DNA from: Thermoplasmata archaeon
GTDB lineage: Archaea > Thermoplasmatota > Thermoplasmata > Methanomassiliicoccales > Methanomethylophilaceae
NCBI GenBank assembly: GCA_015063125.1
Contig: SUTB01000001.1
Location: 62,001 to 126,000 of the forward strand
DNA length: 64,000 bases
Direction: 5' to 3'
Below, piece after piece: positions 1-64,000 of this stretch. Below the pieces are notes generated by a model. That model was not told the DNA's origin. It ran no database searches and was given only the letters and a program-made list of their open reading frames with translations. Both the position numbers and the translations under genes were made by a program. Positions within the stretch are counted from its first letter, which is position 1; each line of letters begins with the position of its first letter.

Positions 1-489
1 CCCTCCAACGTGAAGGGAAAGATCAAGACCATCGAGATGCACCACGAGCAGCTGCCCCAGGCACTGCCCGGAGACAACGTTGGATTCAACGTCGGTGGAG
101 TCGCAAAGAACGACATCAAGAGGGGAGACGTCGCAGGACCTCTCGACAGCCCTCCGTCTGTTGCTAAGTCCTTCACAGCACAGATCGTCGTCCTGAACCA
201 CCCCTCCGTCATCACAGTCGGATACACACCCGTGTTCCACTGCCACACCACCCAGACCGCATGCAGGTTCGTTGAGCTCATCAAGACCATCGACCCCAAG
301 TCTGGACAGGCAAAGCAGGAGCACCCCGACTTCCTGAAGACCGGAGACATCGCAATCGTCAAGGTCGAGCCCACAAAGCCCATGGTCGTCGAGACCGCTA
401 AGGACTTCCCGCCTCTCGGAAGGTTCGCCATCCGTGACATGGGACAGACCGTGGCTGCCGGAATGTGCATTGAAGTCCAAAAGGCTTGA
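1..489 (+). CDS. tuf: Translation elongation factor 1-alpha (C-terminal part)
   Basis: The reading frame is open from the first base, so this is the 3' end of a gene that starts outside the window. About 162 residues remain. They match domains II/III of archaeal EF-1alpha, with signatures such as [19 protein letters not shown] and [17 protein letters not shown]-1alpha delivers aminoacyl-tRNA to the ribosome in a GTP-dependent way; the GTPase domain lies upstream, off the window. It is followed after 11 nt by rpsJ, the usual archaeal EF-1alpha/S10 pairing, so the two are probably co-transcribed. Identity is secure. Confidence 0.97.
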
Positions 490-500
490 AAGTGATTCCG

Positions 501-815
501 ATGTCACAGCGCGCAAGAATCTCTCTCAGCGGAACCGACCCCGCAAAGGTCGACAGTGTCTGCGCCCAGATCAAGGGAATCTCCCAGAGGACTGGAGTGG
601 ACATCCGCGGACCCGTCCCCCTTCCCACCAAGAAGCTGAAGGTTCCTTGCAGGAAGAGCCCCGACGGAGAGGGAAGCGAGACATGGGATCGCTGGGAAAT
701 GCGCATTCACAAGAGGCTCATCGATCTGGATGCCGACGAGCGTGCCCTCAGGCAGCTCATGAGGATCCAGGTGCCCGATGGAGTCAACATTGAGATTGTG
801 CTCCGCAGCGCTTGA
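501..815 (+). CDS. rpsJ: Small ribosomal subunit protein S10 (uS10)
   Basis: The 104-residue protein starts [18 protein letters not shown], as archaeal S10 does, and carries the family pattern [12 protein letters not shown] and [13 protein letters not shown]10 sits in the 30S head. An in-frame TTG at 486 would add five residues, but the ATG at 501 fits the family. It follows tuf directly and is closed by a strong hairpin at 831-848, so tuf-rpsJ is the end of a translation operon. Confidence 0.97.
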
Positions 816-830
816 ACAACAAACCCTTAC

Positions 831-870
831 GAGGGGGTTCGCCCCCTCATTACCTTCTATTTTTCCCTTT
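831..870 (+). terminator. Terminator after rpsJ
   Basis: A GC-rich hairpin (GAGGGGG, loop TTCG-like, CCCCCTC; 831-848) is followed by a T-rich run. It lies 15 nt after the rpsJ stop. Confidence 0.8.
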
Positions 871-901
871 GATTTGACGTCTGGATGGGCTGACCATAAG
901 G

Positions 902-909
902 TTTATATC
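902..909 (+). promoter_or_regulatory. TATA box for tRNA-Ala
   Basis: TTTATATC is centred about 29 nt before the first base of the tRNA, the expected archaeal TATA-to-start spacing with little or no 5' leader. Confidence 0.7.
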
Positions 910-934
910 CATTATTCAAATAGGGGGGATTACT

Positions 935-1007
935 GGGCAGTTAGATCAGCTGGAAGATCGCCTGCTTTGCAAGCAGGAGGTCGTGGGTTCAAATCCCACA
1001 CTGTCCA
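935..1007 (+). tRNA. tRNA-Ala (TGC)
   Basis: The cloverleaf folds from GGGCAGT at 935 to its partner ACTGTCC at 1000-1006, with discriminator A at 1007. The anticodon stem-loop CTGC-TTTGCAA-GCAG gives anticodon TGC. The third acceptor pair is G-T (G3:U70), the identity element read by alanyl-tRNA synthetase. The T-loop GGTTCAAATCC is standard. No CCA is encoded and no intron is seen. Confidence 0.95.
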
Positions 1008-1008
1008 C

Positions 1009-1027
1009 TTATTCCATCAAAAGTGAC
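1009..1027 (+). repeat. 19-bp direct repeat, copy 1
   Basis: TTATTCCATCAAAAGTGAC begins two bases after the tRNA-Ala discriminator base. An identical copy lies at 1430-1448, about 420 bp on. The position next to a tRNA 3' end suggests an integration or excision scar, but no integrase gene is present. Confidence 0.7.
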
Positions 1028-1384
1028 TTGAGCGCAGGCTATAACCTATAAATTTTGGAAACAAAAAACATAGCTAACGCTAAAGATAAGTCAAAAAAAG
1101 AACAGTTTGTATAGTTCAGACCCTTCTCACAGCCCAGACATCATGTTATTCTACGATTATACGCATGAAACGCAAATCTCGGTACCGCTTTTCGATTATC
1201 GTACTGTACTGCGTTATGTTATCTCTCGATCGACATCCGGAAGGATGTGATCACGATGGGTTCAACGATTATTTCCCGTACGATTTCTGGCGAAGTGTGA
1301 TCCGATCTAGTACCGTATTTGAATGAAGAATCACAAAGTATGTTATTATCCCTATCGTCAATCTGCCCGCAGGGCAGCTTATGA
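1028..1384. other. AT-rich intergenic stretch without a recognisable gene
   Basis: This stretch between tRNA-Ala and the repeats at 1385-1448 is more AT-rich than its neighbours and has only short open frames. I see no tRNA, conserved protein or clear small-RNA fold in it. It could be foreign or decayed DNA. Confidence 0.5.
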
Positions 1385-1406
1385 ACGGGTCAATTTATTG
1401 ACCCGT
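1385..1406. repeat. Perfect 10-bp inverted repeat
   Basis: ACGGGTCAAT (1385-1394) and ATTGACCCGT (1397-1406) form a perfect palindrome with a 2-bp centre. It could be a protein-binding site or a cruciform or RNA hairpin. No gene is clearly attached to it. Confidence 0.75.
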
Positions 1407-1408
1407 GA

Positions 1409-1448
1409 GTCACTTTTGATTGGGCGGTGTTATTCCATCAAAAGTGAC
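1409..1448. repeat. 12-bp inverted repeat containing direct-repeat copy 2
   Basis: GTCACTTTTGAT (1409-1420) is the reverse complement of ATCAAAAGTGAC (1437-1448). The right arm is also the end of the 19-bp direct repeat at 1430-1448. The same element therefore occurs three times here, twice direct and once inverted. Confidence 0.7.
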
Positions 1449-1647
1449 CCGCAAAGGTTACATTGTCATCGATTTCAGCAATGTCCACCATTTTTGCGGT
1501 TCTGTCCACCTTTTTTCTGTGTCTGTCCACCAGTCACAGTTGGCCCATTGTCCGCTCGTTATCGTAACTCCCCTCTCCGGTGGGGTTAAGGGGGGTTTCG
1601 GAAAGGGTTTCATCAGAGGCATCGGACCAGGTCTTGCGGACCGCATC

Positions 1648-2124
1648 ATGGCGAGGATGCGCGGAGAGGAGACCGACGGGTACTCCGAGGGGACCAAGGA
1701 CTGGCTGACATCCCACGAGTTCAGGATGCTGAACCAGGAGAAGTACATCGGGCGCAGCAGATCGATAGACATCGGCTCCGAGGACACGGATAAGCTGTGG
1801 GACGCCTACTACAGGCTCGTGGACAACGGGCTGATCGAAGAGATCGAGGACCTGAGGCTGTTCTGGTCCAAGGGGGAGTCGGTGTCCAAAGCGGGACAGT
1901 CGAGCTGCCTGATGAGGACGGTGATCATGAACAGGGGGTTCCTGGACGACAGGGTCTCGAAGGAGGTCCTCGATTACTGCCTCTTGCACGAGCTGGCGAA
2001 CATCCTGATCCCGTTCGGCATCGACAACGTCGAGAGGAACAGGGAGGTCAATGAGATTGCGGACGGATTCGCCGGGGCCGAGACCGCCAAACAGTGGCTG
2101 GACCAGGTGATGATGGAGGTCTGA
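1648..2124 (+). CDS. SprT-like metallopeptidase-related protein, active site degenerate
   Basis: The frame is open from 1420, but only the part from about 1648 (MARMRGEETDGY) reads as coding; the segment before it looks non-coding. The body, with LWDAYYRLVDNGLI, LFWSKGESVSKAGQSSCLMR and VLDYCLLHEL, resembles archaeal SprT/zincin-like proteins. The expected HExxH zinc motif reads HELAN: the second histidine is missing, and no later His/Glu ligand is evident. It is therefore probably catalytically dead or decaying. The start is uncertain and no clear ribosome-binding site was found. Family assignment is from memory of the motif and is moderate. Confidence 0.55.
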   Translation: MARMRGEETDGYSEGTKDWLTSHEFRMLNQEKYIGRSRSIDIGSEDTDKLWDAYYRLVDNGLIEEIEDLRLFWSKGESVSKAGQSSCLMRTVIMNRGFLDDRVSKEVLDYCLLHELANILIPFGIDNVERNREVNEIADGFAGAETAKQWLDQVMMEV

Positions 2125-2251
2125 TCCGGACAAACGGGAGGATGGGGACATCCTCCCTTTCAAAGGATACGATGATATGTTAGCAGATGTATCAAAGAGA
2201 CATAGCGCAAGCGGTCGCCACGCTGATGACGATCGCTGCCGGAGGTCTGAA

Positions 2252-2647
2252 ATGAGCGACAGAGGGAACGGACGGCACGGATATACCGCGGACGAGATGG
2301 CATCGATAGTGGCGCCGATAGCGGAACGCCACAACGTAACCGCCGTGTATTTGTTCGGATCGAGGGCGACCGGCAGGAACGGGCCGGACAGCGATTATGA
2401 TTTCATCCTCGATACGACCGATGACTTCTCGTTCTCAGATTACTGCGGGTTCACGGATGAGCTCTCGGAGGCGCTCGGAAGACCGGTGGACATCGTGGAC
2501 CGCTCATGTCTTTCGGACGATGGGTTCAGCAGAAGGGCCAGGAGGGAGGAGGTCCATGTCTGGGGGAGATCGTCGTCCTCGTCATCCTCGACAGGCTCTT
2601 CGTCATCCGGGAAGTCGTATGCCCGTTGTCGATCATGGTCTTCCTGA
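2252..2647 (+). CDS. MNT-type nucleotidyltransferase domain protein
   Basis: The start ATG at 2252 follows GGAGGT at 2241-2246. Residues 30-60 contain LFGSRATGRNGPDSDYDF, the G-S-x(n)-D-x-D motif of the minimal nucleotidyltransferase (MNT/MntA) family, whose members can be antitoxins paired with HEPN toxins. No HEPN partner is adjacent. The last ~35 residues after EEVHVWGR turn into a serine run (SSSSSSSTGSSSS) unlike the family. This tail overlaps the 3' end of the convergent gene at 2526-2915, so the natural C-terminus was probably altered by a frameshift or rearrangement. Confidence 0.7.
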   Translation: MSDRGNGRHGYTADEMASIVAPIAERHNVTAVYLFGSRATGRNGPDSDYDFILDTTDDFSFSDYCGFTDELSEALGRPVDIVDRSCLSDDGFSRRARREEVHVWGRSSSSSSSTGSSSSGKSYARCRSWSS

Positions 2648-2915
2648 ACGAGACCGCATCGCACACCTTGTCCTCGATGTTGGAGACGAGGAATCCGATA
2701 TCCTCCTCGTCGTTGCCTGGTTCCATGGTGAAGACGTAGAAGTCGACGAGGGCGTTCATGAGGGCCTCGAGGATGATTGGCTCGCTGCCCTCGGTGAGCT
2801 TGTCTGCGGTGTTGATGAGCACATCCTCTAGCTCATCGGGGTCGACTATCGGAAGGTTCGAGATTATCTGGTCGTGGAGAACCACTGTGATTGTATCCTT
2901 GATTTGTTCTGACAT
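2526..2915 (-). CDS. Uncharacterised acidic protein, probable C-terminal frameshift
   Basis: The protein starts MSEQIKDTITVVLHDQII at 2915 and reads as a soluble, acidic, mostly helical protein for about 100 residues. I do not recognise the family. After KTMIDNGHT the annotated frame becomes a Thr/Ser/Met/Arg-rich string. A neighbouring frame instead reads DFPDDEEPVEDDEDDDLPQ (about 2616-2560), a plausible acidic tail. This suggests a single-base frameshift near 2616-2625. The 3' end overlaps the convergent MNT gene by about 120 bp, which is unusual. Confidence 0.6.
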   Translation of the reverse strand: MSEQIKDTITVVLHDQIISNLPIVDPDELEDVLINTADKLTEGSEPIILEALMNALVDFYVFTMEPGNDEEDIGFLVSNIEDKVCDAVSFRKTMIDNGHTTSRMTKSLSRMTRTTISPRHGPPPSWPFC

Positions 2916-3180
2916 TTATGGTCACTTTTCCTCGCGATGCTTAGGAGGGATCGCGGTCCTCGTGACCTTCGAACGGGAACGGGCGCTTGCGCTGGGATGA
3001 TGTTCCGGACGATACCTTACTCTATGATGCCGGATGCTCAGAAATGGTACGGGCCGACGCCGATGAGCATCTCGAATATTGCCATGGATGCCTGTCTTCC
3101 CGTTGACCGCAAACGGCTGCAGGAAGGGATATGCGAGGATAGGATATAAGGTTCTGCGAGAGAGTTCGCGGATTGTCCAC
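2916..3180. other. Intergenic stretch without a recognisable gene
   Basis: The interval from the start of the minus-strand gene at 2915 to the terminator near 3182 holds only short overlapping frames. It presumably carries the promoter of the 2526-2915 gene; I could not place a TATA box with confidence. Confidence 0.5.
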
Positions 3181-3181
3181 T

Positions 3182-3210
3182 ACAAAAAGGGAATGGGCCC
3201 TTGCGGGCCC
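3182..3210 (-). terminator. Terminator of the giant surface-protein gene
   Basis: GGGCCC (3195-3200), loop TTGC, GGGCCC (3205-3210) forms a hairpin. On the minus strand it is followed by a T-run (complement of the A-run at 3184-3188). It lies about 50 nt after the stop codon at 3262. Confidence 0.8.
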
Positions 3211-3261
3211 TGTTTGTCTTTCGGTTATTGGTTCTTGTTCGACATCGTTCCGAAGTTACCT

Positions 3262-6200
3262 TCAGCTCCTGTTGAGCCTGAGCGCGACGATGACTGCCAT
3301 GACGGCGATCAGGATCACGAGGATGACGAGCAGGATGGTGGTGATGGTCCACTCGGACTTCTCTTCGGGTACGGGGTCGATCTCCTCGATTCCGACGAGC
3401 TGGAGGGTTACGGTTCCTTCGTTGTCTCCGGAAACGGTGAAGTTCATTCCGAGGATGGTCGCGGTGACTCCTTCGGTGGCATCTACGTACTGGAGGATTG
3501 CGGTTCCCTCGTGTCCGGAATAGAGAGAGAAGGCCACAGTGTGGGTACCTGCCTCGAGGTTGGCAACAGTCGCGAAGGTGTCGGTACCAGTCGCTTCACT
3601 CCTCAGGAGGACTCCGTCGATACTGACGTTCTTGACTCCCTGGTCTGCCAGAATGATCACGGCATAGATGTCGTAATCCAATACAGCATACAGGGCACTC
3701 TTGGCTCCGATGGTGGGCGTGTAGTAATTGGGGTTAACAGCGGTTCCGAAGTTGTAAGCGGCACCGCCGTTGGTGGTCGCCCATCCGTCGAGAACTGCGT
3801 TGCTCACAGAGACTTTGTCCACTGTAACTGTACTAGCCCCGTCCCCGATAAGGTAAGCGGTGAACCAGAGTGCTCCTTCCACGTAGAATGCGGTGGTCGT
3901 GGTGCCGAGGCAATCAGTGAAACTGCTGTCAACGGAGGCTCCGCTGCCGATGAACACACGGGCATCATCAGCGAATGCTACGGGTCCCGAAACGGATGCT
4001 GCTGCAGAAGTCTGCATATCCTTCTTCGTGATTCCGATGTAGATGGTAGCTTCATCCAGAACGTTGAAAATACCGGGTGCGGAAGACGCAGAGGCCTTGG
4101 CAACATCCAGGGTTCCTTTGATGGTCATGGTCTTTTCTGCCTTCAAGTTCAGTGTCTTGGAAGCAGGTACGCTCAATGTTCCGTTAACAGTAACATTGTC
4201 CAGTGTGGTTGCTCCAGCGACCTTGAGGGTTGCCCCTTCGTTGATCGCCATGGATGAATTAGATGCAAGGTTTACTACGAAAGCCGTTGCAGGACTTGCT
4301 ACTCCAGTTGATACTTCTCCAGATACGATGTTCAGATAATCTCCCTTGAGTGCGGTTGCTGCGGTACCAGTCAGGGCCATCGCTCCAGTCGAACTGACAG
4401 AGACGGTCATTCCGGATACGCCTTTGACGGTTATATCCGCCTTGGAGGACGCTATGGCTCCAGTGACTGATCCACTACCAATAATCTTAGCTGAGGATAC
4501 TCCTGAGGGACAGACGATGGTCAGCTTCTCGACTGTGAGAGTGTTTGCCACAGGTTTGTTAAGTCCAGCAGGGTATGCGTCATAGGTGAAGTTCACACCG
4601 TGAACGGTAATCTGGTTGACGTACTCGGTAGCAGCGAATGTCACGTTGCCCGCGGCAACTGCTCCGTAGACGGTGAAGTTTCCGTCGATGTCCTCGATAT
4701 TTGCGAGGGCGATCTCGAGGCTCGAGATAACATGGTATCCGTTAACGGTGTAGTATGCTCCGGCGATGATCGCACCGCTATCAGCGGTCGAAGAAACAAG
4801 TGACTTTCCTGTCCAGTCATCAGCGGTAACCTTCTTCGTTGTCGTACCATAATTTCCATTTCCATACACTATGTTGGCAGCAGATGTGAGCGATCCGTTG
4901 ACGATGATTGCTGATGAATAGATACCGTTACCATCTGTGTCGGTCACAACATTGTAGGCGACTAGGTTGAAGTCCGTCTGTGCTTTGATGTCAGCTCCGG
5001 ATCCGATCACGACTGCACCGTTGACAGTCAATGTCACTCCGTTGAAGAGGACGAGAGGTGCTGCGTTACCGGGGATGTTCAGTGTGACACCTGCAGGGAT
5101 GGTCAAGTTGGACGCGATCGCGACATAATCCTGGAGGGGGTTGTCGTTGGCCCTGGTGATGGTGACGGTACCGTCATCCGTGCTGTTGATGGCTGAGATG
5201 ATGTTGGTCCATTTGGCCCATCCGTCCTTGACGACCTTGCCCTTGGAATCGAGCTGGACCGTCTTGACATCTGCGGAGATTTTGTCCTCGGAAATCTTCA
5301 CGTTGGACTTGTTCTCTGCGAACATGGTTCCATCCACATAGATGATGCCTGTTCCCTTGAGCTCAGCACCGTCCTTGATTGTCAGGGTGATGCCGTCGGA
5401 GATGTACAGGACACCTGCATCGATGAGCTTGTCAGACGCATAGAGGTCTGCGGATTCGGTCATGACGTTGATTCCCAAAATGGTAGCCTCGTTCGCAACA
5501 TCCTCGGCGCTTGCAAGGTATTCGAGAGCGTTGTCGATGGTCACGTAGGTGTAGACCTTGACGGTCCTGTTGGATACGGGTGTGGGAATGACCAGTTCGG
5601 TGGCATTGATTCCGGCCCTCGCGTTGAGGGGGACTCCGTAAATCTTCGCGATACCATCGCCGACGACGGTGAAGGTCGAATCGACGGATTTGGTGAAGGA
5701 TCCCGCTGTGGATTCCGTTGCTATCGCTCCGGAAAGGATCATGTTTCCGGAAGCGAGCTCGAATGCGGAGTTGTCCTTTACAAGAAGGACTCCGGTTACG
5801 GTCATGTAATCAGCTCCGTCTGCTGCGGAAGCGGTTACCTTCGAAGTTGCTGTGTAGGTCGTGGATCCGGATCCGGTGGTCGCAACGTAGGTGTATCCCA
5901 CGTCGATGGTTCCGGAAACGTCCATGGCCTTCTCGTAGTAGTTGGTTCCATACTTGACTCCTTCCTTTCCGACGTTGTCGATGACAACAGAGGAAACAAC
6001 GGTCAAGTTGGCGAACTCGAGCACGTAGTCAGATGTGATGTATGCATCACCGTTCATCAAAGCAGCTGTAATTGTCACGGTGTTGACGTTCTCGGAGACC
6101 ACATATGCCTCATCATGGAGTGTCGAATCCCTGTATGTGTAGAGGTGCATTCCATCATCGGTGATGATGAGTCCTGCATTCGTGTATCTAGACACGTCGA

Positions 6201-8400
6201 TTGTATAGAGGTTGACGTTGACGATAGCTCCGTCTCCCATCTGATAGATTGTGGTGATGTCCCTTGCCGCGTAGTCACTGTTGATGGTAATGGTACCAAA
6301 GTTGTAGACTTTAGCAGAATCCATCTTACCGAGGTTCTTGAGCTCTGCTCCCTTTGCTACAGTGAGCTTGGAAGCTGCTCCGGTGCTGATCGCTCCGCTG
6401 TCCTCGTTGGTGAGGGTGGCCCCGCTGAGCAATGTGAAAGTCTGGTTGTCATCGATGACGATTGCTCCGCCGTTCACGATCTGTCCGGATACGTATACGG
6501 CACCGCTCTCGTTGACAAACAGTCCACCGTAGTAGCCATCGGTAGCCTGGTCATCCTCATCCTCATCAATGATGATCTTTCCGTAGACCTCAAGGACTGC
6601 AGAGTTTTCAAGGACGAGTTTAGCTCCATCCTCGATAACGAGTGTGGATCCCTCAGGAACTATGAGCTTTCCAGAAACATAAATGTCTGCAGGGTTAGTG
6701 TAGGTATAGCCTGCAAGAGTCCAAGAACCATCGACGATAAGGGTCTGGCTTGCAGGATATGAGTGGTGTCCCAGAGCTGTGTCGTACACATACTGGGTCT
6801 CCATGGAGTCATCGGTGATGACTGTGATCTGGGATGCGATTGCAGGGTGTACAGTACCGGTAGCCGTTGTCTTGACAATGGCCGTTCCTCCAACATTGTC
6901 AAAGGTGGCTGTATCGCTGACATCAGCCAAGGTAAGGTTACCAGCGATGTTCAGAACAGAGTTGTTACTGAGATCTATATTCTGGTCGTTACCGATTGTC
7001 AGGGTTGCATCCTTGTCGATGTTGAGCGTGGTTCCAACGAGAGTGAGCTCTCCTGCGGTTTCAACTACACCAAGGATATCGAATGAACCGCCAGTGATGG
7101 TGGTCTCGATGATCTTTGTAGCTTTGATTCCCTTAATGAAGGAACCGGCAACATTGGCGTTAATAAATCCTCCGACGTCTATGGAATCTCCGTGTGCGAT
7201 GGTCGCATTTCCAACGCCACCGGTAACATCTACCATTATCTTCTCATTGACGGTGGTTCCAGTCATGAAGGTCATGGTTCCTGCATACCTTCCGCCATTC
7301 TGCACTTCAAGGTTCATTGAGATTGCATCTGCCTGAGTCAAATCTGAAATCAGAACTCCAGTGATGATGATCTTACCTGCATAGGTAAGGGGGATCTCGC
7401 TGACAACCGTTAAGCTGATAGTGGGGGCGCCACCAAACGTGAATGTTCCGCTTCCGGCCACGTTCAAGTTGTAATCGATCGCTCCATCATAGGATTTAGC
7501 ATATGCATCCTTATCGACTGTCAGAGTACCGTCTGCACAACCTGCATCGATAATGACATCTTTTCCAGAGGCGGCTTTAACGACTTCAATGTCTCCAGCT
7601 TTCCATTCAGAAACAGTTACGATTCCTGCAGCAGAAACTGTGAGTTTTCCAGTGAAATCGGTGATCTTGACCTTCTGGTCACCGCCAGCCTGAGTGGACG
7701 TGATTGTTCCGGTTGCCTCGTAGTAGTCGAAGACTGATACGTCTCCAGATGCGTTCCACATCGTACCGAATGCATCAGTGGTGTGCATGACGGCGGAAAC
7801 CACTGGGGTCTCGAGGTCAGCTGTGGAAGCATAGGTTATATGGTTGTATTCTGTGAACTTAAGTGTCACGTTGTCCCCTGCAGCAACAGCAAAGTTCTGG
7901 TTGGCGCATGTGGCGGGGTCACCATCTTCAGATGCGACTATTTTGGGTACTGTGTAATCTTCAGCTTGTGCCCATGCCGTCTTAATGGCGGTGCTAGAGT
8001 AATCTCCATGCAAAGAAAGCACATTGCCGCTCTTCGTCACACCCAATACGTGCACGTAGATTGTCGTTGCACCGTCTGAGTTGTCCATATTGACATCAAC
8101 TGTCGCCCCGTTCTCGAGCAACAGAAGAACAGCGCTTCCTTCGACTGCGGTTTTTGTGATCTTAACCGACATGCTGGAAGGCACATAATAGTATGTTCCT
8201 GCTGTCAGCGTGAGTCCATCTGTGGCAGTCAGAACAAAATCGTCGTTGATGGTCAGAGTGTTTGGATCTGCACTGAAGTTCCAAACGGTTGTTGTAGCCG
8301 TTGCATCATCTGTCTCCGCAGGTGCGACGACAGCGAATGCGGCGAACGCCATAGCCAATACAGCCAGGACTGCCAGGAATTTCATTCCTTTTGTATTCAT
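3262..8400 (-). CDS. Giant exported surface/adhesin-like repeat protein
   Basis: This 1712-residue protein has an N-terminal signal segment (MNTKGMKFLAVLAVLAMAFA, cleavage likely near residue 28). Its very long body is rich in Gly, Thr, Val, Ala and Asp. Recurrent short patterns such as GTTLTVNGAVVIGSG- or LTIPAGVTLNI-like strands suggest a right-handed beta-helix or stacked beta repeats. A C-terminal membrane anchor (about residues 1682-1706) ends in LRLNRS. It should sit on the outside of the cell, tethered to the membrane; binding of host or substrate surfaces is inference. The start ATG follows a good AAGGAG site at about 8409-8415. It is transcribed away from the regulator at 8766-9349. 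No transglutaminase, protease or lamin-tail domain was recognised. Confidence 0.85.
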   Translation of the reverse strand: MNTKGMKFLAVLAVLAMAFAAFAVVAPAETDDATATTTVWNFSADPNTLTINDDFVLTATDGLTLTAGTYYYVPSSMSVKITKTAVEGSAVLLLLENGATVDVNMDNSDGATTIYVHVLGVTKSGNVLSLHGDYSSTAIKTAWAQAEDYTVPKIVASEDGDPATCANQNFAVAAGDNVTLKFTEYNHITYASTADLETPVVSAVMHTTDAFGTMWNASGDVSVFDYYEATGTITSTQAGGDQKVKITDFTGKLTVSAAGIVTVSEWKAGDIEVVKAASGKDVIIDAGCADGTLTVDKDAYAKSYDGAIDYNLNVAGSGTFTFGGAPTISLTVVSEIPLTYAGKIIITGVLISDLTQADAISMNLEVQNGGRYAGTMTFMTGTTVNEKIMVDVTGGVGNATIAHGDSIDVGGFINANVAGSFIKGIKATKIIETTITGGSFDILGVVETAGELTLVGTTLNIDKDATLTIGNDQNIDLSNNSVLNIAGNLTLADVSDTATFDNVGGTAIVKTTATGTVHPAIASQITVITDDSMETQYVYDTALGHHSYPASQTLIVDGSWTLAGYTYTNPADIYVSGKLIVPEGSTLVIEDGAKLVLENSAVLEVYGKIIIDEDEDDQATDGYYGGLFVNESGAVYVSGQIVNGGAIVIDDNQTFTLLSGATLTNEDSGAISTGAASKLTVAKGAELKNLGKMDSAKVYNFGTITINSDYAARDITTIYQMGDGAIVNVNLYTIDVSRYTNAGLIITDDGMHLYTYRDSTLHDEAYVVSENVNTVTITAALMNGDAYITSDYVLEFANLTVVSSVVIDNVGKEGVKYGTNYYEKAMDVSGTIDVGYTYVATTGSGSTTYTATSKVTASAADGADYMTVTGVLLVKDNSAFELASGNMILSGAIATESTAGSFTKSVDSTFTVVGDGIAKIYGVPLNARAGINATELVIPTPVSNRTVKVYTYVTIDNALEYLASAEDVANEATILGINVMTESADLYASDKLIDAGVLYISDGITLTIKDGAELKGTGIIYVDGTMFAENKSNVKISEDKISADVKTVQLDSKGKVVKDGWAKWTNIISAINSTDDGTVTITRANDNPLQDYVAIASNLTIPAGVTLNIPGNAAPLVLFNGVTLTVNGAVVIGSGADIKAQTDFNLVAYNVVTDTDGNGIYSSAIIVNGSLTSAANIVYGNGNYGTTTKKVTADDWTGKSLVSSTADSGAIIAGAYYTVNGYHVISSLEIALANIEDIDGNFTVYGAVAAGNVTFAATEYVNQITVHGVNFTYDAYPAGLNKPVANTLTVEKLTIVCPSGVSSAKIIGSGSVTGAIASSKADITVKGVSGMTVSVSSTGAMALTGTAATALKGDYLNIVSGEVSTGVASPATAFVVNLASNSSMAINEGATLKVAGATTLDNVTVNGTLSVPASKTLNLKAEKTMTIKGTLDVAKASASSAPGIFNVLDEATIYIGITKKDMQTSAAASVSGPVAFADDARVFIGSGASVDSSFTDCLGTTTTAFYVEGALWFTAYLIGDGASTVTVDKVSVSNAVLDGWATTNGGAAYNFGTAVNPNYYTPTIGAKSALYAVLDYDIYAVIILADQGVKNVSIDGVLLRSEATGTDTFATVANLEAGTHTVAFSLYSGHEGTAILQYVDATEGVTATILGMNFTVSGDNEGTVTLQLVGIEEIDPVPEEKSEWTITTILLVILVILIAVMAVIVALRLNRS

Positions 8401-8761
8401 ATTTCATTTCTCCTTTTCAGCGGTGATATTACCTCTGATCCGGGTTGTCTTCCGAAACTCGGAAGATGATGTCGAAAAATCTCCGTTTACTTGCAGGACA
8501 CATGCCCTATACATTGTCCCGCGGGCCTTCACCGCCCGACCCTCTTACCTCATCTCGGGCCCCTAATTCCCTTGACGGAGAAAGATACGGTCGATGAGTT
8601 GATTCGGGACGGAGTATTAAGAAGGGGTCAAAGGTTCGATTTCGGGCGCTGAAACGGGCACAGATTGGGCGCTCCCGATTATGTGCATCTTGTGTCTTCA
8701 CCAATAGCGTTGAATTAATCGGGAATCCATGCCCGCTTTAAATCCTCGTCCTGGAATCATC
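8401..8761. other. Divergent promoter region between the surface protein and the regulator
   Basis: No gene is seen. The stretch must contain the promoter of the giant minus-strand gene, possibly the TTAATA-like site near 8612-8620, which would give a leader of about 190 nt, and the promoter of the plus-strand regulator (TTTAAAT at 8737). The minus-strand promoter assignment is weak. Confidence 0.45.
8737..8743 (+). promoter_or_regulatory. TATA box for the G-tract regulator
   Basis: TTTAAAT is centred 26 nt before the ATG at 8766. This fits a leaderless transcript starting at that ATG and so supports translation from 8766, upstream of the G tract, rather than from the GTG at 8933. Confidence 0.55.
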
Positions 8762-8765
8762 ATGC

Positions 8766-8963
8766 ATGAGAGACCAAGACCGCTTCCTGCCGGGATCCGG
8801 GATGACGCCGTCCGACTATCGGTCGGCGGATCGGGATGTTGTAGACTCGCGGAACCCGTCGGGACCGTCGCCGGATCGTGAGATATCATCCGGGGCCGAG
8901 GGCGGGGGGACGCAAGAGGGGGGGGGGGGGCTGTGCGGTCCCTTCGTCTGGGAGAGGGCATAG
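8766..8963 (+). other. Upstream reading frame of the G-tract regulator (out of phase as sequenced)
   Basis: From the ATG at 8766 the frame reads MRDQDRFLPGSGMTPSDYRS onward through a Ser/Pro/Gly/Glu-rich, probably disordered segment. It enters the 13-G tract, then leaves it in the wrong phase and stops at 8963. Adding one G (14) or removing two (11) joins it to the winged-helix protein ending at 9349, giving a product of about 195 residues. It has a leaderless promoter; the downstream GTG start has no convincing ribosome-binding site. This may be a contingency-type switch or a homopolymer sequencing error. Confidence 0.5.
8918..8930 (+). repeat. Homopolymeric tract of 13 G
   Basis: Thirteen consecutive G lie between the upstream frame (from 8766) and the winged-helix frame (from 8933). 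Tracts of this length are prone to slippage in replication and to sequencing error. Tract length decides whether the two frames are joined. Confidence 0.95.
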
Positions 8964-9349
8964 ACGGCCGCTCCAACGTGAAGGAGGAGCCGCACGACTT
9001 CGACGACCTTCCGCCGGAGGTCCGCGAAGCGCTGCTCAAGCGGAGTGCGACGAGGAATCCTGAGCGCTCCACCCTGTCGAAGCTCGAAGGGAAGTACATG
9101 ATGGCGCTCCTGATCTACCTTGACAGGATGTCGCCCGTTCTCAAGTCCGACATCTACAACGACATCTCCCGCAGCGGGAGGATGACCGACAAGCTGAACG
9201 ACCTGCTGTCGATGGGATTGATCGAGATGTATCGCACCGGGAGGACGGATTCCAAGGTCATCGTCATCACGGACAAGGGGAGGAAGGTCGCCGGCATCAT
9301 ATCGGAGATGATCGGGATCATCGAAGGCGATACGGCCAAGAAGGATTGA
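8933..9349 (+). CDS. Winged-helix transcriptional regulator
   Basis: The frame as sequenced begins with GTG at 8933 and encodes 138 residues. From about residue 45, LEGKYMMALLIYLDRMSPVLKSDIYNDI is followed by RMTDKLNDLLSMGLIEMYR and a hairpin wing VIVITDKGRKVAGII. This is the standard MarR/ArsR-like winged helix of archaeal DNA-binding proteins. The first 35 residues are low-complexity and probably belong to a longer N-terminus cut off by the G tract. It is divergent from the giant surface-protein gene, so that gene is a reasonable but unproven target. Confidence 0.75.
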   Translation: MRSLRLGEGIDGRSNVKEEPHDFDDLPPEVREALLKRSATRNPERSTLSKLEGKYMMALLIYLDRMSPVLKSDIYNDISRSGRMTDKLNDLLSMGLIEMYRTGRTDSKVIVITDKGRKVAGIISEMIGIIEGDTAKKD

Positions 9350-9399
9350 ACCTCGGTATCCATTCAGTATCCAGTCATCCGAGGGGTCCTCGACATGAT

Positions 9400-9778
9400 A
9401 TGGCTTGAAAAGGGACGATTCACGATCCCCCGATCGGACGGAGGCTCCGCTGGGGAATGCCCTTGCCTGGCGTCTCAGGAAGAAGATATCCGGCTCCGAG
9501 AAGGGTCCGTCCATGACGAGGTCGTTGTTCTTCGGTGCGAATTCCAGATCTGATACTGCGAATGGTGTGAACTTTGCAAAGTCCGTCAGTGTCTGGCCGT
9601 TATCCTTCAGGCGTTCCTTGTTTCTCAGATAGGTGGTCATGACCACGCTGTAATGCTGCGCGAAGCAGACCACCTCGTTGTCCTGGATGTACCTGACGTA
9701 GCTGCCGATTGTGTCGTGGACACCCTCGTATACCCTGAGGAGCTCTCCGCATTCGCTGCATCTCCTGATCCTGTATCG
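9400..9778 (-). pseudogene. 5'-truncated fragment of an unrecognised protein with a Cys motif
   Basis: On the minus strand a coherent protein segment begins without any start codon at RYRIRRCSECGELLRVYEG, continues VRYIQDNEVVCFAQHYSVVMTT, and runs toward 9400. An in-frame TAA lies a few codons upstream. The CSEC pair could be half of a zinc knuckle. Its 5' boundary (9778) abuts the 5' boundary of an opposite-strand fragment (9780). The 3' end is unclear because the frame continues antisense to the regulator. I do not recognise the family. Confidence 0.45.
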
Positions 9779-9779
9779 C

Positions 9780-9977
9780 GACGGTGAATGGATCGATTGG
9801 TGCGACGAGATTGACGATTACGCAAATGATTTTAACGAATGTGTCCTCGATAACTTCTGGATAAAGGCCTATGCAACCTTGGATTCAGGAAAGGTTGACA
9901 ATCCGTTATACGATGCTCTGTTGATCCTGATAGTGGCGGGCGTTTTCGCATCATACATAGCGGTCCGCAGAAGGTAA
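9780..9977 (+). pseudogene. 3' fragment of a membrane-anchored protein
   Basis: From about 9780 the plus strand reads DGEWIDWCDEIDDYANDFNE, then a C-terminal hydrophobic segment YDALLILIVAGVFASYIAV ending in RRR. This is the layout of a C-terminally anchored surface protein. No credible start lies nearby; the preceding codons are antisense to the minus-strand fragment. It is probably the remaining tail of a decayed surface-protein gene. Confidence 0.45.
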
Positions 9978-10069
9978 TCAGCCGATGTGAAATATGGAAA
10001 GACAGGGTTTTCGAGAAGTGCTAGCAAACCTTGTGCACCCTCGCAATCCTCTTCCTTCGGTTTCTCTAT

Positions 10070-11278
10070 TCATCTGGCCCTATGCGTCCTCATATGCTCG
10101 GCAATGGTGCGAATGGTGTCCCTGTCGATATCGTATCTATCCAAGGAGTCCATACCATACCTTTTCCTGATGGATTCCAACCGATCAGTCAGCTCCGAGT
10201 CGTCTTTATCTGTTCCCAGAAGAGAATCCAAAGTGGTCTGGTTAGGATTCGATTTCGTCAGGTTGTACACATTGATGCCTATGCGCCTGATTGGACGGAA
10301 AGGAAGCTCGTCAAAGAGCGACATGGCGACTTCGTGCAGCTCTATCGGATCATCACATGCCTTCATGGATCTGTTGGCCGAGAATGTGGTCCTATCGGTG
10401 TACGAGCCCATGATGAACATACCGTTCCCGAATTTACCGTACCTATTCAGATTGTTCACTATATCAACACACATCAGGAACATCACGTCTGAAAGAAGCC
10501 AGTAATCATCGATATTTCTCAGAAAAGTCAGGCTCCTGCTGATGGATTTGGAATCCTCCGGGAGATGCGGCGTCACCACCCTGGAGTCCAGACCTTCGGC
10601 CAAGTCAAGGATCCTCTGTGCCTGAGAGCCCAACAAACCAATGACTTCGGCTCTATGCTCGCGTACGTCCTTAGGTGTGATCAGACCGATCGAATGAAGT
10701 TTCTCATATGTCTTCGGACCGATCGAATTTATCTCTCCGATATCGCGTCCATCCATCAGATCCATGAACTCCTGCGGGGACAGTATCTCGAAGTATCCGT
10801 CAGGCTTCATCTCCTCACTTCCGGCCTTCGCGGATACCATATTGTACCCCAGTCCAACGGAGCATCCCATGCCCAGTTCGTCCCTGACGCGTCTCTTGAT
10901 CTCATGCGCGAACCGTCTGGCCCCGTCCAAGTCTCCTGCAGTATTGGTAACGTCCAGGTATGCTTCGTCAAGCATCACAGGCTGCATGACGTCCGTATAT
11001 TCCGACCAGAGGCTGTGAAGCTCCTCTGTTGCTGCACGGTACTTCTTCATGTTACCGTTGATGAATACGGCAGTGGGGCAGATGCGCTTCGCTTCCTGAA
11101 CGGAGATGCCCGAGCGCAAGCCCGCCTCCCTGGCAGGATAGTTGCATGTTCCCACGACCTGAATCTGGTCCGAGGGGGAGAGTACCACTACGGGTTTGTC
11201 CCTCAGAGAGGGATCGTCCCTCATCTCGACAGATGCGTAGTAGCAGTCCATATCAACATGGATGATCATGCGATCCAA
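10070..11278 (-). CDS. dinB: DNA polymerase IV, Y family
   Basis: This translesion polymerase has about 400 residues, a normal length. Motif I is MIIHVDMDCYYASVE, motif III MLDEAYLD (acidic catalytic pair, with M-L in place of the usual S-I), and the helix-hairpin-helix region is INSIGPKTYEKLHSIGL. The little-finger domain follows, with a short C-terminus and no evident PCNA-binding peptide. Two starts are possible: TTG at 11278, preceded by AGGTGGG at good spacing, or ATG at 11269. I list the longer. It is flanked on both sides by gene fragments (9400-9977, 11399-12011). Confidence 0.93.
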   Translation of the reverse strand: MDRMIIHVDMDCYYASVEMRDDPSLRDKPVVVLSPSDQIQVVGTCNYPAREAGLRSGISVQEAKRICPTAVFINGNMKKYRAATEELHSLWSEYTDVMQPVMLDEAYLDVTNTAGDLDGARRFAHEIKRRVRDELGMGCSVGLGYNMVSAKAGSEEMKPDGYFEILSPQEFMDLMDGRDIGEINSIGPKTYEKLHSIGLITPKDVREHRAEVIGLLGSQAQRILDLAEGLDSRVVTPHLPEDSKSISRSLTFLRNIDDYWLLSDVMFLMCVDIVNNLNRYGKFGNGMFIMGSYTDRTTFSANRSMKACDDPIELHEVAMSLFDELPFRPIRRIGINVYNLTKSNPNQTTLDSLLGTDKDDSELTDRLESIRKRYGMDSLDRYDIDRDTIRTIAEHMRTHRAR

Positions 11279-11398
11279 ACAATCCCACCTGCATGTGGAT
11301 GGAGTGCATGTTATGATAACTTTATGTGCATAATCAGTGCCTCGGGCGCATCGTATTATGCAATCCTCACCATCCCTCGGGGACTTTGGAATCCAGTA

Positions 11399-11668
11399 TC
11401 AGATTGAACGATTCCAATGAGAAATCGGTCTTGAGAATTCCGTCTCCAGCCCGAAGGATTCTATCTCCATTCTGGCCTTGAGCGCAGATGGGCCGTCGAA
11501 CGCTACGAATAGCGGGATGATGCGCACCTTCTTCTTGCCAGAATCAATAATGTCCCTCATGGCTTCCGATACCGTCTCCCCGTTGCGGCAATAGCACGTC
11601 TCTGTATCCCATCCGGCATCTCTAAGGTATCCGGAATAGAATTCAGCGGTTTTCGAGGATCCAGAAGC
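11399..11668 (-). pseudogene. 5'-truncated sirohydrochlorin cobaltochelatase (CbiX)-like fragment
   Basis: The coding-like segment starts near 11668 with SGSSKTAEFYSGYLRDAGWD and continues to IIPLFVAFDGPSALKARMEI. It resembles the CbiX/CbiK-type chelatase fold (cobalt insertion into sirohydrochlorin). The N-terminal part with the metal-binding histidine is missing; the upstream frame is antisense to the PRTase fragment. It looks like a remnant. The family call is tentative. Confidence 0.4.
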
Positions 11669-12011
11669 GCTCAAAGAGGCCGTCAAAGGATTCATGGGCA
11701 TGTTCGACCGTGAGATCTTCGACTGCATCGTGACATGCAAAGGAACGTCCAGCATGTTCGCGGCTATTATGGCGGATAGGCTGAACAGTAGTGTGCTGAT
11801 CGGAACCGAAGGTATCGCCAAAGGGACCAAAGTGATCGTGATAATGGATGAGCTCAGGTCCGGTGAATGCGCAAAGAAACTCATCACTGGAATAGAGGCC
11901 AAGGGCGGAGAAGTCATCCGTATAGGTTTCATCTCGGAGATCGTATCGGAAGGCGCCAGGAAGAGTAAGATTCTAAGAGGTTATCCCTTCGAGGCGCTTG
12001 TAACCATCTGA
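11640..12011 (+). pseudogene. 5'-truncated adenine phosphoribosyltransferase-like fragment
   Basis: From about 11646 the plus strand reads AVFEDPEALKEAVKGFMGMF, then IFDCIVTCKGTSSMFAAIM and VIVIMDELRSGECAKKLI. This resembles the C-terminal two thirds of a type I PRTase of the APRT kind (the DEL-SG segment replaces the usual ED-TTG phosphoribose loop). The N-terminus is absent: a TAG sits at 11637 immediately before the coding-like part. An internal ATG at 11694 is the first usable start. It lies head-to-head with the CbiX-like fragment, both cut at about 11640-11668. Confidence 0.5.
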
Positions 12012-12021
12012 AACCCCTCAT

Positions 12022-12049
12022 CAGCCCCTTCCCCAACATTTCGGGGCTG
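12022..12049 (+). terminator. Hairpin after the PRTase fragment
   Basis: CAGCCCC (12022-12028) pairs with GGGGCTG (12043-12049). It lies between the PRTase fragment and the promoter of the next gene. No long T-run follows. Confidence 0.5.
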
Positions 12050-12066
12050 GGCAATCATCTCTTCAT

Positions 12067-12077
12067 TTTGATATATC
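12067..12077 (+). promoter_or_regulatory. TATA box for the EFR1-type gene
   Basis: TTTGATATATC is centred 27 nt before the ATG at 12099, consistent with a leaderless transcript. Confidence 0.65.
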
Positions 12078-12098
12078 GGGCTGACGATTTCCAGGCCG

Positions 12099-12824
12099 AT
12101 GATCTGTTATTTCTCAGCAACCGGGAACAGCAAGAGAGTAGCCGAGCGTATCGCCGAAGCAATAGGCGAGGATGCAGTCTCGATAGAGGCACTGGATCCA
12201 GCCAAGGTCAGTGGAGTGAAACTGTCGTTGGTCTCTCCCGTGTATTTCTGGACGATGCCTGTTATCGTGAAGGAGTTCCTGGAGAAGGTTGATCCCAAGG
12301 AGCTGGGATTCCTGATAATCACTTACGGATCAACCACGGGACATTTCAAGCACGATGCGGAGGCGATCCTGAAGAGCGAGTTCCAATCCAGCTACGAGAT
12401 AAGGATGCCGGATACCTGGACACCGGAATACGATGTCAGCGACCAATCCTCGATCAAGGATCAAGTGGCGGCTTCTGAGAAATCCATAGATGATCTGATA
12501 GCATCAATAAAGAAGGGCGAGAAAGGAAACTTCATCACGAAGACAAAATCATCCCTCACAAGGGCGCTCTCCGATAAAGCCTTCCATCTTGCCAGGGCTA
12601 CCAAGAACTTCCATCTGGCGGACGGATGTACCGGATGCGGGCTGTGCGCTGACAGATGCCCCGATAAGGCGATAGAGATCAGGGATGGCAAACCGGAATG
12701 GGTGAAGGACCGCTGCGAGATCTGCTTCAGATGCCTTCATCACTGTCCCGAGTTCGCTATACAGTACGGCAACGGGAAGACCGAGAAGCACGGGCAGTAC
12801 ACAAATCCGTATACGAAAATCTGA
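12099..12824 (+). CDS. EFR1-type flavodoxin-ferredoxin fusion protein
   Basis: The 241-residue protein begins MICYFSATGNSKRVAERIAE, a flavodoxin FMN-binding loop (S-A-T-G-N-S). It keeps the flavodoxin fold to about residue 150, then has two [4Fe-4S] motifs near 175 (CTGCGLCADRCP) and 205 (CEICFRCLHHCP). Such EFR1 proteins are cytoplasmic low-potential electron carriers. The partner is unknown; no hydrogenase or dehydrogenase is next to it. The start is supported by the TATA box at 12067-12077 and a leaderless transcript. It is closed by the hairpin at 12832-12849. Confidence 0.88.
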   Translation: MICYFSATGNSKRVAERIAEAIGEDAVSIEALDPAKVSGVKLSLVSPVYFWTMPVIVKEFLEKVDPKELGFLIITYGSTTGHFKHDAEAILKSEFQSSYEIRMPDTWTPEYDVSDQSSIKDQVAASEKSIDDLIASIKKGEKGNFITKTKSSLTRALSDKAFHLARATKNFHLADGCTGCGLCADRCPDKAIEIRDGKPEWVKDRCEICFRCLHHCPEFAIQYGNGKTEKHGQYTNPYTKI

Positions 12825-12831
12825 AAGGAAG

Positions 12832-12849
12832 TGTGGCCGTATGGCCACA
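12832..12849 (+). terminator. Terminator after the EFR1-type gene
   Basis: TGTGGCC (12832-12838), GTAT, GGCCACA (12843-12849) form a perfect 7-bp stem 8 nt after the stop, followed by a T-containing stretch. The same stem recurs at 13056-13073. Confidence 0.7.
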
Positions 12850-12863
12850 TAGTTGTTCTGATC

Positions 12864-13007
12864 TCATGGGTACTGGGCCCACTGGACGCGAAGGCATGCA
12901 GGGGGCTTGTTACCTTTTTGCACATGGAACTCCACGCATTCGCGGCAGTTACCGTGACGGGGACAGTCCTTGTTGGGACAGATGCAATCCTCTTTGATGT
13001 CTACCAT
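12864..13007 (-). CDS. Small cysteine-rich protein (47 residues)
   Basis: Reading from the ATG at 13007 gives MVDIKEDCICPNKDCPRHGN, then CRECVEFHVQ and PPACLRVQWAQYP. Six cysteines and two histidines in the pattern C-x-C-x4-C-x2-H-x2-C-x2-C...C suggest a small metal-binding protein. Similar tiny Cys-rich proteins occur in anaerobic bacteria and archaea, with no function known to me. A longer in-frame start (MATSFFPDN...) exists upstream, but the start at 13007 places the Cys motifs as in the family. It sits between two near-identical terminators. Confidence 0.7.
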   Translation of the reverse strand: MVDIKEDCICPNKDCPRHGNCRECVEFHVQKGNKPPACLRVQWAQYP

Positions 13008-13045
13008 GCCGAAAAGATAGCGGTGATGGATTAAACGATTATCGG

Positions 13046-13073
13046 GAAAAAAGGATGTGGCCATAAGGCCACA
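13046..13073 (-). terminator. Terminator of alaS
   Basis: TGTGGCC (13056-13062), ATAA, GGCCACA (13067-13073). On the minus strand a T6 run follows (complement of 13047-13052). It lies 9 nt after the alaS stop codon. Confidence 0.85.
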
Positions 13074-13081
13074 TGATGTTT

Positions 13082-14857
13082 TCAGTCGAACTTGCCGACG
13101 ACTGCCTTGATACGCCTGACGCCGGCTGCGGAGCTCTCTTCCTTCTTGATCTTGAATCCCTGAAGCTCCTTGGTGTTCTTGACGTGAGGTCCTCCGCACA
13201 TCTCTGCGGAAACGTCGCCGATCCTGTAGACCTTGACGATCTCGCCGTATTTTGTGGTGAAAACTCCCTCGACTCCCTCGTCCTTGGCCTGCTCGTAGGG
13301 CATCTCGATGCACTCCACAGGGATCTCGGCCTTGATGCATTCGTTCACCCAGTCCTCGATCTGCTTGAGCTCCTCGGGCGTGACCTTCCTGTCAAGGTTG
13401 AAGTCGAATCTGAGCCTCTCAGCTGTGATGTTGGATCCCTTCTGGTGGATGTCCGGCGATACGAACTTCCTCAGAGCCGCGTTGAGAAGATGTGTGGCGG
13501 TGTGCAGCTTGGTGGTCTCCTCGCTGTGATCGGCGAGACCTCCCTTGAATGTTCCGCCGTCTCCCTTTGAGACGTCCTGGTGCTTCTTGAACCTGCCGTT
13601 GAAGTCGTCCATGTCGACCTTCAGGCCCTTCTCAGCCGCCAGCTCCACAGTCATTTCGATGGGGAATCCGTAAGTGTCGTACAGCCTGAAGACGGTCTCT
13701 CCGTTCAGTACAGGGCTGTCACCGTTCTCGGCGACCATCTGGTCGAATCTCCTGAGTCCCTTCATCACAGCCTTGTGGAACTTGAGCTCCTCGTTGTTGA
13801 TGTTGGTGAAGATGAAGTCCTTGTTCTTCTCCAGCTCGGGGTATGCCTTGCAGTAGTTGTTGACGATGACCTCTGCGATCTTCTGCATGAAGGGCTCCTC
13901 GTAGCCGAGTTTGGACATATACCTGGAGGATCTCCTGATGAGCCTCCTGAGGATGTATCCCTGTCCGATCTTCGCCGGAACAACCCCGTCGCCCAGGATG
14001 AATGTGGCGGCCCTCATGTGGTCCGCTATGATCCTGAATGCCCTGGTGTCATCGTCGTTCTCTCCGTACTTCTTTCCGGTGATCTCCGCGATCTTGTCGA
14101 TGATGGGGGTGAATAAGGGGGTGTCGTACACGGTCTCGTTGCCGTTGAGGATACGGAGGATCCTCTCCAGACCCATTCCGGTGTCGACGTTCTTCTGCGC
14201 CAGAGGAGAGAAGGTTCCGTCAGCGTTCTTGTTGTACTGCATGAAGACGTTGTTCCAAATCTCGGTGAATTTACCGCAGTGGCATGAGGGTCCGCAGTTC
14301 GGTCCGCATTTGGGCCTTCCGTCGTCGTAGAATATCTCGGTGTCGGGTCCGCAGGGTCCTGTCTGTCCTGCAGGTCCCCACCAGTTGTCCGACTTGGGAT
14401 AGAAGTAGATCTGCTCGTCGGTGAGTCCGTGGGATTTCCACAGTTCAGCCGTCTCAGTGTCCCTGGGCGCGTCAGCGTCTCCGGCGAATGCGGTGACGGA
14501 CAGCTGTTCCGGTTTGATGCCGAGGACCTTGGTCAGAAGGTCGTAGCTGAACTCGATGGACTCCTTCTTGAAGTAGTCTCCAAGCGACCAGTTGCCGAGC
14601 ATCTCGAAGAAGGTGAGGTGGCTGGCGTCCCCTACCTCATCTATGTCCCCGGTCCTAACGCATTTCTGGAAGTCCACCAGTCTCTTGCCTGCAGGGTGCT
14701 TCTCTCCGAGCAGGTAGGGAACGAGCGGATGCATTCCCGCGGTCGTGAACAGAACGGTAGGGTCGTTCTCAGGTATGAGCGAGGCAGAGCTGATGTAAGC
14801 GTGCCCCCTCTCCTTGAAGAAGTTGACGAAAGTCTCTCTCATCTCTTGAGCGTCCAT
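13082..14857 (-). CDS. alaS: Alanyl-tRNA synthetase, short form without C-Ala domain
   Basis: It charges tRNA-Ala. The class II catalytic core is present: LFTTAGMHPLVPYLLG, then RTGDIDEVGDASHLTFFEML (motif 2 region), then GMGLERI (motif 3). The editing domain is complete, with HTATH and CGGPH zinc/active-site residues. The protein ends right after it, at 591 residues; the usual enzyme is about 870-900 and carries a C-Ala/DHHA1 domain. The sequence is of bacterial type (GPAGQTGPCGPDTEIFYDD and a Cys-rich insert CGPNCGPSCHCG). The ATG at 14857 is preferred over the GTG at 14866 because AGGAG lies 7 nt before it. No frameshift is visible at the 3' end, and the terminator follows at once. Confidence 0.93.
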   Translation of the reverse strand: MDAQEMRETFVNFFKERGHAYISSASLIPENDPTVLFTTAGMHPLVPYLLGEKHPAGKRLVDFQKCVRTGDIDEVGDASHLTFFEMLGNWSLGDYFKKESIEFSYDLLTKVLGIKPEQLSVTAFAGDADAPRDTETAELWKSHGLTDEQIYFYPKSDNWWGPAGQTGPCGPDTEIFYDDGRPKCGPNCGPSCHCGKFTEIWNNVFMQYNKNADGTFSPLAQKNVDTGMGLERILRILNGNETVYDTPLFTPIIDKIAEITGKKYGENDDDTRAFRIIADHMRAATFILGDGVVPAKIGQGYILRRLIRRSSRYMSKLGYEEPFMQKIAEVIVNNYCKAYPELEKNKDFIFTNINNEELKFHKAVMKGLRRFDQMVAENGDSPVLNGETVFRLYDTYGFPIEMTVELAAEKGLKVDMDDFNGRFKKHQDVSKGDGGTFKGGLADHSEETTKLHTATHLLNAALRKFVSPDIHQKGSNITAERLRFDFNLDRKVTPEELKQIEDWVNECIKAEIPVECIEMPYEQAKDEGVEGVFTTKYGEIVKVYRIGDVSAEMCGGPHVKNTKELQGFKIKKEESSAAGVRRIKAVVGKFD

Positions 14858-14899
14858 GATGTACACTCCTATCTAACGAGGGTGGCTATCGCACCCTTA

Positions 14900-14912
14900 T
14901 TAATAATATATC
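14900..14912 (-). promoter_or_regulatory. TATA region for alaS
   Basis: On the minus strand the stretch reads GATATATTATTA, about 45 nt before the alaS ATG, leaving a leader of roughly 20-25 nt that holds the AGGAG site. Confidence 0.6.
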
Positions 14913-14927
14913 GCAAAAAGGAAAGGT

Positions 14928-14945
14928 CAGGGGCAGAAGCCCCTG
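14928..14945 (-). terminator. Terminator after the membrane-anchored protein gene
   Basis: CAGGGGC (14928-14934), AGAA, GCCCCTG (14939-14945). On the minus strand it runs into CCTTTCCTTTTTGC. It lies 11 nt after the stop at 14956. Confidence 0.8.
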
Positions 14946-14955
14946 ATGTCAGGTT

Positions 14956-15912
14956 TCAGGCGAACAGGTTCGTTCCGATAAGTTTGTAGATCTCAATACC
15001 CACATCAGTTTCGAGATAATCCTCTTCATCATCGTAATAATCGACTGTGTAGCTGTACTCGACACAATAGATTACATCGTTCTTTCCCACCCACAGCTTA
15101 TAGGCGGAGCTTCCCTCGAGGCCGTCGTCTACAAGATCGATCTTGTAGGTGTACACGGTGGTGTCCCTTATGCCGAAGGCAGTCTCTATCCTCTCATCCT
15201 TCTCATCTGTCTTGACAGCGTCTTTGCTGACGTATTCGAGGAATGATTCGAGGGATATGCCCTGGAGGAAATAGCTCCTGTCGCCACTTAATTCCACGGA
15301 GTTCACTTTGAAGTCGATGTTACCGTCATCGACGGATGTGACCTGGTAGCGTACAGAGTCGGTCAGACTGCTGACGGTGGTCTTTCCGTAGATTGTCCTT
15401 CCGTCGATGGATTCGACCTCGTAATGGGTTGTGAATCCATAGGGTGGTTCGTTGTGCTTTACGATCACAAAGGTCCCTACCTGAGGCGGATCATCCCCGG
15501 GGACCGAGTCGATGTCCAGGTTCGTGTCCGTGACCTGCTTGACGATCCGGTCGTCACCGGTGCCTTTGACAGTCTTGTAGATGAATCCGGAATCTGCGTT
15601 CACATAACAGATCTCGTCCGATAGGTTGGTGAATCTGATGCAGTCGATCTCCTCTCCTTTGAACTCGACCCTGTCCTCAACGCCGCCGACTATATCATCC
15701 AGATCGACGAAGTACTCCTCGATAAAGTGGGAGACGGACATGTACCCTTCGAGATTCTCGTCGAGGGTGTAAGACATCTCGTAGTAGTCGCCCACTTTGA
15801 TTTCCTCCTTCAGTCTGTCGCCCTGGTCACCGGGGTTGTACAGCATGTATGTAGCTAAGCATGCTATCACCACGATCGCCGCTATGACGACTATCGCAAT
15901 CTTGGAATTCAT
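14956..15912 (-). CDS. Membrane-anchored extracytoplasmic protein, function unknown
   Basis: From the ATG at 15912 the 318-residue protein starts MNSKIAIVVIAAIVVIACLA, a single N-terminal membrane segment (residues 4-24). An acidic, beta-rich extracellular part follows, with many Asp/Glu/Tyr and repeated short units such as GDYYEMSYTLDE and GIRDTTVYTYKIDLVDD. No enzyme motif was recognised. The frame is open further upstream, but that part is antisense to nifB. A TATATATTT box 26 nt before 15912 supports a leaderless start there. Confidence 0.75.
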   Translation of the reverse strand: MNSKIAIVVIAAIVVIACLATYMLYNPGDQGDRLKEEIKVGDYYEMSYTLDENLEGYMSVSHFIEEYFVDLDDIVGGVEDRVEFKGEEIDCIRFTNLSDEICYVNADSGFIYKTVKGTGDDRIVKQVTDTNLDIDSVPGDDPPQVGTFVIVKHNEPPYGFTTHYEVESIDGRTIYGKTTVSSLTDSVRYQVTSVDDGNIDFKVNSVELSGDRSYFLQGISLESFLEYVSKDAVKTDEKDERIETAFGIRDTTVYTYKIDLVDDGLEGSSAYKLWVGKNDVIYCVEYSYTVDYYDDEEDYLETDVGIEIYKLIGTNLFA

Positions 15913-15930
15913 ATTGAATGAACCGGGTCG

Positions 15931-15941
15931 CAAATATATAC
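15931..15941 (-). promoter_or_regulatory. TATA box for the membrane-anchored protein gene
   Basis: The minus strand reads GTATATATTTG, centred about 25 nt before the ATG at 15912. It overlaps the 3' end of nifB. Confidence 0.7.
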
Positions 15942-15944
15942 CAG

Positions 15945-17177
15945 TCACTGGGAGAATGTTTGTCTGACAGCTTCGTTGACATCGCCGCCAGAGATCACGA
16001 CCTTGATCCCAAGGCTGGCAAGGATCTTCGACGGCATGGGGCCGATCTCCTCGACAATGACCGTTCCGCACTCCCCGATCTGTTTCACGATGGATTCGAT
16101 ATGATGCCTGTGATCCTGTCCCGCAACGGTCTCGGACCTATCGATAGGCACGGTCCTTAGGAACCTGACCGTGTTCCCATCGGTAGCGTATATCCTGAAC
16201 TCCGATGCGTTGCCGAATCCGGAATTGACCGTCTTTCCGTCGCTGGTTGCCACAGCTACCTTGGACTCGTCTTTCTCGACTTCGATGGAGACATTGATCG
16301 GATTATCCTTCAGCCCGCATCCTTCTATGTGCGTGAATTCCTGGGAACGGTCCTCGCCCAGAAGTCCGATGGCATCCGCACGGCATTGCCTGCAGTGACG
16401 CATCATCTTCATGTCCAGACCGCAGCGGTCCATCATGTCCCTTCTCTCCAAGGGAGTAGGTGCCTTGAGGTCTGAGAACTTGGTCCCTTCAACAGGGATG
16501 AGCGGGAGGATGTTCACGATGTACACTCCCATCTCCTTGACCTGCTTCACCAGGTCGGGGATGTGGTCGTCGTTGATCCCGGGAACCATGACGATGTTGA
16601 TCTTGACCAGCATCCCCAGGTCCACGCATCTTCTGATGCCTCCGAGCTGTCTGTCCCTGAGGATGGTCGCACCTTCGACACCGGAGTGCTTCTTGCCTTC
16701 GAAGATCACGGCATCGTAGATCTTGGCCCCGATCTCCGGATCGGTGCAGTTCATGGTGACCGTCACGAACCTTACGTTCAGGTCGTATAATCTCTGGGCG
16801 CAGTCCGGGAGCGCCAATCCGTTGGTGGATACGCAGAGCGTCAGCTCCGGCATCTCTTCTCCTATAAGCTCCAGAGCTTGGAATGTGTTCTCGTTGGCAA
16901 GCGGGTCTCCAGGACCAGCAATTCCGATGACCGACAGCTGGGGGATCTGTTCCTTCACAGCCTTCACCTTGGCCAGTGCCTGCTCCGGTGACAATACCTC
17001 GCTGGTCACACCGGGCCTGGACTCGTTGCAGCAGTCGAACTTCCTGTTGCAGTAGTTGCATTGGATGTTGCACCTAGGTGCCACCGGCAGGTGCATCCTC
17101 GCGAACGTATGATGGGCATCCTCGCAGAAGCAGGGATGCTCCGATAATGCTTTCTTGATGTTCTCGGGAATATCCAT
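15945..17177 (-). CDS. nifB: NifB-type radical SAM protein with C-terminal NifX-like domain
   Basis: The N-terminal half has the radical SAM motif CNIQCNYC within PVAPRCNIQCNYCNRKFDCC, typical of NifB, which builds the 8Fe-9S-C NifB-co precursor of nitrogenase cofactor. Further NifB cysteines (HCRQCRADAIG, EGCGLKDNP) are present. The last ~100 residues (KVAVATSDGKTVNSGFG onward) form a NifX/NafY-type cofactor-binding domain. ATG at 17177 is preferred; an in-frame GTG at 17189 would add four residues. A TTTTTTAAG box near 17208 fits a start close to 17180. No nifHDK or nifEN is in the window, so its role here is open; some methanogens carry nifB without nitrogenase. Confidence 0.88.
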   Translation of the reverse strand: MDIPENIKKALSEHPCFCEDAHHTFARMHLPVAPRCNIQCNYCNRKFDCCNESRPGVTSEVLSPEQALAKVKAVKEQIPQLSVIGIAGPGDPLANENTFQALELIGEEMPELTLCVSTNGLALPDCAQRLYDLNVRFVTVTMNCTDPEIGAKIYDAVIFEGKKHSGVEGATILRDRQLGGIRRCVDLGMLVKINIVMVPGINDDHIPDLVKQVKEMGVYIVNILPLIPVEGTKFSDLKAPTPLERRDMMDRCGLDMKMMRHCRQCRADAIGLLGEDRSQEFTHIEGCGLKDNPINVSIEVEKDESKVAVATSDGKTVNSGFGNASEFRIYATDGNTVRFLRTVPIDRSETVAGQDHRHHIESIVKQIGECGTVIVEEIGPMPSKILASLGIKVVISGGDVNEAVRQTFSQ

Positions 17178-17268
17178 GGCTCGTTTCACATCGCGGACTC
17201 TCTTAAAAAAGATACTGTCTTCCAGTAGATTATTATCGTACTAGTCAATCGAAGGGGGAGGGAGGCAA

Positions 17269-18654
17269 ATGGTGCAGCTGCTCAGGTCGGACAGTAATGA
17301 TTTGGACACACTGTTGGGGGAACCTAAGAAGGCCATCCGCAGCATGTTCACTCCGTTCCTGATAGCATTCGCGATCATCGAGATCAACCAGTTCGTGGAC
17401 ACGTTCTGGATATCAGGATTGGGAACCCAGTCTGCAGCCGCCATCTCCACGATCATCCCTTTCTACATTCTTCTGATGTGCACAGGCATAGGGATATCCG
17501 TAGGTTCAACGACCTCAGTCGCGTTCCGTGTCGGCCGCGGGGAGATTGAGGACGCATCAAAGCTCGCATCCAATGCGCTGTTGCTGGGGATCGGGATGTC
17601 CATGGTAGCATCTCTGGCCCTGTTGCTGATATTGGACACGGCCATAGACGTGCTCGGTGTAGACAGCATCAGACAGAATTGCTGGGATTACCTTCTACCG
17701 ATGATATTGCTGAACGCACCGATGACCCTGCTCACGGTCATGGGAGGCAATCTCAGGGGCGAGGGTGCGGCCAGGAGATCCATGATCATACAGATAACCG
17801 CAGCCCTTCTGAACATGGTCTTGGATCCGATACTCATATACGTGTTGGGGATGGGCATATCCGGTGCCGGTCTGGCAACCGGTCTGTCAGCCACGATATC
17901 TTTGATGATCGGGCTGTCATGGTATGTGAGGGGCAAGACCCTCATCAGGATGGACCCTTCCACCCTCAAGGCGGATAAGGTCATGATGAGGGAGGTCCTG
18001 ACCGTGGGCGGACCAAGGACTGTCAATGAGCTCATCGGCAGCGCCATGACCTTCATCCAGAGGATCTTTTTCGTGGTAGCCGGAGGTACGGCGGCAGTGA
18101 CGATGTACAACTATCCGTGGAGGTTCATCTCGCTGTTCATGCTTCCGGGCAAGGCCTTCGAGAGCAGTCTGATCCCGGTGAGCTCCGCAGCACATGGCCA
18201 AGGCGATACCGACAAGATGTGGGCGGCATACGTGTACAGCTTCAAGCTGACTGCTGCGATATCCATTGTGGCCACCGTTCTGATATTCGTGTTCGCTGAA
18301 CCGCTGATGTCCATCATGACCTATGAGGAATCCATGCATTCCCTGCTGGACAAGCTGGTCTGGTGCCTGGAGCTGTCCTGCATAATACTGCCATTCATGG
18401 CGCTGAGAGGAGTCGGTGCCGCATTGCTCCAATCAATGAAGAAGGCGAAGATACCGATGTACTTCGACCTGTTCTGGGGTTCCGTGCGCATGGTGCTGTA
18501 TGCGCTGAGCGCCTATGGGCTGCTTGGAGTGGATCCCTTCGACGGGATCATCTACATCATGGTTATCGTGTACTCCCTGAGCGGAGTGATAATCAACGCA
18601 CTAGCGGTATGGCAGTTCAAGAAATTGAGGCGTATCATCCGCTCTAACGAATGA
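17269..18654 (+). CDS. MATE-family multidrug/sodium antiporter
   Basis: The 461-residue integral membrane protein has about 12 hydrophobic segments in two similar halves. MATE features are present: EINQFVDTFWISGLGTQSAAA in the first helices, and later GNLRGEGAARRSMIIQI and LRGVGAALLQSMKKA. MATE proteins export cationic compounds in exchange for Na+ or H+; the substrate cannot be read from sequence. The start has a GGGAGG site directly upstream. The stop is followed after about 55 nt by the DUF61 gene, which has its own TATA box. Confidence 0.88.
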   Translation: MVQLLRSDSNDLDTLLGEPKKAIRSMFTPFLIAFAIIEINQFVDTFWISGLGTQSAAAISTIIPFYILLMCTGIGISVGSTTSVAFRVGRGEIEDASKLASNALLLGIGMSMVASLALLLILDTAIDVLGVDSIRQNCWDYLLPMILLNAPMTLLTVMGGNLRGEGAARRSMIIQITAALLNMVLDPILIYVLGMGISGAGLATGLSATISLMIGLSWYVRGKTLIRMDPSTLKADKVMMREVLTVGGPRTVNELIGSAMTFIQRIFFVVAGGTAAVTMYNYPWRFISLFMLPGKAFESSLIPVSSAAHGQGDTDKMWAAYVYSFKLTAAISIVATVLIFVFAEPLMSIMTYEESMHSLLDKLVWCLELSCIILPFMALRGVGAALLQSMKKAKIPMYFDLFWGSVRMVLYALSAYGLLGVDPFDGIIYIMVIVYSLSGVIINALAVWQFKKLRRIIRSNE

Positions 18655-18710
18655 CGATCCGATTCTTCTCTTATTATTATAATAAATATAATATGAACAT
18701 TGGGAGACAC

Positions 18711-19103
18711 ATGGTGGATTTCCTAGCATCGGTCATGTCGGAGCTCAATTTCAATCTCGCCGTCGGCAAGAGGACGATAGAGCAGATGATAGACTCTAGT
18801 GATTACACCTACCGCACGAAGAGCGGTTCCGTCATCGATATCCCGAAGGAGCAGATAGATTTCATTTGGAGCATCTGCGATGAGTCGGAGAAGATCAGGC
18901 TGAGGCTTCCGATCTACGTCTCCACGGATATATCCTCAGATTCGGGGGCATGGAAGGTCGAGGGAAGTCCGGATGCAGATGTTGTAGCTAGGATCCTGGG
19001 CAAGAAGATGTTCAAAGAGGGTCTAGTTCGTCTGTATCATCCTGATTTGAAGGACTTAAGGGCTAAGATCCCTGATGCCATCATGATGGTCTTCACACCC
19101 TGA
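18711..19103 (+). CDS. DUF61/UPF0216 family archaeal protein
   Basis: The protein has about 130 residues. Its pattern NFNLAVGKRTIEQMI, then IRLRLPIYVSTDISSDSGAW, VVARILGKKMFKEGLVRLYHPDLKDLRAKIP, is that of the small archaeal UPF0216 (DUF61) family, function unknown. The frame is open to 18651, but ATG at 18711 is preferred: it has GGGAG just upstream and an ATAAATATAAT box centred 26 nt before it. The gene lies immediately before the 23S rRNA promoter, with no clear terminator between. Confidence 0.8.
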   Translation: MVDFLASVMSELNFNLAVGKRTIEQMIDSSDYTYRTKSGSVIDIPKEQIDFIWSICDESEKIRLRLPIYVSTDISSDSGAWKVEGSPDADVVARILGKKMFKEGLVRLYHPDLKDLRAKIPDAIMMVFTP

Positions 19104-19112
19104 ACACAAGGG

Positions 19113-19120
19113 TTTTATAT
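19113..19120 (+). promoter_or_regulatory. 23S rRNA promoter P1 (TATA box)
   Basis: TTTTATAT after the DUF61 stop codon. Transcription from here would give a leader of about 400 nt before mature 23S rRNA. Confidence 0.55.
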
Positions 19121-19237
19121 GACTCCAGAATACACGACTTTGCGCGATGAGACCCATCGTGTAGTTGACAGCCAGTGTGTCTGTCGATTGAGATAAGTTC
19201 GAAGGTTCGAGCTACCCCAAAACGTGGTCCTGCTAAG

Positions 19238-19246
19238 CTTTAAGTA
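19238..19246 (+). promoter_or_regulatory. 23S rRNA promoter P2 (TATA-like)
   Basis: CTTTAAGTA lies in the context TAAGCTTTAAGTACTT, which resembles the site at 19352. It is a tandem-promoter candidate in the rRNA leader. Confidence 0.45.
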
Positions 19247-19351
19247 CTTGGTTCGATTACAGGGGGTTGCGCGACTCAACCAGTCGTGTGGCCAGTGCAT
19301 AGCACGTTGGTCAAGATCGAATCATTTGAGAGAAAGACCGGCCAAGCAAGA

Positions 19352-19360
19352 GTTAAATAC
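19352..19360 (+). promoter_or_regulatory. 23S rRNA promoter P3 (TATA-like)
   Basis: GTTAAATAC lies in the context CAAGAGTTAAATACTT, similar to the site at 19238. It is the candidate closest to the processing stem. Confidence 0.45.
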
Positions 19361-19510
19361 TTCCTGCTTGTACGGGCATTTCGCGCATGTCAGTAATGGC
19401 AGCGATTCAAATCGAATGTAACATGCACCCGAACAGAGGTCCTGTCTCGGGGAAGTGGTGTAGGGCCCCGTAAACGGAGGATGAGAGCGGATCAGCCCAG
19501 TGATCACCGA

Positions 19511-19540
19511 TCATACGAAACCTGGACGTGTGCTAGATCA
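19511..19540 (+). other. 23S pre-rRNA processing stem, leader arm
   Basis: TCATACGAAACCTG (19511-19524) and TGCTAGATCA (19531-19540) are exact reverse complements of 22480-22493 and 22464-22473 in the trailer. They are separated by a 6-nt internal loop on each side. This helix-loop-helix is the layout of the archaeal bulge-helix-bulge-type rRNA processing site cut by the tRNA splicing endonuclease. Confidence 0.85.
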
Positions 19541-19542
19541 TA

Positions 19543-22461
<2,919 letters not shown>

Positions 22462-22463
22462 TG

Positions 22464-22493
22464 TGATCTAGCAGTTAAACAGGTTTCGTATGA
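22464..22493 (+). other. 23S pre-rRNA processing stem, trailer arm
   Basis: TGATCTAGCA (22464-22473) and CAGGTTTCGTATGA (22480-22493) pair perfectly with the leader arm at 19511-19540 and enclose the whole 23S gene. Confidence 0.85.
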
Positions 22494-22542
22494 ATTAATT
22501 CTCATCCTCAGGAAATCCTTTACCTTTTCTTCATCTCTATTG

Positions 22543-22550
22543 TTTTATAG
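22543..22550 (+). promoter_or_regulatory. TATA box for the MBL-fold gene
   Basis: TTTTATAG is centred 26 nt before the ATG at 22573. It supports a leaderless start there rather than at the upstream open frame. Confidence 0.65.
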
Positions 22551-22572
22551 GGTTCTACCGTTAGTGGTCTTG

Positions 22573-23211
22573 ATGATCCATAAGATAGGTCCGTACATGG
22601 GTGCGGACTCCAATATCTACCTTCTTACCGGCGATCGTAATGCCATAATCGATACCGGTACCGGTCTCACCACCAGCTATATCATCAATGCGATCAAGCT
22701 GATAATTGGTGATGCTGGCACTGTAGATGTGATACTTCTTACCCATTGTCATTTTGACCATATCGGCGGTGCCCCTGCGATCATGAACGCTTTTGGATGC
22801 AAGACATATGCGGGAGCCAAGGATGCTCCTGCTGTAAGGGAGGGGGATTCCCTATACACCCTAGCAAACGATTTCGGGCTCAATATCCCGCCGTATCCTG
22901 TCGAGGATCTATTTGATGGAGACATCATCGATCTAGGAGACCACAGGCTACGTGTCATCGATACCCCAGGCCATACTCGGGGAGGGATTTGTTTCTATGA
23001 TGAGATCTCATCCTCGCTATTCTCAGGCGACACTGTCTTCGAGGACGGGGTCGGCCGCACGGATTTCAACGGCGGGTCGATCAAACTCCTGAGAAATTCT
23101 ATAAAATACTTGATAGACATGCCAATCAAGGGATTGTATCCCGGACATGGCAGCACGGCTACTGATGGTCATGCCGCCATAATGAGAGGAATGGAAATAG
23201 TAGGTGATTGA
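22573..23211 (+). CDS. Metallo-beta-lactamase-fold hydrolase
   Basis: From ATG 22573 the 212-residue protein reads MIHKIGPYMGADSNIYLL and carries the MBL metal motif THCHFDHIGG (an H-x-H-x-D-H variant with C in place of A), DTPGHTRGG, GDTVF and PGHG. This is the glyoxalase II-like branch, a probable Zn-dependent thioesterase or related hydrolase in the cytoplasm. The frame is open back to 22447, but that part overlaps the 23S trailer and is not coding-like. It is directly followed by sua5 (GTG adjoining the TGA stop), then map, so the three form an operon. Confidence 0.88.
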   Translation: MIHKIGPYMGADSNIYLLTGDRNAIIDTGTGLTTSYIINAIKLIIGDAGTVDVILLTHCHFDHIGGAPAIMNAFGCKTYAGAKDAPAVREGDSLYTLANDFGLNIPPYPVEDLFDGDIIDLGDHRLRVIDTPGHTRGGICFYDEISSSLFSGDTVFEDGVGRTDFNGGSIKLLRNSIKYLIDMPIKGLYPGHGSTATDGHAAIMRGMEIVGD

Positions 23212-23850
23212 GTGAAGATAATCAAGTGCGACTATTCTAGCGGTTTCGGTGTTCAATGCGAAGAAGCGGTAAAGGCGGCTGCCGAAGACATCATGGCAGG
23301 AAAGCTCGTCGTCTACCCCACAGAGACCGTGTATGGTATCGGCGCAGACATCTACAACGAGGCCGCTGTGAAGAACCTCTATCTCGCGAAGAAGAGGCCC
23401 TTCGACATGCCCCTCTCCGTCGCGGTATCCGACAAGGCCATGATCGAAAAGGTCGCCGTTCTTAACGAGAATGCAGAGAAGCTCATCAAGGCATTCCTCC
23501 CGGGACCTCTCACACTCATAGTCAAGAAACAGCCCAGCGTACCCGACATAGTGACCTCTTCATCACAGAAGGTCGGGATCCGCATACCCGACAACAGGTT
23601 CGCACTGGAGCTCATCAAGCGCACCGGCCCCATCATCACCACATCGGCCAACCTGCACTCCCACCCTGATGCGATCAGCGTCAACGCCGCAATAGAGGAT
23701 TTCGGGGATGCTGTAGACACATACATCGACGCAGGTGCCTGCAATCTTGGGAAGCCGTCGACCATCGTTTGGTTGATGGATGACCAGGTTGAGATCATAC
23801 GTCAGGGCGCCATATCCGAGAAACAGATCATGGAAGTCTTAGAATGTTGA
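23212..23850 (+). CDS. sua5: Threonylcarbamoyl-AMP synthase (Sua5/YrdC family)
   Basis: The 212-residue protein makes threonylcarbamoyl-AMP from threonine, bicarbonate and ATP, the first step of t6A37 modification of tRNAs reading ANN codons. YrdC-domain motifs are visible: GKLVVYPTETVYGIGADI, AKKRPFDMPLSVAV, FLPGPLTLIVKK and TTSANLHS. It consists of the YrdC domain alone, without the C-terminal Sua5 domain. The start is GTG at 23212, immediately after the MBL gene's stop. It overlaps map by 7 nt, so translation is coupled. Confidence 0.93.
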   Translation: MKIIKCDYSSGFGVQCEEAVKAAAEDIMAGKLVVYPTETVYGIGADIYNEAAVKNLYLAKKRPFDMPLSVAVSDKAMIEKVAVLNENAEKLIKAFLPGPLTLIVKKQPSVPDIVTSSSQKVGIRIPDNRFALELIKRTGPIITTSANLHSHPDAISVNAAIEDFGDAVDTYIDAGACNLGKPSTIVWLMDDQVEIIRQGAISEKQIMEVLEC

Positions 23851-24734
23851 CGAGCGAAGAGTTAGAGAAGCTGCGCAAGGCAGGAAGGGTCTCCGCAGAG
23901 GCCAGAGAGCTCGGGATGTCCATGTGCAAGCCTGGGGCCAAGCTGTACGATGTCGCTCAGGAAGTGGAGGGGTATATCCGCAGTCACGGATGCAAGCTCG
24001 CCTTCCCCTGCAACATAAGCAGGAACGAGATCGCTGCACATGCAACGCCCAGCTGCAACGACAACACAGTATTCGAGGTAGGGGATATCGTCAAGATCGA
24101 TTGCGGAGGGATATTGGATGGTTTCATCGGAGATACCGCAGGAACCGTCGAGGTAGGCTCCCGCAGCTATCCCGATCTCGTGGAGATCAGCAAGACCGCC
24201 AGGAACACGGTCGCAGAGTTCATAGGCGAAGGCGTCCCTCTGAAGGACATCGGCAGCGCCGTTGAGAGGACCATCAGGGGAGCAGGCTACGCACCCATCG
24301 TGAACCTCTGCGGTCATCAGATCTCAAGGCATCAGCTTCATGCTGGATTCTCCGTGCCCAACTACGACAACGGTGACGAGACCAAGATCGAGGCCGGCAT
24401 GACCGTGGCCATCGAACCTTTCGCCACCAATGGTAAGGGACAGATCAAGAACGGGAAGCCCGGCAACATCGTCCGTATCATAAGGGAGAGGCCGCTCGCC
24501 GATCCCAAGGACCAGGAGTTCTACGAATACATCAAGGAGGAATTCTTCCAGCAGCCATTCTGCGCCAGGAGCTGCGAGTTCCCTGATGCTGAGAAGCGTG
24601 TGAAGAGCCTCATGCGCCACGGTGTGCTGTCCTGCTATGCAGAATTGGTGGAGGTCTCGGGAGGTTTGGTCTCCCAGCACGAGTATACATTCTACATCGA
24701 TGGAAAGCGTGGCGAGGTCACTACACTTCCATAA
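23844..24734 (+). CDS. map: Methionine aminopeptidase, type II
   Basis: The 296-residue enzyme removes the initiator methionine. The pita-bread fold ligands can be read: DCGGILDGFIGDTAGTVE (two Asp), NLCGHQISRHQLHAG (His), VAIEPFATNG (Glu), and SGGLVSQHEYTFYID (last Glu region). The insertion typical of type II enzymes lies before the C-terminus. It starts inside the end of sua5 (ATGTTGA overlap) and is followed by tRNA-Leu with its own promoter. Confidence 0.95.
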   Translation: MLTSEELEKLRKAGRVSAEARELGMSMCKPGAKLYDVAQEVEGYIRSHGCKLAFPCNISRNEIAAHATPSCNDNTVFEVGDIVKIDCGGILDGFIGDTAGTVEVGSRSYPDLVEISKTARNTVAEFIGEGVPLKDIGSAVERTIRGAGYAPIVNLCGHQISRHQLHAGFSVPNYDNGDETKIEAGMTVAIEPFATNGKGQIKNGKPGNIVRIIRERPLADPKDQEFYEYIKEEFFQQPFCARSCEFPDAEKRVKSLMRHGVLSCYAELVEVSGGLVSQHEYTFYIDGKRGEVTTLP

Positions 24735-24736
24735 AC

Positions 24737-24745
24737 GTTTTAACC
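24737..24745 (+). promoter_or_regulatory. TATA box for tRNA-Leu
   Basis: GTTTTAACC is centred about 28 nt before the first base of the tRNA and a few bases after the map stop codon. Confidence 0.6.
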
Positions 24746-24768
24746 AAACTCCCCTTCTCCCGCATTAA

Positions 24769-24856
24769 GCTGAAGTTGCCAAGCCTGGTCAAAGGCGAGG
24801 GACTCAAGATCCCTTCTCGTAGGAGTTCGCCGGTTCGAATCCGGTCTTCAGCACCA
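24769..24856 (+). tRNA. tRNA-Leu (CAA), CCA encoded
   Basis: This is a class II tRNA with acceptor GCTGAAG pairing CTTCAGC (24846-24852), discriminator A, and an encoded CCA (24854-24856). The anticodon stem-loop AGGGA-CTCAAGA-TCCCT gives anticodon CAA. A long variable arm (CTCGTAGGAG) and T-loop GGTTCGAATCC are present. No intron. Confidence 0.95.
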
Positions 24857-24929
24857 CTTTCTTCTAATAATATAAATTGGATAAACTTGATTTCGTTGGC
24901 GGTAATTACAATCTAATCATCTTTGACCG

Positions 24930-24957
24930 ACCGATTTTCAGGGATAGAAAAATCGGT
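24930..24957. repeat. Inverted repeat upstream of mtbC (candidate operator)
   Basis: ACCGATTTT (24930-24938) and AAAATCGGT (24949-24957) form a 9-bp dyad with a 10-bp spacer, one helical turn, as expected for a dimeric regulator site. It could also be an RNA hairpin. Confidence 0.6.
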
Positions 24958-24995
24958 AAAATTTTCTCTCTCCATCGGTCTTAAAAGCAGATATA

Positions 24996-25018
24996 TATGG
25001 ATATTACATACATCCATA
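24996..25018. repeat. Second inverted repeat upstream of mtbC
   Basis: TATGGAT (24996-25002) and ATCCATA (25012-25018) form a 7-bp dyad with a 9-bp spacer in an AT-rich background. Confidence 0.5.
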
Positions 25019-25200
25019 GTATTATATTAAATATAACCTATGAAAAAAGTGATAATTTGTGATTTTTTATCAATAAACCTATTTAAATATATGTTAAAAA
25101 TCCAATAAACTTTAAATATTTGAAACAGGTTAGAAATGGTATATCATTTGGTTGATTAATTCTTCTATATAGACCTAATTACATATCCTTATTAATCGAC

Positions 25201-25217
25201 GAGTATTGCTCATACTC
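25201..25217. repeat. Inverted repeat in the mtbC leader
   Basis: GAGTAT (25201-25206), TGCTC, ATACTC (25212-25217), 20 nt before the mtbC ribosome-binding site. It may form a leader hairpin or bind a regulator. Confidence 0.5.
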
Positions 25218-25251
25218 AAGCAACCTATTGCTAAAAAAAGGAGGAAAACAA

Positions 25252-25896
25252 ATGGCTTATGAGGAGGAAACAAAGAAACTTCAGGATGCTTTGGTGTCCT
25301 GTAAGGTTCCTGATATCGCTACAGCGGTGCAGGCGGCACACGATGCCGGCATGCCTGCTGAGGATATCATCAATGCCCTCGGAGCAGCAATGTCCGACGT
25401 CGGAGTTCTGTTCGAGAGGGGAAAGCTGTTCCTGCCCCACGTACTCAGTGCGGCAGCAGGAATGAAGAACGCCATGAATGTTCTCGATGCTGAGCTCAAG
25501 GCCGGTGCAGGCGCCGGACAGAGCAAGGGAACTGTAGTTATGGGTACAGTCGAGGGAGACGTTCACGACATCGGAAAGTCGATCTGCTCTACGATGCTCC
25601 AGTGTGCAGGATTCGAGGTACACGATCTCGGAAGGGATGTGCCCCTCAAGAACTTCATCGAGGAGGTCAAGGGCGGCTGCAACTTCTGCGGAATGTCCGC
25701 ACTCATGACGACAACCATGACTGGAATGAAGACAGTCATTGATAACCTCAAAGCCGACGGTATCCGTGATAACGTTACCGTCATGGTCGGAGGTGCACCT
25801 GTCACGCAGGGATACGCCGATAAGATCGGAGCAGACCTCTACGGAGAGTCCGCATCCGAGACGACCAAGAAAGCCTCAGCATTAGCTTCAGACTGA
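25252..25896 (+). CDS. mtbC: Dimethylamine corrinoid protein
   Basis: The 214-residue protein accepts the methyl group from dimethylamine via MtbB on its cobalt and passes it to a coenzyme M methyltransferase. The N-terminal cap (residues 1-90, LFERGKLFLPHVLSAA) precedes the B12-binding domain with the cobalt-ligand motif EGDVHDIGKS (D103, H105, G108) and the nucleotide-loop GGAPVTQGYADKIGADLYG. The start has AGGAGG upstream. It is 13 nt before mtbB, whose identity as the dimethylamine enzyme is the reason for the name. Confidence 0.92.
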   Translation: MAYEEETKKLQDALVSCKVPDIATAVQAAHDAGMPAEDIINALGAAMSDVGVLFERGKLFLPHVLSAAAGMKNAMNVLDAELKAGAGAGQSKGTVVMGTVEGDVHDIGKSICSTMLQCAGFEVHDLGRDVPLKNFIEEVKGGCNFCGMSALMTTTMTGMKTVIDNLKADGIRDNVTVMVGGAPVTQGYADKIGADLYGESASETTKKASALASD

Positions 25897-25909
25897 AATA
25901 GGTGAGTAA

Positions 25910-27316
25910 ATGAGCGAGTATTACACAAGAATGGGTGACGGAAAGAGAGTCACCATGACCAAGGAGAAGATCCTCGACGATATCCATGAGGGTACCGCCG
26001 ATGCAGCAGACATGGCTTCCATCCCCCAGTTGGACGCGAACGCTATCGAGCACATCGCCGAGATCATCATGTGTCAGGACAGGGTCGTCGGAGTAGAGCC
26101 CGGCCAGGAGGTCGTCCTTTCGTACGATATCGGACAGCTGGACTTCACAGGAGACAACGGAAACTCTGGAAACGGAGTCGACATGGGAAGGCTCGAGGCA
26201 GCACTGCTGCACGAGAGGGCACTTGGAGCCGACACATTCGAGCTTGCCCACTCGGACTATTCAGTCAAGCCTGTCAAGCCCATCATCTCCATGGAGATGC
26301 AGACCATGGAGGAGATCCAGGCTGAGATCATCGCACCGTTCTTCTACGGAGCTATGCCCAACCAGGGACTCTACTACGCCCCCGACGGACCCTACGGAAA
26401 CCCCGCAGACCTCATGAGGGAGTTCAAGATCGAGGAGTCCATGCAGCAGTCCGAACTGGCTTCTCAGCACGTCACAAGGGATATCGAGTACGTTGCAACA
26501 AGGCTCCAGGCAGCCGGATCCGATGGATTCAACTTCGACACAACCGGTTCCGCAGGAGATGCGGACTGTGTCGGAACACTCAACGGAGTCAAGATCCTGA
26601 GGGAGCAGTGCCCCGAGGCATACATCCAGGTCGGTTTCGCTGGAGAGTCCATCATGGGAATCCACGGAATGATCGAGTTTGAGGGACAGGTCGTTGCAGG
26701 AATGTATCCCCACCAGTACGTCCACCTTGCAGAGAAGGCAGGAGCAAACGTCTGCGGAACAGTCTGTAACTCCAACACCAGCAAGTCACTTGCATTCAAC
26801 ATCGCAAGGGCAGTCACATTCATCAAGGAGGCTGTCAAGACATCCAACATCCCGATCCACGCGGACATGGGAATGGGAGTCGGAGGAATCCCGATGTGCG
26901 AGACGCCCCCGATCGATGCAGTCTCCAGGGCCAGCAAGGCAATGGTCGAGATTGCAGGCGTCGACGGTATCTAGTGCGGAGTAGGAGACCCCGCCGGAAT
27001 GGACCTGCCTCACTTCCTGACATCGGGAATGGGAGGAATCAGGACCACCGGAGATCTCATCGCCAGGATGCAGTTCGGAAAGAACATGAGAATCAAGGAT
27101 GCTAAAGAGTACGTCGCGAAGAAGCTCGGTGTCACCGCCGTAGAGCTTGCAGACGAGTTCGTGATGAGGGACCTCCGTGAGGAGCTCGGAATCGGGCTTG
27201 TCACCGGAGTGCCCGGAGCACCCCGCGGAATCGCAGCCAAGATGAACATCGAGAACCTTCTCGACATCAAGATCAACAGCTGTGAGAAGTTCCGCGAGAA
27301 GACACAGAAACGCTGA
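25910..27316 (+). CDS. mtbB: Dimethylamine methyltransferase with pyrrolysine at codon 355
   Basis: It transfers a methyl group from dimethylamine to MtbC. The gene is interrupted by an in-frame TAG at 26972-26974 (codon 355), inside the conserved context [12 protein letters not shown][14 protein letters not shown]. Reading through gives a 468-residue protein, the family's normal length. The TAG is decoded as pyrrolysine, whose imine ring binds the amine. The N-terminus ([20 protein letters not shown]) and the segment [20 protein letters not shown] match MtbB. It should be annotated as one CDS, not two. A stem-loop at 27328-27356 follows. Confidence 0.95.
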
Positions 27317-27327
27317 TATCGACTAAA

Positions 27328-27356
27328 AAGGGGAGTCGCGGAAAGCGATTCCCCTT
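27328..27356 (+). terminator. Intercistronic stem-loop between mtbB and mttB
   Basis: AAGGGGA...TCGC, loop GGAAA, GCGA...TCCCCTT pair across 27328-27356. No strong T-run follows, so it may be an attenuator or RNA-processing/stability element rather than a full stop. mttB has its own AAAAGGAGG site. Confidence 0.6.
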
Positions 27357-27419
27357 ACAAGTCCTCATCTAGATGAAAAACGACTTCGAAACGTCTTTAA
27401 TCCAAAAGGAGGAAAACAA

Positions 27420-28913
27420 ATGAAACAAATCCAGTACCCTGGAAAAATCGGAATGAACGGTATCAAGATGAACCTGTTCACCCATGATGACTGCGTGTCA
27501 ATCGACCTTGCAACAAGGGATGTTCTCTGGAACTACGGAGTGCAGGTTTCTGACGACGAGTGTATCAAGATCTTCGAGGACGCCGGCTGTATCGTCAACT
27601 ACGAGACAAAGATGGTCAGGATCCCCGACTTCCTTCTGAACAAGGCACTCGCATCCGCCCCCAAGACATTCTACCTCTACGGAAGGGATGACGACCACAC
27701 AGTCGAGCAGGCATGGAACGGACGTGTCCACTACACCTGTTTCGGAACCGGAATCCAGGTATGTACATACCTTGGAGACGGAAAGTACGAGACCCGTGAC
27801 TCCAACAGTAAGGATCTCGCAGACATTGCAAAGCTGTGCGACTGGGCAGACGGAATCAGCTACTTCTCTCTCCCTGTCTCCGCAAGAGACTTCGCAGGAA
27901 AGGGTGCAGAGGATGTCCATGAGATGTACATCTCCATCGCCAACACTGTCAAGCACTTCCACCACATCGACCCCGTCGCTGAGCACGTGAAGTACTACTG
28001 GGAGATGCTCAAGGCATACTACGGAGGAGACGCAGAGAAGGCCCGCGACAGGCCCCTGATGTCCATGCTCGTTTGCCCTACATCACCTCTCGAGCTGTCA
28101 CACAATGCAGCACAGGTTATCAAGCAGGGAGCAGAGTTCGGAATCCCCGTCAACGTCCTGTCCATGGCAATGGCCGGAGGATCCTCGTCCGTTCACCTCG
28201 CAGGAACACTCGTCACCCACAATGCAGAGATTCTCTCTGGAATCATCCTCGCTCAGATCGTCAAGCCCGGAGCACCTGTCTACTACGGATCCTCCACTAC
28301 GATCTTCGACCTCAAGCACGGAACCGCACCTGTCGGAGCACCTGAGCTCGCTCTCATCTCCGCAGCTGTAGGAGAGCTCGGAAGGTACTACGGACTTCCC
28401 GTCTTCACGGCCGGTATGTAGACCGACGCCAAAGTCCCTGACTCCCAGGCAGCCCACGAGAAGACCATCACTTCACTTCTCCCCGCAATGGCCGGAGTCA
28501 ACATGATCTACGGATCCGGAATGCTCGAGCTCGGACAGACCTTCTCCATGGAGCAGCTCGTCATCGATAACGACATTATCGCGATGGAGAGGAAGGCACT
28601 TGAGGGAATCGTCGTCAACGATGAGACCCTGGCAGTCCCCGTCATCAAGGAGCTCGGAGTCGGAAAGGACTTCATCGGACACCCCACCACCATGGCAAAC
28701 ATCGACCTTGCATCAGACCCCACCGTGTTCAACAGGGACATGATCGGAGACTGGAGAGCACAGGGATCCAAGGCATGTGTAGACGTCGCCCACGAGATCG
28801 TTGTTGATGTACTCAAGAACCACGTCGTTGCACCCATTGACCCTGAGATCGCAAAGAAGATGGAAGCAATCGTCAAGCAGGCCGACGATGATTTCCTTAA
28901 GGGAAAAGAGTGA
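27420..28913 (+). CDS. mttB: Trimethylamine methyltransferase with pyrrolysine at codon 334
   Basis: It demethylates trimethylamine onto the cognate corrinoid protein MttC. The in-frame TAG at 28419-28421 is codon 334, the position known for pyrrolysine in characterised MttB, in the context GLPVFTAGM[12 protein letters not shown]. With readthrough the protein has 497 residues, full length. N-terminal [22 protein letters not shown] and C-terminal [20 protein letters not shown] match the family. It has an AAAAGGAGG site 8 nt before the ATG and is 37 nt before mttC. Confidence 0.96.
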
Positions 28914-28950
28914 ATTGAAACATATTTGATTTGAAGGAGGAATAGTAAAA

Positions 28951-29595
28951 ATGACACTTGCAGAAGACGCAAAGAATGCAATTATGAAATACGACAACAA
29001 GGGCGCGGCCGAGATCGCCAAGAAGGCGGTCGCAGAGGGAGCAGACCTTGTTGACCTGATCGAGAACGGATACTCTGCCGGAATGACAGAGGTCGGTGCA
29101 CTCTTCGAGGCAAAGAAGCTGTACCTGCCCCACGTCATGGCAGCAGCCGCAACAATGAACGCTGCAATGGAGATCCTCGAGCCCGAGATCGCAAAGCTCG
29201 GCGGAGACACCGGAACCGGACTTGGAACAGTCGTCATCTGTTCCATCGAGGGAGACATCCACTCCATTGGAAAGGACATCGTCGCAATTATGCTCAAGGT
29301 CGCTGGATTCAACGTCAAGAACATCGGAAGGGATGTACCTCTTGACACGATCGTCCAGTCCTGTATCGACAACAACGCTGTCGCAGTCGGAACATCCGCA
29401 CTGATGACATCGACCATGGTCGGACAGAAGACTTTCGAGGAGAAGATGGCAAAGGCCGGACTGAAGGGCAAGTGCCTCACCAACGTCGGTGGAGCACCCG
29501 TCACCCAGCAGTGGGCCGACGAGATCGGAGCAGACCTGTACACAGAGAACGCCTCTGATGCAGCTGCGAAGTTCGCCGCCGCTTTCGAGAAGTGA
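28951..29595 (+). CDS. mttC: Trimethylamine corrinoid protein
   Basis: The 214-residue partner of MttB has an N-terminal helical cap (LFEAKKLYLPHVMAAAAT), then the B12-binding motif EGDIHSIGKDI (D102, H104, G107) and GGAPVTQQWADEIGADLYT. It carries the methyl group as methyl-Co(III) to the methylcobamide:CoM methyltransferase, which is not in the window. AAGGAGGAATA precedes the start. Its closeness to mtbC suggests an old duplication. Confidence 0.93.
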   Translation: MTLAEDAKNAIMKYDNKGAAEIAKKAVAEGADLVDLIENGYSAGMTEVGALFEAKKLYLPHVMAAAATMNAAMEILEPEIAKLGGDTGTGLGTVVICSIEGDIHSIGKDIVAIMLKVAGFNVKNIGRDVPLDTIVQSCIDNNAVAVGTSALMTSTMVGQKTFEEKMAKAGLKGKCLTNVGGAPVTQQWADEIGADLYTENASDAAAKFAAAFEK

Positions 29596-29615
29596 ATTAA
29601 AAAACCAATTACCAA

Positions 29616-29633
29616 GGGGTGCTACGGCACCCC
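29616..29633 (+). terminator. Stem-loop between mttC and the permease gene
   Basis: GGGGTGC (29616-29622), TACG, GCACCCC (29627-29633), 21 nt after the mttC stop, without a T-run. It is probably an attenuator or stability element that lowers permease expression relative to mttC. Confidence 0.6.
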
Positions 29634-29658
29634 ACACACTACATTAGGAGGTTAATGT

Positions 29659-30732
29659 ATGGATGTTAATGAAATAAGGCACTTGGACCACGACAGGAAG
29701 AAGAAGATCGGACTGTTGATGGGAATTCTCTGTGCCTTGTACTGGGGAGTATGGTACGTACCTGGTTACGCGATCTACGTATCCCCGTTGATTGATAGTG
29801 TATACTACAACATGATGGATGCAGGAGCGGGAGAGGATCTTTCACTGGTCTTCCAGGCATTGTTCCTGACATTCATCAACGCCGTAGCTTGTGCGGTCCT
29901 CTTGTTCATCTGGAACGGAGGACTTGGAAAGAACAAGGAACTGGCAAGGACGTTCGTTCAGTTCAGGGCAGTTACCAAGTATTACGTGATAGCAGGAATC
30001 TGCGGAGCATGTGCCGTTTCCGGTACCTATATCGCAGCTCTGTTCCTGAGCCCCGGATTCGCTGCAGTAGCAGGACTTCTGTATCCCATCGTAGGAACCG
30101 CCATGTCCGTTCTCTACCTGAAGCAGAAGGTCTCCAAGAGGGCATACTACGCAGTCATTGTCCTGATCGTCGGAGGTATCACCCTCTACGCAGGAAGTAT
30201 CATTGCCGATCCTACCGTGCAGATCTACGGAATCATCGGAGGTCTCATGGCTGCGTTCGGATGGGGATTCGAGGGAGTTGCCGCCGCCAAGGCGCTGGAC
30301 CTTACGGAACCCGATATCGGTATCCACCTGAGATTCATCTTCGAGGCTCTGTTCTGGACCGTCGTGATGATCATCATCCTCATCTGCGGATTCCCGATCT
30401 TCGACACTATCGGATGGCTGTTCGACCCGACCACTTTCCTGATGGTCCTCATGATCGGATTCTCATTCGCATGGTGTTATGTTTCGTGGTACAAGTCATT
30501 CCCGATGATCGGACTCGCAAGGGGACAGGCAATCGGATCGCTGTACGCTGCATGCGGAGTCATCTTCCTTGCTATCTTCCTCGGTCCCGAGGCAGGTCTC
30601 GGATACACTGATGACACCATGGTTATGATCGTCGGATCTACCATACTTGGATTGATAATCTGTCTGTTCGGAGCCTATCTGTTGGCAACCGAGGACTCAG
30701 AAGAAATGGCATCTATAAGGGACGGTAATTGA
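29659..30732 (+). CDS. mttP: Methylamine (trimethylamine) permease candidate
   Basis: The 357-residue integral membrane protein has about 10 hydrophobic segments in the two-half layout of DMT/EamA-type transporters (KKKIGLLMGILCALYWGVWY in the first; GIIGGLMAAFGWGFEGVAA in the second half). Its position directly after mttC and its length are those of MttP in other methylotrophic methanogens. Uptake of trimethylamine is inference from that context. The start has TTAGGAGG upstream; it is followed at once by the winged-helix gene. Confidence 0.75.
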   Translation: MDVNEIRHLDHDRKKKIGLLMGILCALYWGVWYVPGYAIYVSPLIDSVYYNMMDAGAGEDLSLVFQALFLTFINAVACAVLLFIWNGGLGKNKELARTFVQFRAVTKYYVIAGICGACAVSGTYIAALFLSPGFAAVAGLLYPIVGTAMSVLYLKQKVSKRAYYAVIVLIVGGITLYAGSIIADPTVQIYGIIGGLMAAFGWGFEGVAAAKALDLTEPDIGIHLRFIFEALFWTVVMIIILICGFPIFDTIGWLFDPTTFLMVLMIGFSFAWCYVSWYKSFPMIGLARGQAIGSLYAACGVIFLAIFLGPEAGLGYTDDTMVMIVGSTILGLIICLFGAYLLATEDSEEMASIRDGN

Positions 30733-30733
30733 A

Positions 30734-31042
30734 ATGATGGAGAATACCCCAGTCAAGTTCCGTATCCTCGAGTTCTTAGAGGACGGCCCCAAGAGGACCG
30801 ACGAGATCTGTTTCGCTCTCTCCAAAGAGTACAAGGGATACGACAACGCATACGGAAGAGGAATGATCAAGTTCGACTGTATCGAGTTGGCATCCTACGG
30901 TCTGATTTCTGACGACGGCGCAATCGTTGATGAGGAAGGCATCTTGGATAAGGGAAAGCTTCTCACTACCTATTCCCTTACCAGTTATGGATCAGATTAT
31001 CTCGACTATCTTAAGAAGACCGTCAAGGTCAAGAAGGTGTGA
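30734..31042 (+). CDS. Small winged-helix protein in the methylamine operon
   Basis: The 102-residue protein starts MMENTPVKFRILEFLEDGPK and has the helix-turn-helix pattern RTDEICFALSKEY, followed by MIKFDCIELASYGLISDD and a C-terminal LTSYGSDYLDYLKKTVKVKK. This looks like an archaeal winged helix of the PadR/MarR size class. It starts one base after the permease stop, so it is in the same transcript. It could be an autoregulator of the cluster, but no target is shown by sequence alone. Confidence 0.65.
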   Translation: MMENTPVKFRILEFLEDGPKRTDEICFALSKEYKGYDNAYGRGMIKFDCIELASYGLISDDGAIVDEEGILDKGKLLTTYSLTSYGSDYLDYLKKTVKVKKV

Positions 31043-31044
31043 AC

Positions 31045-31206
31045 ATGGCAACCGGAGCAGAATATGATGTTTGGCAGGCCGCTGTAGATTACTTGGAGCC
31101 CGGTCTCTTCGGAGGAGTCGGCGGAATGATCATCATGACCGTCTTCATCCTTGGTCTCTGTGCCTACGGACTCATCAAGTCCAGAAAGATCTACAGAGAA
31201 GTCTGA
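31045..31206 (+). CDS. 53-residue single-span membrane protein
   Basis: The frame runs from ATG 31045 to TGA 31204: an amphipathic N-terminus (MATGAEYDVWQAAVDYLEPG), one membrane helix (GMIIMTVFILGLCAYGLI), then a basic end KSRKIYREV. It starts two bases after the winged-helix stop, so it is translationally linked to the operon. Codon use is like its neighbours. It may be a small subunit or regulator of the permease. I recognise no family; the orientation (N-out, C-in) follows the positive-inside rule. Confidence 0.65.
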   Translation: MATGAEYDVWQAAVDYLEPGLFGGVGGMIIMTVFILGLCAYGLIKSRKIYREV

Positions 31207-31230
31207 AACTCGTTAGGACGAAAGTCCAAA

Positions 31231-31248
31231 GGAGGGGGAGACCCCTCC
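31231..31248 (+). terminator. Terminator of the methylamine operon
   Basis: GGAGGGG (31231-31237), loop, CCCCTCC (31242-31248), 25 nt after the stop of the 53-residue protein. Confidence 0.7.
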
Positions 31249-31298
31249 TCATAAACATCTTCCAAGGGGATTTCCCCGCTTGATAATAGGCTGATAAA

Positions 31299-31634
31299 AT
31301 GGATGTAATCTGGGCATGGATCATCCTGATAGTGGCCAGTATCATAGAGCCGATATGGGTCACCTGTCTCGATAAATCCGAGAACTTCAAGAAGAAGGGC
31401 TGGGGAGCAGCAGCAATCATCCTGGTCCTTCTCTGTCTGTATCTTCTCTCCATACCGTCTAATCCAGAGAATATAGGTCCCGGAGTCTCGTACTCCATAT
31501 TGGCAGGTGTCGGCGCAGCCGGTATCGTCATCATCGGAAGGGTCCTGTATAAAGAGAAATTGACTGCAAGGAAGCTGGTTTTCATAGCGATGATCGTCGT
31601 TGGGATAATCGGTGTGAGGTTAATCTCAGGGTGA
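31299..31634 (+). CDS. SMR-family transporter subunit A (retains catalytic Glu)
   Basis: The 111-residue protein has four hydrophobic helices. The first helix carries IVASIIEPIWVTCLDKSENF; its Glu aligns with the essential Glu14 of EmrE, counting back from the conserved S-E-x-F motif. The end GRVLYKEKLTARKLVFIAMI is typical of SMR helix 4. SMR proteins export small cations by proton exchange. It is followed after 4 nt by a second SMR gene, so the working unit is probably a heterodimer. It lies just after the methylamine operon. Confidence 0.85.
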   Translation: MDVIWAWIILIVASIIEPIWVTCLDKSENFKKKGWGAAAIILVLLCLYLLSIPSNPENIGPGVSYSILAGVGAAGIVIIGRVLYKEKLTARKLVFIAMIVVGIIGVRLISG

Positions 31635-31638
31635 TAGG

Positions 31639-32016
31639 ATGGACGATAGCTGGAAGACTAATACGAAGATTGCTTGGCTTCTGATCATCCTCGGAGGTTT
31701 CCTTCAGTTGGGATGGTCGGTAGGTCTTGCCTATACCGAATCTTTCACCAACATCGCATGGGATATCGTTACTATCGTGTTCCTTGTTCTGAGCATGATC
31801 TGTCTGGAATATCCAATGAGGATGGGTGTTGCATTCACGACCGCGTATGCGGTGTGGATTGGTATCGGCGTGTTCCTCACGGTGGTGATCTCCTATATCC
31901 TAGGATTGGAGAGCACAGGGTTCTCGTGGGGAATGGGCATATGCCTCGCCCTTATCATCGCCGGTGTCATCGGATTGAAGATGACGCCTGTCGAGTATGT
32001 CGACGAGGAGAAATGA
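31639..32016 (+). CDS. SMR-family transporter subunit B (Glu replaced by Gln)
   Basis: The 125-residue four-helix protein is the second member of a paired SMR transporter. At the Glu14 position it reads LGGFLQLGWSVGLAYTESFT, with Gln in place of Glu, so the proton/substrate-binding carboxylate is lost in this subunit. The rest (SMICLEYPMRMGVAFTTAYAVW) is normal SMR. It ends in a charged tail VEYVDEEK. A GGGTGATAGG site overlaps the end of subunit A. One-carboxylate heterodimers imply a specialised substrate; an amine linked to the neighbouring methylamine genes is a hypothesis. Confidence 0.83.
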   Translation: MDDSWKTNTKIAWLLIILGGFLQLGWSVGLAYTESFTNIAWDIVTIVFLVLSMICLEYPMRMGVAFTTAYAVWIGIGVFLTVVISYILGLESTGFSWGMGICLALIIAGVIGLKMTPVEYVDEEK

Positions 32017-32023
32017 TTTCAAC

Positions 32024-32048
32024 CGGGGCGTCCGAGAAGGACGCCCCG
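32024..32048. terminator. Bidirectional terminator
   Basis: CGGGGCGTCC (32024-32033), GAGAA, GGACGCCCCG (32039-32048): a perfect 10-bp stem between the stop of the SMR gene (32016, plus) and the stop of the ChlD-like gene (32056, minus). Confidence 0.8.
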
Positions 32049-32055
32049 ATCCTGT

Positions 32056-33996
32056 TCATATGATTTTCGCGTTAGCGGTACGCACCAGATTGATTTCCTC
32101 ATAGGTCTCTATGCGGAGATCGTCCAGAGTGTAGTACTTTGCATGAAGGGCATTTGCGAATTTCACCGCGTTATGCTCCACATCCTCGCGTTTCTCAGTA
32201 TCGATGACGATCCATTTTACCGTGGGGAGGTTGACTTTCTCGGCCATCTCCAGGGCCTGCTTGAGGGGATCAGTTTCCTTATCGTCCGGATCTAACGGAA
32301 GGTTGGCATTTCCGTCTGTGACCAATACCACATAGCAATCATCGTTGGGACGTTTCTTGGTGTACATCGCCATATAGTTGCTGAGGTATTGTATAGCACC
32401 GGAGAGCGGGGTCTTCCTGCCTATGGCCAGATCATCAAGCATCTTGTAAATGACCTCCACCTCTCTTGAGGGTTGCAGAAGCATTGTGATGGCCTTTTCG
32501 TTGAAGGTCATGAAACCTACGCGGTCCTTCTTGACATAGTGTTCTTTGAGCAGGGAAAGGATTGCTCCTTTGACCGCGACCATCCTGTTACGGATAATGA
32601 GCGAACCGCTTGTATCCACTGCGAACAAGAAGGTTGAGGAGCTCCTCGTCTCCCTGATCTTCTCCCTCATGTCCTGTTTCTCGATGATGACGGCCATATC
32701 GGTGTCATTCTCCTTATGGCGTTTCATCTGATAGGGGGCGCTAGCGCGCACGGTCGCATCGAAGGCGAGATCAGGATTCTTCTCATCGGTGACTCTGGAA
32801 CCGACGTATCTGCCGTTCCTCTCTTTGGTCTTCTGCTGGAATCTCTTCCCATTGGCAGACGCTTCGCCCTTTGCCTTCGCAGTGTCCTGTTCGAAAAGAT
32901 CGATGGTCTTGAACGTCTCTCCGATCTTAGTGATGACGTCCTCTGTTTCTTTCCTTTTGAACTTAGGTCCGTTACCTTCTTCCACAGGCTGGTTGGCCGA
33001 CATATCGGTGATGCCGTCGCCCGACAGATCTACGTTGTCTTCTCTGTTGGTGAACAGCTTCTTTGCAGCTTTGGAATCCGTGTTGAATCCGACGGTTGAC
33101 CTGGCCAGTTTCTGCTTCTTGTCAACCCTTCTTCCTTTGACGACTTTCACTCTGTGGTTAAGACAGAGGACGGACGCTTCCATGATGTCGGATTCGTTTG
33201 TCTCCGTTCTTCCATCCAGCGCAGCCAGAGTCATGGCGACGTTTGCTGCAGAGAGGTCTCCGCGGTGGCCATCGATGCCCATGTTGTTGCACACGCCGGC
33301 TATGGCCTCCATCAGAGCCTCAGAAGGCTCCTCATCCTTCAGGATATCCGAGGCACGGGTTATCCTGTCGTGGACCTCATCATCCGCCTCGCGGTACTTC
33401 TCCATGAATACGTCAGGGTCATCGTCGTAGGCGATGCTCCTCCTCAGGATCTCTTCTCTCCCTGCCGAATCTTCTGGATAGTCCACGGTGACGCACATGT
33501 CGAAATGGTCCAGGATCGGAGGGGAGAGGTACGAGTCACTGTTGTTCATGGTGGCGACCAGGATAGTGTCCACCTTGTACGACGTGGACATGTTCTCCCT
33601 TTCAATCCTCACCTGACCTGACAGGACAGCATCAATGACTCCTGTGATGATCCTGTGTTCGAATAGGTTGATGTCATCCATGTACAGGATGTTGTGGTCA
33701 CCTCTATTGAGCAATCCTTCCTGAAGAGATAGCTTCCCTTCTTTGACCGCCAGTTCTATATCGAGACAGCCGAACAGTTGCTCATCGGTGACATTCAGCG
33801 GAATGTTCACTATCGATTTTCCGGAAATCTGTCCGAGCGAACGTGCTACCAGTGTCTTCCCGGTACCGGACGGACCTCTGATTAGTACTGATTTGATGCG
33901 TGGATTCGCTATCGCGCACATCAGTGCTTTCTTGGTCTGATCCATCCCGTATACTGCAGAGAAAGGATAGTAGGCCGTCTTCAAATTCCCAGACAT
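32056..33996 (-). CDS. ChlD/BchD-like AAA+ and VWA protein of a metal chelatase
   Basis: The 646-residue protein has an AAA+ domain with Walker A GPSGTGKT (about 40-47) and Walker B LYMDDIN, a long charged linker (about 300-400), and a C-terminal VWA domain with the MIDAS motif DTSGS near 465. This is the D-subunit layout of Mg/Co-chelatases, which works with an I subunit and a large CobN/ChlH subunit. The I subunit is encoded next to it with a 16-bp overlap. No CobN is in the window. In a corrinoid-dependent methanogen cobalt insertion is the likeliest task; other AAA-VWA remodelling roles are possible. Confidence 0.82.
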   Translation of the reverse strand: MSGNLKTAYYPFSAVYGMDQTKKALMCAIANPRIKSVLIRGPSGTGKTLVARSLGQISGKSIVNIPLNVTDEQLFGCLDIELAVKEGKLSLQEGLLNRGDHNILYMDDINLFEHRIITGVIDAVLSGQVRIERENMSTSYKVDTILVATMNNSDSYLSPPILDHFDMCVTVDYPEDSAGREEILRRSIAYDDDPDVFMEKYREADDEVHDRITRASDILKDEEPSEALMEAIAGVCNNMGIDGHRGDLSAANVAMTLAALDGRTETNESDIMEASVLCLNHRVKVVKGRRVDKKQKLARSTVGFNTDSKAAKKLFTNREDNVDLSGDGITDMSANQPVEEGNGPKFKRKETEDVITKIGETFKTIDLFEQDTAKAKGEASANGKRFQQKTKERNGRYVGSRVTDEKNPDLAFDATVRASAPYQMKRHKENDTDMAVIIEKQDMREKIRETRSSSTFLFAVDTSGSLIIRNRMVAVKGAILSLLKEHYVKKDRVGFMTFNEKAITMLLQPSREVEVIYKMLDDLAIGRKTPLSGAIQYLSNYMAMYTKKRPNDDCYVVLVTDGNANLPLDPDDKETDPLKQALEMAEKVNLPTVKWIVIDTEKREDVEHNAVKFANALHAKYYTLDDLRIETYEEINLVRTANAKII

Positions 33997-35009
33997 ACAT
34001 CCAACTCCTTCTCATCGAAGGTGACGTTGTCGAATGCACGTTTCTTGAGACGGTGTGACAGGACCAGGGGAGCGATCTCGCGGAGGTCTTGTTTGGTGAC
34101 CTCTTTCCTCCCGTCCAGCGCGGCATTGGCTTTGGCAGCCCTCATCATGGTGATGTCGGCTCTGTGCCCTTCCATCTTGAAGTGTATCGATACCATGACG
34201 ATATCATGGATTATCTTGTCGTCGAGCTTCACTTCAGAGAGAGTCTCTCTTGCGGTGACGATTTTCTTGCGGAGCTCATCTATCTCGTCCTTGCAGGATT
34301 CCAGGTATCCTTCGGGATCCTTGTCGAACTCCATCCTGCGCTTGATGACCTCCATCCTGGTGGGGACCTCCTTCTCTCCCTCGATATCGACACAGAGTCC
34401 GAACCTGTCCAATAACTGGGGCCTGAGGCTTCCCTCTTCGGGGTTCATGCTTCCGATGAGAATGAACTTGGCAGGATGGGAGAATGATACGCCCTCCCTC
34501 TCGATGTAGTTGACACCCATCGCGGCGGAATCAAGGAGCAGATCGATTATATGGTCGTCCAGAAGGTTGACCTCATCCACATAGAGAACGTTCCCGTTTG
34601 CCTGTGCGAGAACTCCAGGTTCGAACTTCTTCTCTCCTGTTTTGAGGACATGTTCCAAATCCAACGTTCCGGACACACGGTCCTCGGTCGCACTCAGAGG
34701 GAGTTCCACAACGGTCATCGGCATTTCCTCGGATTTCAGTTCTTCCCCTTTCGAGAGTTTTTCGCGACATTGGATGCACATCCTCTTGGGATATCTGGGG
34801 TCGCAGTGGAACGGACAGCCGATAACGGTTGGTCTCATAGGGAGAATCTGTGACAAGGATCTGATGGAGGTGGACTTCGCCGTACCCTTTTCCCCTTTGA
34901 TCAAAACCCCGCCGATTCCAGGGTCGATGATGTTCAGGAGCAATGCTTTTTTCATCAAATCCTGTCCGACTACACGGACAAATGGGAACATAATCGATTC
35001 CGTTGTCAT
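33981..35009 (-). CDS. ChlI/BchI-like AAA+ subunit of a metal chelatase
   Basis: The 342-residue AAA+ ATPase has Walker A GEKGTAKST (about 38-46), a Cys-rich insert CPFHCDP...CIQC (about 64-83) known from archaeal/bacterial ChlI-type proteins, Walker B LYVDEVNLLDD and sensor GSMNPEEGSLRPQLLDRFGL. ATP hydrolysis by I and D subunits drives metal insertion into tetrapyrroles. It is the first gene of a two-gene operon; its end overlaps the ChlD-like start. A TATA-like CTTTATTAA at 35036-35045 and AGGTAAT before the ATG support the start. Confidence 0.85.
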   Translation of the reverse strand: MTTESIMFPFVRVVGQDLMKKALLLNIIDPGIGGVLIKGEKGTAKSTSIRSLSQILPMRPTVIGCPFHCDPRYPKRMCIQCREKLSKGEELKSEEMPMTVVELPLSATEDRVSGTLDLEHVLKTGEKKFEPGVLAQANGNVLYVDEVNLLDDHIIDLLLDSAAMGVNYIEREGVSFSHPAKFILIGSMNPEEGSLRPQLLDRFGLCVDIEGEKEVPTRMEVIKRRMEFDKDPEGYLESCKDEIDELRKKIVTARETLSEVKLDDKIIHDIVMVSIHFKMEGHRADITMMRAAKANAALDGRKEVTKQDLREIAPLVLSHRLKKRAFDNVTFDEKELDVCLGI

Positions 35010-35035
35010 ATTACCTGCGGGCTAGATTCAATAGT

Positions 35036-35045
35036 CGTTAATAAA
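35036..35045 (-). promoter_or_regulatory. TATA region for the ChlI-ChlD operon
   Basis: On the minus strand CCTTTATTAA is centred about 30 nt before the ATG at 35009. It is divergent from the promoter at 35068-35077. Confidence 0.55.
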
Positions 35046-35067
35046 GGATATGTCGAATATAACCAGA

Positions 35068-35077
35068 TTTTTATATG
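35068..35077 (+). promoter_or_regulatory. TATA box for the amber-containing small gene
   Basis: TTTTTATATG is centred 26 nt before the ATG at 35098, so the transcript should start at that ATG (leaderless). Confidence 0.7.
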
Positions 35078-35097
35078 TTAACTCCGTCGAGCGTTTC

Positions 35098-35526
35098 ATG
35101 TCCAGCAAGGCTCAAGATTATTCAAATCTCACAGATGAAGACATAGAGAAATTGATCCTTTAGAAACACGAGAAGGATGGAATCAATCCGAAATCCATCG
35201 AGGAGCTGAAGGAGAACAGAGCCTGTATAGAGAAGATCGATGAAATCCTGATGCCCTATGCGGATCGCGTCAAAGAACTGGATAATTTTGTAGATGAGGC
35301 AGAGCTTATAGAGCACTTCCATCTGGACAGTGACGATCCGGAAGTGCTTGACAAAGGCCTCAAGGACATGTGGCAGCGCGTAGGGATGTTGGAGAACGGT
35401 GCGGCAAACGCCGCAAAGAACGGCAACACGAGGGAGAAGGTAGAGCTTGAGGCAGAGGTACGTGCTCTCAGTAAGCTTAGGGCCCAGACCCTCCAGAAGA
35501 TTGAGAAACTCAAAAAATCCCAGTGA
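35098..35526 (+). CDS. Small charged coiled-coil protein with in-frame TAG at codon 22
   Basis: From ATG 35098 the frame reads MSSKAQDYSNLTDEDIEKLI, then L, then TAG at 35161-35163, then KHEKDGINPKSIEELKEN and on without interruption to TGA at 35526. The total is 142 residues if the TAG is read. Sequence on both sides of the TAG has the composition of a coding, helical, Lys/Glu-rich protein. The next in-frame ATG is at 35251, which would drop 51 codons. The TATA box fits initiation at 35098 only. In this Pyl-decoding organism the TAG may be read as pyrrolysine or may give a 21-residue peptide. The last third (TREKVELEAEVRALSKLRAQ) is a likely coiled coil. Family not recognised. Confidence 0.7.
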
Positions 35527-35535
35527 GAAGATACC

Positions 35536-36063
35536 ATGGAAGTAGACATCGGAAGGAAACGCTTCTCTTTCACTCTTGACGACAGTCTCTCCAGGGAGGA
35601 GATGAAGAAGATCGGCCGTGCAATCCAATACAGGAATCAGAAGAAGATGATCGCTACTGTTTTGGTGATCTCCATCATTATCGTTTTGGTAACCCTTTAC
35701 GTCAGTCGCGTCGCTATATTGCTTTACATAGTCCTACTGGTTCAGGTTGCGGTATACCTGGAGTTTGGATCCAGGAGCATCGTCGACAATCTGAAGAAGA
35801 AGTTCCCGATCAGCTATGATTTCTACGAGGACGGTCTCATCGAGCATGAGGAAGGGAAGGATACCCTCCTGATGTACGATCAGTTCAGCGGCATAAACAT
35901 GAATGAGTACGTCTTCACAATGGTCGGAAAGGGAAGCGAGGTCGTCGTGATCCCCAGGAGTCGTCTCGATGAGGAATCGACAGAGTTGGTCATGAAGCTC
36001 GGAAGGATTCTTGCCAGAAGGAAGAAGAGGGTCCTGAAGACCTCAGGCAAGAACTCATCCTGA
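35536..36063 (+). CDS. Membrane protein with two helices and a cytoplasmic domain
   Basis: The 175-residue protein has a short charged N-terminus, two adjacent membrane helices (about 38-75: MIATVLVISIIIVLVTLYV and ILLYIVLLVQVAVYLEFG) and a C-terminal cytoplasmic domain of about 90 residues with IVDNLKKKFPISYDFYEDGL and VVVIPRSRLDEESTELV. That domain resembles YcxB/PH-like domains. It ends in a basic tail. It is 9 nt after the amber-containing gene, so the two are likely co-transcribed. Function unknown. Confidence 0.7.
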   Translation: MEVDIGRKRFSFTLDDSLSREEMKKIGRAIQYRNQKKMIATVLVISIIIVLVTLYVSRVAILLYIVLLVQVAVYLEFGSRSIVDNLKKKFPISYDFYEDGLIEHEEGKDTLLMYDQFSGINMNEYVFTMVGKGSEVVVIPRSRLDEESTELVMKLGRILARRKKRVLKTSGKNSS

Positions 36064-36100
36064 GCAGTGCACTCTAACGGTCCAAGAGGATTTCAGAGGC

Positions 36101-36108
36101 TTTATATC
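36101..36108 (+). promoter_or_regulatory. TATA box for the four-helix membrane protein
   Basis: TTTATATC is centred 26-27 nt before the ATG at 36131, indicating a leaderless transcript. Confidence 0.65.
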
Positions 36109-36130
36109 GTTCAATCCTGAATGACCATAC

Positions 36131-36541
36131 ATGAGTTACCAGACGTATCTTCCCGCGATCTCGCTGATTGGCGGCATAGTAGGGATTTGGGCATTCCTGA
36201 ATCCATGGATTCTGGGTTTAACCGGAATGGATCTCATAGACAGTTCCTATGAGGATTTCCAGAAGTATCTCCCGATGGTGGCTCTGATCCTCTGCGTTGC
36301 AGTAATGTGCCTATCGGCCTTCAGCATCGTTCTGGGTACGCCATGGTTCATGCCGTTCCTGGTCCTATTCCTAGGCATGGCCGTGCTTCTGGCAACGTCG
36401 TTCTTTACCATGTGGGTCCCAGCGGAGGCAAAGATGGCGCAGGACATGGGCATATGGATCTCATATCTCGCAGGCGCACTGATAATGTTGGGCTCGATCG
36501 TGCAGTATATGACTGCGATGAAGAGAGTTCGCAACTTGTAA
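36131..36541 (+). CDS. Four-helix membrane protein, function unknown
   Basis: The 136-residue protein has four hydrophobic segments (near 8-28, 47-67, 73-93, 108-128) joined by short loops; the first extracellular loop holds GMDLIDSSYEDFQKYL. No motif was recognised. The start is fixed by the TATA box at 36101-36108. It stands alone, with about 300 bp of AT-rich DNA after it. Confidence 0.7.
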   Translation: MSYQTYLPAISLIGGIVGIWAFLNPWILGLTGMDLIDSSYEDFQKYLPMVALILCVAVMCLSAFSIVLGTPWFMPFLVLFLGMAVLLATSFFTMWVPAEAKMAQDMGIWISYLAGALIMLGSIVQYMTAMKRVRNL

Positions 36542-36838
36542 TCCTTCATTTCTAGAAAGGTCGAACTCGCGGGCGGAATTCTAATTGGATATATAGTCCA
36601 ACTTTTATATACCAATTTACCCTTTTAATACGGATCAAAAATCATTAAATACAATGGTAAAAACTGATTCTGCAGTAATTGATAATTTTTAATATGGTAA
36701 AAATGAAATTGAAAGAAAATGAGGCCATTTTCCTACAACCATATAAATAACTATGCCTGATTATGAGTTATCTTTTTAAACCATCAATACAAATTCTAAC
36801 CAACTGAAAGGAAACTGACAGTGTTAGGAGGAAATTCA
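36542..36838 (+). promoter_or_regulatory. AT-rich promoter region of the APC permease
   Basis: About 300 bp without a gene. It contains TATA-like sites (GGATATATAG near 36587-36596, TTTTATATACC near 36604-36614), a dyad TTGGA-TATATAG-TCCAA (36585-36601), and ends with TTAGGAGG before the ATG at 36839. The long AT-rich regulatory region resembles that before mtbC. Confidence 0.5.
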
Positions 36839-38608
36839 ATGGCTAAGCATGGAGTAAGGATCCTTGCCGAAGGTAACAGCCACTCTTTTGGAGGAGGTTT
36901 TACCGAGGAAACGGGTCTGGTCAAATCCATCGACTGGAGGCAGGGAGTCATCATCGCAATGGGTGTGCCCATCCTGATCCTTCCGGGTATTTACGATATT
37001 GCAGGAACCGCCTGGGGACTCAGTATCTTCATTTGGACCATCTCCGTTATCCAAGGTTTCGCTCAAAATCTTGCCATCGGTGAGTTGGCAGCTGCACTCG
37101 AGACACCCGGTATTGGTGGTTGTGCGCAGAAGATTTTCACGAAACCGAATGGAGGGAGATTCGGTGTTGGAAAATTCATGGGAGCGTTCACGGCATGGTC
37201 GTATTGGTTCACGTGGACCCCTGTTATCCCGATTTTCACTTGTACTGCGATCGATTACATCACCAAATATCTGGAGTATGGTCTCGGAATAGGACCGTTC
37301 GATGACAACATTATGTTCGCATTCCAGATCCTGTTCGGTATCGCAGTTTACAGTCTGATTATCTATGTCGGTTCCAAAGGATTGTCCGGCGGAGCGAAGA
37401 TGGGACTCATCCTCGCTTTGATCGCTATCGTCCCGCTGCTCGTCGTCGTCATAACGCCGTTGATCGGTGCTACCGTAGGCGACGCATCGTCCGGCCTTAC
37501 CGGATTCTCCCTGGACAGGATATTCGAGAACCTTGTCCCCGAAGGATGGGGCTGGGGTGCCGGCGACTTCATGATGGTCTTTGGAATGTTCGCGTATGCT
37601 CAGTGGTGTGCATGCGCTTGGGAGTCCGCTGCAACCTATGGAGCAGAGTACAAGACCCCTGGAAAGGACGTACCGAAGGCGCTCATCTCCGCAGGTCTCA
37701 TCTGTCTTGCATTGTACTTCATGGTACCGTTCGTCGTATATGGAATGATGACTCCTGGTCAGATCGATGACTGGGGAATCTCCACCATGTACCCGATCGC
37801 ACAGTTCGACTTCGGAAGCATCGGATTGGTCATTGCGCTGATCTTGTTCACCGCAGCGATGATCATGCTTATCCAGACCGCATTCCTCGGTTCCTCGAGG
37901 ACCCTGTACTTCATGGGTCACGAGGGTAACATGCCCAAGATCTTCACCTACACCAATAAGAACGGTGCGCCTCTCGTGGCCATGTTCTTCCAGTTCACCA
38001 TGGGTGTGATCTTTGTCATCATCATCCACTTCGGTTCTGTGGGAATGATCCTGGCAGCATCCTCATTCGGATTCTGTTTCGCATTGGGTTCTGCGATGCT
38101 CGCATACATCACTTCGTACAGGAACCCCAGGTTCAAGGACCTCGAGAGGCCCTTCAAGGCCCCCAAGGGATGGTACTATGTGGCCTGTTTCCTGTGCATC
38201 TATCAGTGGTTCGTCCTGATCCCCTGTCTCGCATTCTGGTGCATAAACGGCGGAATCGAGAACGGATTGTTCTCCGTTGTCATCGGTGCCATCATCCTGT
38301 TGATCTATGTCCCTGTCTGGGTCATCCTCCAGTGGAGGGCCGGAAAGGCTGAGGAGAGCTGCTACATCTGCGGAAAGTCCGTGGAGGACTACAACTCCTA
38401 CATCCTGAACGACTCCCACCGCGACTTCGCGGAGCACCAGGACAAGATGGATGAGATGGATTCTCTGCCCATCGTACTCGTCGGAGACATCTACGTCAAC
38501 ATGTGCCCGATCTGCTACGAGCTCACTTTCGGTACCGCCAATGTCGATGGCAAGGGCTCGAAGATAAAGAACTACATGGATGTCGAAAGGTATTACGACA
38601 AGGAGTGA
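36839..38608 (+). CDS. APC-family permease with C-terminal Cys-rich domain
   Basis: The 589-residue protein begins MAKHGVRILAEGNSHSFGGG and has about 12 membrane helices of the amino acid/polyamine/organocation (APC) type (GVIIAMGVPILILPGIYDIAG near the start; GSSRTLYFMGHEGNMPKIF in the middle). After the last helix there is a soluble tail of about 90 residues with CYICGK (near 508) and CPICYE (near 555), a probable zinc-binding pair. Methanogen monomethylamine permeases belong to the same superfamily, so amine or amino-acid import is plausible; the substrate is not proven. TTAGGAGG at 36825-36832 gives a strong start. Confidence 0.75.
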   Translation: MAKHGVRILAEGNSHSFGGGFTEETGLVKSIDWRQGVIIAMGVPILILPGIYDIAGTAWGLSIFIWTISVIQGFAQNLAIGELAAALETPGIGGCAQKIFTKPNGGRFGVGKFMGAFTAWSYWFTWTPVIPIFTCTAIDYITKYLEYGLGIGPFDDNIMFAFQILFGIAVYSLIIYVGSKGLSGGAKMGLILALIAIVPLLVVVITPLIGATVGDASSGLTGFSLDRIFENLVPEGWGWGAGDFMMVFGMFAYAQWCACAWESAATYGAEYKTPGKDVPKALISAGLICLALYFMVPFVVYGMMTPGQIDDWGISTMYPIAQFDFGSIGLVIALILFTAAMIMLIQTAFLGSSRTLYFMGHEGNMPKIFTYTNKNGAPLVAMFFQFTMGVIFVIIIHFGSVGMILAASSFGFCFALGSAMLAYITSYRNPRFKDLERPFKAPKGWYYVACFLCIYQWFVLIPCLAFWCINGGIENGLFSVVIGAIILLIYVPVWVILQWRAGKAEESCYICGKSVEDYNSYILNDSHRDFAEHQDKMDEMDSLPIVLVGDIYVNMCPICYELTFGTANVDGKGSKIKNYMDVERYYDKE

Positions 38609-38616
38609 AACTGTTT

Positions 38617-38635
38617 CGAGGGGGAGACCCCCTCG
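38617..38635 (+). terminator. Terminator of the APC permease
   Basis: CGAGGGGG (38617-38624), AGA, CCCCCTCG (38628-38635), 9 nt after the stop. The T-run is weak. Confidence 0.7.
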
Positions 38636-38677
38636 TCCAACCCCTTTATAGTAAGATAACTCTTACGCGACCTACTG

Positions 38678-38687
38678 TTTTATAAAT
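38678..38687 (+). promoter_or_regulatory. Promoter of the S13-S4-S11-Rpo3 operon
   Basis: TTTATAAATA is a near-consensus TATA box. A start about 25 nt downstream would give a leader of roughly 110 nt before rpsM. Confidence 0.7.
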
Positions 38688-38704
38688 AAGAAGAACATCC
38701 CGCC

Positions 38705-38752
38705 GTTTACGTAAACTCAGGACCCACTCTCTAAATGGGAGTGAAAACTGAG
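38705..38752 (+). promoter_or_regulatory. Foldable leader of the ribosomal-protein operon
   Basis: The leader contains the palindrome GTTTACGTAAAC (38705-38716). It is followed by a two-part stem: CTCAG (38716-38720) with CTGAG (38748-38752), enclosing CACTC (38725-38729) with GAGTG (38739-38743). It lies between the promoter and the GGAGG before rpsM. Feedback by a ribosomal protein is a hypothesis; the two folds share one base and may be alternatives. Confidence 0.5.
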
Positions 38753-38818
38753 AGCCCTTTCCGGAAGGAAAAGAGCTTGATTGAATCCCTTTGGGGATCA
38801 TTTACGGAGGAATGAAAA

Positions 38819-39292
38819 ATGGCCAAAGCGAAGAAAGACTCGCAGCAGACCGAGGATGAGAACTTCAACTACATCGTCCGTATCGTCAACTCCGATATCG
38901 ACGGTCAGAAGAGGACAGTCATCGGCCTTCAGAGCATCAAGGGAGTCGGAAAGAGGGTCGCACAGATCGTTGCCAAGAAGGCACAGGTCGACCCGTCCGT
39001 CAAGATCGGATCCCTCCCCGACGACAAAGTGAAAGAGATCGAGGCACTCGTCAAGTCCTACGTCGAGTACGCCCCCACATGGGCTATCAACAGGCAGATG
39101 GACTACGAGACCGGAGCCGACATGCACCTGTTCGGACAGGACCTGGAGATCATCCAGAAAGAGGATGTCAACAGGATGAAGATGATCCGCTGCTACCGCG
39201 GAATCAGGCATGAGACCCACCACAAGGTAAGGGGTCAGAGGACTCGCTCGAACGGAAGACACGGACTCACCATGGGAGTCTCCAAGAAATGA
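38819..39292 (+). CDS. rpsM: Small ribosomal subunit protein S13 (uS13)
   Basis: The 157-residue archaeal-type S13 starts MAKAKKDSQQTEDENFNYIV and carries the H2TH region LQSIKGVGKRVAQIVAKKA and the C-terminal CYRGIRHETHHKVRGQRTRS that contacts tRNA and 16S rRNA. GGAGGAATGAAAA precedes the ATG. It is the first gene of the operon with rpsD, rpsK and rpoD, the standard archaeal order. Confidence 0.97.
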   Translation: MAKAKKDSQQTEDENFNYIVRIVNSDIDGQKRTVIGLQSIKGVGKRVAQIVAKKAQVDPSVKIGSLPDDKVKEIEALVKSYVEYAPTWAINRQMDYETGADMHLFGQDLEIIQKEDVNRMKMIRCYRGIRHETHHKVRGQRTRSNGRHGLTMGVSKK

Positions 39293-39303
39293 AGGTGGTT
39301 TGA

Positions 39304-39951
39304 ATGGGAGATCCTAAGTTTTCAAGAAAGACATATGACACCCCCTCGCACCCCTGGCAGGGAGAGAGGATCAAGGCTGAGGTCGAGGTCGTCAACGCCT
39401 TCGGACTCAAGAACAAGAGAGAGGTTTGGAAGGCTCAGACCGTCCTCAGGAACCTGAGGGGACAGTCCAGGACACTCCAGGCACGTCTCAGAACAGGCGA
39501 TGCGCAGGCAAAGATCGAGGCAGACGCCCTTCTCGCGAAGTGCGGAAGGCTCGGATTCCTCACCACTGACGCTACCCTGAACGACATCCTCACACTGAAG
39601 GACGAGGATGTTCTCTCACGCCGTCTCCAGACTATCGTCTACGAGAAGGGACTGTCCAGCACAATCAAGCAGGCAAGGCAGATGATCACTCACGGACACA
39701 TCTTCGTGAACGGACACAAAGTCACCGTTCCCGGATACATCGTCACCAGGAAGGAGGAGTCCTCAATCGAGTACAACCCCTCCTCGCCCTTCACCGACGA
39801 GATGCACCCCATGAGGATCTCGGCAGAGCAGGCAGCAGAGAACGCCGCGATCAGGGCCAAGGCGGACGCAGAGGCAGAGGCCGCAGCCGCCGCAGCAGCA
39901 AAGGCAGACGCGGAAGAGGCAGGAATTACAATCGAGGATGGTGAGCAGTGA
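39304..39951 (+). CDS. rpsD: Small ribosomal subunit protein S4 (uS4)
   Basis: The 215-residue protein has the archaeal S4 start [20 protein letters not shown] and an S4 RNA-binding domain ([20 protein letters not shown], then [17 protein letters not shown]). S4 is a primary 16S rRNA binder. The C-terminal 30 residues are an Ala/Glu-rich extension ([17 protein letters not shown]), longer than in many archaea. Its stop overlaps the rpsK start (TGATG). Confidence 0.97.
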
Positions 39952-40337
39952 TGGCCGCAAAATGGGGAGTCGCTAACATCTTTGCTAGCTACAACAACGT
40001 CATGATCACATTGACAGACATCACCGGAGCAGAGACCGTTGCAAAGGTCACCGGTGGAATGGTCGTAAAGCAGGCGAAGGACCAGTCTTCGCCTTACGCG
40101 GCACAGAGGGCAGCCGAGAAGATTGCCGAGGTCGCTAAGGAGAAGGAATACGTCGGAATCCACGTCAGGGTACGTGCTCCCGGAGGAAACAAGTCCGTAT
40201 CGCCTGGACCCGGTGCTCAGGCCGCAATCCGTGCTCTCACAAGGGCCGGACTCAAGATCGGTCGCATCGAGGATGTCACACCCATACCGCACGACGGAAC
40301 CAAGAAGAAGGGCGGACGCAGAGGACGCAGGGTCTGA
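39951..40337 (+). CDS. rpsK: Small ribosomal subunit protein S11 (uS11)
   Basis: The 128-residue protein has family signatures [20 protein letters not shown] and [20 protein letters not shown]11 lines the platform near the mRNA exit. ATG at 39951 overlaps the rpsD stop; a GTG one codon earlier is possible but the ATG has GGTGAG upstream at good distance. Confidence 0.97.
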
Positions 40338-40349
40338 GGGGGATATCCC

Positions 40350-41192
40350 ATGGACATAGAGATTATCGAAATGGCCGACAGGAAGGCAAAGTTCGTACTC
40401 AGGAACTCTTCCCCGGCCATGGCGAATGCGCTCAGGAGAACGCTCCTGTCCGACATACCCAAGATGGCTATCGACAGTGTGGAATTCTACACCGGTAAGA
40501 TCGAGGGTGACGACGGTAAGGAGTATGAGAGCATCACGCCCTTGTTCGAGGAGATCATCGCCCACAGGATGGGAATGCTCCCTGTACCCACTGATCTTGA
40601 TCTGTTCGTACCCAAGAGCGAGTGCGAATGCGGAGGAGAGGGTTGCCCCAGCTGTACCATCATCTACAGCCTGAAGAAGACCGGACCCGCAACGGTCCTG
40701 TCCTCTGACCTGCAGCCTCTCGGACCCAACCCGGAGAAGCTCAGGATCGTCGATGAGTTCATCCCGATCGTCGAGCTGACCGCGGATCAGGGCATCACCG
40801 TGTACGCGAAAGCTGTAATGGGAACGGCCAAGAAGCATGTGAAGTGGCAGGTCTGCAACGGTGTCGGATACAAGTACATGCCCGTCATCGAGATCGACCC
40901 CAAGCACGCTGCCGATCTCCAGGTCGTCAAGTGCGCAGAGCTCTGCCCTGCCGGACTCGAAGTCAAGGGAAAGAAGCTGGTCGTCAAGGACCCCGTCGCA
41001 TGCGGATACGCAAGGGGATGCCTCGAGAAACTGGACGAGACAGAAGGAATCACCGTCAACTGGGATGACTCCAACTTCCTGTTCAAGTACGAGACAGACG
41101 GTTCCCTTACCGCTCAGCAGGCGCTCGATATCGCTTTAGAAGTCCTCTCCAAAGAGGCAAAGGACTTCGCAGGCGACATCGCTGCACTTTGA
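40350..41192 (+). CDS. rpoD: DNA-directed RNA polymerase subunit D (Rpo3)
   Basis: The 280-residue protein is the archaeal alpha-like assembly subunit. N-terminal NSSPAMANALRRTLLSDIPK is the dimerisation signature. A Cys-rich stretch (CECGGEGCPSC near 91-101) and a ferredoxin-like insert (CAELCPAGL...CGYARGC near 194-230) are present, the latter able to hold an Fe-S cluster in many archaea. The C-terminal helix QALDIALEVLSKEAKDFAG completes the fold. It is the last gene of the operon; the terminator follows. Confidence 0.96.
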   Translation: MDIEIIEMADRKAKFVLRNSSPAMANALRRTLLSDIPKMAIDSVEFYTGKIEGDDGKEYESITPLFEEIIAHRMGMLPVPTDLDLFVPKSECECGGEGCPSCTIIYSLKKTGPATVLSSDLQPLGPNPEKLRIVDEFIPIVELTADQGITVYAKAVMGTAKKHVKWQVCNGVGYKYMPVIEIDPKHAADLQVVKCAELCPAGLEVKGKKLVVKDPVACGYARGCLEKLDETEGITVNWDDSNFLFKYETDGSLTAQQALDIALEVLSKEAKDFAGDIAAL

Positions 41193-41201
41193 AACATTTC
41201 A

Positions 41202-41219
41202 CCCCTCCGTAAGGAGGGG
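41202..41219 (+). terminator. Terminator after rpoD
   Basis: CCCCTCC (41202-41208), GTAA-type loop, GGAGGGG (41213-41219), then CTTATTCTC. It lies 10 nt after the stop. Confidence 0.8.
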
Positions 41220-41251
41220 CTTATTCTCTATCCATTATCAATATTGTAAGC

Positions 41252-44200
41252 TCAGAAGAAATCGGAGAGCTTGCACTTCTTGATCTTGTCGTTCTCGAAA
41301 ACCGAGTTCATGTTCATCTCGAGGATATCGATCCTCTCCCTTGTGTAGGGGTCGAGACCATACTTCTCGCCGATGTTCTTCGAGATCTCCAGATACTTCT
41401 TGACGGATGCCTCGTGAACGGTGAGGTTCAGAGGGTTATTGCACTTGTAGCAGCATCCGCTCAAGGTCATCCTGCGGTATTTGGCGCCACAGTTGGTGCA
41501 TCTTACGGTCTGCGTGGAGAAGCTCCTGAGGTTTCCGATCATGTCGGGCATGAAGTGCTTGTTCAGGACACGGACGGCCACATCCTTCTCGTCGACGGCG
41601 CGAAGCTTCTTCCCGAGCATTAGCTGTGCATCCATCTTGTCCTTCATGGATTCCAATGTGGTGTATGCCGAGTACTTCGGGCCGTTGGCGATGTCGTTGG
41701 TGTCATGTGTGAATCCGAGCCCCTCGTATTGCCTGTATGTCCCGATGCGTCCTGCGATGAGGTCCATGCACTTCTCTATCTCCTTGGGTTCCTTCATGGC
41801 CATGGCAGCCTCATAGAGCTCAAGCGGGTATTCCCTCAAGCAATCCACGTTGTGGGCCTCCTTGTCGATCTCGTTAGGATCAAGCCTGGTGGTCAGAACC
41901 AGAGGTGCATCCATGAGTCCTCCTCTCCTGTCCGGCAGGAAGCTCCTGGAGAAGTTCAGCAAAGCGTCCAGTCCGAGCATGAGACAGTCCTCGTCACCGT
42001 CGCAGTTCCTTCTCTTCGCAGCGTGGAAGAATGGGTGTCCGTAACATCCGCGGACATCCGCATACCCTATGATACGGCACAGGATGCAACCGGAAGTGTG
42101 GGGCGCGAGTCCGAAGACCAGGTTCCCTATCAGGTCGGTCCTGTTGTTGACGTTGTAGTAGCGCGGGAGGTGATACAGCATCTCCAGCTCGTCATCCAGA
42201 TATGTGGCGACCCTTGCAAGGTAGTCCCCGCAGTCCTTGGCGGGAACGACATCCTGAACTTTGATCTCGCAGATCTGCTCAGGGTCCACCAACGGGTCTC
42301 CGTTCCAATCTGTGGTATAGCCGAGCTCATGAGCCTTCTCGATGGAGAGGCCGATCTCCCTCGGTTTGAAGTGTGTGAGTGGGATGTCGGTCATATCGAA
42401 ACGGACGGTACCGTCCTTGAACACAGATATGCCGTTCTTGCTCCTCAGGATTCCCTTCTCCAGAGGCTCGACCGTTTTCAGTTTGGAGATGAGGGTGTCG
42501 GTGCACTTGACGTCGCCCGGGCTCTTGATCCCGAGGTTCTCGCAAGCTGCATCCAGCTCCTGTTGGAGGTCGATCTCCATCTCGGCAGGTCCGGATCCTC
42601 CGAAATCGGATTTCACCGGTGTGTACACTGTGTGGACTTTGCAGTCCCTGCACCAGTTCCTGAAGGTCATCTTTTTGCATTCCGGACATCTTCTGTTGCC
42701 CACGGTGGCTCTCAGCTTGGCAGACCTGCTCTCGCTGCGGAGAGTGGATGAAAGCAGGCTGATGGCAGCACCGATCTCCCTGCCCGCCTTGGGGTCGTCC
42801 CCAACGGGGAACACACAGTGCAACTTGGGCTGAAGCTCACGCTCCTTCGCTTTCTCGGGGCGGCCCATCCTAGTGCCTATGCGGGTCATGGCCCTTGCCC
42901 TGACCTCGTATCCCGCAGCCTTGCTGACAGCTTCCAATGTGGAGCTTCCTTCGAGCTCCGGGCCTGCGGTGAGCTTTCCTCCGTCATGTTTGATGCCCAT
43001 GCCGTCCAGCATGGGTTCTGAGTATCTCTCGTCGATGATGACCTTCTTCTCGACCACGCGGTGGGGTACGCAGATGTCCTGCAGTACTTTCTTGGATTCC
43101 GGCTCTAGGTCTACTGTCAGGTTCTTTCCGTCGAACGTTCCCGTGGCGATGACATGTTCCCTCAGGAGCTTGATGTCGTCCAGCTGCATATCCGACCAGA
43201 ACATGTTGAACTTGGGATGAAGGGGGACGCCGAGCTGTGCGCACATCTCCTTAGCACGCTCGTACGTGGGATCCATCCAGTCCGCTGGAAGGTCTCCCTT
43301 CCTCTGAATCTCCAGCTTATGCCATTCCACAGGGTATCCGCAGGGCACCAATGTATGGTTGTTCTCGCAGAACTCTCCGAATGGGACAAGGATCTCTCCG
43401 TTGTCCAGGATCTCGGAGATCCTGCTTCTGACTGCAAGAACCTCTTCCTTGGTCTGACAGTATACGACGTCCCCGTTCTTCAGGAGGACCGTCGGCCCTT
43501 CCAGGACGTCACACGGTGTGACGACACATGCCTTTCCGGGCCTCTCGATCTTTAGCTGTGTACCGATGGCCATGAAGTCGTCCATGACGTACATGCTGGC
43601 GGTGCTGTAGGCAAGGGAGGCAAGACCCGATGTCCTGGCCCTCCCGTATCTGAGTCTGAATCCTCCTACGCGGCACGGATGACCGAAGATCGGACGGCCT
43701 GCGACGATGTCCCTGAGGTACTTGTCCAGAGGCTGCACCTTCTTCTCCACGGGCTTATCTTCCGCCTTTTTCTCAGGCTCCTTGGTCTTGTGTGCGTCAA
43801 GGTACTGTCCGATGAACTCCCATCCTGGGATGTTCAGCTTGTCGACGTGCTTCTTCAGCTTCGCAGCCTTTTGACACATACCCTCGGCAATGACCAGAAC
43901 GGCTCCTCCCCTGACACGGTTGGTGTCTATCCTGGGCAGGTCCCTGAATCCTGAGATCTCGATCTGTTCCGTTCCTTCTCCATCGACGCATATGGGGCAG
44001 TTGCTGACGATGAGGTGGATCTCTTCTGCCGTGGGGGAGTACTGAAGGTGCTGACATTGCTTGTAGAGCGGGATCTCCTCGTCGAATCTCTTGATCTCTC
44101 CCTCTGTGGGGATGTACTTCCCGATACCGAGCTCCCTCCTCACGACGTCCGCGATGAGGACGCTCATTGCCTGGGCGGTTCCTCCCGCGGCACGGATGGG

Positions 44201-44644
44201 TCCGGCGAACAGAAGGTCGACATAAGATGATCCGTCGTCGTTCTTCCTTATCCTCGTCTCCGCTATACCTTCAAGCGGAGCGACCAGGATTCCCTCGGTC
44301 AGAACGGCCAATCCCACCCTTGTTGCCCTGTCCAGAGCCTGCTCCAAACTGTCAGCGGGCCATTTGGCGACTTCCTTGGCGGTCAGCAGACAGGCGACCT
44401 CACGGTTTCCTGCCTCCTTGGTCTTCTCCCTGATGATCTCGGCCACGCCCTTGACGTTGTAATCCTTGAGTAGCTCCTCGCATCTGGAAGCAAGGTCCTC
44501 AGCCTGAGGGACATCCACATAGTCCTCGGGATCGTATCCCATCGCTCTCGCTTTGGTGGCGATCGCGTAGATCTCATCCTTCTTGGCGTTGAGTTCCGTG
44601 AAGTATTGGGCCATCGCCTCGCTGAATACCGGGCCGGCCATCAT
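41252..44644 (-). CDS. polC: DNA polymerase D large subunit (DP2)
   Basis: The 1130-residue catalytic subunit of the archaeal replicative polymerase D. The catalytic-core motif AAKRRNCDGDEDCLMLGLDA holds the conserved acidic residues. The C-terminus has zinc-binding CTNCGAKYRRMTLSGCCYKC. The length is normal, and the sequence shows no intein at the usual sites. It begins MMAGPVFSEAMAQYFTELNA; the ATG overlaps the stop of the upstream GTPase gene (ATGATGA), so the two are co-translated. The small subunit DP1 is not in the window. Confidence 0.97.
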   Translation of the reverse strand: MMAGPVFSEAMAQYFTELNAKKDEIYAIATKARAMGYDPEDYVDVPQAEDLASRCEELLKDYNVKGVAEIIREKTKEAGNREVACLLTAKEVAKWPADSLEQALDRATRVGLAVLTEGILVAPLEGIAETRIRKNDDGSSYVDLLFAGPIRAAGGTAQAMSVLIADVVRRELGIGKYIPTEGEIKRFDEEIPLYKQCQHLQYSPTAEEIHLIVSNCPICVDGEGTEQIEISGFRDLPRIDTNRVRGGAVLVIAEGMCQKAAKLKKHVDKLNIPGWEFIGQYLDAHKTKEPEKKAEDKPVEKKVQPLDKYLRDIVAGRPIFGHPCRVGGFRLRYGRARTSGLASLAYSTASMYVMDDFMAIGTQLKIERPGKACVVTPCDVLEGPTVLLKNGDVVYCQTKEEVLAVRSRISEILDNGEILVPFGEFCENNHTLVPCGYPVEWHKLEIQRKGDLPADWMDPTYERAKEMCAQLGVPLHPKFNMFWSDMQLDDIKLLREHVIATGTFDGKNLTVDLEPESKKVLQDICVPHRVVEKKVIIDERYSEPMLDGMGIKHDGGKLTAGPELEGSSTLEAVSKAAGYEVRARAMTRIGTRMGRPEKAKERELQPKLHCVFPVGDDPKAGREIGAAISLLSSTLRSESRSAKLRATVGNRRCPECKKMTFRNWCRDCKVHTVYTPVKSDFGGSGPAEMEIDLQQELDAACENLGIKSPGDVKCTDTLISKLKTVEPLEKGILRSKNGISVFKDGTVRFDMTDIPLTHFKPREIGLSIEKAHELGYTTDWNGDPLVDPEQICEIKVQDVVPAKDCGDYLARVATYLDDELEMLYHLPRYYNVNNRTDLIGNLVFGLAPHTSGCILCRIIGYADVRGCYGHPFFHAAKRRNCDGDEDCLMLGLDALLNFSRSFLPDRRGGLMDAPLVLTTRLDPNEIDKEAHNVDCLREYPLELYEAAMAMKEPKEIEKCMDLIAGRIGTYRQYEGLGFTHDTNDIANGPKYSAYTTLESMKDKMDAQLMLGKKLRAVDEKDVAVRVLNKHFMPDMIGNLRSFSTQTVRCTNCGAKYRRMTLSGCCYKCNNPLNLTVHEASVKKYLEISKNIGEKYGLDPYTRERIDILEMNMNSVFENDKIKKCKLSDFF

Positions 44645-45639
44645 TCCACTTCCGCTTCAACCGCTTTCCTGCGGGTGATCTCCCTCATCTCTTTGATGAC
44701 CGTCTCGGTGAGAGCCTCCATGTTCTCTCCCGACTGGGCCGAGAAGAACAGCCTTCCGTCCCCGGTCTTAAGAATGTCGCTCTTGCTCTCTGCGACTATG
44801 ATAGTGACGTCACCGAAGTTCTCCTGGACGTTGGCCAGCAGCTTCTCCTGCACATCGCGGTTGAAGCCGCATGTCTCCGAGGGGTCGATGACGAAAAGCA
44901 TGACATCGGTCAGGTACCTCAGTGCGAGGACAGCCTGCTTCTCGATGTCGTTCCTCTTCTCGAACTCCCTGTCCAGGAGTCCGGGGGTGTCGACGATCTG
45001 GTATTTCCTCCAGTCGTCCTGAATGTGACCTACGATGATTCCCTTGGTCGTGAACGGATAAGGTGCGATCTCAGGCTCTGCCGTCGACATCACAGTGACC
45101 AGATTGCTCTTTCCCACATTGGGGAATCCAGCTACCACGATCGTGGGGATGGCGGGGTCGATGGCGGGAAGCTTCCTGAACTTGTTCTTGGCATCTTGAA
45201 GGAAGAGGAGGTCGTCGGATATGCGATCGACGTAGGAGTTCAGCCTACCGTAGAATCCTCTTCTAAGCGACTCGATTATCTCCGGGTCCTTCGTGCGGCG
45301 GATGTCTCTGAGTGTCTCGTTCTTGAGCTTCTCGGCCTTGGTGGCGCACCAGTTGACTGCTCCGAGAGCCTTCTTGTACCTGTCGATGCCTATGACGATG
45401 TCCACCAGTTCTGGGAAGAAGTCTCCCTCCTTCTCCATCCTCGGGAATCTGTCGACGTATCCCTGGAGAGCGGTGACGACGATGTCCCCGGCAGCGGTTA
45501 CCTTCGCCAGGGCGGTCTTCTTGCGGGTATCCAAGGTGTTGGTGCCGTTCTTATAGATCTTGGATGCCCTGTGGAAAGCCTTCTCCATGAGCTCTTCCGA
45601 CGTCAAAACAGTGGGTATCTTGAAATCTATTCCGGCCAT
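44641..45639 (-). CDS. Nog1-like GTP-binding protein
   Basis: The 332-residue protein has an N-terminal helical domain (about 1-160), then an OBG/Nog1-type GTPase domain: G1 GFPNVGKS (near 171-178), G2/G3 APYPFTTKGI and DTPGLLDREFEKRN. G4 reads VAESKSD, a departure from NKxD. Nog1 acts in large-subunit ribosome maturation. A TATAAATTA box centred 25 nt before the ATG indicates a leaderless start. It is the first gene of an operon with DP2. Confidence 0.9.
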   Translation of the reverse strand: MAGIDFKIPTVLTSEELMEKAFHRASKIYKNGTNTLDTRKKTALAKVTAAGDIVVTALQGYVDRFPRMEKEGDFFPELVDIVIGIDRYKKALGAVNWCATKAEKLKNETLRDIRRTKDPEIIESLRRGFYGRLNSYVDRISDDLLFLQDAKNKFRKLPAIDPAIPTIVVAGFPNVGKSNLVTVMSTAEPEIAPYPFTTKGIIVGHIQDDWRKYQIVDTPGLLDREFEKRNDIEKQAVLALRYLTDVMLFVIDPSETCGFNRDVQEKLLANVQENFGDVTIIVAESKSDILKTGDGRLFFSAQSGENMEALTETVIKEMREITRRKAVEAEVE

Positions 45640-45658
45640 GTTTACAGGATTCCCTACC

Positions 45659-45667
45659 TATAAATTA
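45659..45667 (-). promoter_or_regulatory. TATA box for the Nog1-DP2 operon
   Basis: On the minus strand TAATTTATA is centred about 25 nt before the ATG at 45639. Confidence 0.7.
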
Positions 45668-45688
45668 AGGTTGTTGCCACTCTCTCCA

Positions 45689-48600
45689 TCACGCCCATTC
45701 TATGTTGATCCTGAAAAGCCATAGATCGTGGTCCATGCCCTTCTTCGGGGATAGTTTGGAGGGAATAATCTCGAGCGGACAGTCTATGATGCGGATCCCG
45801 CACTCGATCCCTGGAGTCCCCACATCTTTCCCATAGATCCTGCTCAAAGCGGATACATTGGCCCTGAATGTCACGCCCAGATCCACCTTCGGAGCATCAT
45901 CGAGCGAACGGGCCAGCAGACGCGGGTACTGTATCCCAACATCGAATGTAACCTCGAGATCTATGTTGTCTGTGAATGCGGCCACACCGTCGATCCTGTA
46001 GGGGTTCTTCATCGACAGCGCTACGGATTCGATCTTGCCCGCTATGTACTTCAGCACATCCTCCACAAGCTCGGAGTCGCATCTCAGCGCAACGCGAACC
46101 CCTGATTTGGCAGTGGAGGTCGGGTCGGTGACGTCCACTTTGATGAATACCGAGGCTTCCACCAGACAGCCGGCCACCTTCTTGATGACCTTGTCGATCG
46201 AGTTTTTCACAGTGAGCTTGATGACCTCCTGCAGGGAATCGGTGTCTGTTATCGCACCGACCTTGTCGAACGCTGACTGGACGGAATCCCATACGATCTC
46301 CTTGGCGATCTCGCAGGTCATCAGGTTGGTGGAGATGTACGAGCCGTTGGAGCGTCCCATGGTCCCTTCCTTGAATTCCCATTCCCCTGAAGCGTCGTAG
46401 GTCCTCTGCCAGGTCTTCCCGTTGTCGGATTCATCCTTATGCGTGCCCGTCCGGTCCACGATGTTCCCGTCCGGATCCTTGAGGGTGAGGCCCTCTCCGT
46501 TCTTCGTCGTCTTTCCCTGGGAGTTCACCATGAGAAATGTAGAATTGAGCACCAGGAACTCGCCTGGAGATATTGTGCCAGATAAGGTCATTTTCTTCTT
46601 TGAGAAGTCCGAAGAAGCTACGATGCTGTACCCATCCAAGTCTATGGTCTTGTCAGAATTGTTGAACAGCTCTATCCATTCCTTCCCCGAGTCATCTCCT
46701 GCAGGATTGGATTCGTATTCGTTGATCAGGATGCCCTCCGCCATGGGCGCGGTGTACTTTATCCCGATGCCCGCATCCAGCCCTATGTTAACCCCGAGTC
46801 CCGGTAAGGGGATGCTGCTCAGTGCCTGACCTATCCCGGGGATTTTGCTGAGAGTCACCCCTATCTCGTTGTAGTCGTCCAAATCCGGCAGGATCGCCGT
46901 GATGTCTGCTCCGCGGACGTTTGCCGATACCGTCAGCAGATGCTTGCTGCTCTTCATAAGCGGATCAACGGATATTTTGACCTTCCAATCCTCATTTTCG
47001 ACGGAGGCCTTTCCGGTGACGAAGGTGTTGTTGATGTGCATCTCGCCCTTCACCTTAGCTGTGATCTCTGCTTTCAAATCCATGCCTGCGACCGGTCCGG
47101 TCAGCGATGCCACGAATAGAGTCTTGACGTTAGAAGTCAGAGAGGCTGCATCGAACTTCAGCTGGAAGGTGTATCCTAGGTATTCGAACCCTATGGTCTG
47201 CTCCTTGAGATTGAGACTGTAGAACATGTCCAGTACATCGTCACCGAATATCTGCGATACCATGGTCTCCAGCCATTCCGCCATCTCCGTCAGCGGGGCC
47301 GTAACCCTTTCGAACAGTCTCACGACGATATCGGAAACATATCTGGAGATCTCCATAATGCAGGCGTTTATCTCATCCACTATCTCCTTCACGATGGCCA
47401 TCACCTTGCGGAGAGGCTCAATGATCGGCTCGAGATAGACGGACAGCTTGTTCCAAATGTCGTCATAAATGGTCTCACTGGCCTTGTACTGGACGCCTGC
47501 CAGTGCCCAGCCGCTGGCGACGCTTATCTCCAGCACGATGTCGTTCGTAAACATCCCTTTGCAGGCGGCAGTGACGGAGGAGCCCATGGCGGAGGACAGG
47601 GAGTTTGATGATTCTATGCGGTAATCAATGCAGTCCCTGAGGCGTATCTCGAAGGTTGTGGAGTATCCGGCGCTCATGGATTCCCTGAATCCGGTCATGT
47701 GGGTGCATTTGCTTGTGACCACGGTCGGTGCGCTGATCACAGGATCGGAATCGAAATAGAAGTCCAGTCTCTCACGAGTGAGGTTCCCGGCCCCATCCGC
47801 CAGGATGAACCCGTCTGTTCCCCTCATCCGGACTATCTCCGAATAGGGGTTAGAGGACATGTTGTCGATGACCTCAGACAGCAGGACATCAACTCTGTCC
47901 TCGACCAGCTCCTGCAACCCGAGCGTTCCGATATAGCCTGATGCAATCTCAGTGAGTATGCTCTGGAGGATGCTTGGACCATTTCCCTGGACATACCTCA
48001 GCGAGTCGTAGACCGAAAGATCATCATGCAGCTTCGCTGCGTATCCGTGAATCGCGCGATCTATCTCCTGTGAGGAGATCAGACTTTCTGCATCGTCTCC
48101 GAACAATGCGAACAGTTTCTCCTCAATGGATCCACGGAGAGCAACAGTATCGCAGAGGTCGTCCGCATGAGACATCACGGTCTCAGCTATGGATGCATAG
48201 AATGGATCGTAACTGTCCTGCGATGCTATGGAGTCAACCAGCACGGCGTTCAGGCTGTCGGAGAAACCATCTGTCATCCCTCTGTATGCTTCGGACACCT
48301 CCCTGATGAAAGAGATATCATCATACGGATCGGTATGGATGATGACATCCTCCAGATCCTGTTCGAATAATCTCGCAGCGGCCGTATTGAGAGCGCTTCT
48401 AAGTGTGTCCGTTATGTAATTCTCCGTGAGCCTGTAGTGGACATTGAAGAACCTGATCCATCCCTGATCCAATATGTCTATGACGGGATTGTCGACAGTC
48501 AGAGTGAATCCATCAATGGTCACTGAAGTGGTCCCCGATCCCGGGAAACGGTACCTTTGCTCCTCGATGCCATGTTCGTCCATGAATCTGACGATGTAAT

Positions 48601-49585
48601 CCCCTGCTCCGAAGGCATCCTCTCCAGTGAAGAACTTCACCAGACATTCGGCCGCTAGTGTGCGAAGACCTCTCTCCCTGTCGTTCTTCTCTGTGATGTA
48701 GTCCAACCGCAGATAGTCGTACCATTTCAGGACGGCGTCGTCCAAGATCGACATCAGGCACTGTCCGTAGAAAGCCGACCTGTCTATCACGACGGTGCCG
48801 CATACGATGTCTGCGGCATCGATCTGTTCGATCTGCCCGTTGCGGAAGCACATGGTGCCTATGATGTCCAGCGCATTACGGTATGCCTTCGAGACGTCCG
48901 ATTCGGTGATGATGGACATCGTCCCGGCAACTCCGAACTGAGTCCTGGACCCGTAGCCGTTGAGGACACGGTACTGCGCCAATGATTCGAGTTCATAGGA
49001 CATGATCTGCGAGATGGAGATGCCTCCGTCCTCGACCATCCTCTCGAACAGAGATCCCTGTTCCGCCGCAAGGGGGAGGGCATAGCTGCCGTCCGTGGAG
49101 ATAACGATATCGCGGACGGAGCCGCCGAATCCGGATGATGCGCTGACAGTCATCGTCCCGCTTCCTTTGAGATAGGCGGGGATGTACCCGCCAACGGGGC
49201 TTTCTCCGTTAAGGACCTCCATGGATTCTGCTCCAAGGTCTACGCTGACGTCCACAAGTTCTGTTCTGACTCCGTTGCTCCTCATAGGGAAAGTGTAATC
49301 GAACCAACTGTCCGACCGCTCCTTGAACACCGTTGCTCTGTCCTCCAGGGAGCCGAGGTCACCGTCCCTAGATATATCGAGGATCAAGACTCCCAGCTCT
49401 TGGTTGACGTATGATGAGATCTCTTCCAACGAGGAATCCAACGCCCTGGTCCCCTCAGCCGTCTCTTCTACGCCGTTCCCGGACCTCATGTGGTCCGCGA
49501 CAACGATCCCGGCGACCGATGAAAGCAGCAGGATCGTTACTGCAATGACCGAGAAAGGCATGTTTCCACGCTTGTCTCCATACAT
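45689..49585 (-). CDS. Large exported protein with lamin-tail domain
   Basis: The 1298-residue protein begins with a short basic stretch and one hydrophobic segment (MYGDKRGNMPFSVIAVTILL, to about residue 30), like archaeal pilin- or TadE-like anchored proteins. The long extracellular part is helical and beta mixed. A lamin-tail domain is clear at about 950-1050 (ILINEYESNPAGDDSGKEWI, ELFNNSDKTIDLDGYSI, ISPGEFLVLN); such domains often bind DNA or surfaces outside the cell. No nuclease motif was recognised. A GTATAAAAAA box 26 nt upstream fixes the start. It ends without a C-terminal anchor. Confidence 0.75.
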   Translation of the reverse strand: MYGDKRGNMPFSVIAVTILLLSSVAGIVVADHMRSGNGVEETAEGTRALDSSLEEISSYVNQELGVLILDISRDGDLGSLEDRATVFKERSDSWFDYTFPMRSNGVRTELVDVSVDLGAESMEVLNGESPVGGYIPAYLKGSGTMTVSASSGFGGSVRDIVISTDGSYALPLAAEQGSLFERMVEDGGISISQIMSYELESLAQYRVLNGYGSRTQFGVAGTMSIITESDVSKAYRNALDIIGTMCFRNGQIEQIDAADIVCGTVVIDRSAFYGQCLMSILDDAVLKWYDYLRLDYITEKNDRERGLRTLAAECLVKFFTGEDAFGAGDYIVRFMDEHGIEEQRYRFPGSGTTSVTIDGFTLTVDNPVIDILDQGWIRFFNVHYRLTENYITDTLRSALNTAAARLFEQDLEDVIIHTDPYDDISFIREVSEAYRGMTDGFSDSLNAVLVDSIASQDSYDPFYASIAETVMSHADDLCDTVALRGSIEEKLFALFGDDAESLISSQEIDRAIHGYAAKLHDDLSVYDSLRYVQGNGPSILQSILTEIASGYIGTLGLQELVEDRVDVLLSEVIDNMSSNPYSEIVRMRGTDGFILADGAGNLTRERLDFYFDSDPVISAPTVVTSKCTHMTGFRESMSAGYSTTFEIRLRDCIDYRIESSNSLSSAMGSSVTAACKGMFTNDIVLEISVASGWALAGVQYKASETIYDDIWNKLSVYLEPIIEPLRKVMAIVKEIVDEINACIMEISRYVSDIVVRLFERVTAPLTEMAEWLETMVSQIFGDDVLDMFYSLNLKEQTIGFEYLGYTFQLKFDAASLTSNVKTLFVASLTGPVAGMDLKAEITAKVKGEMHINNTFVTGKASVENEDWKVKISVDPLMKSSKHLLTVSANVRGADITAILPDLDDYNEIGVTLSKIPGIGQALSSIPLPGLGVNIGLDAGIGIKYTAPMAEGILINEYESNPAGDDSGKEWIELFNNSDKTIDLDGYSIVASSDFSKKKMTLSGTISPGEFLVLNSTFLMVNSQGKTTKNGEGLTLKDPDGNIVDRTGTHKDESDNGKTWQRTYDASGEWEFKEGTMGRSNGSYISTNLMTCEIAKEIVWDSVQSAFDKVGAITDTDSLQEVIKLTVKNSIDKVIKKVAGCLVEASVFIKVDVTDPTSTAKSGVRVALRCDSELVEDVLKYIAGKIESVALSMKNPYRIDGVAAFTDNIDLEVTFDVGIQYPRLLARSLDDAPKVDLGVTFRANVSALSRIYGKDVGTPGIECGIRIIDCPLEIIPSKLSPKKGMDHDLWLFRINIEWA

Positions 49586-49607
49586 GACTGCCTCTTTCTT
49601 CGTAGGG

Positions 49608-49617
49608 GTATAAAAAA
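49608..49617 (-). promoter_or_regulatory. TATA box for the lamin-tail protein gene
   Basis: On the minus strand TTTTTTATAC is centred about 27 nt before the ATG at 49585. Confidence 0.65.
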
Positions 49618-49702
49618 CGCCGATACTGCAGTCATGCTGACCGCTACTGGCTGATAGGTGAAAAAAGGATACGCCAAATGTCGAAGTTTATTGGGTGTCT
49701 AT

Positions 49703-49714
49703 TTTATATTATTA
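49703..49714 (+). promoter_or_regulatory. TATA box for the lipid operon
   Basis: TTTTATATTATT is centred about 31 nt before the ATG of the Tes gene at 49739. Confidence 0.6.
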
Positions 49715-49738
49715 GGGTATCGGCTCTTATAGGGTACT

Positions 49739-51370
49739 ATGACTAGAACGTCAGTTGAATACACGGCAAAGACTGGTCTTCCCAAAAAGACAAAGTCAAT
49801 TTGCCCTGAATGTGGAAAGATTATCGAAGCCACCATCCTCGAGAAGAATGGAATGGTCATGATGGAGAAGGACTGTCCGGAGCACGGTCACTACAGCGAC
49901 AAGATCTGGACCGATGTCGATCTCTACCTCAAGGCTGAGAAGTACGCAACCGACGGAATCGGAATCCACAATTCAATGAACGAGACAATCAAGGACAACG
50001 ACGACACCGCACGCATCGTCATCGACAACGAGAAGATCGACATGCTGTCCTGTACGATGATCGCCAACGTCGATCTGACCAACAGGTGCAACATGCACTG
50101 CCCCATCTGTTTCGCAAACGCGAACGACCAGGGATATGTCTATGAGCCCTCCTTCGAGGAGGTCCACAAGATGCTCGTCGCACTCAGATCCGAGAAACCC
50201 ATCGCCAACACCGCGGTGCAGTTCGCCGGTGGAGAGCCCACGGTCCACCCCAGGTTCATCGACATCATCGCAGATGCCAAGAAGCTGGGATTTGCCCAGA
50301 TCCAGGTCGCCACCAACGGTCTCGAGTTCGCATACCACTACGATTTCCTCAAGGCCGCCAAGGAAGCAGGTCTCAACACCATCTACCTCCAGTTCGACGG
50401 AATGGATGACGAGATCTACCTCAGGGTCAGGGGAAGGAAGATGTGGGCCAACAAGCAGAAGGTCCTCGAGAACTGCAGGAAGCTTCAGGAAGACGGTCTC
50501 CACAGCCCTTCCATCGTCTTGGTCCCCGTCATCATCAACGGTGTCAACGACAACCTGGTCGGCGACATAGTCAAGTTCGCCTTCGACAACTCCGACATCA
50601 TAAGGGCGGTCAACTTCCAGCCCGTAGCGTTCACCGGAAGGGTGACGAAGGAGGAGCTCGAGACAGGAAGGTTCACCCTCACAGACCTTGTCGACAGGGT
50701 CGAGAAGCAGACCGGATACGCTAACAAGGACGATTGGTACCCCGTCCCTGTCGTAGCCCCCATCTCCAAGTTCGCTTCGATCCTGCTGGGAAAGACCAAG
50801 GTCACTTTCACAACCCACCCCCACTGCGGAATCGCGACATATCTGTTCCAGGACGAGAAGGGCAACGTCGTCCCCTTCCCCAGGTTCGTGGACATCGATA
50901 AGTTCTCCAGAGAGCTCAACAAGATCTCCGACAAAATGGAGAAGGCTAGGTTCAAGAAGCTCTACGCGATCAAGCTCATCAAGCTGCTCAACAGTTGCAT
51001 CGATGAGAGCAAGATGCCCGAGGGACTTACCAAGAAGAAGTTCGTCGATATGATCTCAGGCGTCATGGGAAGCGATTCCAAGACCGCTCTGGCAAACTTC
51101 TCCTGGAAGATGATGCTCCTTGCAGGAATGCACTTCCAGGACAGCTATAACTACGATATCGAGAGGGTTAGGCGCTGTGGTGTTCACTACATCACACCCG
51201 ACTGCCGCCTGTACCCCTTCTGCGCTTACAACAGCGGCCCCGAGTTCCGCAGGGAGATCGAGGCGAAGTTCTCCATACCTCTGGAGGAGTGGAAGAAGCT
51301 CCACAAGGAAGAGGCCGACAAGATCGACGCGGCACTCATCGTCCCCGAGGACGAGAGGGGCCCCGAGTGA
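49739..51370 (+). CDS. tes: Tetraether lipid synthase (Tes), radical SAM
   Basis: The 543-residue radical SAM enzyme of the MJ0619/Tes family joins the ends of two archaeol chains to make macrocyclic archaeol and tetraether (GDGT) lipids. It has an N-terminal zinc-like site (CPECGK at 22-27, CPEHG at 46-50), the radical SAM motif CNMHCPIC (C117, C121, C124), and auxiliary-cluster cysteines in the C-terminal part (HCGIATYLF; CGVHYITPDCRLYPFCAYN). It acts at the membrane on phospholipids. It is the first gene of an operon with a ferredoxin and geranylgeranyl reductase, which strengthens the call. Confidence 0.88.
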   Translation: MTRTSVEYTAKTGLPKKTKSICPECGKIIEATILEKNGMVMMEKDCPEHGHYSDKIWTDVDLYLKAEKYATDGIGIHNSMNETIKDNDDTARIVIDNEKIDMLSCTMIANVDLTNRCNMHCPICFANANDQGYVYEPSFEEVHKMLVALRSEKPIANTAVQFAGGEPTVHPRFIDIIADAKKLGFAQIQVATNGLEFAYHYDFLKAAKEAGLNTIYLQFDGMDDEIYLRVRGRKMWANKQKVLENCRKLQEDGLHSPSIVLVPVIINGVNDNLVGDIVKFAFDNSDIIRAVNFQPVAFTGRVTKEELETGRFTLTDLVDRVEKQTGYANKDDWYPVPVVAPISKFASILLGKTKVTFTTHPHCGIATYLFQDEKGNVVPFPRFVDIDKFSRELNKISDKMEKARFKKLYAIKLIKLLNSCIDESKMPEGLTKKKFVDMISGVMGSDSKTALANFSWKMMLLAGMHFQDSYNYDIERVRRCGVHYITPDCRLYPFCAYNSGPEFRREIEAKFSIPLEEWKKLHKEEADKIDAALIVPEDERGPE

Positions 51371-51385
51371 TCAAGGAGTGATAAC

Positions 51386-51553
51386 ATGATTCAAGTCAAC
51401 GTGGACAAATGTCTCCATTGCGGAGGGTGCGTTGGTTCGTGCCCCAAGAACGCGATCTACCTCAACGATTTCGTCCTTGAGTTCAACAGCGATTGCATCA
51501 ACTGCGGTATTTGCGTGAAGCTCTGCCCCGTTGGTGCCCTTACGAAGGTGTGA
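51386..51553 (+). CDS. 2[4Fe-4S] ferredoxin (55 residues)
   Basis: Reading from ATG 51386: MIQVNVDKCLHCGGCVGSCP, then a second cluster motif CINCGICVKLCP. Both are complete C-x2-C-x2-C-x3-C-P motifs. It lies 15 nt after tes and 4 nt before the geranylgeranyl reductase gene, so it is probably the dedicated electron donor for one or both enzymes. AAGGAGTGATAAC precedes the start. Confidence 0.93.
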   Translation: MIQVNVDKCLHCGGCVGSCPKNAIYLNDFVLEFNSDCINCGICVKLCPVGALTKV

Positions 51554-51557
51554 TAAC

Positions 51558-52748
51558 ATGAAGACCTACACATGCGACGCGGTCATCGTCGGGGCAGGAC
51601 CCGGCGGAAGCATGGCGGCCAAGTACTGTGCCCAGGGAGGCATGGATGTCATTCTCATCGAGAAGAAGGCAGAGATCGGTGCACCCCTCAGGTGCGCAGA
51701 GGGAGTCTCCAAATCCTGGCTGGACGAGGTCGGCATCAAGCCCGACTCCACATGGATAAGGGCGGACATGAAGGGTGCGATCATCAAATCCACCAAGGGA
51801 ACCACATACCAGCTGGACGAGTCCAAGGCAGGAAACGAGGTCGGATACGTGCTGGAGAGGCACCTCTTCGACAAGGCCCTCGCCAGGGATGCCGCCAACG
51901 CCGGTGCCAAGATCATGATGAGGACATCATGCACAGGTATCATCCGCGAGGACGGCAAGATCGTCGGAATCAAGGCGAAGAGCATGGGCGAGGAGATCGA
52001 GATCCGCGCCAAGGTCGTCGTCGCAGCCGACGGATACGAGTCGCAGGTCGGAAGGTGGGCCGGAATCGACACCACACTGAAGCTGAGCGACATCGACTCA
52101 TGCATCCAGTACAGGATGTGCAACATCGACATCACGCCCGACTACTGCGAGTTCGTCATCGGATCCGCAGCGCCCGGAGGATACATCTGGGTGTTCCCCA
52201 AGGGAGAGAAGGTCGCAAACGTCGGTATCGGAGTCGCCGGACACCTCTGCAAGAAGGGTGCCGACGCCAAGTACTACCTCGACAAGTGGATCGCCGAGGA
52301 TCCCAGATTCAAGAACGGACAGATCCTGGAGATCATGGGAGGATTCGTCTCCACATGCCCCGGACTCGACTCCGCAGTCGACGACAACATCGTCCTCGTC
52401 GGAGATGCCGCAAGGATCATCGACCCCATCACAGGCGGAGGAATCTGCCACGCATGCAGGACTGGTATGTACGCCGGTCAGGTGCTCTCCGAGTGCAACA
52501 AGACCGGAGACTTCTCCAAGAAGGCGTTGCAGCCCTACGAGAAGAGATGGAGGGACAGGATGGAGGACAAGCTGTTCAGGAACTGGATGGCCAAAGAGAA
52601 GCTCGCCACCCTGGACGACGACACCATCGACGACATCATCAAGATGGTCAAGACCTCAACGATCTCTAACGTCACCGTGTACAACCTCCTCAAGGCTATC
52701 AAGGAGAAGTACCCCAAGGTCGTCGAGGGATTCGAGGACCTTATCTGA
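51558..52748 (+). CDS. Digeranylgeranylglycerophospholipid reductase
   Basis: The 396-residue FAD enzyme of the geranylgeranyl reductase family saturates the isoprenoid chains of archaeal lipids. The N-terminal dinucleotide motif is VIVGAGPGGSMAAKYCAQGG. The middle motif APGGYIWVFPKGEKVANVGI and the FAD-binding GDAARIIDPITGGGICHACR are typical. It probably draws electrons from the ferredoxin encoded directly upstream. The upstream in-frame codons from 51531 overlap the ferredoxin gene and are not used. Confidence 0.94.
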   Translation: MKTYTCDAVIVGAGPGGSMAAKYCAQGGMDVILIEKKAEIGAPLRCAEGVSKSWLDEVGIKPDSTWIRADMKGAIIKSTKGTTYQLDESKAGNEVGYVLERHLFDKALARDAANAGAKIMMRTSCTGIIREDGKIVGIKAKSMGEEIEIRAKVVVAADGYESQVGRWAGIDTTLKLSDIDSCIQYRMCNIDITPDYCEFVIGSAAPGGYIWVFPKGEKVANVGIGVAGHLCKKGADAKYYLDKWIAEDPRFKNGQILEIMGGFVSTCPGLDSAVDDNIVLVGDAARIIDPITGGGICHACRTGMYAGQVLSECNKTGDFSKKALQPYEKRWRDRMEDKLFRNWMAKEKLATLDDDTIDDIIKMVKTSTISNVTVYNLLKAIKEKYPKVVEGFEDLI

Positions 52749-52756
52749 AACCTTTC

Positions 52757-52774
52757 AAGGGGCTTCGGCCCCTT
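52757..52774 (+). terminator. Terminator of the lipid operon
   Basis: AAGGGGC (52757-52763), TTCG tetraloop, GCCCCTT (52768-52774), then TCACTCTC. It lies 9 nt after the stop. Confidence 0.85.
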
Positions 52775-52793
52775 TCACTCTCTCAAGAATACA

Positions 52794-52949
52794 TCATTTC
52801 CTTCTGACGTATTTCTCGACCAGGCCTTTCTTTCCTACCAGTTCGACGTCCACGGCGCCCTCGTTCTTCGCTATGGCCTCAAGGAGCTTCTCCTTGTATG
52901 CCTACTGATGGGTGATGTGTCCCTTAATGGCGTGAACCGTGAAAGCAAG
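52794..52949 (-). pseudogene. Small minus-strand reading frame with internal TAG, possibly a remnant
   Basis: The last 35 codons before the TGA at 52794-52796 read AYKEKLLEAIAKNEGAVDVE and LVGKKGLVEKYVRRK, with normal codon use and composition. They are preceded directly by TAG (52902-52904) and, in the same frame, IKGHITHQ. No clear start codon is found upstream before the HdrD-like gene. It may be a gene remnant, or the TAG may be sense. A plus-strand frame over the same bases is also open, so the coding strand is not certain. Confidence 0.35.
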
Positions 52950-52994
52950 GAAGAGCTGGCGGAAGAATTGTCTGAATCTGAACCCGAGTGAGGT

Positions 52995-54041
52995 TCACCA
53001 GCGCATTCCCTTGGATTCCTTGGGGATGAAACCTTCGAACCTCGGTTTGTAGAATTCCTCTTTATCCGGTTCTATGGGGATGTTGTGATACTTGAACGTC
53101 TCTGTGTGCCCTGCAGCCCAGGCCACAAGCTCCGAGAGGAACAGAACGGGCATCCCGTCCGTTTGGGCATCGTATTTCGTGAAGCACTTGGGACAGGCGA
53201 CGATGATCATGCATCCGTTGCCGCACTCCTTCTCCCTGTCGGCCATCATGGTCTCGGCCAGTTCCGTGTCCTTTCCGCAGCACCCCATCCCGTTGTCCAC
53301 GAACTCGCATCCTAGGGCCTCGACGATGGCGATCATGTTCTTCTTCAAGGGCATGCAAGAGCATCCAGGCTCCAGGGCCACCTTGAACTTCCTATCGAAC
53401 TTCGGGAGCTTGTCGATGTTGTTGTACAGGAACTCGATCATGTTCGTGGTCTTCTGCCCCTCGCTGACGAGCGCATCGGTGCATCCCCCGCAAAGGGTGA
53501 TCAGCTCCTTCCCTTGAGCGTTGGCGACCATCTTCACGACGGCGTCATGCCTGTCGGTACCTGCCATCTCCCTGAATTGGGGAGGGCGCATGCAGCATCC
53601 GGAATCCTTCAGTTCCGAGCACGTCTTGCCGACAGTCTTCACTGCTGTCAATGCAGCGTATTCCAGGTAGGGTGCCTTGCACTTGACGACGCATCCGGGC
53701 ATGATGTAGGTGTCATCCCCGTTCCATTCGTATTCTAGCTCGGTGCGCGAGGGATGGTCAGCCTGAGGCATGGCTAGGCCCGTCTGTTTGTAAGCATCGG
53801 ATACATGGAGGTTGTTGGCCAAAGCCTTCAGGTCCCTCATGACGGTGAACGGATCGCTCCTCCTGCATACCTGAGAGCAGGTACCGCATAGGATGCACTT
53901 GGACACGTCGTCCTCTCCCCCTATCATGATCTCGTGGGGATCCACACCTCCGTATTTGTGGGAGGGGCAGTATGGTGTGCATTTTCCGCAGCTGATGCAT
54001 TTCTGCATGAGTCTGGCGATCTCGTCCTCGATCATTCCCAT
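52995..54041 (-). CDS. HdrD/GlpC-type Fe-S oxidoreductase with two CCG-type domains
   Basis: The 348-residue protein starts with two [4Fe-4S] motifs (CISCGKCTPYCP near 15-26, CILCGTCSQVC near 49-59). Two Cys-rich CCG-type domains follow, one with GCVVKCK and SGCCMRPP, the other with EPGCSC, GMGCCGKD and CPKC. This is the layout of HdrD or fused HdrCB, which bind non-cubane 4Fe-4S clusters and reduce disulfides such as CoM-S-S-CoB. The in vivo partner is not given by the context: it is the last gene of the operon with mevalonate kinase. A house-keeping HdrD or a paralogue are both possible. Confidence 0.83.
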   Translation of the reverse strand: MGMIEDEIARLMQKCISCGKCTPYCPSHKYGGVDPHEIMIGGEDDVSKCILCGTCSQVCRRSDPFTVMRDLKALANNLHVSDAYKQTGLAMPQADHPSRTELEYEWNGDDTYIMPGCVVKCKAPYLEYAALTAVKTVGKTCSELKDSGCCMRPPQFREMAGTDRHDAVVKMVANAQGKELITLCGGCTDALVSEGQKTTNMIEFLYNNIDKLPKFDRKFKVALEPGCSCMPLKKNMIAIVEALGCEFVDNGMGCCGKDTELAETMMADREKECGNGCMIIVACPKCFTKYDAQTDGMPVLFLSELVAWAAGHTETFKYHNIPIEPDKEEFYKPRFEGFIPKESKGMRW

Positions 54042-54045
54042 AGTA

Positions 54046-55023
54046 TCACTTCATCATCGGGACATCCAAAGGTTCTCCCTTTGCCATCTCCGTCTCCATG
54101 CGGGCTCCTTCCGCCCCGCTCTTGATTATCATCGGCATTCCGCCTCTCGATGCGATGGCTTCAGCCACTTTATCCGGCTTGTCCGTAAGGGCGACCATGC
54201 ACCCTCCGCCTCCGGATCCGGTTAGCTTCGCCCCGTAAGAGTATGGGAGCGATGCGTTGACCAGTTTGTTGAGTTCCTTGCAGGACACTCCCAGGATGGA
54301 CAGCAGCTTGTGATCCTTGGTCATCAGACGGCCCAGAGCTTCTTTGTCGCCATTCTTGAGGGCCTTGTATCCTTCCAACGTGAGCATCCCGATCTCATCG
54401 ATGATATCGGATGCGAAGCTGTTCCTGCTCATGTATCTTCTGACCTTGTCCACCTGAGGTCCTGTGGGTGCTTTGACTCCGGTGTTCCCGATGACGAATG
54501 ACAGGTCAGGCACTTTGATGTCCGTGACCCTCCATGTGCGCTCTCCGCGGGATATGGTCCACAGTTCCTTGGAGTCATCGTCCATGTTGATGGCGACTCC
54601 TCCTCCGTGGACGCATGCGGATGCATCCATAGGCGATCCGCCTCCCTGGGCATGCAATTCTGCGCCGTACGCCTCTTCTACCAGCGACAGCTCAGTGGGG
54701 AACTCTCCCCTCTCTGTGCGGATCGCCAGTGCCAAGGCGGCCGATAAGGCGGCAGAGGAACCCATGCCTGCTCCCGAGGGCAGTTGGCTGGTGGTGAGGA
54801 AATCGAGGGCGTAGTTCATCCCTCTGGTGAGATAGTTGAAATGGGGCTGCCTGCTCAGGTCGAGACTGTCACCGTTGACCGTGAACTTCCTGCTCCTATG
54901 GACACTGCAGTATATCCTGCGGTCCGTAGCAAGGACGATGGCCGGTTTGCCATAGACTACTGAATGCTCTCCGAGCACCACGAACTTCCCGGGAGCAGAG
55001 GCGGTCACCCATTGCGTCGTCAT
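54046..55023 (-). CDS. mvk: Mevalonate kinase
   Basis: The 325-residue GHMP kinase phosphorylates mevalonate in isoprenoid (membrane lipid) synthesis. Motifs are clear: APGKFVVLGEHSVVYGKPAI, the phosphate loop PSGAGMGSSAALSAALA, and TGSGGGGCMVAL near the end. The ATG at 55023 overlaps the stop of the upstream gene (ATGA); the longer upstream frame is not used. It is four bases before the HdrD-like gene. Confidence 0.94.
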   Translation of the reverse strand: MTTQWVTASAPGKFVVLGEHSVVYGKPAIVLATDRRIYCSVHRSRKFTVNGDSLDLSRQPHFNYLTRGMNYALDFLTTSQLPSGAGMGSSAALSAALALAIRTERGEFPTELSLVEEAYGAELHAQGGGSPMDASACVHGGGVAINMDDDSKELWTISRGERTWRVTDIKVPDLSFVIGNTGVKAPTGPQVDKVRRYMSRNSFASDIIDEIGMLTLEGYKALKNGDKEALGRLMTKDHKLLSILGVSCKELNKLVNASLPYSYGAKLTGSGGGGCMVALTDKPDKVAEAIASRGGMPMIIKSGAEGARMETEMAKGEPLDVPMMK

Positions 55024-55544
55024 CACTGATTCAATCCGTATTTGTTCATCTCTTCCCTGATGGCATCGTTGGGGTTGCGTCCGTTCAGGAGAGGCTGGGG
55101 GATGTTCCACCATGCCTCCTCCATGTCCATCAGTCTCTTCTCGAACATGTCGTCCGATTCCCCGGCCTGGGGCTCGATCTTGCTGAGCTCCTCCATGACC
55201 GTGTTGACGAGGTCCACTCCGAATCTCTGGTTGACCAGGTTCAGTCCAATGAACGAGTCCAAGCTGGTGGCAACCTCTTCCCTGTACTCAGGCTGGAGGC
55301 TCTCCATGATCATGTCCAGCACCCCGTGCACCGTGGCCTTGAAGACGAAGGACATCTTGCCTTCGACCGGCAGCTTGTCGTCGGCCATGGTCTCGTCCAT
55401 GAGCCTCTTTCCGAACAGTGTCTCGATGGCAACCGCCCTGTTGGGGTTCTTTCCGAAGGAGTACTCGTTCAGTATCTCTTCCGGGCTCTTCTCTGGTTCG
55501 GGCTCTCCGAAGAGGCCCGCATTGGGGTCGAAATCGTTAGACAT
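55023..55544 (-). CDS. Uncharacterised protein in the mevalonate kinase operon
   Basis: This 173-residue acidic soluble protein has a disordered N-terminus (MSNDFDPNAGLFGEPEPEKS) and a helical body (KMSFVFKATVHGVLDMIMES; LDSFIGLNLVNQRFGVDLVN). It ends in IREEMNKYGLNQ. No motif was recognised. It starts 4 nt after the aminotransferase stop and overlaps mvk by ATGA, so it is tightly coupled to both. Confidence 0.75.
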   Translation of the reverse strand: MSNDFDPNAGLFGEPEPEKSPEEILNEYSFGKNPNRAVAIETLFGKRLMDETMADDKLPVEGKMSFVFKATVHGVLDMIMESLQPEYREEVATSLDSFIGLNLVNQRFGVDLVNTVMEELSKIEPQAGESDDMFEKRLMDMEEAWWNIPQPLLNGRNPNDAIREEMNKYGLNQ

Positions 55545-55548
55545 TATC

Positions 55549-56673
55549 TCACCTTAGTTTCTTGACTGTGGACTCAAGGATGTCCATTCCTTTGTTGATC
55601 TTTGTTTCGTCCGCTGCGTAGGAGAACCTCAGATGGCCTTCTCCGTACTTTCCGAATGCCGATCCCGGGGTGCATATGAGCCCAGCTTTGACCAGTTCCC
55701 CTGCCAGTTCCTGGGAGCTGATCTTCATGTCGAACGAGGGGAATGCGTAGAATGCTCCCTTCGGAGGTTCGATGCTGAATCCGGGGATCTCGTTTAGCCT
55801 CTTGCATATCAGGTCCCTTCTGGCCCTGTAGACGTTCCTGGCGTTCTCCAGGTAAGGGTCTATGCTGGGCAAGGCATCCAGTATGCCGTACATGGCGGGC
55901 ATGTTGGGGCTAGCGCAGACATGGTACTGCATCTTGATCAGGTACTCCATCATCTCCTTGCTGGCGCAGAGGAATCCCATCCTCCAGCCGGTCACCGCCA
56001 TCATCTTGGAGAATCCGCTGGCGACAATAGCCTTATCCAGCTGGTTCATGAATGACAGGTGCTTGCCCTCGTAGATGAAGGACTCGTACACCTCGTCGGC
56101 CAGGATGGTTATGTTCTTGTCGGCGGCGATGTCGCAAAGGGCCTTGTAGCTCTCCTCGTTCAGAACGCCCCCGGTAGGATTGGAGGGAGTGGTAACGACC
56201 AGCATCTTCGTCTTGGAAGTGATCTTCGACTGTATGTCGTCGATGTCGGGCTGGAAGTCCCCGTCCGTGAGCTTGTATTCAGTGAACGTGCCGCCTGCGA
56301 GCTGTGCGTGCGGTCCGTAGATGACGAAACCGGGGCTGGGAACGAGAACATCGTCGCCCGGGTTCACCACGCTCATTGTGATCTCCAACAATGCCGATGA
56401 TCCGCTGGGAGTGATCATTATGTTGTCACCCGTGATGTCACCGTATTTCCTGAACCTGTCGGCAACAGCCTTCCTGAGCTCGGGTATTCCGGCGGTAGGG
56501 CCGTACTTGTTACGTCCCTCTGAAGCGGCCTTGTTCATGCCCTCTACGGCTTCCTTGGGCGGTGCGAGATCGGGTTCACCCAGGCCTAGATTGATGGAAT
56601 CTGGGCCAGCCATGTCGAACATCTTTCTGATACCTGACATCGGGATGTCGTGTATCCTGTTGGAGATCTGCAT
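55549..56673 (-). CDS. Class I/II PLP-dependent aminotransferase
   Basis: The 374-residue aspartate/aromatic aminotransferase-type enzyme begins MQISNRIHDIPMSGIRKMFD. Family motifs: NLGLGEPDLAPP, ITPSGSSALLEI, TTPSNPTGGV, ADEVYE, and the PLP lysine in ASGFSKMMAVTGWRMGF. The amino donor cannot be told from sequence. The frame is open to 56754, but a TTTTATTTA box at 56694-56703 lies 26 nt before ATG 56673, pointing to a leaderless start there; ATG at 56685 is the alternative. It is the first gene of the operon through the HdrD-like protein. Confidence 0.88.
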   Translation of the reverse strand: MQISNRIHDIPMSGIRKMFDMAGPDSINLGLGEPDLAPPKEAVEGMNKAASEGRNKYGPTAGIPELRKAVADRFRKYGDITGDNIMITPSGSSALLEITMSVVNPGDDVLVPSPGFVIYGPHAQLAGGTFTEYKLTDGDFQPDIDDIQSKITSKTKMLVVTTPSNPTGGVLNEESYKALCDIAADKNITILADEVYESFIYEGKHLSFMNQLDKAIVASGFSKMMAVTGWRMGFLCASKEMMEYLIKMQYHVCASPNMPAMYGILDALPSIDPYLENARNVYRARRDLICKRLNEIPGFSIEPPKGAFYAFPSFDMKISSQELAGELVKAGLICTPGSAFGKYGEGHLRFSYAADETKINKGMDILESTVKKLR

Positions 56674-56693
56674 GGTGCGGGTCATACCTTCTG

Positions 56694-56703
56694 TAAATAA
56701 AAG
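56694..56703 (-). promoter_or_regulatory. TATA box for the aminotransferase operon
   Basis: On the minus strand CTTTTATTTA is centred about 26 nt before ATG 56673 and lies just after the helicase stop codon. Confidence 0.6.
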
Positions 56704-56719
56704 TAATCGTGGGCGCGCG

Positions 56720-58861
56720 TTAGAGTTCGAGGCCTGTATCCAGCTTATCCGCAACGAACTCCCTTACAAGCAGGGATTCGGGGATGTATCTGTCGTATTT
56801 CCCGTATTTCAGAAGGTCCTCGTCGTAGATCAGCGGAGCGAGGTCCCTCTCCTCGACGTACCTCAGCACCCTGTCGATTATCTGGTCCTCTGACAGTTTG
56901 GTCCTGATGTCGATGTAGTAGGGCTGATAGGCCCTGATGGAATCTGTGCCGATCACTTTCTGGAGGATCCTCCTGAGGGTGTCGAACTGTTTCGTCCCCA
57001 GCCAGGGGTACATCCTGTATCCGCCTTTCCTCTCCGAGAACAAGGTGGTCATCCCGTTCTCCCTGGCGATGGCCCTGCTCTCTTGGAGACGAGCTTTCGC
57101 GGCATCGTCCAGATAGTGGTACTCCTCATCGCTCTCTAGAACCTCCAACATCTTCTTCATGACGCGGTTGTGTGTCGGCGGGGTTCCTGATTTCCAGGGG
57201 TTGCACGCCTCTCCGTCGCATTCCTCCACCTCGACCGTAGATTTCTCCTTGGAGGCCTTGATGACCCTCCATACGCGTCCGGCCAATTGGATGAGATCAT
57301 CTTCTGAGGGCATATTCTGTATCGAACCGACCATGTGGCCGTCGCATTTCACCATGACCTCATTCTTAGTGGTGAACACCGAGCAGAAGTCGCGGTTGAA
57401 CACAACACGTTCGGCATTCTGGCCAATCAGGATCGTCTGGTCTGACATGACCTCTAAGTGGCCTATGTTGACCAGATGCTTGATCATCAGTTTGTACTGC
57501 TCCTTCGAGATGTTTCTGAAAGGGTACATCGATAGTACGTCAGAAGCTAGCAGCGAGAACTTGGCCCCGATCCCGGAACGGAGGTATTCCATCGTCTGAT
57601 GGTAGAGGAGTCCGAACGGCATTGAGTTCTGCTCTGCCGGTTCGGTCCACCCCTCATTCAGGACGAGCTCCGACATCGCGACGGCCTTGACCAGACTCAT
57701 GGAAACGCCATCCAAAGTCGCCCACCATTCCTCGGCGTCCTCGTTGCACATGAGGATAAGGTTCTGTCCGTTTCCTCTCCTTCCGGAACGGCCCATCCTC
57801 TGGACCAGGCCCGAACATGTGTACGGGGCATCGATCTGGACTATCCTATCCAGATCCCCTACGTCTATCCCCAGCTCCAAAGTGACCGTAGCCACGGTCG
57901 TGTTCTTGACCATGGGGTTCTTCAATCTGTCCTCCGCTATCTTGCGGTACTCCTTAGATATGCTGCCGTGATGGATCGTGACTTCGTCTGGATAGCCTTT
58001 CTTCTCCGAGACGATCCTAAGGGATTTGGCAGCCATCTCGGCGCTGTGCCTGCTGTTGGTGAACACGATGCAGTTGTAGCCATGCGTCTCCCTGAACAGG
58101 TCCAGGTAGTACGATGTGATGGCCTTCTTCCTGTCCACGCTGTCAGTCTCTGGATCCGGAAGAGGGAAGGCGTTGTACTTGATGCATATGTTGCGCTGGT
58201 TACTGGCCTTATCGTAGACGATACTGACGTAGCGGCCAGTATCGGCCTTCAGCCATTCTGCGGCATCCTCCCTGTTCGCAATGGTCGCTGAAAGCCCTAT
58301 CCTTCTCGGATCGCAGTGGGCGAGGAGTTCCAATCTCTGGAGGCAGCACAGCAGCTGCAGTCCCCTGTCGGAATCCATGAATGCATGCACTTCGTCGATG
58401 ATGATGAACCTGAGGTCCCCGAAGAGCCTCTCCACTTCCTCGGGGTTATACGAAACGATGTTCTGAAGGGATTCCGGAGTGATCTGGAGTATCCCGCTGG
58501 GTTCAGCGACGAGTTTGTCCTTGGAACTCTTGGCGATATCTCCGTGCCATCCTGTGATCTTGAGTTCCGATTCCCCTAGAACCGGCCTCATCCTCTCGAA
58601 CTGGTCGTTGATCAGTGCCTTCAGCGGACCGATGTACAGCGCCCCCACGCTCTCAGGCGGATTGTTGTAGAGCGAACCTATGACCGGGAACATGGCCGCC
58701 TCGGTCTTACCGCTGGACGTTCCCGCTGAGATCAGTATGTGGTCATCCGTGGAATAGAATGCCTCGAAGGTCTGGTTCTGGATCTCCCTGAAGCCGGACC
58801 ATCTGCAGTTGTGGATGTACTCTTTGACGAACCAAGGCAGCTTGTCGAAGTACTCGCTCAT
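56720..58861 (-). CDS. Lhr-like DEAD/DEAH-box helicase of a TerB/BrxD-type module
   Basis: The 713-residue superfamily 2 helicase has Walker A SAGTSSGKTEA (about 45-55), DEVH (near 157), SAT, and a second RecA domain ending QRMGRSGRRGNG. The C-terminal part has a Cys pair (ECDGEAC). Helicases of this shape (BrxHI-like) are known beside DUF2791/BrxD ATPases in some BREX and related islands. Here it is the third gene; its ATG overlaps the end of the ATPase gene by 4 nt. No methylase, PglZ or nuclease is nearby. Confidence 0.82.
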   Translation of the reverse strand: MSEYFDKLPWFVKEYIHNCRWSGFREIQNQTFEAFYSTDDHILISAGTSSGKTEAAMFPVIGSLYNNPPESVGALYIGPLKALINDQFERMRPVLGESELKITGWHGDIAKSSKDKLVAEPSGILQITPESLQNIVSYNPEEVERLFGDLRFIIIDEVHAFMDSDRGLQLLCCLQRLELLAHCDPRRIGLSATIANREDAAEWLKADTGRYVSIVYDKASNQRNICIKYNAFPLPDPETDSVDRKKAITSYYLDLFRETHGYNCIVFTNSRHSAEMAAKSLRIVSEKKGYPDEVTIHHGSISKEYRKIAEDRLKNPMVKNTTVATVTLELGIDVGDLDRIVQIDAPYTCSGLVQRMGRSGRRGNGQNLILMCNEDAEEWWATLDGVSMSLVKAVAMSELVLNEGWTEPAEQNSMPFGLLYHQTMEYLRSGIGAKFSLLASDVLSMYPFRNISKEQYKLMIKHLVNIGHLEVMSDQTILIGQNAERVVFNRDFCSVFTTKNEVMVKCDGHMVGSIQNMPSEDDLIQLAGRVWRVIKASKEKSTVEVEECDGEACNPWKSGTPPTHNRVMKKMLEVLESDEEYHYLDDAAKARLQESRAIARENGMTTLFSERKGGYRMYPWLGTKQFDTLRRILQKVIGTDSIRAYQPYYIDIRTKLSEDQIIDRVLRYVEERDLAPLIYDEDLLKYGKYDRYIPESLLVREFVADKLDTGLEL

Positions 58862-60132
58862 ACCTCAAGGTCCTCGATGATCTCATCGTCGGGGTTGTCA
58901 TCGGCCTTGACCAGTCTTCCCTCTATCAGGTCCATGAAGTTCAGGTCCCCGTTCTGGTGCATGGTATCCAGGAGGCTGATGAGGTCCCTGGTGATCTCCC
59001 TGGGGGTGATCATAGCGGTAGAGACGACGTTGGACATGATCGTCCTGAGGTATGTCTCCAGCATCTCGTCGGTGATCTGCGATTTGTACTCGTACCTCTG
59101 CTCGTGGAGGTCCTTGATTGTCTTGAGGAGGACGAAGACCTCCTCGTTCGTCAGGGGCTTGAGGTTGATGATCGGCCCGAGGTAGTTGTCGAATCCGTTC
59201 TCGTAGCGTCCGGCGACGAGCCTGGACCTGAGTGCCTCATAGCTGTACAGTCCCCTGTTGGGGTCCTCGATGAACTCGGGTGTCCCGCAGACGTAGATGG
59301 ACATGTACTGCGTCTTGCCCTGCATGATGTCGTTGAACATGGTCAGCAGACGCTCGTAGTTGTTGGCCCTGGAGACCTTGTTCTGCAGCTTGTAGAGGAT
59401 GACCCCTTCGTCGATGAAGACGATGAGTCCCTTGTATCCGAGCCTCTTGAAGATGCCTGACCAGATCTTGATCATGTCGTACCAGTTGCTGTCGTCTATG
59501 ACGACGTTGGTGCCGAGGCTCTTCCTGGACTCCTTCTTGAGGTCCAGTTCTCCCTTCAGCCACCTGAGGGCGGTGATGTCGTCCTTGCCGTCGAGGAAAT
59601 CGTTGGTGTAGCAGACGATGACCCTCATGAAGTCCTGATAGTTCTGATAGCTGGAGATGTCCGCGACATCAGCACGCATGGCCTTCTCGATATCCTCTTT
59701 GGATGGGGATCCGCCCAGTTTCTCCTGTGTGTTGGAGATCCAGTTCTGGAGAAGGGACTCCAGTGCTCCCCCGTCGGGTCTGGCCTTGTATGCTATGTTC
59801 CTGAGGAGCTCCTTGTACGTGTTGAGCCCCTCGCTCTTGGAACCAGTGAGTCTCCTGTTGATGGCGAGATCGGCATCCATGACGACGAAGCCGTTCTCCA
59901 TGGCGTAGTTGCGTATCATCTGCGTCATGAAGCTCTTACCGTTACCGAAGCGGCCGGAGATGAATCTGAATGCTCCTCCGCCTGCAGCGGTGTCCTCCAG
60001 GTCGTTGACGAACGTCTCGGTCTCCTTCTTCCTACCTACCGCGATGTACTCCAATCCCCTTCTAGGTACGACACCAGAGGATAGAGCGTTCATCATTCCG
60101 ATCAGAGTTCTCTTTGGGACGGTTTCTGTCAT
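58858..60132 (-). CDS. BrxD-like (DUF2791-type) P-loop ATPase
   Basis: The 424-residue protein has Walker A ISGRFGNGKSFMTQMI (near 58-73) and Walker B KGLIVFIDEGVILY (near 248-261), in the pattern of the ATP-binding proteins called BrxD in BREX type 2. The N-terminus MTETVPKRTLIGMMNALSSG and GLEYIAVGRKKE also fit. The C-terminus is acidic (DDEIIEDLEV). It is second in the operon, 66 nt after the TerB-type gene and overlapping the helicase start, which suggests the two proteins form a complex. Confidence 0.8.
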   Translation of the reverse strand: MTETVPKRTLIGMMNALSSGVVPRRGLEYIAVGRKKETETFVNDLEDTAAGGGAFRFISGRFGNGKSFMTQMIRNYAMENGFVVMDADLAINRRLTGSKSEGLNTYKELLRNIAYKARPDGGALESLLQNWISNTQEKLGGSPSKEDIEKAMRADVADISSYQNYQDFMRVIVCYTNDFLDGKDDITALRWLKGELDLKKESRKSLGTNVVIDDSNWYDMIKIWSGIFKRLGYKGLIVFIDEGVILYKLQNKVSRANNYERLLTMFNDIMQGKTQYMSIYVCGTPEFIEDPNRGLYSYEALRSRLVAGRYENGFDNYLGPIINLKPLTNEEVFVLLKTIKDLHEQRYEYKSQITDEMLETYLRTIMSNVVSTAMITPREITRDLISLLDTMHQNGDLNFMDLIEGRLVKADDNPDDEIIEDLEV

Positions 60133-60198
60133 GGTAGAATTCCCTTCGGGGCGCCGTATATAATGCGCGCATATACTTTTATCGCTGTTCTGCGGGCA

Positions 60199-62469
60199 TC
60201 AGAGCAACGATCTAACGTCGTCCGCATAGTCCTCGAAGACGTTTCCGTCCTCAACGATGCTGTCGCCCACTGAATCCATGGCGAGAGTGTTGATGGCCTC
60301 TTCTATCCTGGTCATCAGCAGCCCCTTGTCCTTGAGATACTGTTTCGCCTTGCCTTCGAGAGCGGCTTCGAGGTATCCTTTCTGGTCATCGTCCAGAGCC
60401 TCGGAAAGGCCCTGCCATGTGTTGGAAATCGCTCTCACGGGCTCGACAGGCTTGGTGACATTCTCGGGAACTATCTCCTCGTCGTTTCCGACCTTCATCA
60501 TCTCGGTGACTTCTTTGAGGGCAGCCTGTGCACCAGACACCGCCTCGAGATCCAGTTTCATGTTGCTGGCTCTTTCTTTGATCTCCTCTATGGCCTTATT
60601 CTCGTACCATGCGGAAACACTCTTGGATACGATATCCTTGCAGTCCATTCCAAACGCTGCCACCTTGCCGATCTTGACTGCCTTTCCGGTCCTCTTCATG
60701 CGCACTGCTGAGAACACGGCCTTGACTATCTCCTTCAGAGAGTCGTCGAACATTCCGTTGTAGATGTAGTTGAGATAGGTGAATCTGGCCTTCCTGATCT
60801 CCTTGAAATACTTCAGGCCCTCGAAGACATTGATGACGGTGTTGACCTTCTCGGGGTCGCACAGTTCCTCGATCGATGTGCCTTCCGCTTTCAACGTTGC
60901 CTGAACGCCGCGTATGGACATGTTGGTGATCCCGACACAGTCGGGGTCGAACTCCCTGGTCATCGTCTTATCGTTGATGCCCGATAGGAACAGGAGCAGA
61001 GTCTTGTCAGGCCTGACGTTCATTCCCTTGAGGAACTGGTCCATGACCAGACAGGCGGTTATGTTGGATTCGCTGATGGAAGGCTCAGGGAACGGTAGCT
61101 TGTGGACCACGGAGTACTCGAAGCAGGTCTTTCCGATGAGCTTCTCCTCATCGGCCGAACCGTAGGCCTTGTGGAGTGCTATCAGCTGGTCCAGGTTCTT
61201 CTGGGGATCCTCCTTGACATTGATGAGTTCGCAAAGGTACAGCCATAGGTATCCCCAGTCGGTCTCTCCGTAGTTGCCTTTGCGGGTCTGGTCACGCCAG
61301 TATACGTAGCATTTCCTCTGAGGCTCGGTGAACGACCTCCAGTCGGGGTTCGTGAATCCGGACGGGATGTACTCCTGCTTCTCCTTGATCTCCACGTTCC
61401 AATTCCTCTCGATATCTGTCTTGAGGTGCGGGCTCACATGCTGCTTCTCAGCGTTCTTGTCGATGTTGAGTATGGGCTTAGGCTTCTCCGCGGTTCCGTA
61501 TTGTGCTTCCAGATGCGCTCCCATATCGACAAGCGCCCTTTCCTTAGAGGACATCGGGACCCTGGTGGTGCCTCTCCATTCCTTCGGGATGCGCTCGTAT
61601 TCTCCGGGCCCTTCCGAGAATATCCTGTCGACAATTCCCCTGAACTCCTTATTGAACGAGCTGGGGGTGGCAGGGCCCTTCTCACCGATCTCCTTGCACA
61701 GGACCTTCCTGGTATACGAGAACAGTCCGAGCATGAACTCTCCGAAGACACCATCGGTGCGGAGCTTCTCATAGGTGACCTGATAGTCTTTGTCCTTTCC
61801 GTATGGGAGGTACATGAAGACCTTGAACAGCTCGGAGACCATCCCTTCGGAGTAGGTCTTGGCGATTCCCTTGCCCGTATTCTCCATCAGGAAGCGGTCT
61901 ATGGCGGTGAGGCTGTCGTTGAAAAGTGAAACATGTCTGAGGTTGTCCACGCCGTCGGCGTGCACCTTCGGGCCTCCCGACAGATACCAGATCAGCTCCC
62001 TGTTGAGCCTCCTGGTCGGAAAGGACATTATCTCGGATGTGACCATGAAGGATCTGACTGATCCTTTTCCCAACCACATGATCGGGAGGTCGAGGTCGTG
62101 GACCACGGCATAATCGAACATCACCGATCCCAGATCGGACTGGGGCATGCCGTGCATCCTGGTGTTCTCGTAGAGCAGCCTAAGCTCTCTGATGCCTTCG
62201 GCAGGATCCATATCGGAGTTGATTATCTCGACGACCCTGAGTTTGGCGTATCCTCTGTCGGATTTGAGGCAGTTCCCGCGGGACAGCTCGTCCCTCCAGT
62301 AAAGGTAGTATGCTCTCTGTTGACGGTCCATCACGGAGTAGTCGGCGTTCCTGTGATTGCACCTAACGTATTCGCATTCCTCTCCGTGCCTGTCCCTGTA
62401 CTCCTCGATCTGGGATAGAAGGTCGTTGACGTTGTATTCGCGTCTTTCCTCGTACGGATTGAATGCCAT
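60199..62469 (-). CDS. TerB-type stress/defence protein with duplicated TerB-N domain
   Basis: From ATG 62469 the 756-residue protein contains two similar units: residues about 50-130 (QQRAYYLYWRDELSRGN, then YAKLRVVEIIN) and about 380-470 (QRKCYVYWRDQTRKGNYGE, then YLWLYLCELIN). Both match the TerB-N pattern (YY-YWR...G-Y...Y-ELIN). The C-terminus (INTLAMDSVGDSIVEDGN) resembles TerB-C. Such proteins are predicted scaffold or sensor parts of tellurite-type stress and phage-defence modules. It is the first gene of the three-gene module. AGGTAG precedes the ATG; a longer in-frame start at 62499 is less likely. Confidence 0.72.
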   Translation of the reverse strand: MAFNPYEERREYNVNDLLSQIEEYRDRHGEECEYVRCNHRNADYSVMDRQQRAYYLYWRDELSRGNCLKSDRGYAKLRVVEIINSDMDPAEGIRELRLLYENTRMHGMPQSDLGSVMFDYAVVHDLDLPIMWLGKGSVRSFMVTSEIMSFPTRRLNRELIWYLSGGPKVHADGVDNLRHVSLFNDSLTAIDRFLMENTGKGIAKTYSEGMVSELFKVFMYLPYGKDKDYQVTYEKLRTDGVFGEFMLGLFSYTRKVLCKEIGEKGPATPSSFNKEFRGIVDRIFSEGPGEYERIPKEWRGTTRVPMSSKERALVDMGAHLEAQYGTAEKPKPILNIDKNAEKQHVSPHLKTDIERNWNVEIKEKQEYIPSGFTNPDWRSFTEPQRKCYVYWRDQTRKGNYGETDWGYLWLYLCELINVKEDPQKNLDQLIALHKAYGSADEEKLIGKTCFEYSVVHKLPFPEPSISESNITACLVMDQFLKGMNVRPDKTLLLFLSGINDKTMTREFDPDCVGITNMSIRGVQATLKAEGTSIEELCDPEKVNTVINVFEGLKYFKEIRKARFTYLNYIYNGMFDDSLKEIVKAVFSAVRMKRTGKAVKIGKVAAFGMDCKDIVSKSVSAWYENKAIEEIKERASNMKLDLEAVSGAQAALKEVTEMMKVGNDEEIVPENVTKPVEPVRAISNTWQGLSEALDDDQKGYLEAALEGKAKQYLKDKGLLMTRIEEAINTLAMDSVGDSIVEDGNVFEDYADDVRSLL

Positions 62470-62500
62470 CAGAACTACCTGCCCCAGTATAGCTCTCAAT

Positions 62501-62510
62501 CATAAAATAA
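62501..62510 (-). promoter_or_regulatory. Candidate TATA box for the TerB/BrxD/helicase module
   Basis: On the minus strand TTATTTTATG is centred about 36 nt before ATG 62469, leaving a short leader with the AGGTAG site. It lies back-to-back with the promoter at 62528-62536. Confidence 0.5.
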
Positions 62511-62527
62511 CTGTCAGTCCGTGCGTC

Positions 62528-62536
62528 TTTTATAGG
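62528..62536 (+). promoter_or_regulatory. TATA box for the DUF1846 gene
   Basis: TTTTATAGG is centred 26 nt before the ATG at 62558, consistent with a leaderless transcript. Confidence 0.65.
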
Positions 62537-62557
62537 ATTCTGCCGTTATTTCTTTGC

Positions 62558-64000
62558 ATGAAGGTCGGTTTCGACAACGACATGTACCTCAAGACGCAGT
62601 CCGAACATATCAGGGAACGCATCCAGAAGTTCGGAGGTAAGCTGTATCTCGAGTTTGGTGGCAAGCTTTTCGACGATTATCACGCATCAAGGGTCCTTCC
62701 CGGTTTCATGCCCGACAGTAAGATCAGGATGCTCATGGAGTTCGGTCAGGATGCCGAGGCGATCGTGGTCATCAATGCCGAGGACATCGTCAAGAAGAAG
62801 ATACGCAAGGACTTCAGCGTAGGATACGATTCCGAGGTGTTCAGGCTCGTGGACATGTTCCTCGACAGGGGCATCGGAGTGTGCGGTCTGGTCATCACGC
62901 ATTTCAACGGACAGGCCGAGGCAGAGGCATTCCAGAAGAAAGCCGAGTCCAACGGTCTGAAGGTCTACAGGCACTACCTGATAGACGGATATCCCTCCAA
63001 TGTCGACCTCATCGCATCCGACGAAGGATTCGGAAAGGACGAGTTCGTCCCGACCACCAAACCGCTAGTCGTTGTCACCGCTCCCGGACCTGGAAGCGGA
63101 AAGATGGCTGTCTGCCTCTCGCAACTCTACAACGAGAAGAAGAGAGGCGTGTCCGCAGGATATGCGAAGTTCGAGACCTTCCCGATTTGGAATATCCCGC
63201 TGAAGCACCCGGTGAACATCGCCTATGAGGCGGCCACGGTGGACCTGGCGGATGTCAACATGATCGACCCGTTCCATCTGGAAGCATACGGAGAGACCAC
63301 GGTCAACTACAACAGGGACATCGAGATATTCCCCGTTGTGAACGCGATCCTCGAGGGCGTCTTGGGAAGCTCCCCCTATAAGTCCCCCACGGATATGGGA
63401 GTGAACATGGCGGGCAACTGTATCGTCGACGACGAGTTTGTCAGGAAAGCAGCGAACTATGAGATCATCAGGCGTTACTTCTCGACCCTCAGGGACCGCA
63501 GGGAGGGCAGAGCATCGGCAGAGACCCTTCTGAAGTCCGAGATCTACATGAAGAATGCCGGTATCACCCCGGAGTACCGCAAGACCGTAGCAACCGTCAG
63601 GCAGCTGATGACAGAGACGGAAAGGCCCATAGTCGCAGCAGAGTTGGATGACGGAAGGCTGGTCACTGGAAAGGCCACCCCGTTGACCACAGCATCCTCA
63701 TCGCTTCTTTTGAACATGCTAAAGGAGCTCGCGGGCATAGACGATTCCGTTACTCTGATTTCCAAGGAGGTCATCGAATCGGTCCACAGGCTGAAGGTCA
63801 ACAACCTCGGGTACAAGAACCCCCGCATGCATCTCGATGAGATGCTTGTAGCCCTTTCCATAATCGCAAGGACCGACAAGAACGCGGAGAAGGCATTCGC
63901 GATGCTCCCCCTGCTGAGGGGATGCGACGTGCACTCCTCGGTGATCCTTTCTGCTGTGGACGAGGGAGTCTACAAGAAGCTTGGAATGAGCACATCCAGC
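62558..64000 (+). CDS. DUF1846 family protein (3' end beyond the window)
   Basis: From ATG 62558 the frame is open to the last base (481 codons). The start MKVGFDNDMYLKTQSEHIRE and segments PLVVVTAPGPGSGKMAVCLSQLY, KFETFPIWNIPLKHPVN and GVNMAGNCIVDDE match the DUF1846 family, proteins of about 500 residues with a P-loop-like GPGSGK motif. Their function is not settled. Only a few residues are missing. It is divergent from the TerB/BrxD/helicase module; a link to it is not shown. Confidence 0.88.
   Translation, partial: MKVGFDNDMYLKTQSEHIRERIQKFGGKLYLEFGGKLFDDYHASRVLPGFMPDSKIRMLMEFGQDAEAIVVINAEDIVKKKIRKDFSVGYDSEVFRLVDMFLDRGIGVCGLVITHFNGQAEAEAFQKKAESNGLKVYRHYLIDGYPSNVDLIASDEGFGKDEFVPTTKPLVVVTAPGPGSGKMAVCLSQLYNEKKRGVSAGYAKFETFPIWNIPLKHPVNIAYEAATVDLADVNMIDPFHLEAYGETTVNYNRDIEIFPVVNAILEGVLGSSPYKSPTDMGVNMAGNCIVDDEFVRKAANYEIIRRYFSTLRDRREGRASAETLLKSEIYMKNAGITPEYRKTVATVRQLMTETERPIVAAELDDGRLVTGKATPLTTASSSLLLNMLKELAGIDDSVTLISKEVIESVHRLKVNNLGYKNPRMHLDEMLVALSIIARTDKNAEKAFAMLPLLRGCDVHSSVILSAVDEGVYKKLGMSTSS

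Follow-up and report, generated by a model that had tools for sequence, protein, structure and literature searches.

The window, by which we mean the whole 64,000-nucleotide stretch of DNA that was analysed, comes from a methane-producing archaeon of the gut and contains a small gene interrupted in frame by a TAG codon, flanked on one side by a divergent chelatase-like gene pair and on the other by a membrane protein gene. The features considered here are as follows.

25910..27316, plus strand: dimethylamine methyltransferase MtbB, a neighbouring pyrrolysine (Pyl) gene, with its TAG at 26972-26974
27429..28913, plus strand: trimethylamine methyltransferase MttB, a neighbouring Pyl gene, with its TAG at 28419-28421
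32056..33996, minus strand: AAA+/VWA gene, chelatase subunit D-like (profile matches, gene order)
33981..35009, minus strand: AAA+ gene, magnesium/cobalto-chelatase subunit I-like, divergent from the short-form gene
35068..35075, plus strand: TATA-like box TTTTTATA, about 26 nt 5' of the ATG
35098..35526, plus strand: gene for the probable Pyl-containing helical protein, short form, 142 aa, ATG 35098, stop TGA (relatives' alignment, coding score)
35161..35163, plus strand: TAG codon 22, read as pyrrolysine (among the 19 TAG-type members, 17 have TAG and two have GAG)
35224..35226, plus strand: TGT codon 43, the protein's only cysteine (C43), in perfect co-variation with the TAG column
35536..36063, plus strand: membrane protein whose weak YcxB-like match falls slightly short of the Pfam cut-off, accompanying the short form in all six genomes
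36821..38608, plus strand: amino-acid/amine permease family protein, with a distant match, below the cut-off, to the NCBIfam TMAO permease model

The reading frame put forward in the initial annotation, from 35098 through a TAG at codon 22 to a TGA stop ending at 35526, proved exact, and the two Pyl methyltransferase genes that it had counted in the window are MtbB and MttB. The box TTTTTATA fully matches TTTWWATA and lies at -30 to -23 relative to ATG 35098, a position consistent with a near-leaderless transcript that would begin at about 35098. Its presence 5' of the ATG supports this start but does not on its own "fix" it, as had been claimed. We then scored the frame by a model of codon log-odds, for which 230 long open reading frames (ORFs) of the same genome were the training set; reference windows of 21 codons had a mean of 0.37 (SD 0.36) when coding and of -0.71 (SD 0.40) when frame-shifted. 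The 120 codons 3' of the TAG scored 0.50 per codon, bearing out the coding quality previously ascribed to them, and the 21 codons 5' of it scored 0.12, which corresponds to the 20th percentile of the coding and the 98th percentile of the shifted windows. The part after the TAG is clearly coding, and the 21 codons before it are compatible with coding. The pooled pN/pS 5' of the TAG was 0.60 in the short group and 0.26 and 0.18 in the two long groups, all of them upper-end estimates since the synonymous sites are near saturation. In the long form the TAG is preceded by a conserved start, M-x-x-S-K-Y-[ED]-R-E-[IL]-R-F, which is common to the sense-codon relatives.

Under the standard code alone, the TAG would be a true stop, and the locus would hold either a pseudogene or a functional protein beginning at ATG 35251, the start that automated annotation with table 11 would call. 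This start removes 51 codons from the gene, as was stated at the outset, and a scan of the frame found no ATG, GTG, or TTG start between the TAG and ATG 35251. Both homology and constraint already set in at the start Met and continue across the TAG, rather than beginning only near 35251, the stretch 35164-35250 includes some of the most conserved columns, Cys43 among them, and a sense codon takes the place of the TAG in two relatives that share the same upstream part. On the upstream homology, the pN/pS constraint, and the sense-codon relatives we rejected both the pseudogene and the downstream-start readings, which we regard as extremely improbable.

We then asked how TAG is used in the genome as a whole, in a 464-kb sample made up of the window and 20 stretches of 20 kb from the same contig. 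Among about 397 confident coding ORFs (strict score), the stops were TGA in 346, TAA in 39, and TAG in 12. All 12 TAG-interrupted ORFs continued as coding past the TAG, leaving no true TAG end among the approximately 397; at a looser score threshold, one or two marginal TAG ends were left over. For comparison, a coding-like extension was found past the TGA in only 27 of 356 TGA-ended genes. Coding continued past the TAG in four of five cases in G007, and true-looking TAG stops made up five of the six TAG cases (5 of 165 ORFs) in G014, a genome in which the sense-codon relative is the sole family member. TAG is a sense codon in the sampled genome, so that the in-frame TAG at 35161 requires no special readthrough device. 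The pylS, pylB, pylC, and pylD genes, the tRNA-Pyl(CUA) gene, and ramA are grouped in one region of this genome (L079), and 27 of 31 congeners have a PylS that scores above the cut-off, fragments being found in others.

Profile searches for relatives covered 147 genomes from the order and 300 from the class. The short protein used as the query returned no relatives in the first scan of the collection, and a second scan with the long-form alignment gave the same species set. The relatives turned out to be almost confined to this genus; a second genus of the family was represented, and there were two marginal matches besides. The gene at 35098-35526 is a member of a helical family that had not been filed before and that divides into three paralogous branches. 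The short form (branch a, 139 to 143 aa) occurs in six genomes, including that of the window, and carries the TAG in all six; the long form (branch b, about 240 to 250 aa) carries it in 11 of 13. Members of these two TAG-type branches share about 30 to 50% identity. The third paralogue (branch c) is TAG-less at the Pyl site and is similar to the sense-codon relatives found in the remaining members of the genus. Two paralogues from profile searches are located as follows.

C4:691639-692385 (L079:11636-12385), minus strand: long form, in the same genome as the window, next to ramA and the pyl genes
C4:618679-619119: third paralogue, in G000

Neither Pfam nor NCBIfam gave a match for the short form; the long form matched only weak coiled-coil Pfam models, below the cut-off, and matches to PHROGs were insignificant. 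Among solved structures, sequence searches returned nothing but generic coiled coils (best E, 0.0014), and fold searches nothing but helical bundles (best E, 0.3 and 0.7).

The alignment of orthologues, which had been named in advance as a test, was positive in both of the ways foreseen: the TAG is conserved, standing in one column in 17 of the 19 members of the TAG-type branches, and both sense-codon replacements are GAG, each with the same upstream part. Judged from the alignment, such recurrence in one column is far beyond chance. An in-frame TAG with homologous coding sequence on both sides, kept in relatives, is what marks a genetically encoded Pyl protein, and the conserved TAG and its GAG replacements strongly support the earlier proposal that a protein other than a methyltransferase has Pyl as residue 22. 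We consider it nearly certain that the gene is translated with Pyl.

A separate question is whether this Pyl matters. With TAG serving simply as a 62nd sense codon, it could be a tolerated, Lys- or Gln-like surface residue with no special chemistry, arisen by mutation of CAG, GAG, or AAG to TAG, as has been proposed for scattered Pyl proteins. Near-neutrality of this kind is favoured by the use of TAG as a sense codon, by at least a dozen other non-methyltransferase genes with an in-frame TAG in the 464-kb sample, by the outgroups, which mostly have Q, E, or K at the TAG column, and by the Glu that replaces Pyl in two members. It is also favoured by the third paralogue, in which one Gln codon is CAG in G000c and TAG in G112c, two sequences of the same species (L146, G000:C4:617500-620500; L134, G112:C1:1347500-1350500), apparently a fresh sense-to-TAG change within a species. 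As a control we aligned an OmdA/YdeI-like TAG gene (L078:17900-18499) with ten congeners, the other two of the three control Pyl genes being essentially without orthologues, so that the control for TAG turnover is this one gene. Many congeners had TAGs in it, at differing columns, and a single column was common to only two genomes; the gene offers a natural record of TAG turnover under a Pyl code. Taken with the fresh CAG-to-TAG change, it indicates that ordinary TAGs come and go, whereas the TAG column of the helical family stays. On the tree of this family the TAG needs three changes, which we read as one gain and two losses because the outgroup from the other genus has a sense codon. The TAG column took 2 tree steps against a median of 5, a count as low as in 18% of columns, which makes it conserved but not extreme; the surface columns adjoining it took 8 to 12 changes on the same tree. 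This persistence argues against near-neutrality, as does the perfect linkage with a cysteine described below, and we hold a near-neutral Pyl to be unlikely.

The linkage between Pyl and Cys was first noticed in 31 sequences. Comparison of alignment column 24 (Pyl) with column 45 (Cys, residue 43 in the window) showed both residues in 17 sequences, neither in 22, and one alone in none, a co-variation that rests on one gain and two losses. The two losses, G013b and G012b, have Glu and Arg at the respective sites, encoded by GAG with CGT in one and GAG with CGC in the other. A tree inferred without the two columns rejected holding G013b and G012b together (p-AU, 8e-5), and an exclusive substitution column, that is, one where two leaves alone depart from an otherwise invariant residue, was shared by only 4 of 171 leaf pairs: G013b with G012b, and three pairs inside the fast short-form branch. 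These results support independent losses of Pyl in the two lineages. In the third branch, the sites of Pyl and Cys are occupied by Lys and Glu in seven of eight sequences; opposite charges in either order at the two sites are expected of residues that face each other. The distance from Pyl to Cys is 21, 17, or 14 residues, near multiples of the 3.5-residue step of a coiled coil, so that insertions and deletions between the two would keep the same helix face. Pyl has been gained and lost strictly together with one Cys, a pattern which suggests that the two residues work as a pair. The initial annotation had mentioned neither the family nor its paralogue by ramA and the pyl genes, nor this pairing.

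AlphaFold models, in which Lys was placed for Pyl, predicted a helical hairpin in both forms, with helices 13-28 and 34-61 in the short form (mean pLDDT, 85) and helices 5-28 and 35-65 in the long one (pLDDT, about 90 for the hairpin and 75 for the whole chain). By these helix limits, residues 23 and 40 of the long form are symmetric about the hairpin turn, and residues 22 and 43 of the short form are within about one helical turn of symmetric placement. The Pyl and Cys sites are thus predicted to face each other across the hairpin, and we consider a functional contact between them likely.

The initial annotation had offered, as the other possibility, that the TAG sets the amount of the protein: with Pyl-tRNA in short supply, translation would stop after 21 codons, and the level of the full-length product would report the supply of Pyl. 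Such a switch would suit the position of the TAG at codon 21 to 23 in every member, where failed decoding leaves a useless stub, and the location of the long form beside ramA and near the pyl genes. TAG is, on the other hand, essentially never a stop in the sampled genome, no conserved or unusual RNA structure was found around the TAG (fold z of -0.8 and +1.1 for the window gene), and the methyltransferases would react likewise to a shortage of Pyl. A mechanism acting at the codon also leaves the co-variation with Cys unexplained, which points to selection on the residue and not on termination. Regulation of the protein's amount is therefore unneeded and not favoured, given that TAG is no stop here and that the Cys co-varies strictly; we judge supply-controlled readthrough to be quite unlikely and a weaker rival than the Pyl-Cys contact pair.

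The best overall explanation, which we regard as reasonably probable, is that Pyl22 is read through the TAG and forms with Cys43 a selected contact pair. Translation from 35098 straight through the TAG would give a 142-residue helical protein with Pyl at residue 22, in the first helix of the hairpin, in contact with Cys43 in the second. The imine of Pyl is electrophilic and accepts nucleophiles (PMC2933860, PMC9842639), and sulfite adds to its imine carbon in crystals of MtmB and MttB (PMC9842639). By analogy, the thiol of Cys43 might add reversibly to the electrophilic imine, creating a genetically encoded clasp of the hairpin that nucleophiles such as amines or sulfite could open; if amines competed with the thiol, the clasp would act as a methylamine or ammonia sensor, and the Glu-Arg salt bridge would be a fallback compensating the loss of Pyl. 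Two members of the TAG-type branches, G013b and G012b, manage without Pyl. A covalent Pyl-Cys link is tentative, and the fuller proposal of a reversible thiol-imine clasp or an amine or nucleophile sensor, with loss compensated by a salt bridge, is slightly more so.

The gene neighbourhood offers some indication of what the protein might serve. The short-form locus, with its divergent AAA+ and AAA+/VWA pair and the fast-evolving membrane protein on the 3' side, is the same in five genomes and, up to the contig limit, in a sixth, and methylamine methyltransferases, SMR transporters, and a permease are close by. In G001, G018, G025, G026, and G029, this locus holds the long TAG gene instead, again beside the AAA+ pair. 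The long gene is convergent with ramA in seven genomes, near pyl and methyltransferase genes. Other congeners carry their sense-codon relatives at different places, where all of these neighbours are missing. Since chelatase-type AAA+/VWA genes, a methylamine-type permease, ramA, and the pyl cluster adjoin the genes of the family, the protein would be expected to serve the methylamine/corrinoid system; that it might act as a regulator or adaptor for the AAA+ pair or for RamA is conjecture based on gene order. Four large chelatase subunits of the CobN type are encoded in the genome, so that the I/D-like pair may serve corrinoid chemistry. Dimethylamine enzymes were also considered as partners of the long form and were dropped: judged by the motif at the Pyl site, the two TAG genes beside ramA resemble MtmB, but no NCBIfam model matched them at the cut-off used.

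To our knowledge, methylamine methyltransferases are the sole demonstrated role of pyrrolysine, which elsewhere is viewed as tolerated noise. Like MtmB, MtbB, and MttB, whose Pyl imine is a reactive electrophile (PMC2933860, PMC9842639), the helical family has an in-frame TAG as Pyl at one conserved position, in the same loci. It differs from them in being small, with neither a TIM barrel nor a family match (no methyltransferase-family match was found in Pfam or NCBIfam), and in having its Pyl near the N terminus (residue 21 to 23) and paired with a Cys. Among Methanomassiliicoccales, genes other than those of methyltransferases are already known to carry in-frame TAGs (PMC4153887, PMC5011839): "Ca. 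Methanomethylophilus alvus" has 16 such genes, TAG making up 1.6% of its stops (PMC4153887), and ISO4-H5 has 46 amber genes (PMC5011839). The putative Pyl proteins of the two, among them MtxX, Cas1, DUF531, and hypothetical proteins (PMC4153887, PMC5011839), resemble ours in belonging to non-methyltransferase genes of the same order with TAG as a rare stop, but they were presented gene by gene, half of them with TAG-free homologues, and with no conserved partner residue. No family like the helical one is described in the text of PMC4153887 or PMC5011839, and Table 7 for M. alvus holds no matchable entry. On a comparison by description with published TAG genes, the combination seen here, a Pyl long conserved in a family other than the methyltransferases and a Cys that strictly co-varies with it, appears to be new. 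A further case is the tRNA-His guanylyltransferase (Thg1) of Methanosarcina, also a non-methyltransferase with a conserved TAG, whose Pyl is reportedly ascribed to neutral evolution, to go by the title of a PNAS article (2009, 106:21103) that PMC4153887 cites; the helical family differs in having a second residue that changes in step with Pyl.

A Pyl that is long kept, and gained and lost strictly with one Cys, makes a second role of pyrrolysine directly testable, and the thiol-imine clasp, if true, would be a use of pyrrolysine outside methyl transfer. A co-varying partner residue also provides a simple evolutionary signature by which functional Pyl sites might be told from incidental ones among predicted TAG genes.

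Kivenson and co-workers are said to have described, in Science in 2025, an archaeal code in which all TAG are read as Pyl, and the present genome, with no TAG stops in the 464-kb sample, fits such a code. Several other TAG-containing genes were encountered. One of the four CobN-type chelatase paralogues (G000:C4:174190-177495; L067:4115-7780, minus strand) has two in-frame TAGs, and nearby relatives have none. In the window, a radical SAM protein with a dinitrogenase FeMo-cofactor domain (15948-17471, minus strand) has a TAG about 75 codons in, 5' of the radical SAM domain, which represents either a Pyl residue or a translation start 3' of the TAG, and a short coding-like frame of 57 codons (52797-52970, minus strand) has a TAG at codon 22. 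Six more coding frames of the genome are broken only by TAG (L064:12934-13566, L080:18308-19555, L072:14433-16586, L073:10172-10777, L081:9527-10249, and L066:6250-6621), several of them without clear orthologues.

Follow-up and report, generated by a model that had tools for sequence, protein, structure and literature searches.

The locus comprises three genes on the minus strand of the window, by which we mean the whole stretch of 64,000 nucleotides of archaeal DNA that was analysed. The open reading frame coordinates agree with the original prediction of a tightly coupled trio at 56720-62469: SngB and SngC overlap by 4 nt (ATGA), and a 66-nt gap separates SngA from SngB (Table 1). Translation of SngA from an upstream TTG would give 766 residues, a start that is unsupported given that its orthologues are 753-758 residues long, and we therefore took the ATG start. 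A TATA-like sequence, CCTATAAAAG, was noticed by eye on the minus strand of the 88 bp that separate SngA from the DUF1846 gene. The GC content of the trio is that of its surroundings, and a search for att-like repeats flanking it returned only short, chance-like repeats. Elsewhere, the window contains two very large minus-strand ORFs, one of 1712 aa with no Pfam family (3262-8400) and one of 1298 aa in which Pfam recognizes only a lamin-tail domain (45689-49585), as well as a MoxR-type AAA/VWA protein beside a second Mg-chelatase-like AAA protein (32056-35009).

Table 1. Genes, motifs and borders at the locus, in window coordinates
Feature	Position	Strand	Description
SngA	60199-62469	-	TerB_N-duplicated protein, 756 aa, from ATG at 62469
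SngB	58858-60132	-	ORC/Cdc6-type AAA+ ATPase, BrxC_BrxD family, 424 aa
SngC	56720-58861	-	Lhr/BrxHI-like SF2 helicase, 713 aa
First TerB_N unit of SngA, residues 31-129	62083-62379	-	Unit HMM 1e-34; coordinates converted from residues
Second TerB_N unit of SngA, residues 365-461	61087-61377	-	Unit HMM 2e-36; Pfam TerB_N
TerB_C-like C-terminus of SngA, residues 626-746	60232-60594	-	Pfam TerB_C 2.2e-4, under the curated cut-off
SngB Walker A, GRFGNGKS	59932-59955	-	Core glycines and lysine invariant (alignments A1, A5)
SngB Walker B, VFIDE	59407-59421	-	D241 and E242 conserved (alignments)
SngC motif I, GTSSGKT	58703-58723	-	Conserved (alignment A2)
SngC motif II, DEVH	58385-58396	-	Conserved (alignment A2)
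Divergent intergenic region, SngA/DUF1846 gene, 88 bp	62470-62557	.	Probable promoter region
Aminotransferase gene, one border of the occupied site	55549-56685	-	Pfam Aminotran_1_2; internal ATG start inferred
DUF1846 gene, other border of the occupied site	62558-64000	+	Pfam DUF1846; runs off the window

PADLOC models of Shango matched all three proteins (3/3), SngA with 121 bits, SngB with 479 bits against 154 for the BrxD model, and SngC with 654 bits against 415 for the BrxHI model. Pfam assigned SngB to BrxC_BrxD (PF10923, formerly DUF2791; 430 bits) and SngC to DEAD and Helicase_C, and it found TerB_N in two stretches of SngA, above the curated cut-off (1.1e-16). The nearest solved relative of SngC by sequence is Lhr (5v9x, 2.4e-50). 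The DUF2791-type ATPase and the Lhr-like helicase of the original prediction are thus borne out, as is its expectation of matches to TerB_N, whereas TerB_C was matched weakly and under its cut-off, and a specific assignment to BrxD failed. Shango has been described as a system of three genes, encoding TerB, ATPase and helicase domains, that cuts plaquing 10-100-fold in P. aeruginosa (the PA14 system) and is active in E. coli too (PMC10250203). Our trio shares with the Shango systems of PA14, E. coli and Klebsiella a TerB-family protein, a BrxD-like ATPase and an SF2 helicase, stand-alone and in the order A-B-C. Judged by these model matches, the trio is almost certainly a complete Shango-type system (SngA, SngB and SngC), and the archaeal copy would be expected to act against viruses. 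The stand-alone three-gene defence system proposed earlier was therefore the right reading, with only the name missing. Shango itself is already known; what is new is the form of SngA, with its doubled TerB_N, and the natural history of the system.

SngB and SngC have homologues in BrxD and BrxHI, the ATPase-helicase dyad of type 2 BREX. The pair might therefore be read as an incomplete or decayed BREX system of type 2, with an unrelated TerB_N protein beside it. The Shango models score SngB and SngC far above the BREX ones, SngB misses the NCBIfam BREX_BrxD equivalog (NF033438; 153 bits against a cut-off of 350), and the TerB_N partner is constant across archaeal and bacterial loci. The absence of other BREX parts, first remarked on in the window, also extends beyond it: the window's genome encodes one PF10923 protein, with no second, and PglZ was found in 0 of 31 genomes of the genus, so the trio, which keeps the order A-B-C without BREX components among the window's ORFs, is not a BREX remnant. 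The missing PglZ and the model scores rule out this reading for the genus, and we give it next to no weight.

The motifs of SngB (GRFGNGKS and VFIDE) and of SngC (GTSSGKT, DEVH, SAT and QRMGRSGRRG) are intact. In structural comparisons, the SngB model (pLDDT 87.3, pTM 0.84) found its nearest match in archaeal Orc1/Cdc6 2qby_B (Z 16.2, rmsd 5.3, 267 residues), with a second Orc1/Cdc6, 1w5t_A, close behind (Z 16.1, rmsd 3.7, 261 residues), followed by ORC subunits and TnsC (Z about 13.9); BrxC was matched with a Foldseek E of 1.9e-3. The modelled fold is therefore like that of the Orc1/Cdc6 and TnsC AAA+ ATPases (Z 16 and about 14), although at about 10-15% identity the likeness is one of fold only. 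Together, the model and the alignments place SngB in the AAA+ fold with Walker A and B motifs, as in loaders of the ORC/Cdc6 clade. A role for BrxD as the loader of BrxHI has been proposed independently on comparative grounds (PMC12839542).

The two TerB-N-like units that had been described in SngA proved to be real repeats. Profile-profile comparison aligned the two halves of the protein over 291 columns (hhalign probability 100%, E 6.7e-57), indicating that about 300 residues were duplicated, beyond the TerB_N core alone. By an HMM of the unit, the window SngA has two copies, as do most SngAs from two of the family's genera (g1 and g7), and every bacterial SngA that scored has one. The TerB core (PF05099) was detected at E 0.01 in none of the window SngA and 35 members of the archaeal/Firmicute subtype, possibly through divergence beyond the model, and the PADLOC SngA model matched 35 of 35 subtype members. 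The same core was found in four of five proteobacterial and haloarchaeal SngAs, a set to which the original E. coli and PA14 sequences do not belong. On sequence grounds, Methanomethylophilaceae-type archaea and Firmicutes thus share a Shango subtype whose SngA has no detectable TerB core; relative to proteobacterial Shango, the archaeal SngA differs both in this respect and in having two TerB_N units. The nearest loci outside the archaeal family are those of Paenibacillus and Clostridia (L113-L181; SngB 45-48% identical), in a bacterial sample that consists of the best 80 SngB matches and six plasmid loci and is biased to close relatives. Their SngA also has TerB_N and TerB_C with the TerB core undetected, and their gene order is the same, A-B-C being kept in nearly all bacterial loci examined, but they have one TerB_N unit and an N-terminal part that is very variable in length. 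Where bacterial SngAs have long N-terminal extensions, Pfam recognized no domain in them. The SngA of the haloarchaeal plasmid phalar01 carries an N-terminal TM2 membrane domain (L190 1279-3768; 1.2e-16), which hints that SngA may be modular towards its N-terminus. In genus g12, a 311-aa gene upstream of SngA was considered as a split first unit and rejected on profile comparison; by eye it looks like a metallo-beta-lactamase-fold hydrolase.

In the AF2 model of SngA (pLDDT 87.6, pTM 0.52), two helical units resemble each other, each bearing a beta hairpin, and a small helical domain lies at the C-terminus. For the regions tested, no usable match to solved structures was obtained (Foldseek best E 0.78, VIA-align best Z 5.3), and the SngA sequence had no match in the PDB. 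Residues ~682-756 of the model gave weak HTH-like matches to LiaR, Cdc6 and sigma factors (Z 4-5), on which we do not rely.

SngB was found in 42 of the 147 genomes of the order and in all 31 genomes of its own genus; SngC is present in 30 of these 31, the exception being a copy cut at a contig end. Cas3 and N6_Mtase, the latter marking type I methylases, were each found in 8 of the same 31 genomes. The genus genomes are mostly MAGs, one per species, and within-species presence was seen in one pair, the two genomes of the window's species (G000, the window's genome, and G077), both of which carry Shango. These two differ in N6_Mtase, with two genes in G000 and none in G077, indicating that type I restriction varies within the species. 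Elsewhere in the family Shango is patchy. Among 400 sampled genomes of the class, three genera, all of this one family, account for every strong SngB match; we read weak hits beyond the family (about 55 positions, E around 1e-4) as generic ATPase matches. The nearest named archaeal loci are in rumen and gut Methanomassiliicoccales-type archaea. A SngB homologue is present on 691 plasmids, 542 of them predicted to be conjugative. The archaeal trio is chromosomal and fixed in its genus, whereas the Shango systems of PA14, E. coli and Klebsiella are patchy. Shango fixed in a genus of gut and rumen methanogens in which CRISPR and type I restriction are sporadic is a counter-example to the view that such accessory systems are always patchy.

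The position of the trio is less constant than its presence. It lies between the DUF1846 and aminotransferase genes in nine genomes, which form one clade on a tree of DP2 (DNA polymerase D large subunit). In five sister genomes the two border genes face each other over 0.9-1.9 kb with no ORF of at least 90 aa, the downstream gene order is kept and Shango is located elsewhere in the genome. Some of the other copies have Cas3e (G098) or a type IV restriction enzyme (G097) as a neighbour. Thus, the trio is fixed in the genus while its position shifts, and the universal conservation at one locus that the original prediction had considered is true of presence in the genus but not of place. SngB divergence on the whole follows that of DP2 (Mantel r 0.71) and the SngB tree recovers the main DP2 subclades, but other genera nest within the genus, one genome (G084) has a distant Shango type and sites are empty, which together suggest mostly vertical inheritance within subclades with relocation and occasional exchange. 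The empty sites, the distant type in G084, the plasmid homologues and the Cas3e and type IV neighbours point, at the level of sequence, to defence-like mobility.

SngA is the fastest-evolving subunit in archaea and bacteria alike, with the lowest sequence identities at equal genomic distance. Mean identity in the same-locus clade is 0.88 for DP2, 0.85 for SngB, 0.75 for SngC and 0.68 for SngA, and in the other genomes 0.81, 0.71, 0.56 and 0.27, respectively. Between G092 and G079, DP2 is 93% identical, SngB 82% and SngA 51%, and in species pairs whose DP2 is 75-85% identical, SngA is mostly 17-30% identical. Similarly, mean identity among Paenibacillaceae is 0.40 for SngA, 0.76 for SngB and 0.77 for SngC, and across bacterial loci SngA is far more variable in length than SngB and SngC. 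The pN/pS ratio is 0.31 for SngA, 0.24 for SngC and 0.15 for SngB, against about 0.095 for neighbour genes; the trio is therefore under purifying selection and is no chance set of ORFs. No gene-wide positive selection on SngA was detected, its pN/pS being below 1. At six archaeal loci, a tandem pair of SngA genes lies beside one SngB-SngC pair. The variability of SngA is consistent with a recognition subunit exposed to diversifying pressure, though it can also be accounted for by weaker constraint.

Its presence throughout the genus, where Cas3 and N6_Mtase are sporadic, the agreement of SngB with DP2 and the purifying selection could also mean that the trio has been domesticated as a genus-level core system for DNA maintenance or stress, in which Lhr-type unwinding and an ORC-like loader serve replication or repair and not immunity. 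We consider this improbable. The position is not conserved and the homologous site is empty in the five sister genomes, G084 has a different Shango type and other genera fall inside the genus on the SngB tree, and the low SngA identity where DP2 is well conserved is unlike a core repair gene. SngC is moreover split by a frameshift in G078 (L037) and by an in-frame stop in G084 (L043); these single SngC copies may be decaying or misassembled.

We favour an immune role for the trio. From the family identity, the gene order, the motifs, the fold class of the SngB model and the pattern of SngA variability, all of which are established here, we infer the following mechanism. SngA would be the recognition or sensor subunit, using its variable TerB_N region to flag a viral product or the invading DNA itself, and its C-terminus would hand over to SngB. 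SngB, as an ORC/Cdc6/TnsC-like AAA+ switch, would assemble in the presence of ATP, at or close to the flagged DNA, and load or activate SngC, which would then translocate on viral DNA and remodel it, disrupting replication or exposing the DNA to host nucleases. Neither a nuclease nor a modification enzyme was detected among the three proteins, and the final step may thus rest on blocked replication or on host nucleases. This counts against the explanation, as do the undetected TerB core, which belongs to the published description of Shango, and a GC content no different from that of the surroundings. Taken as a whole, a Shango anti-virus system of the archaeal/Firmicute subtype that works by recogniser, loader and helicase is probably the best explanation of the locus. 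For its parts, the evidence is evenly balanced on a loader-helicase mechanism for SngB-SngC, and we assign recognition to SngA more tentatively still. The literature searched yielded no mechanistic work on Shango; our comparison predicts that the TerB core is dispensable, that specificity lies in SngA and that SngB and SngC form a loader-helicase pair.

The roles could also be reversed: the SngB-SngC motor would act as the sensor when it stalls on viral DNA, and SngA would be the effector. This would resemble Hachiman, in which DNA is sensed by a helicase that then releases a nuclease. HamB is a sensor helicase, and SngC, BrxHI, DruE and DpdJ belong to a single clade of antiphage helicases (PMC12278908); the Lhr-like SF2 helicase of the trio would suit such a sensor. 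No catalytic domain was found in SngA by Pfam or by structure search, the latter a weak test, and divergence is fastest in SngA and not in SngC. This divergence and the six loci with two SngA genes per SngB-SngC pair fit recognition better than killing, and we regard the reversed arrangement as rather unlikely. If SngA is instead the recogniser, Shango might serve the genus as a permanent immune platform, in which a constant SngB-SngC motor is combined with an exchangeable and duplicable SngA whose TerB_N units read a viral feature. This is a speculative extension, in which the logic of SngA would be comparable to that of HsdS, the specificity subunit of type I restriction.

Two further observations concern other genomes. 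A second Shango-like pair occurs at L070 9371-11720 (G090:C8) and L071 7981-11332 (G092:C68). Its SngB is ~41% identical to that of the window, its partner, a short protein of 365-380 aa, aligns with the SngA model at the C-terminal end alone, and SngC was not found alongside; second SngB copies are also present in G079, G083 and G091. Separately, DP2 of two related genomes, G090 (L093) and G093 (L096), has an in-frame TAG at the same position (..LRSGVIHVDA*YSEPMLDCLG.. and ..LRSGIIRVSE*YSEPMLDCLG..), possibly reflecting pyrrolysine read-through.
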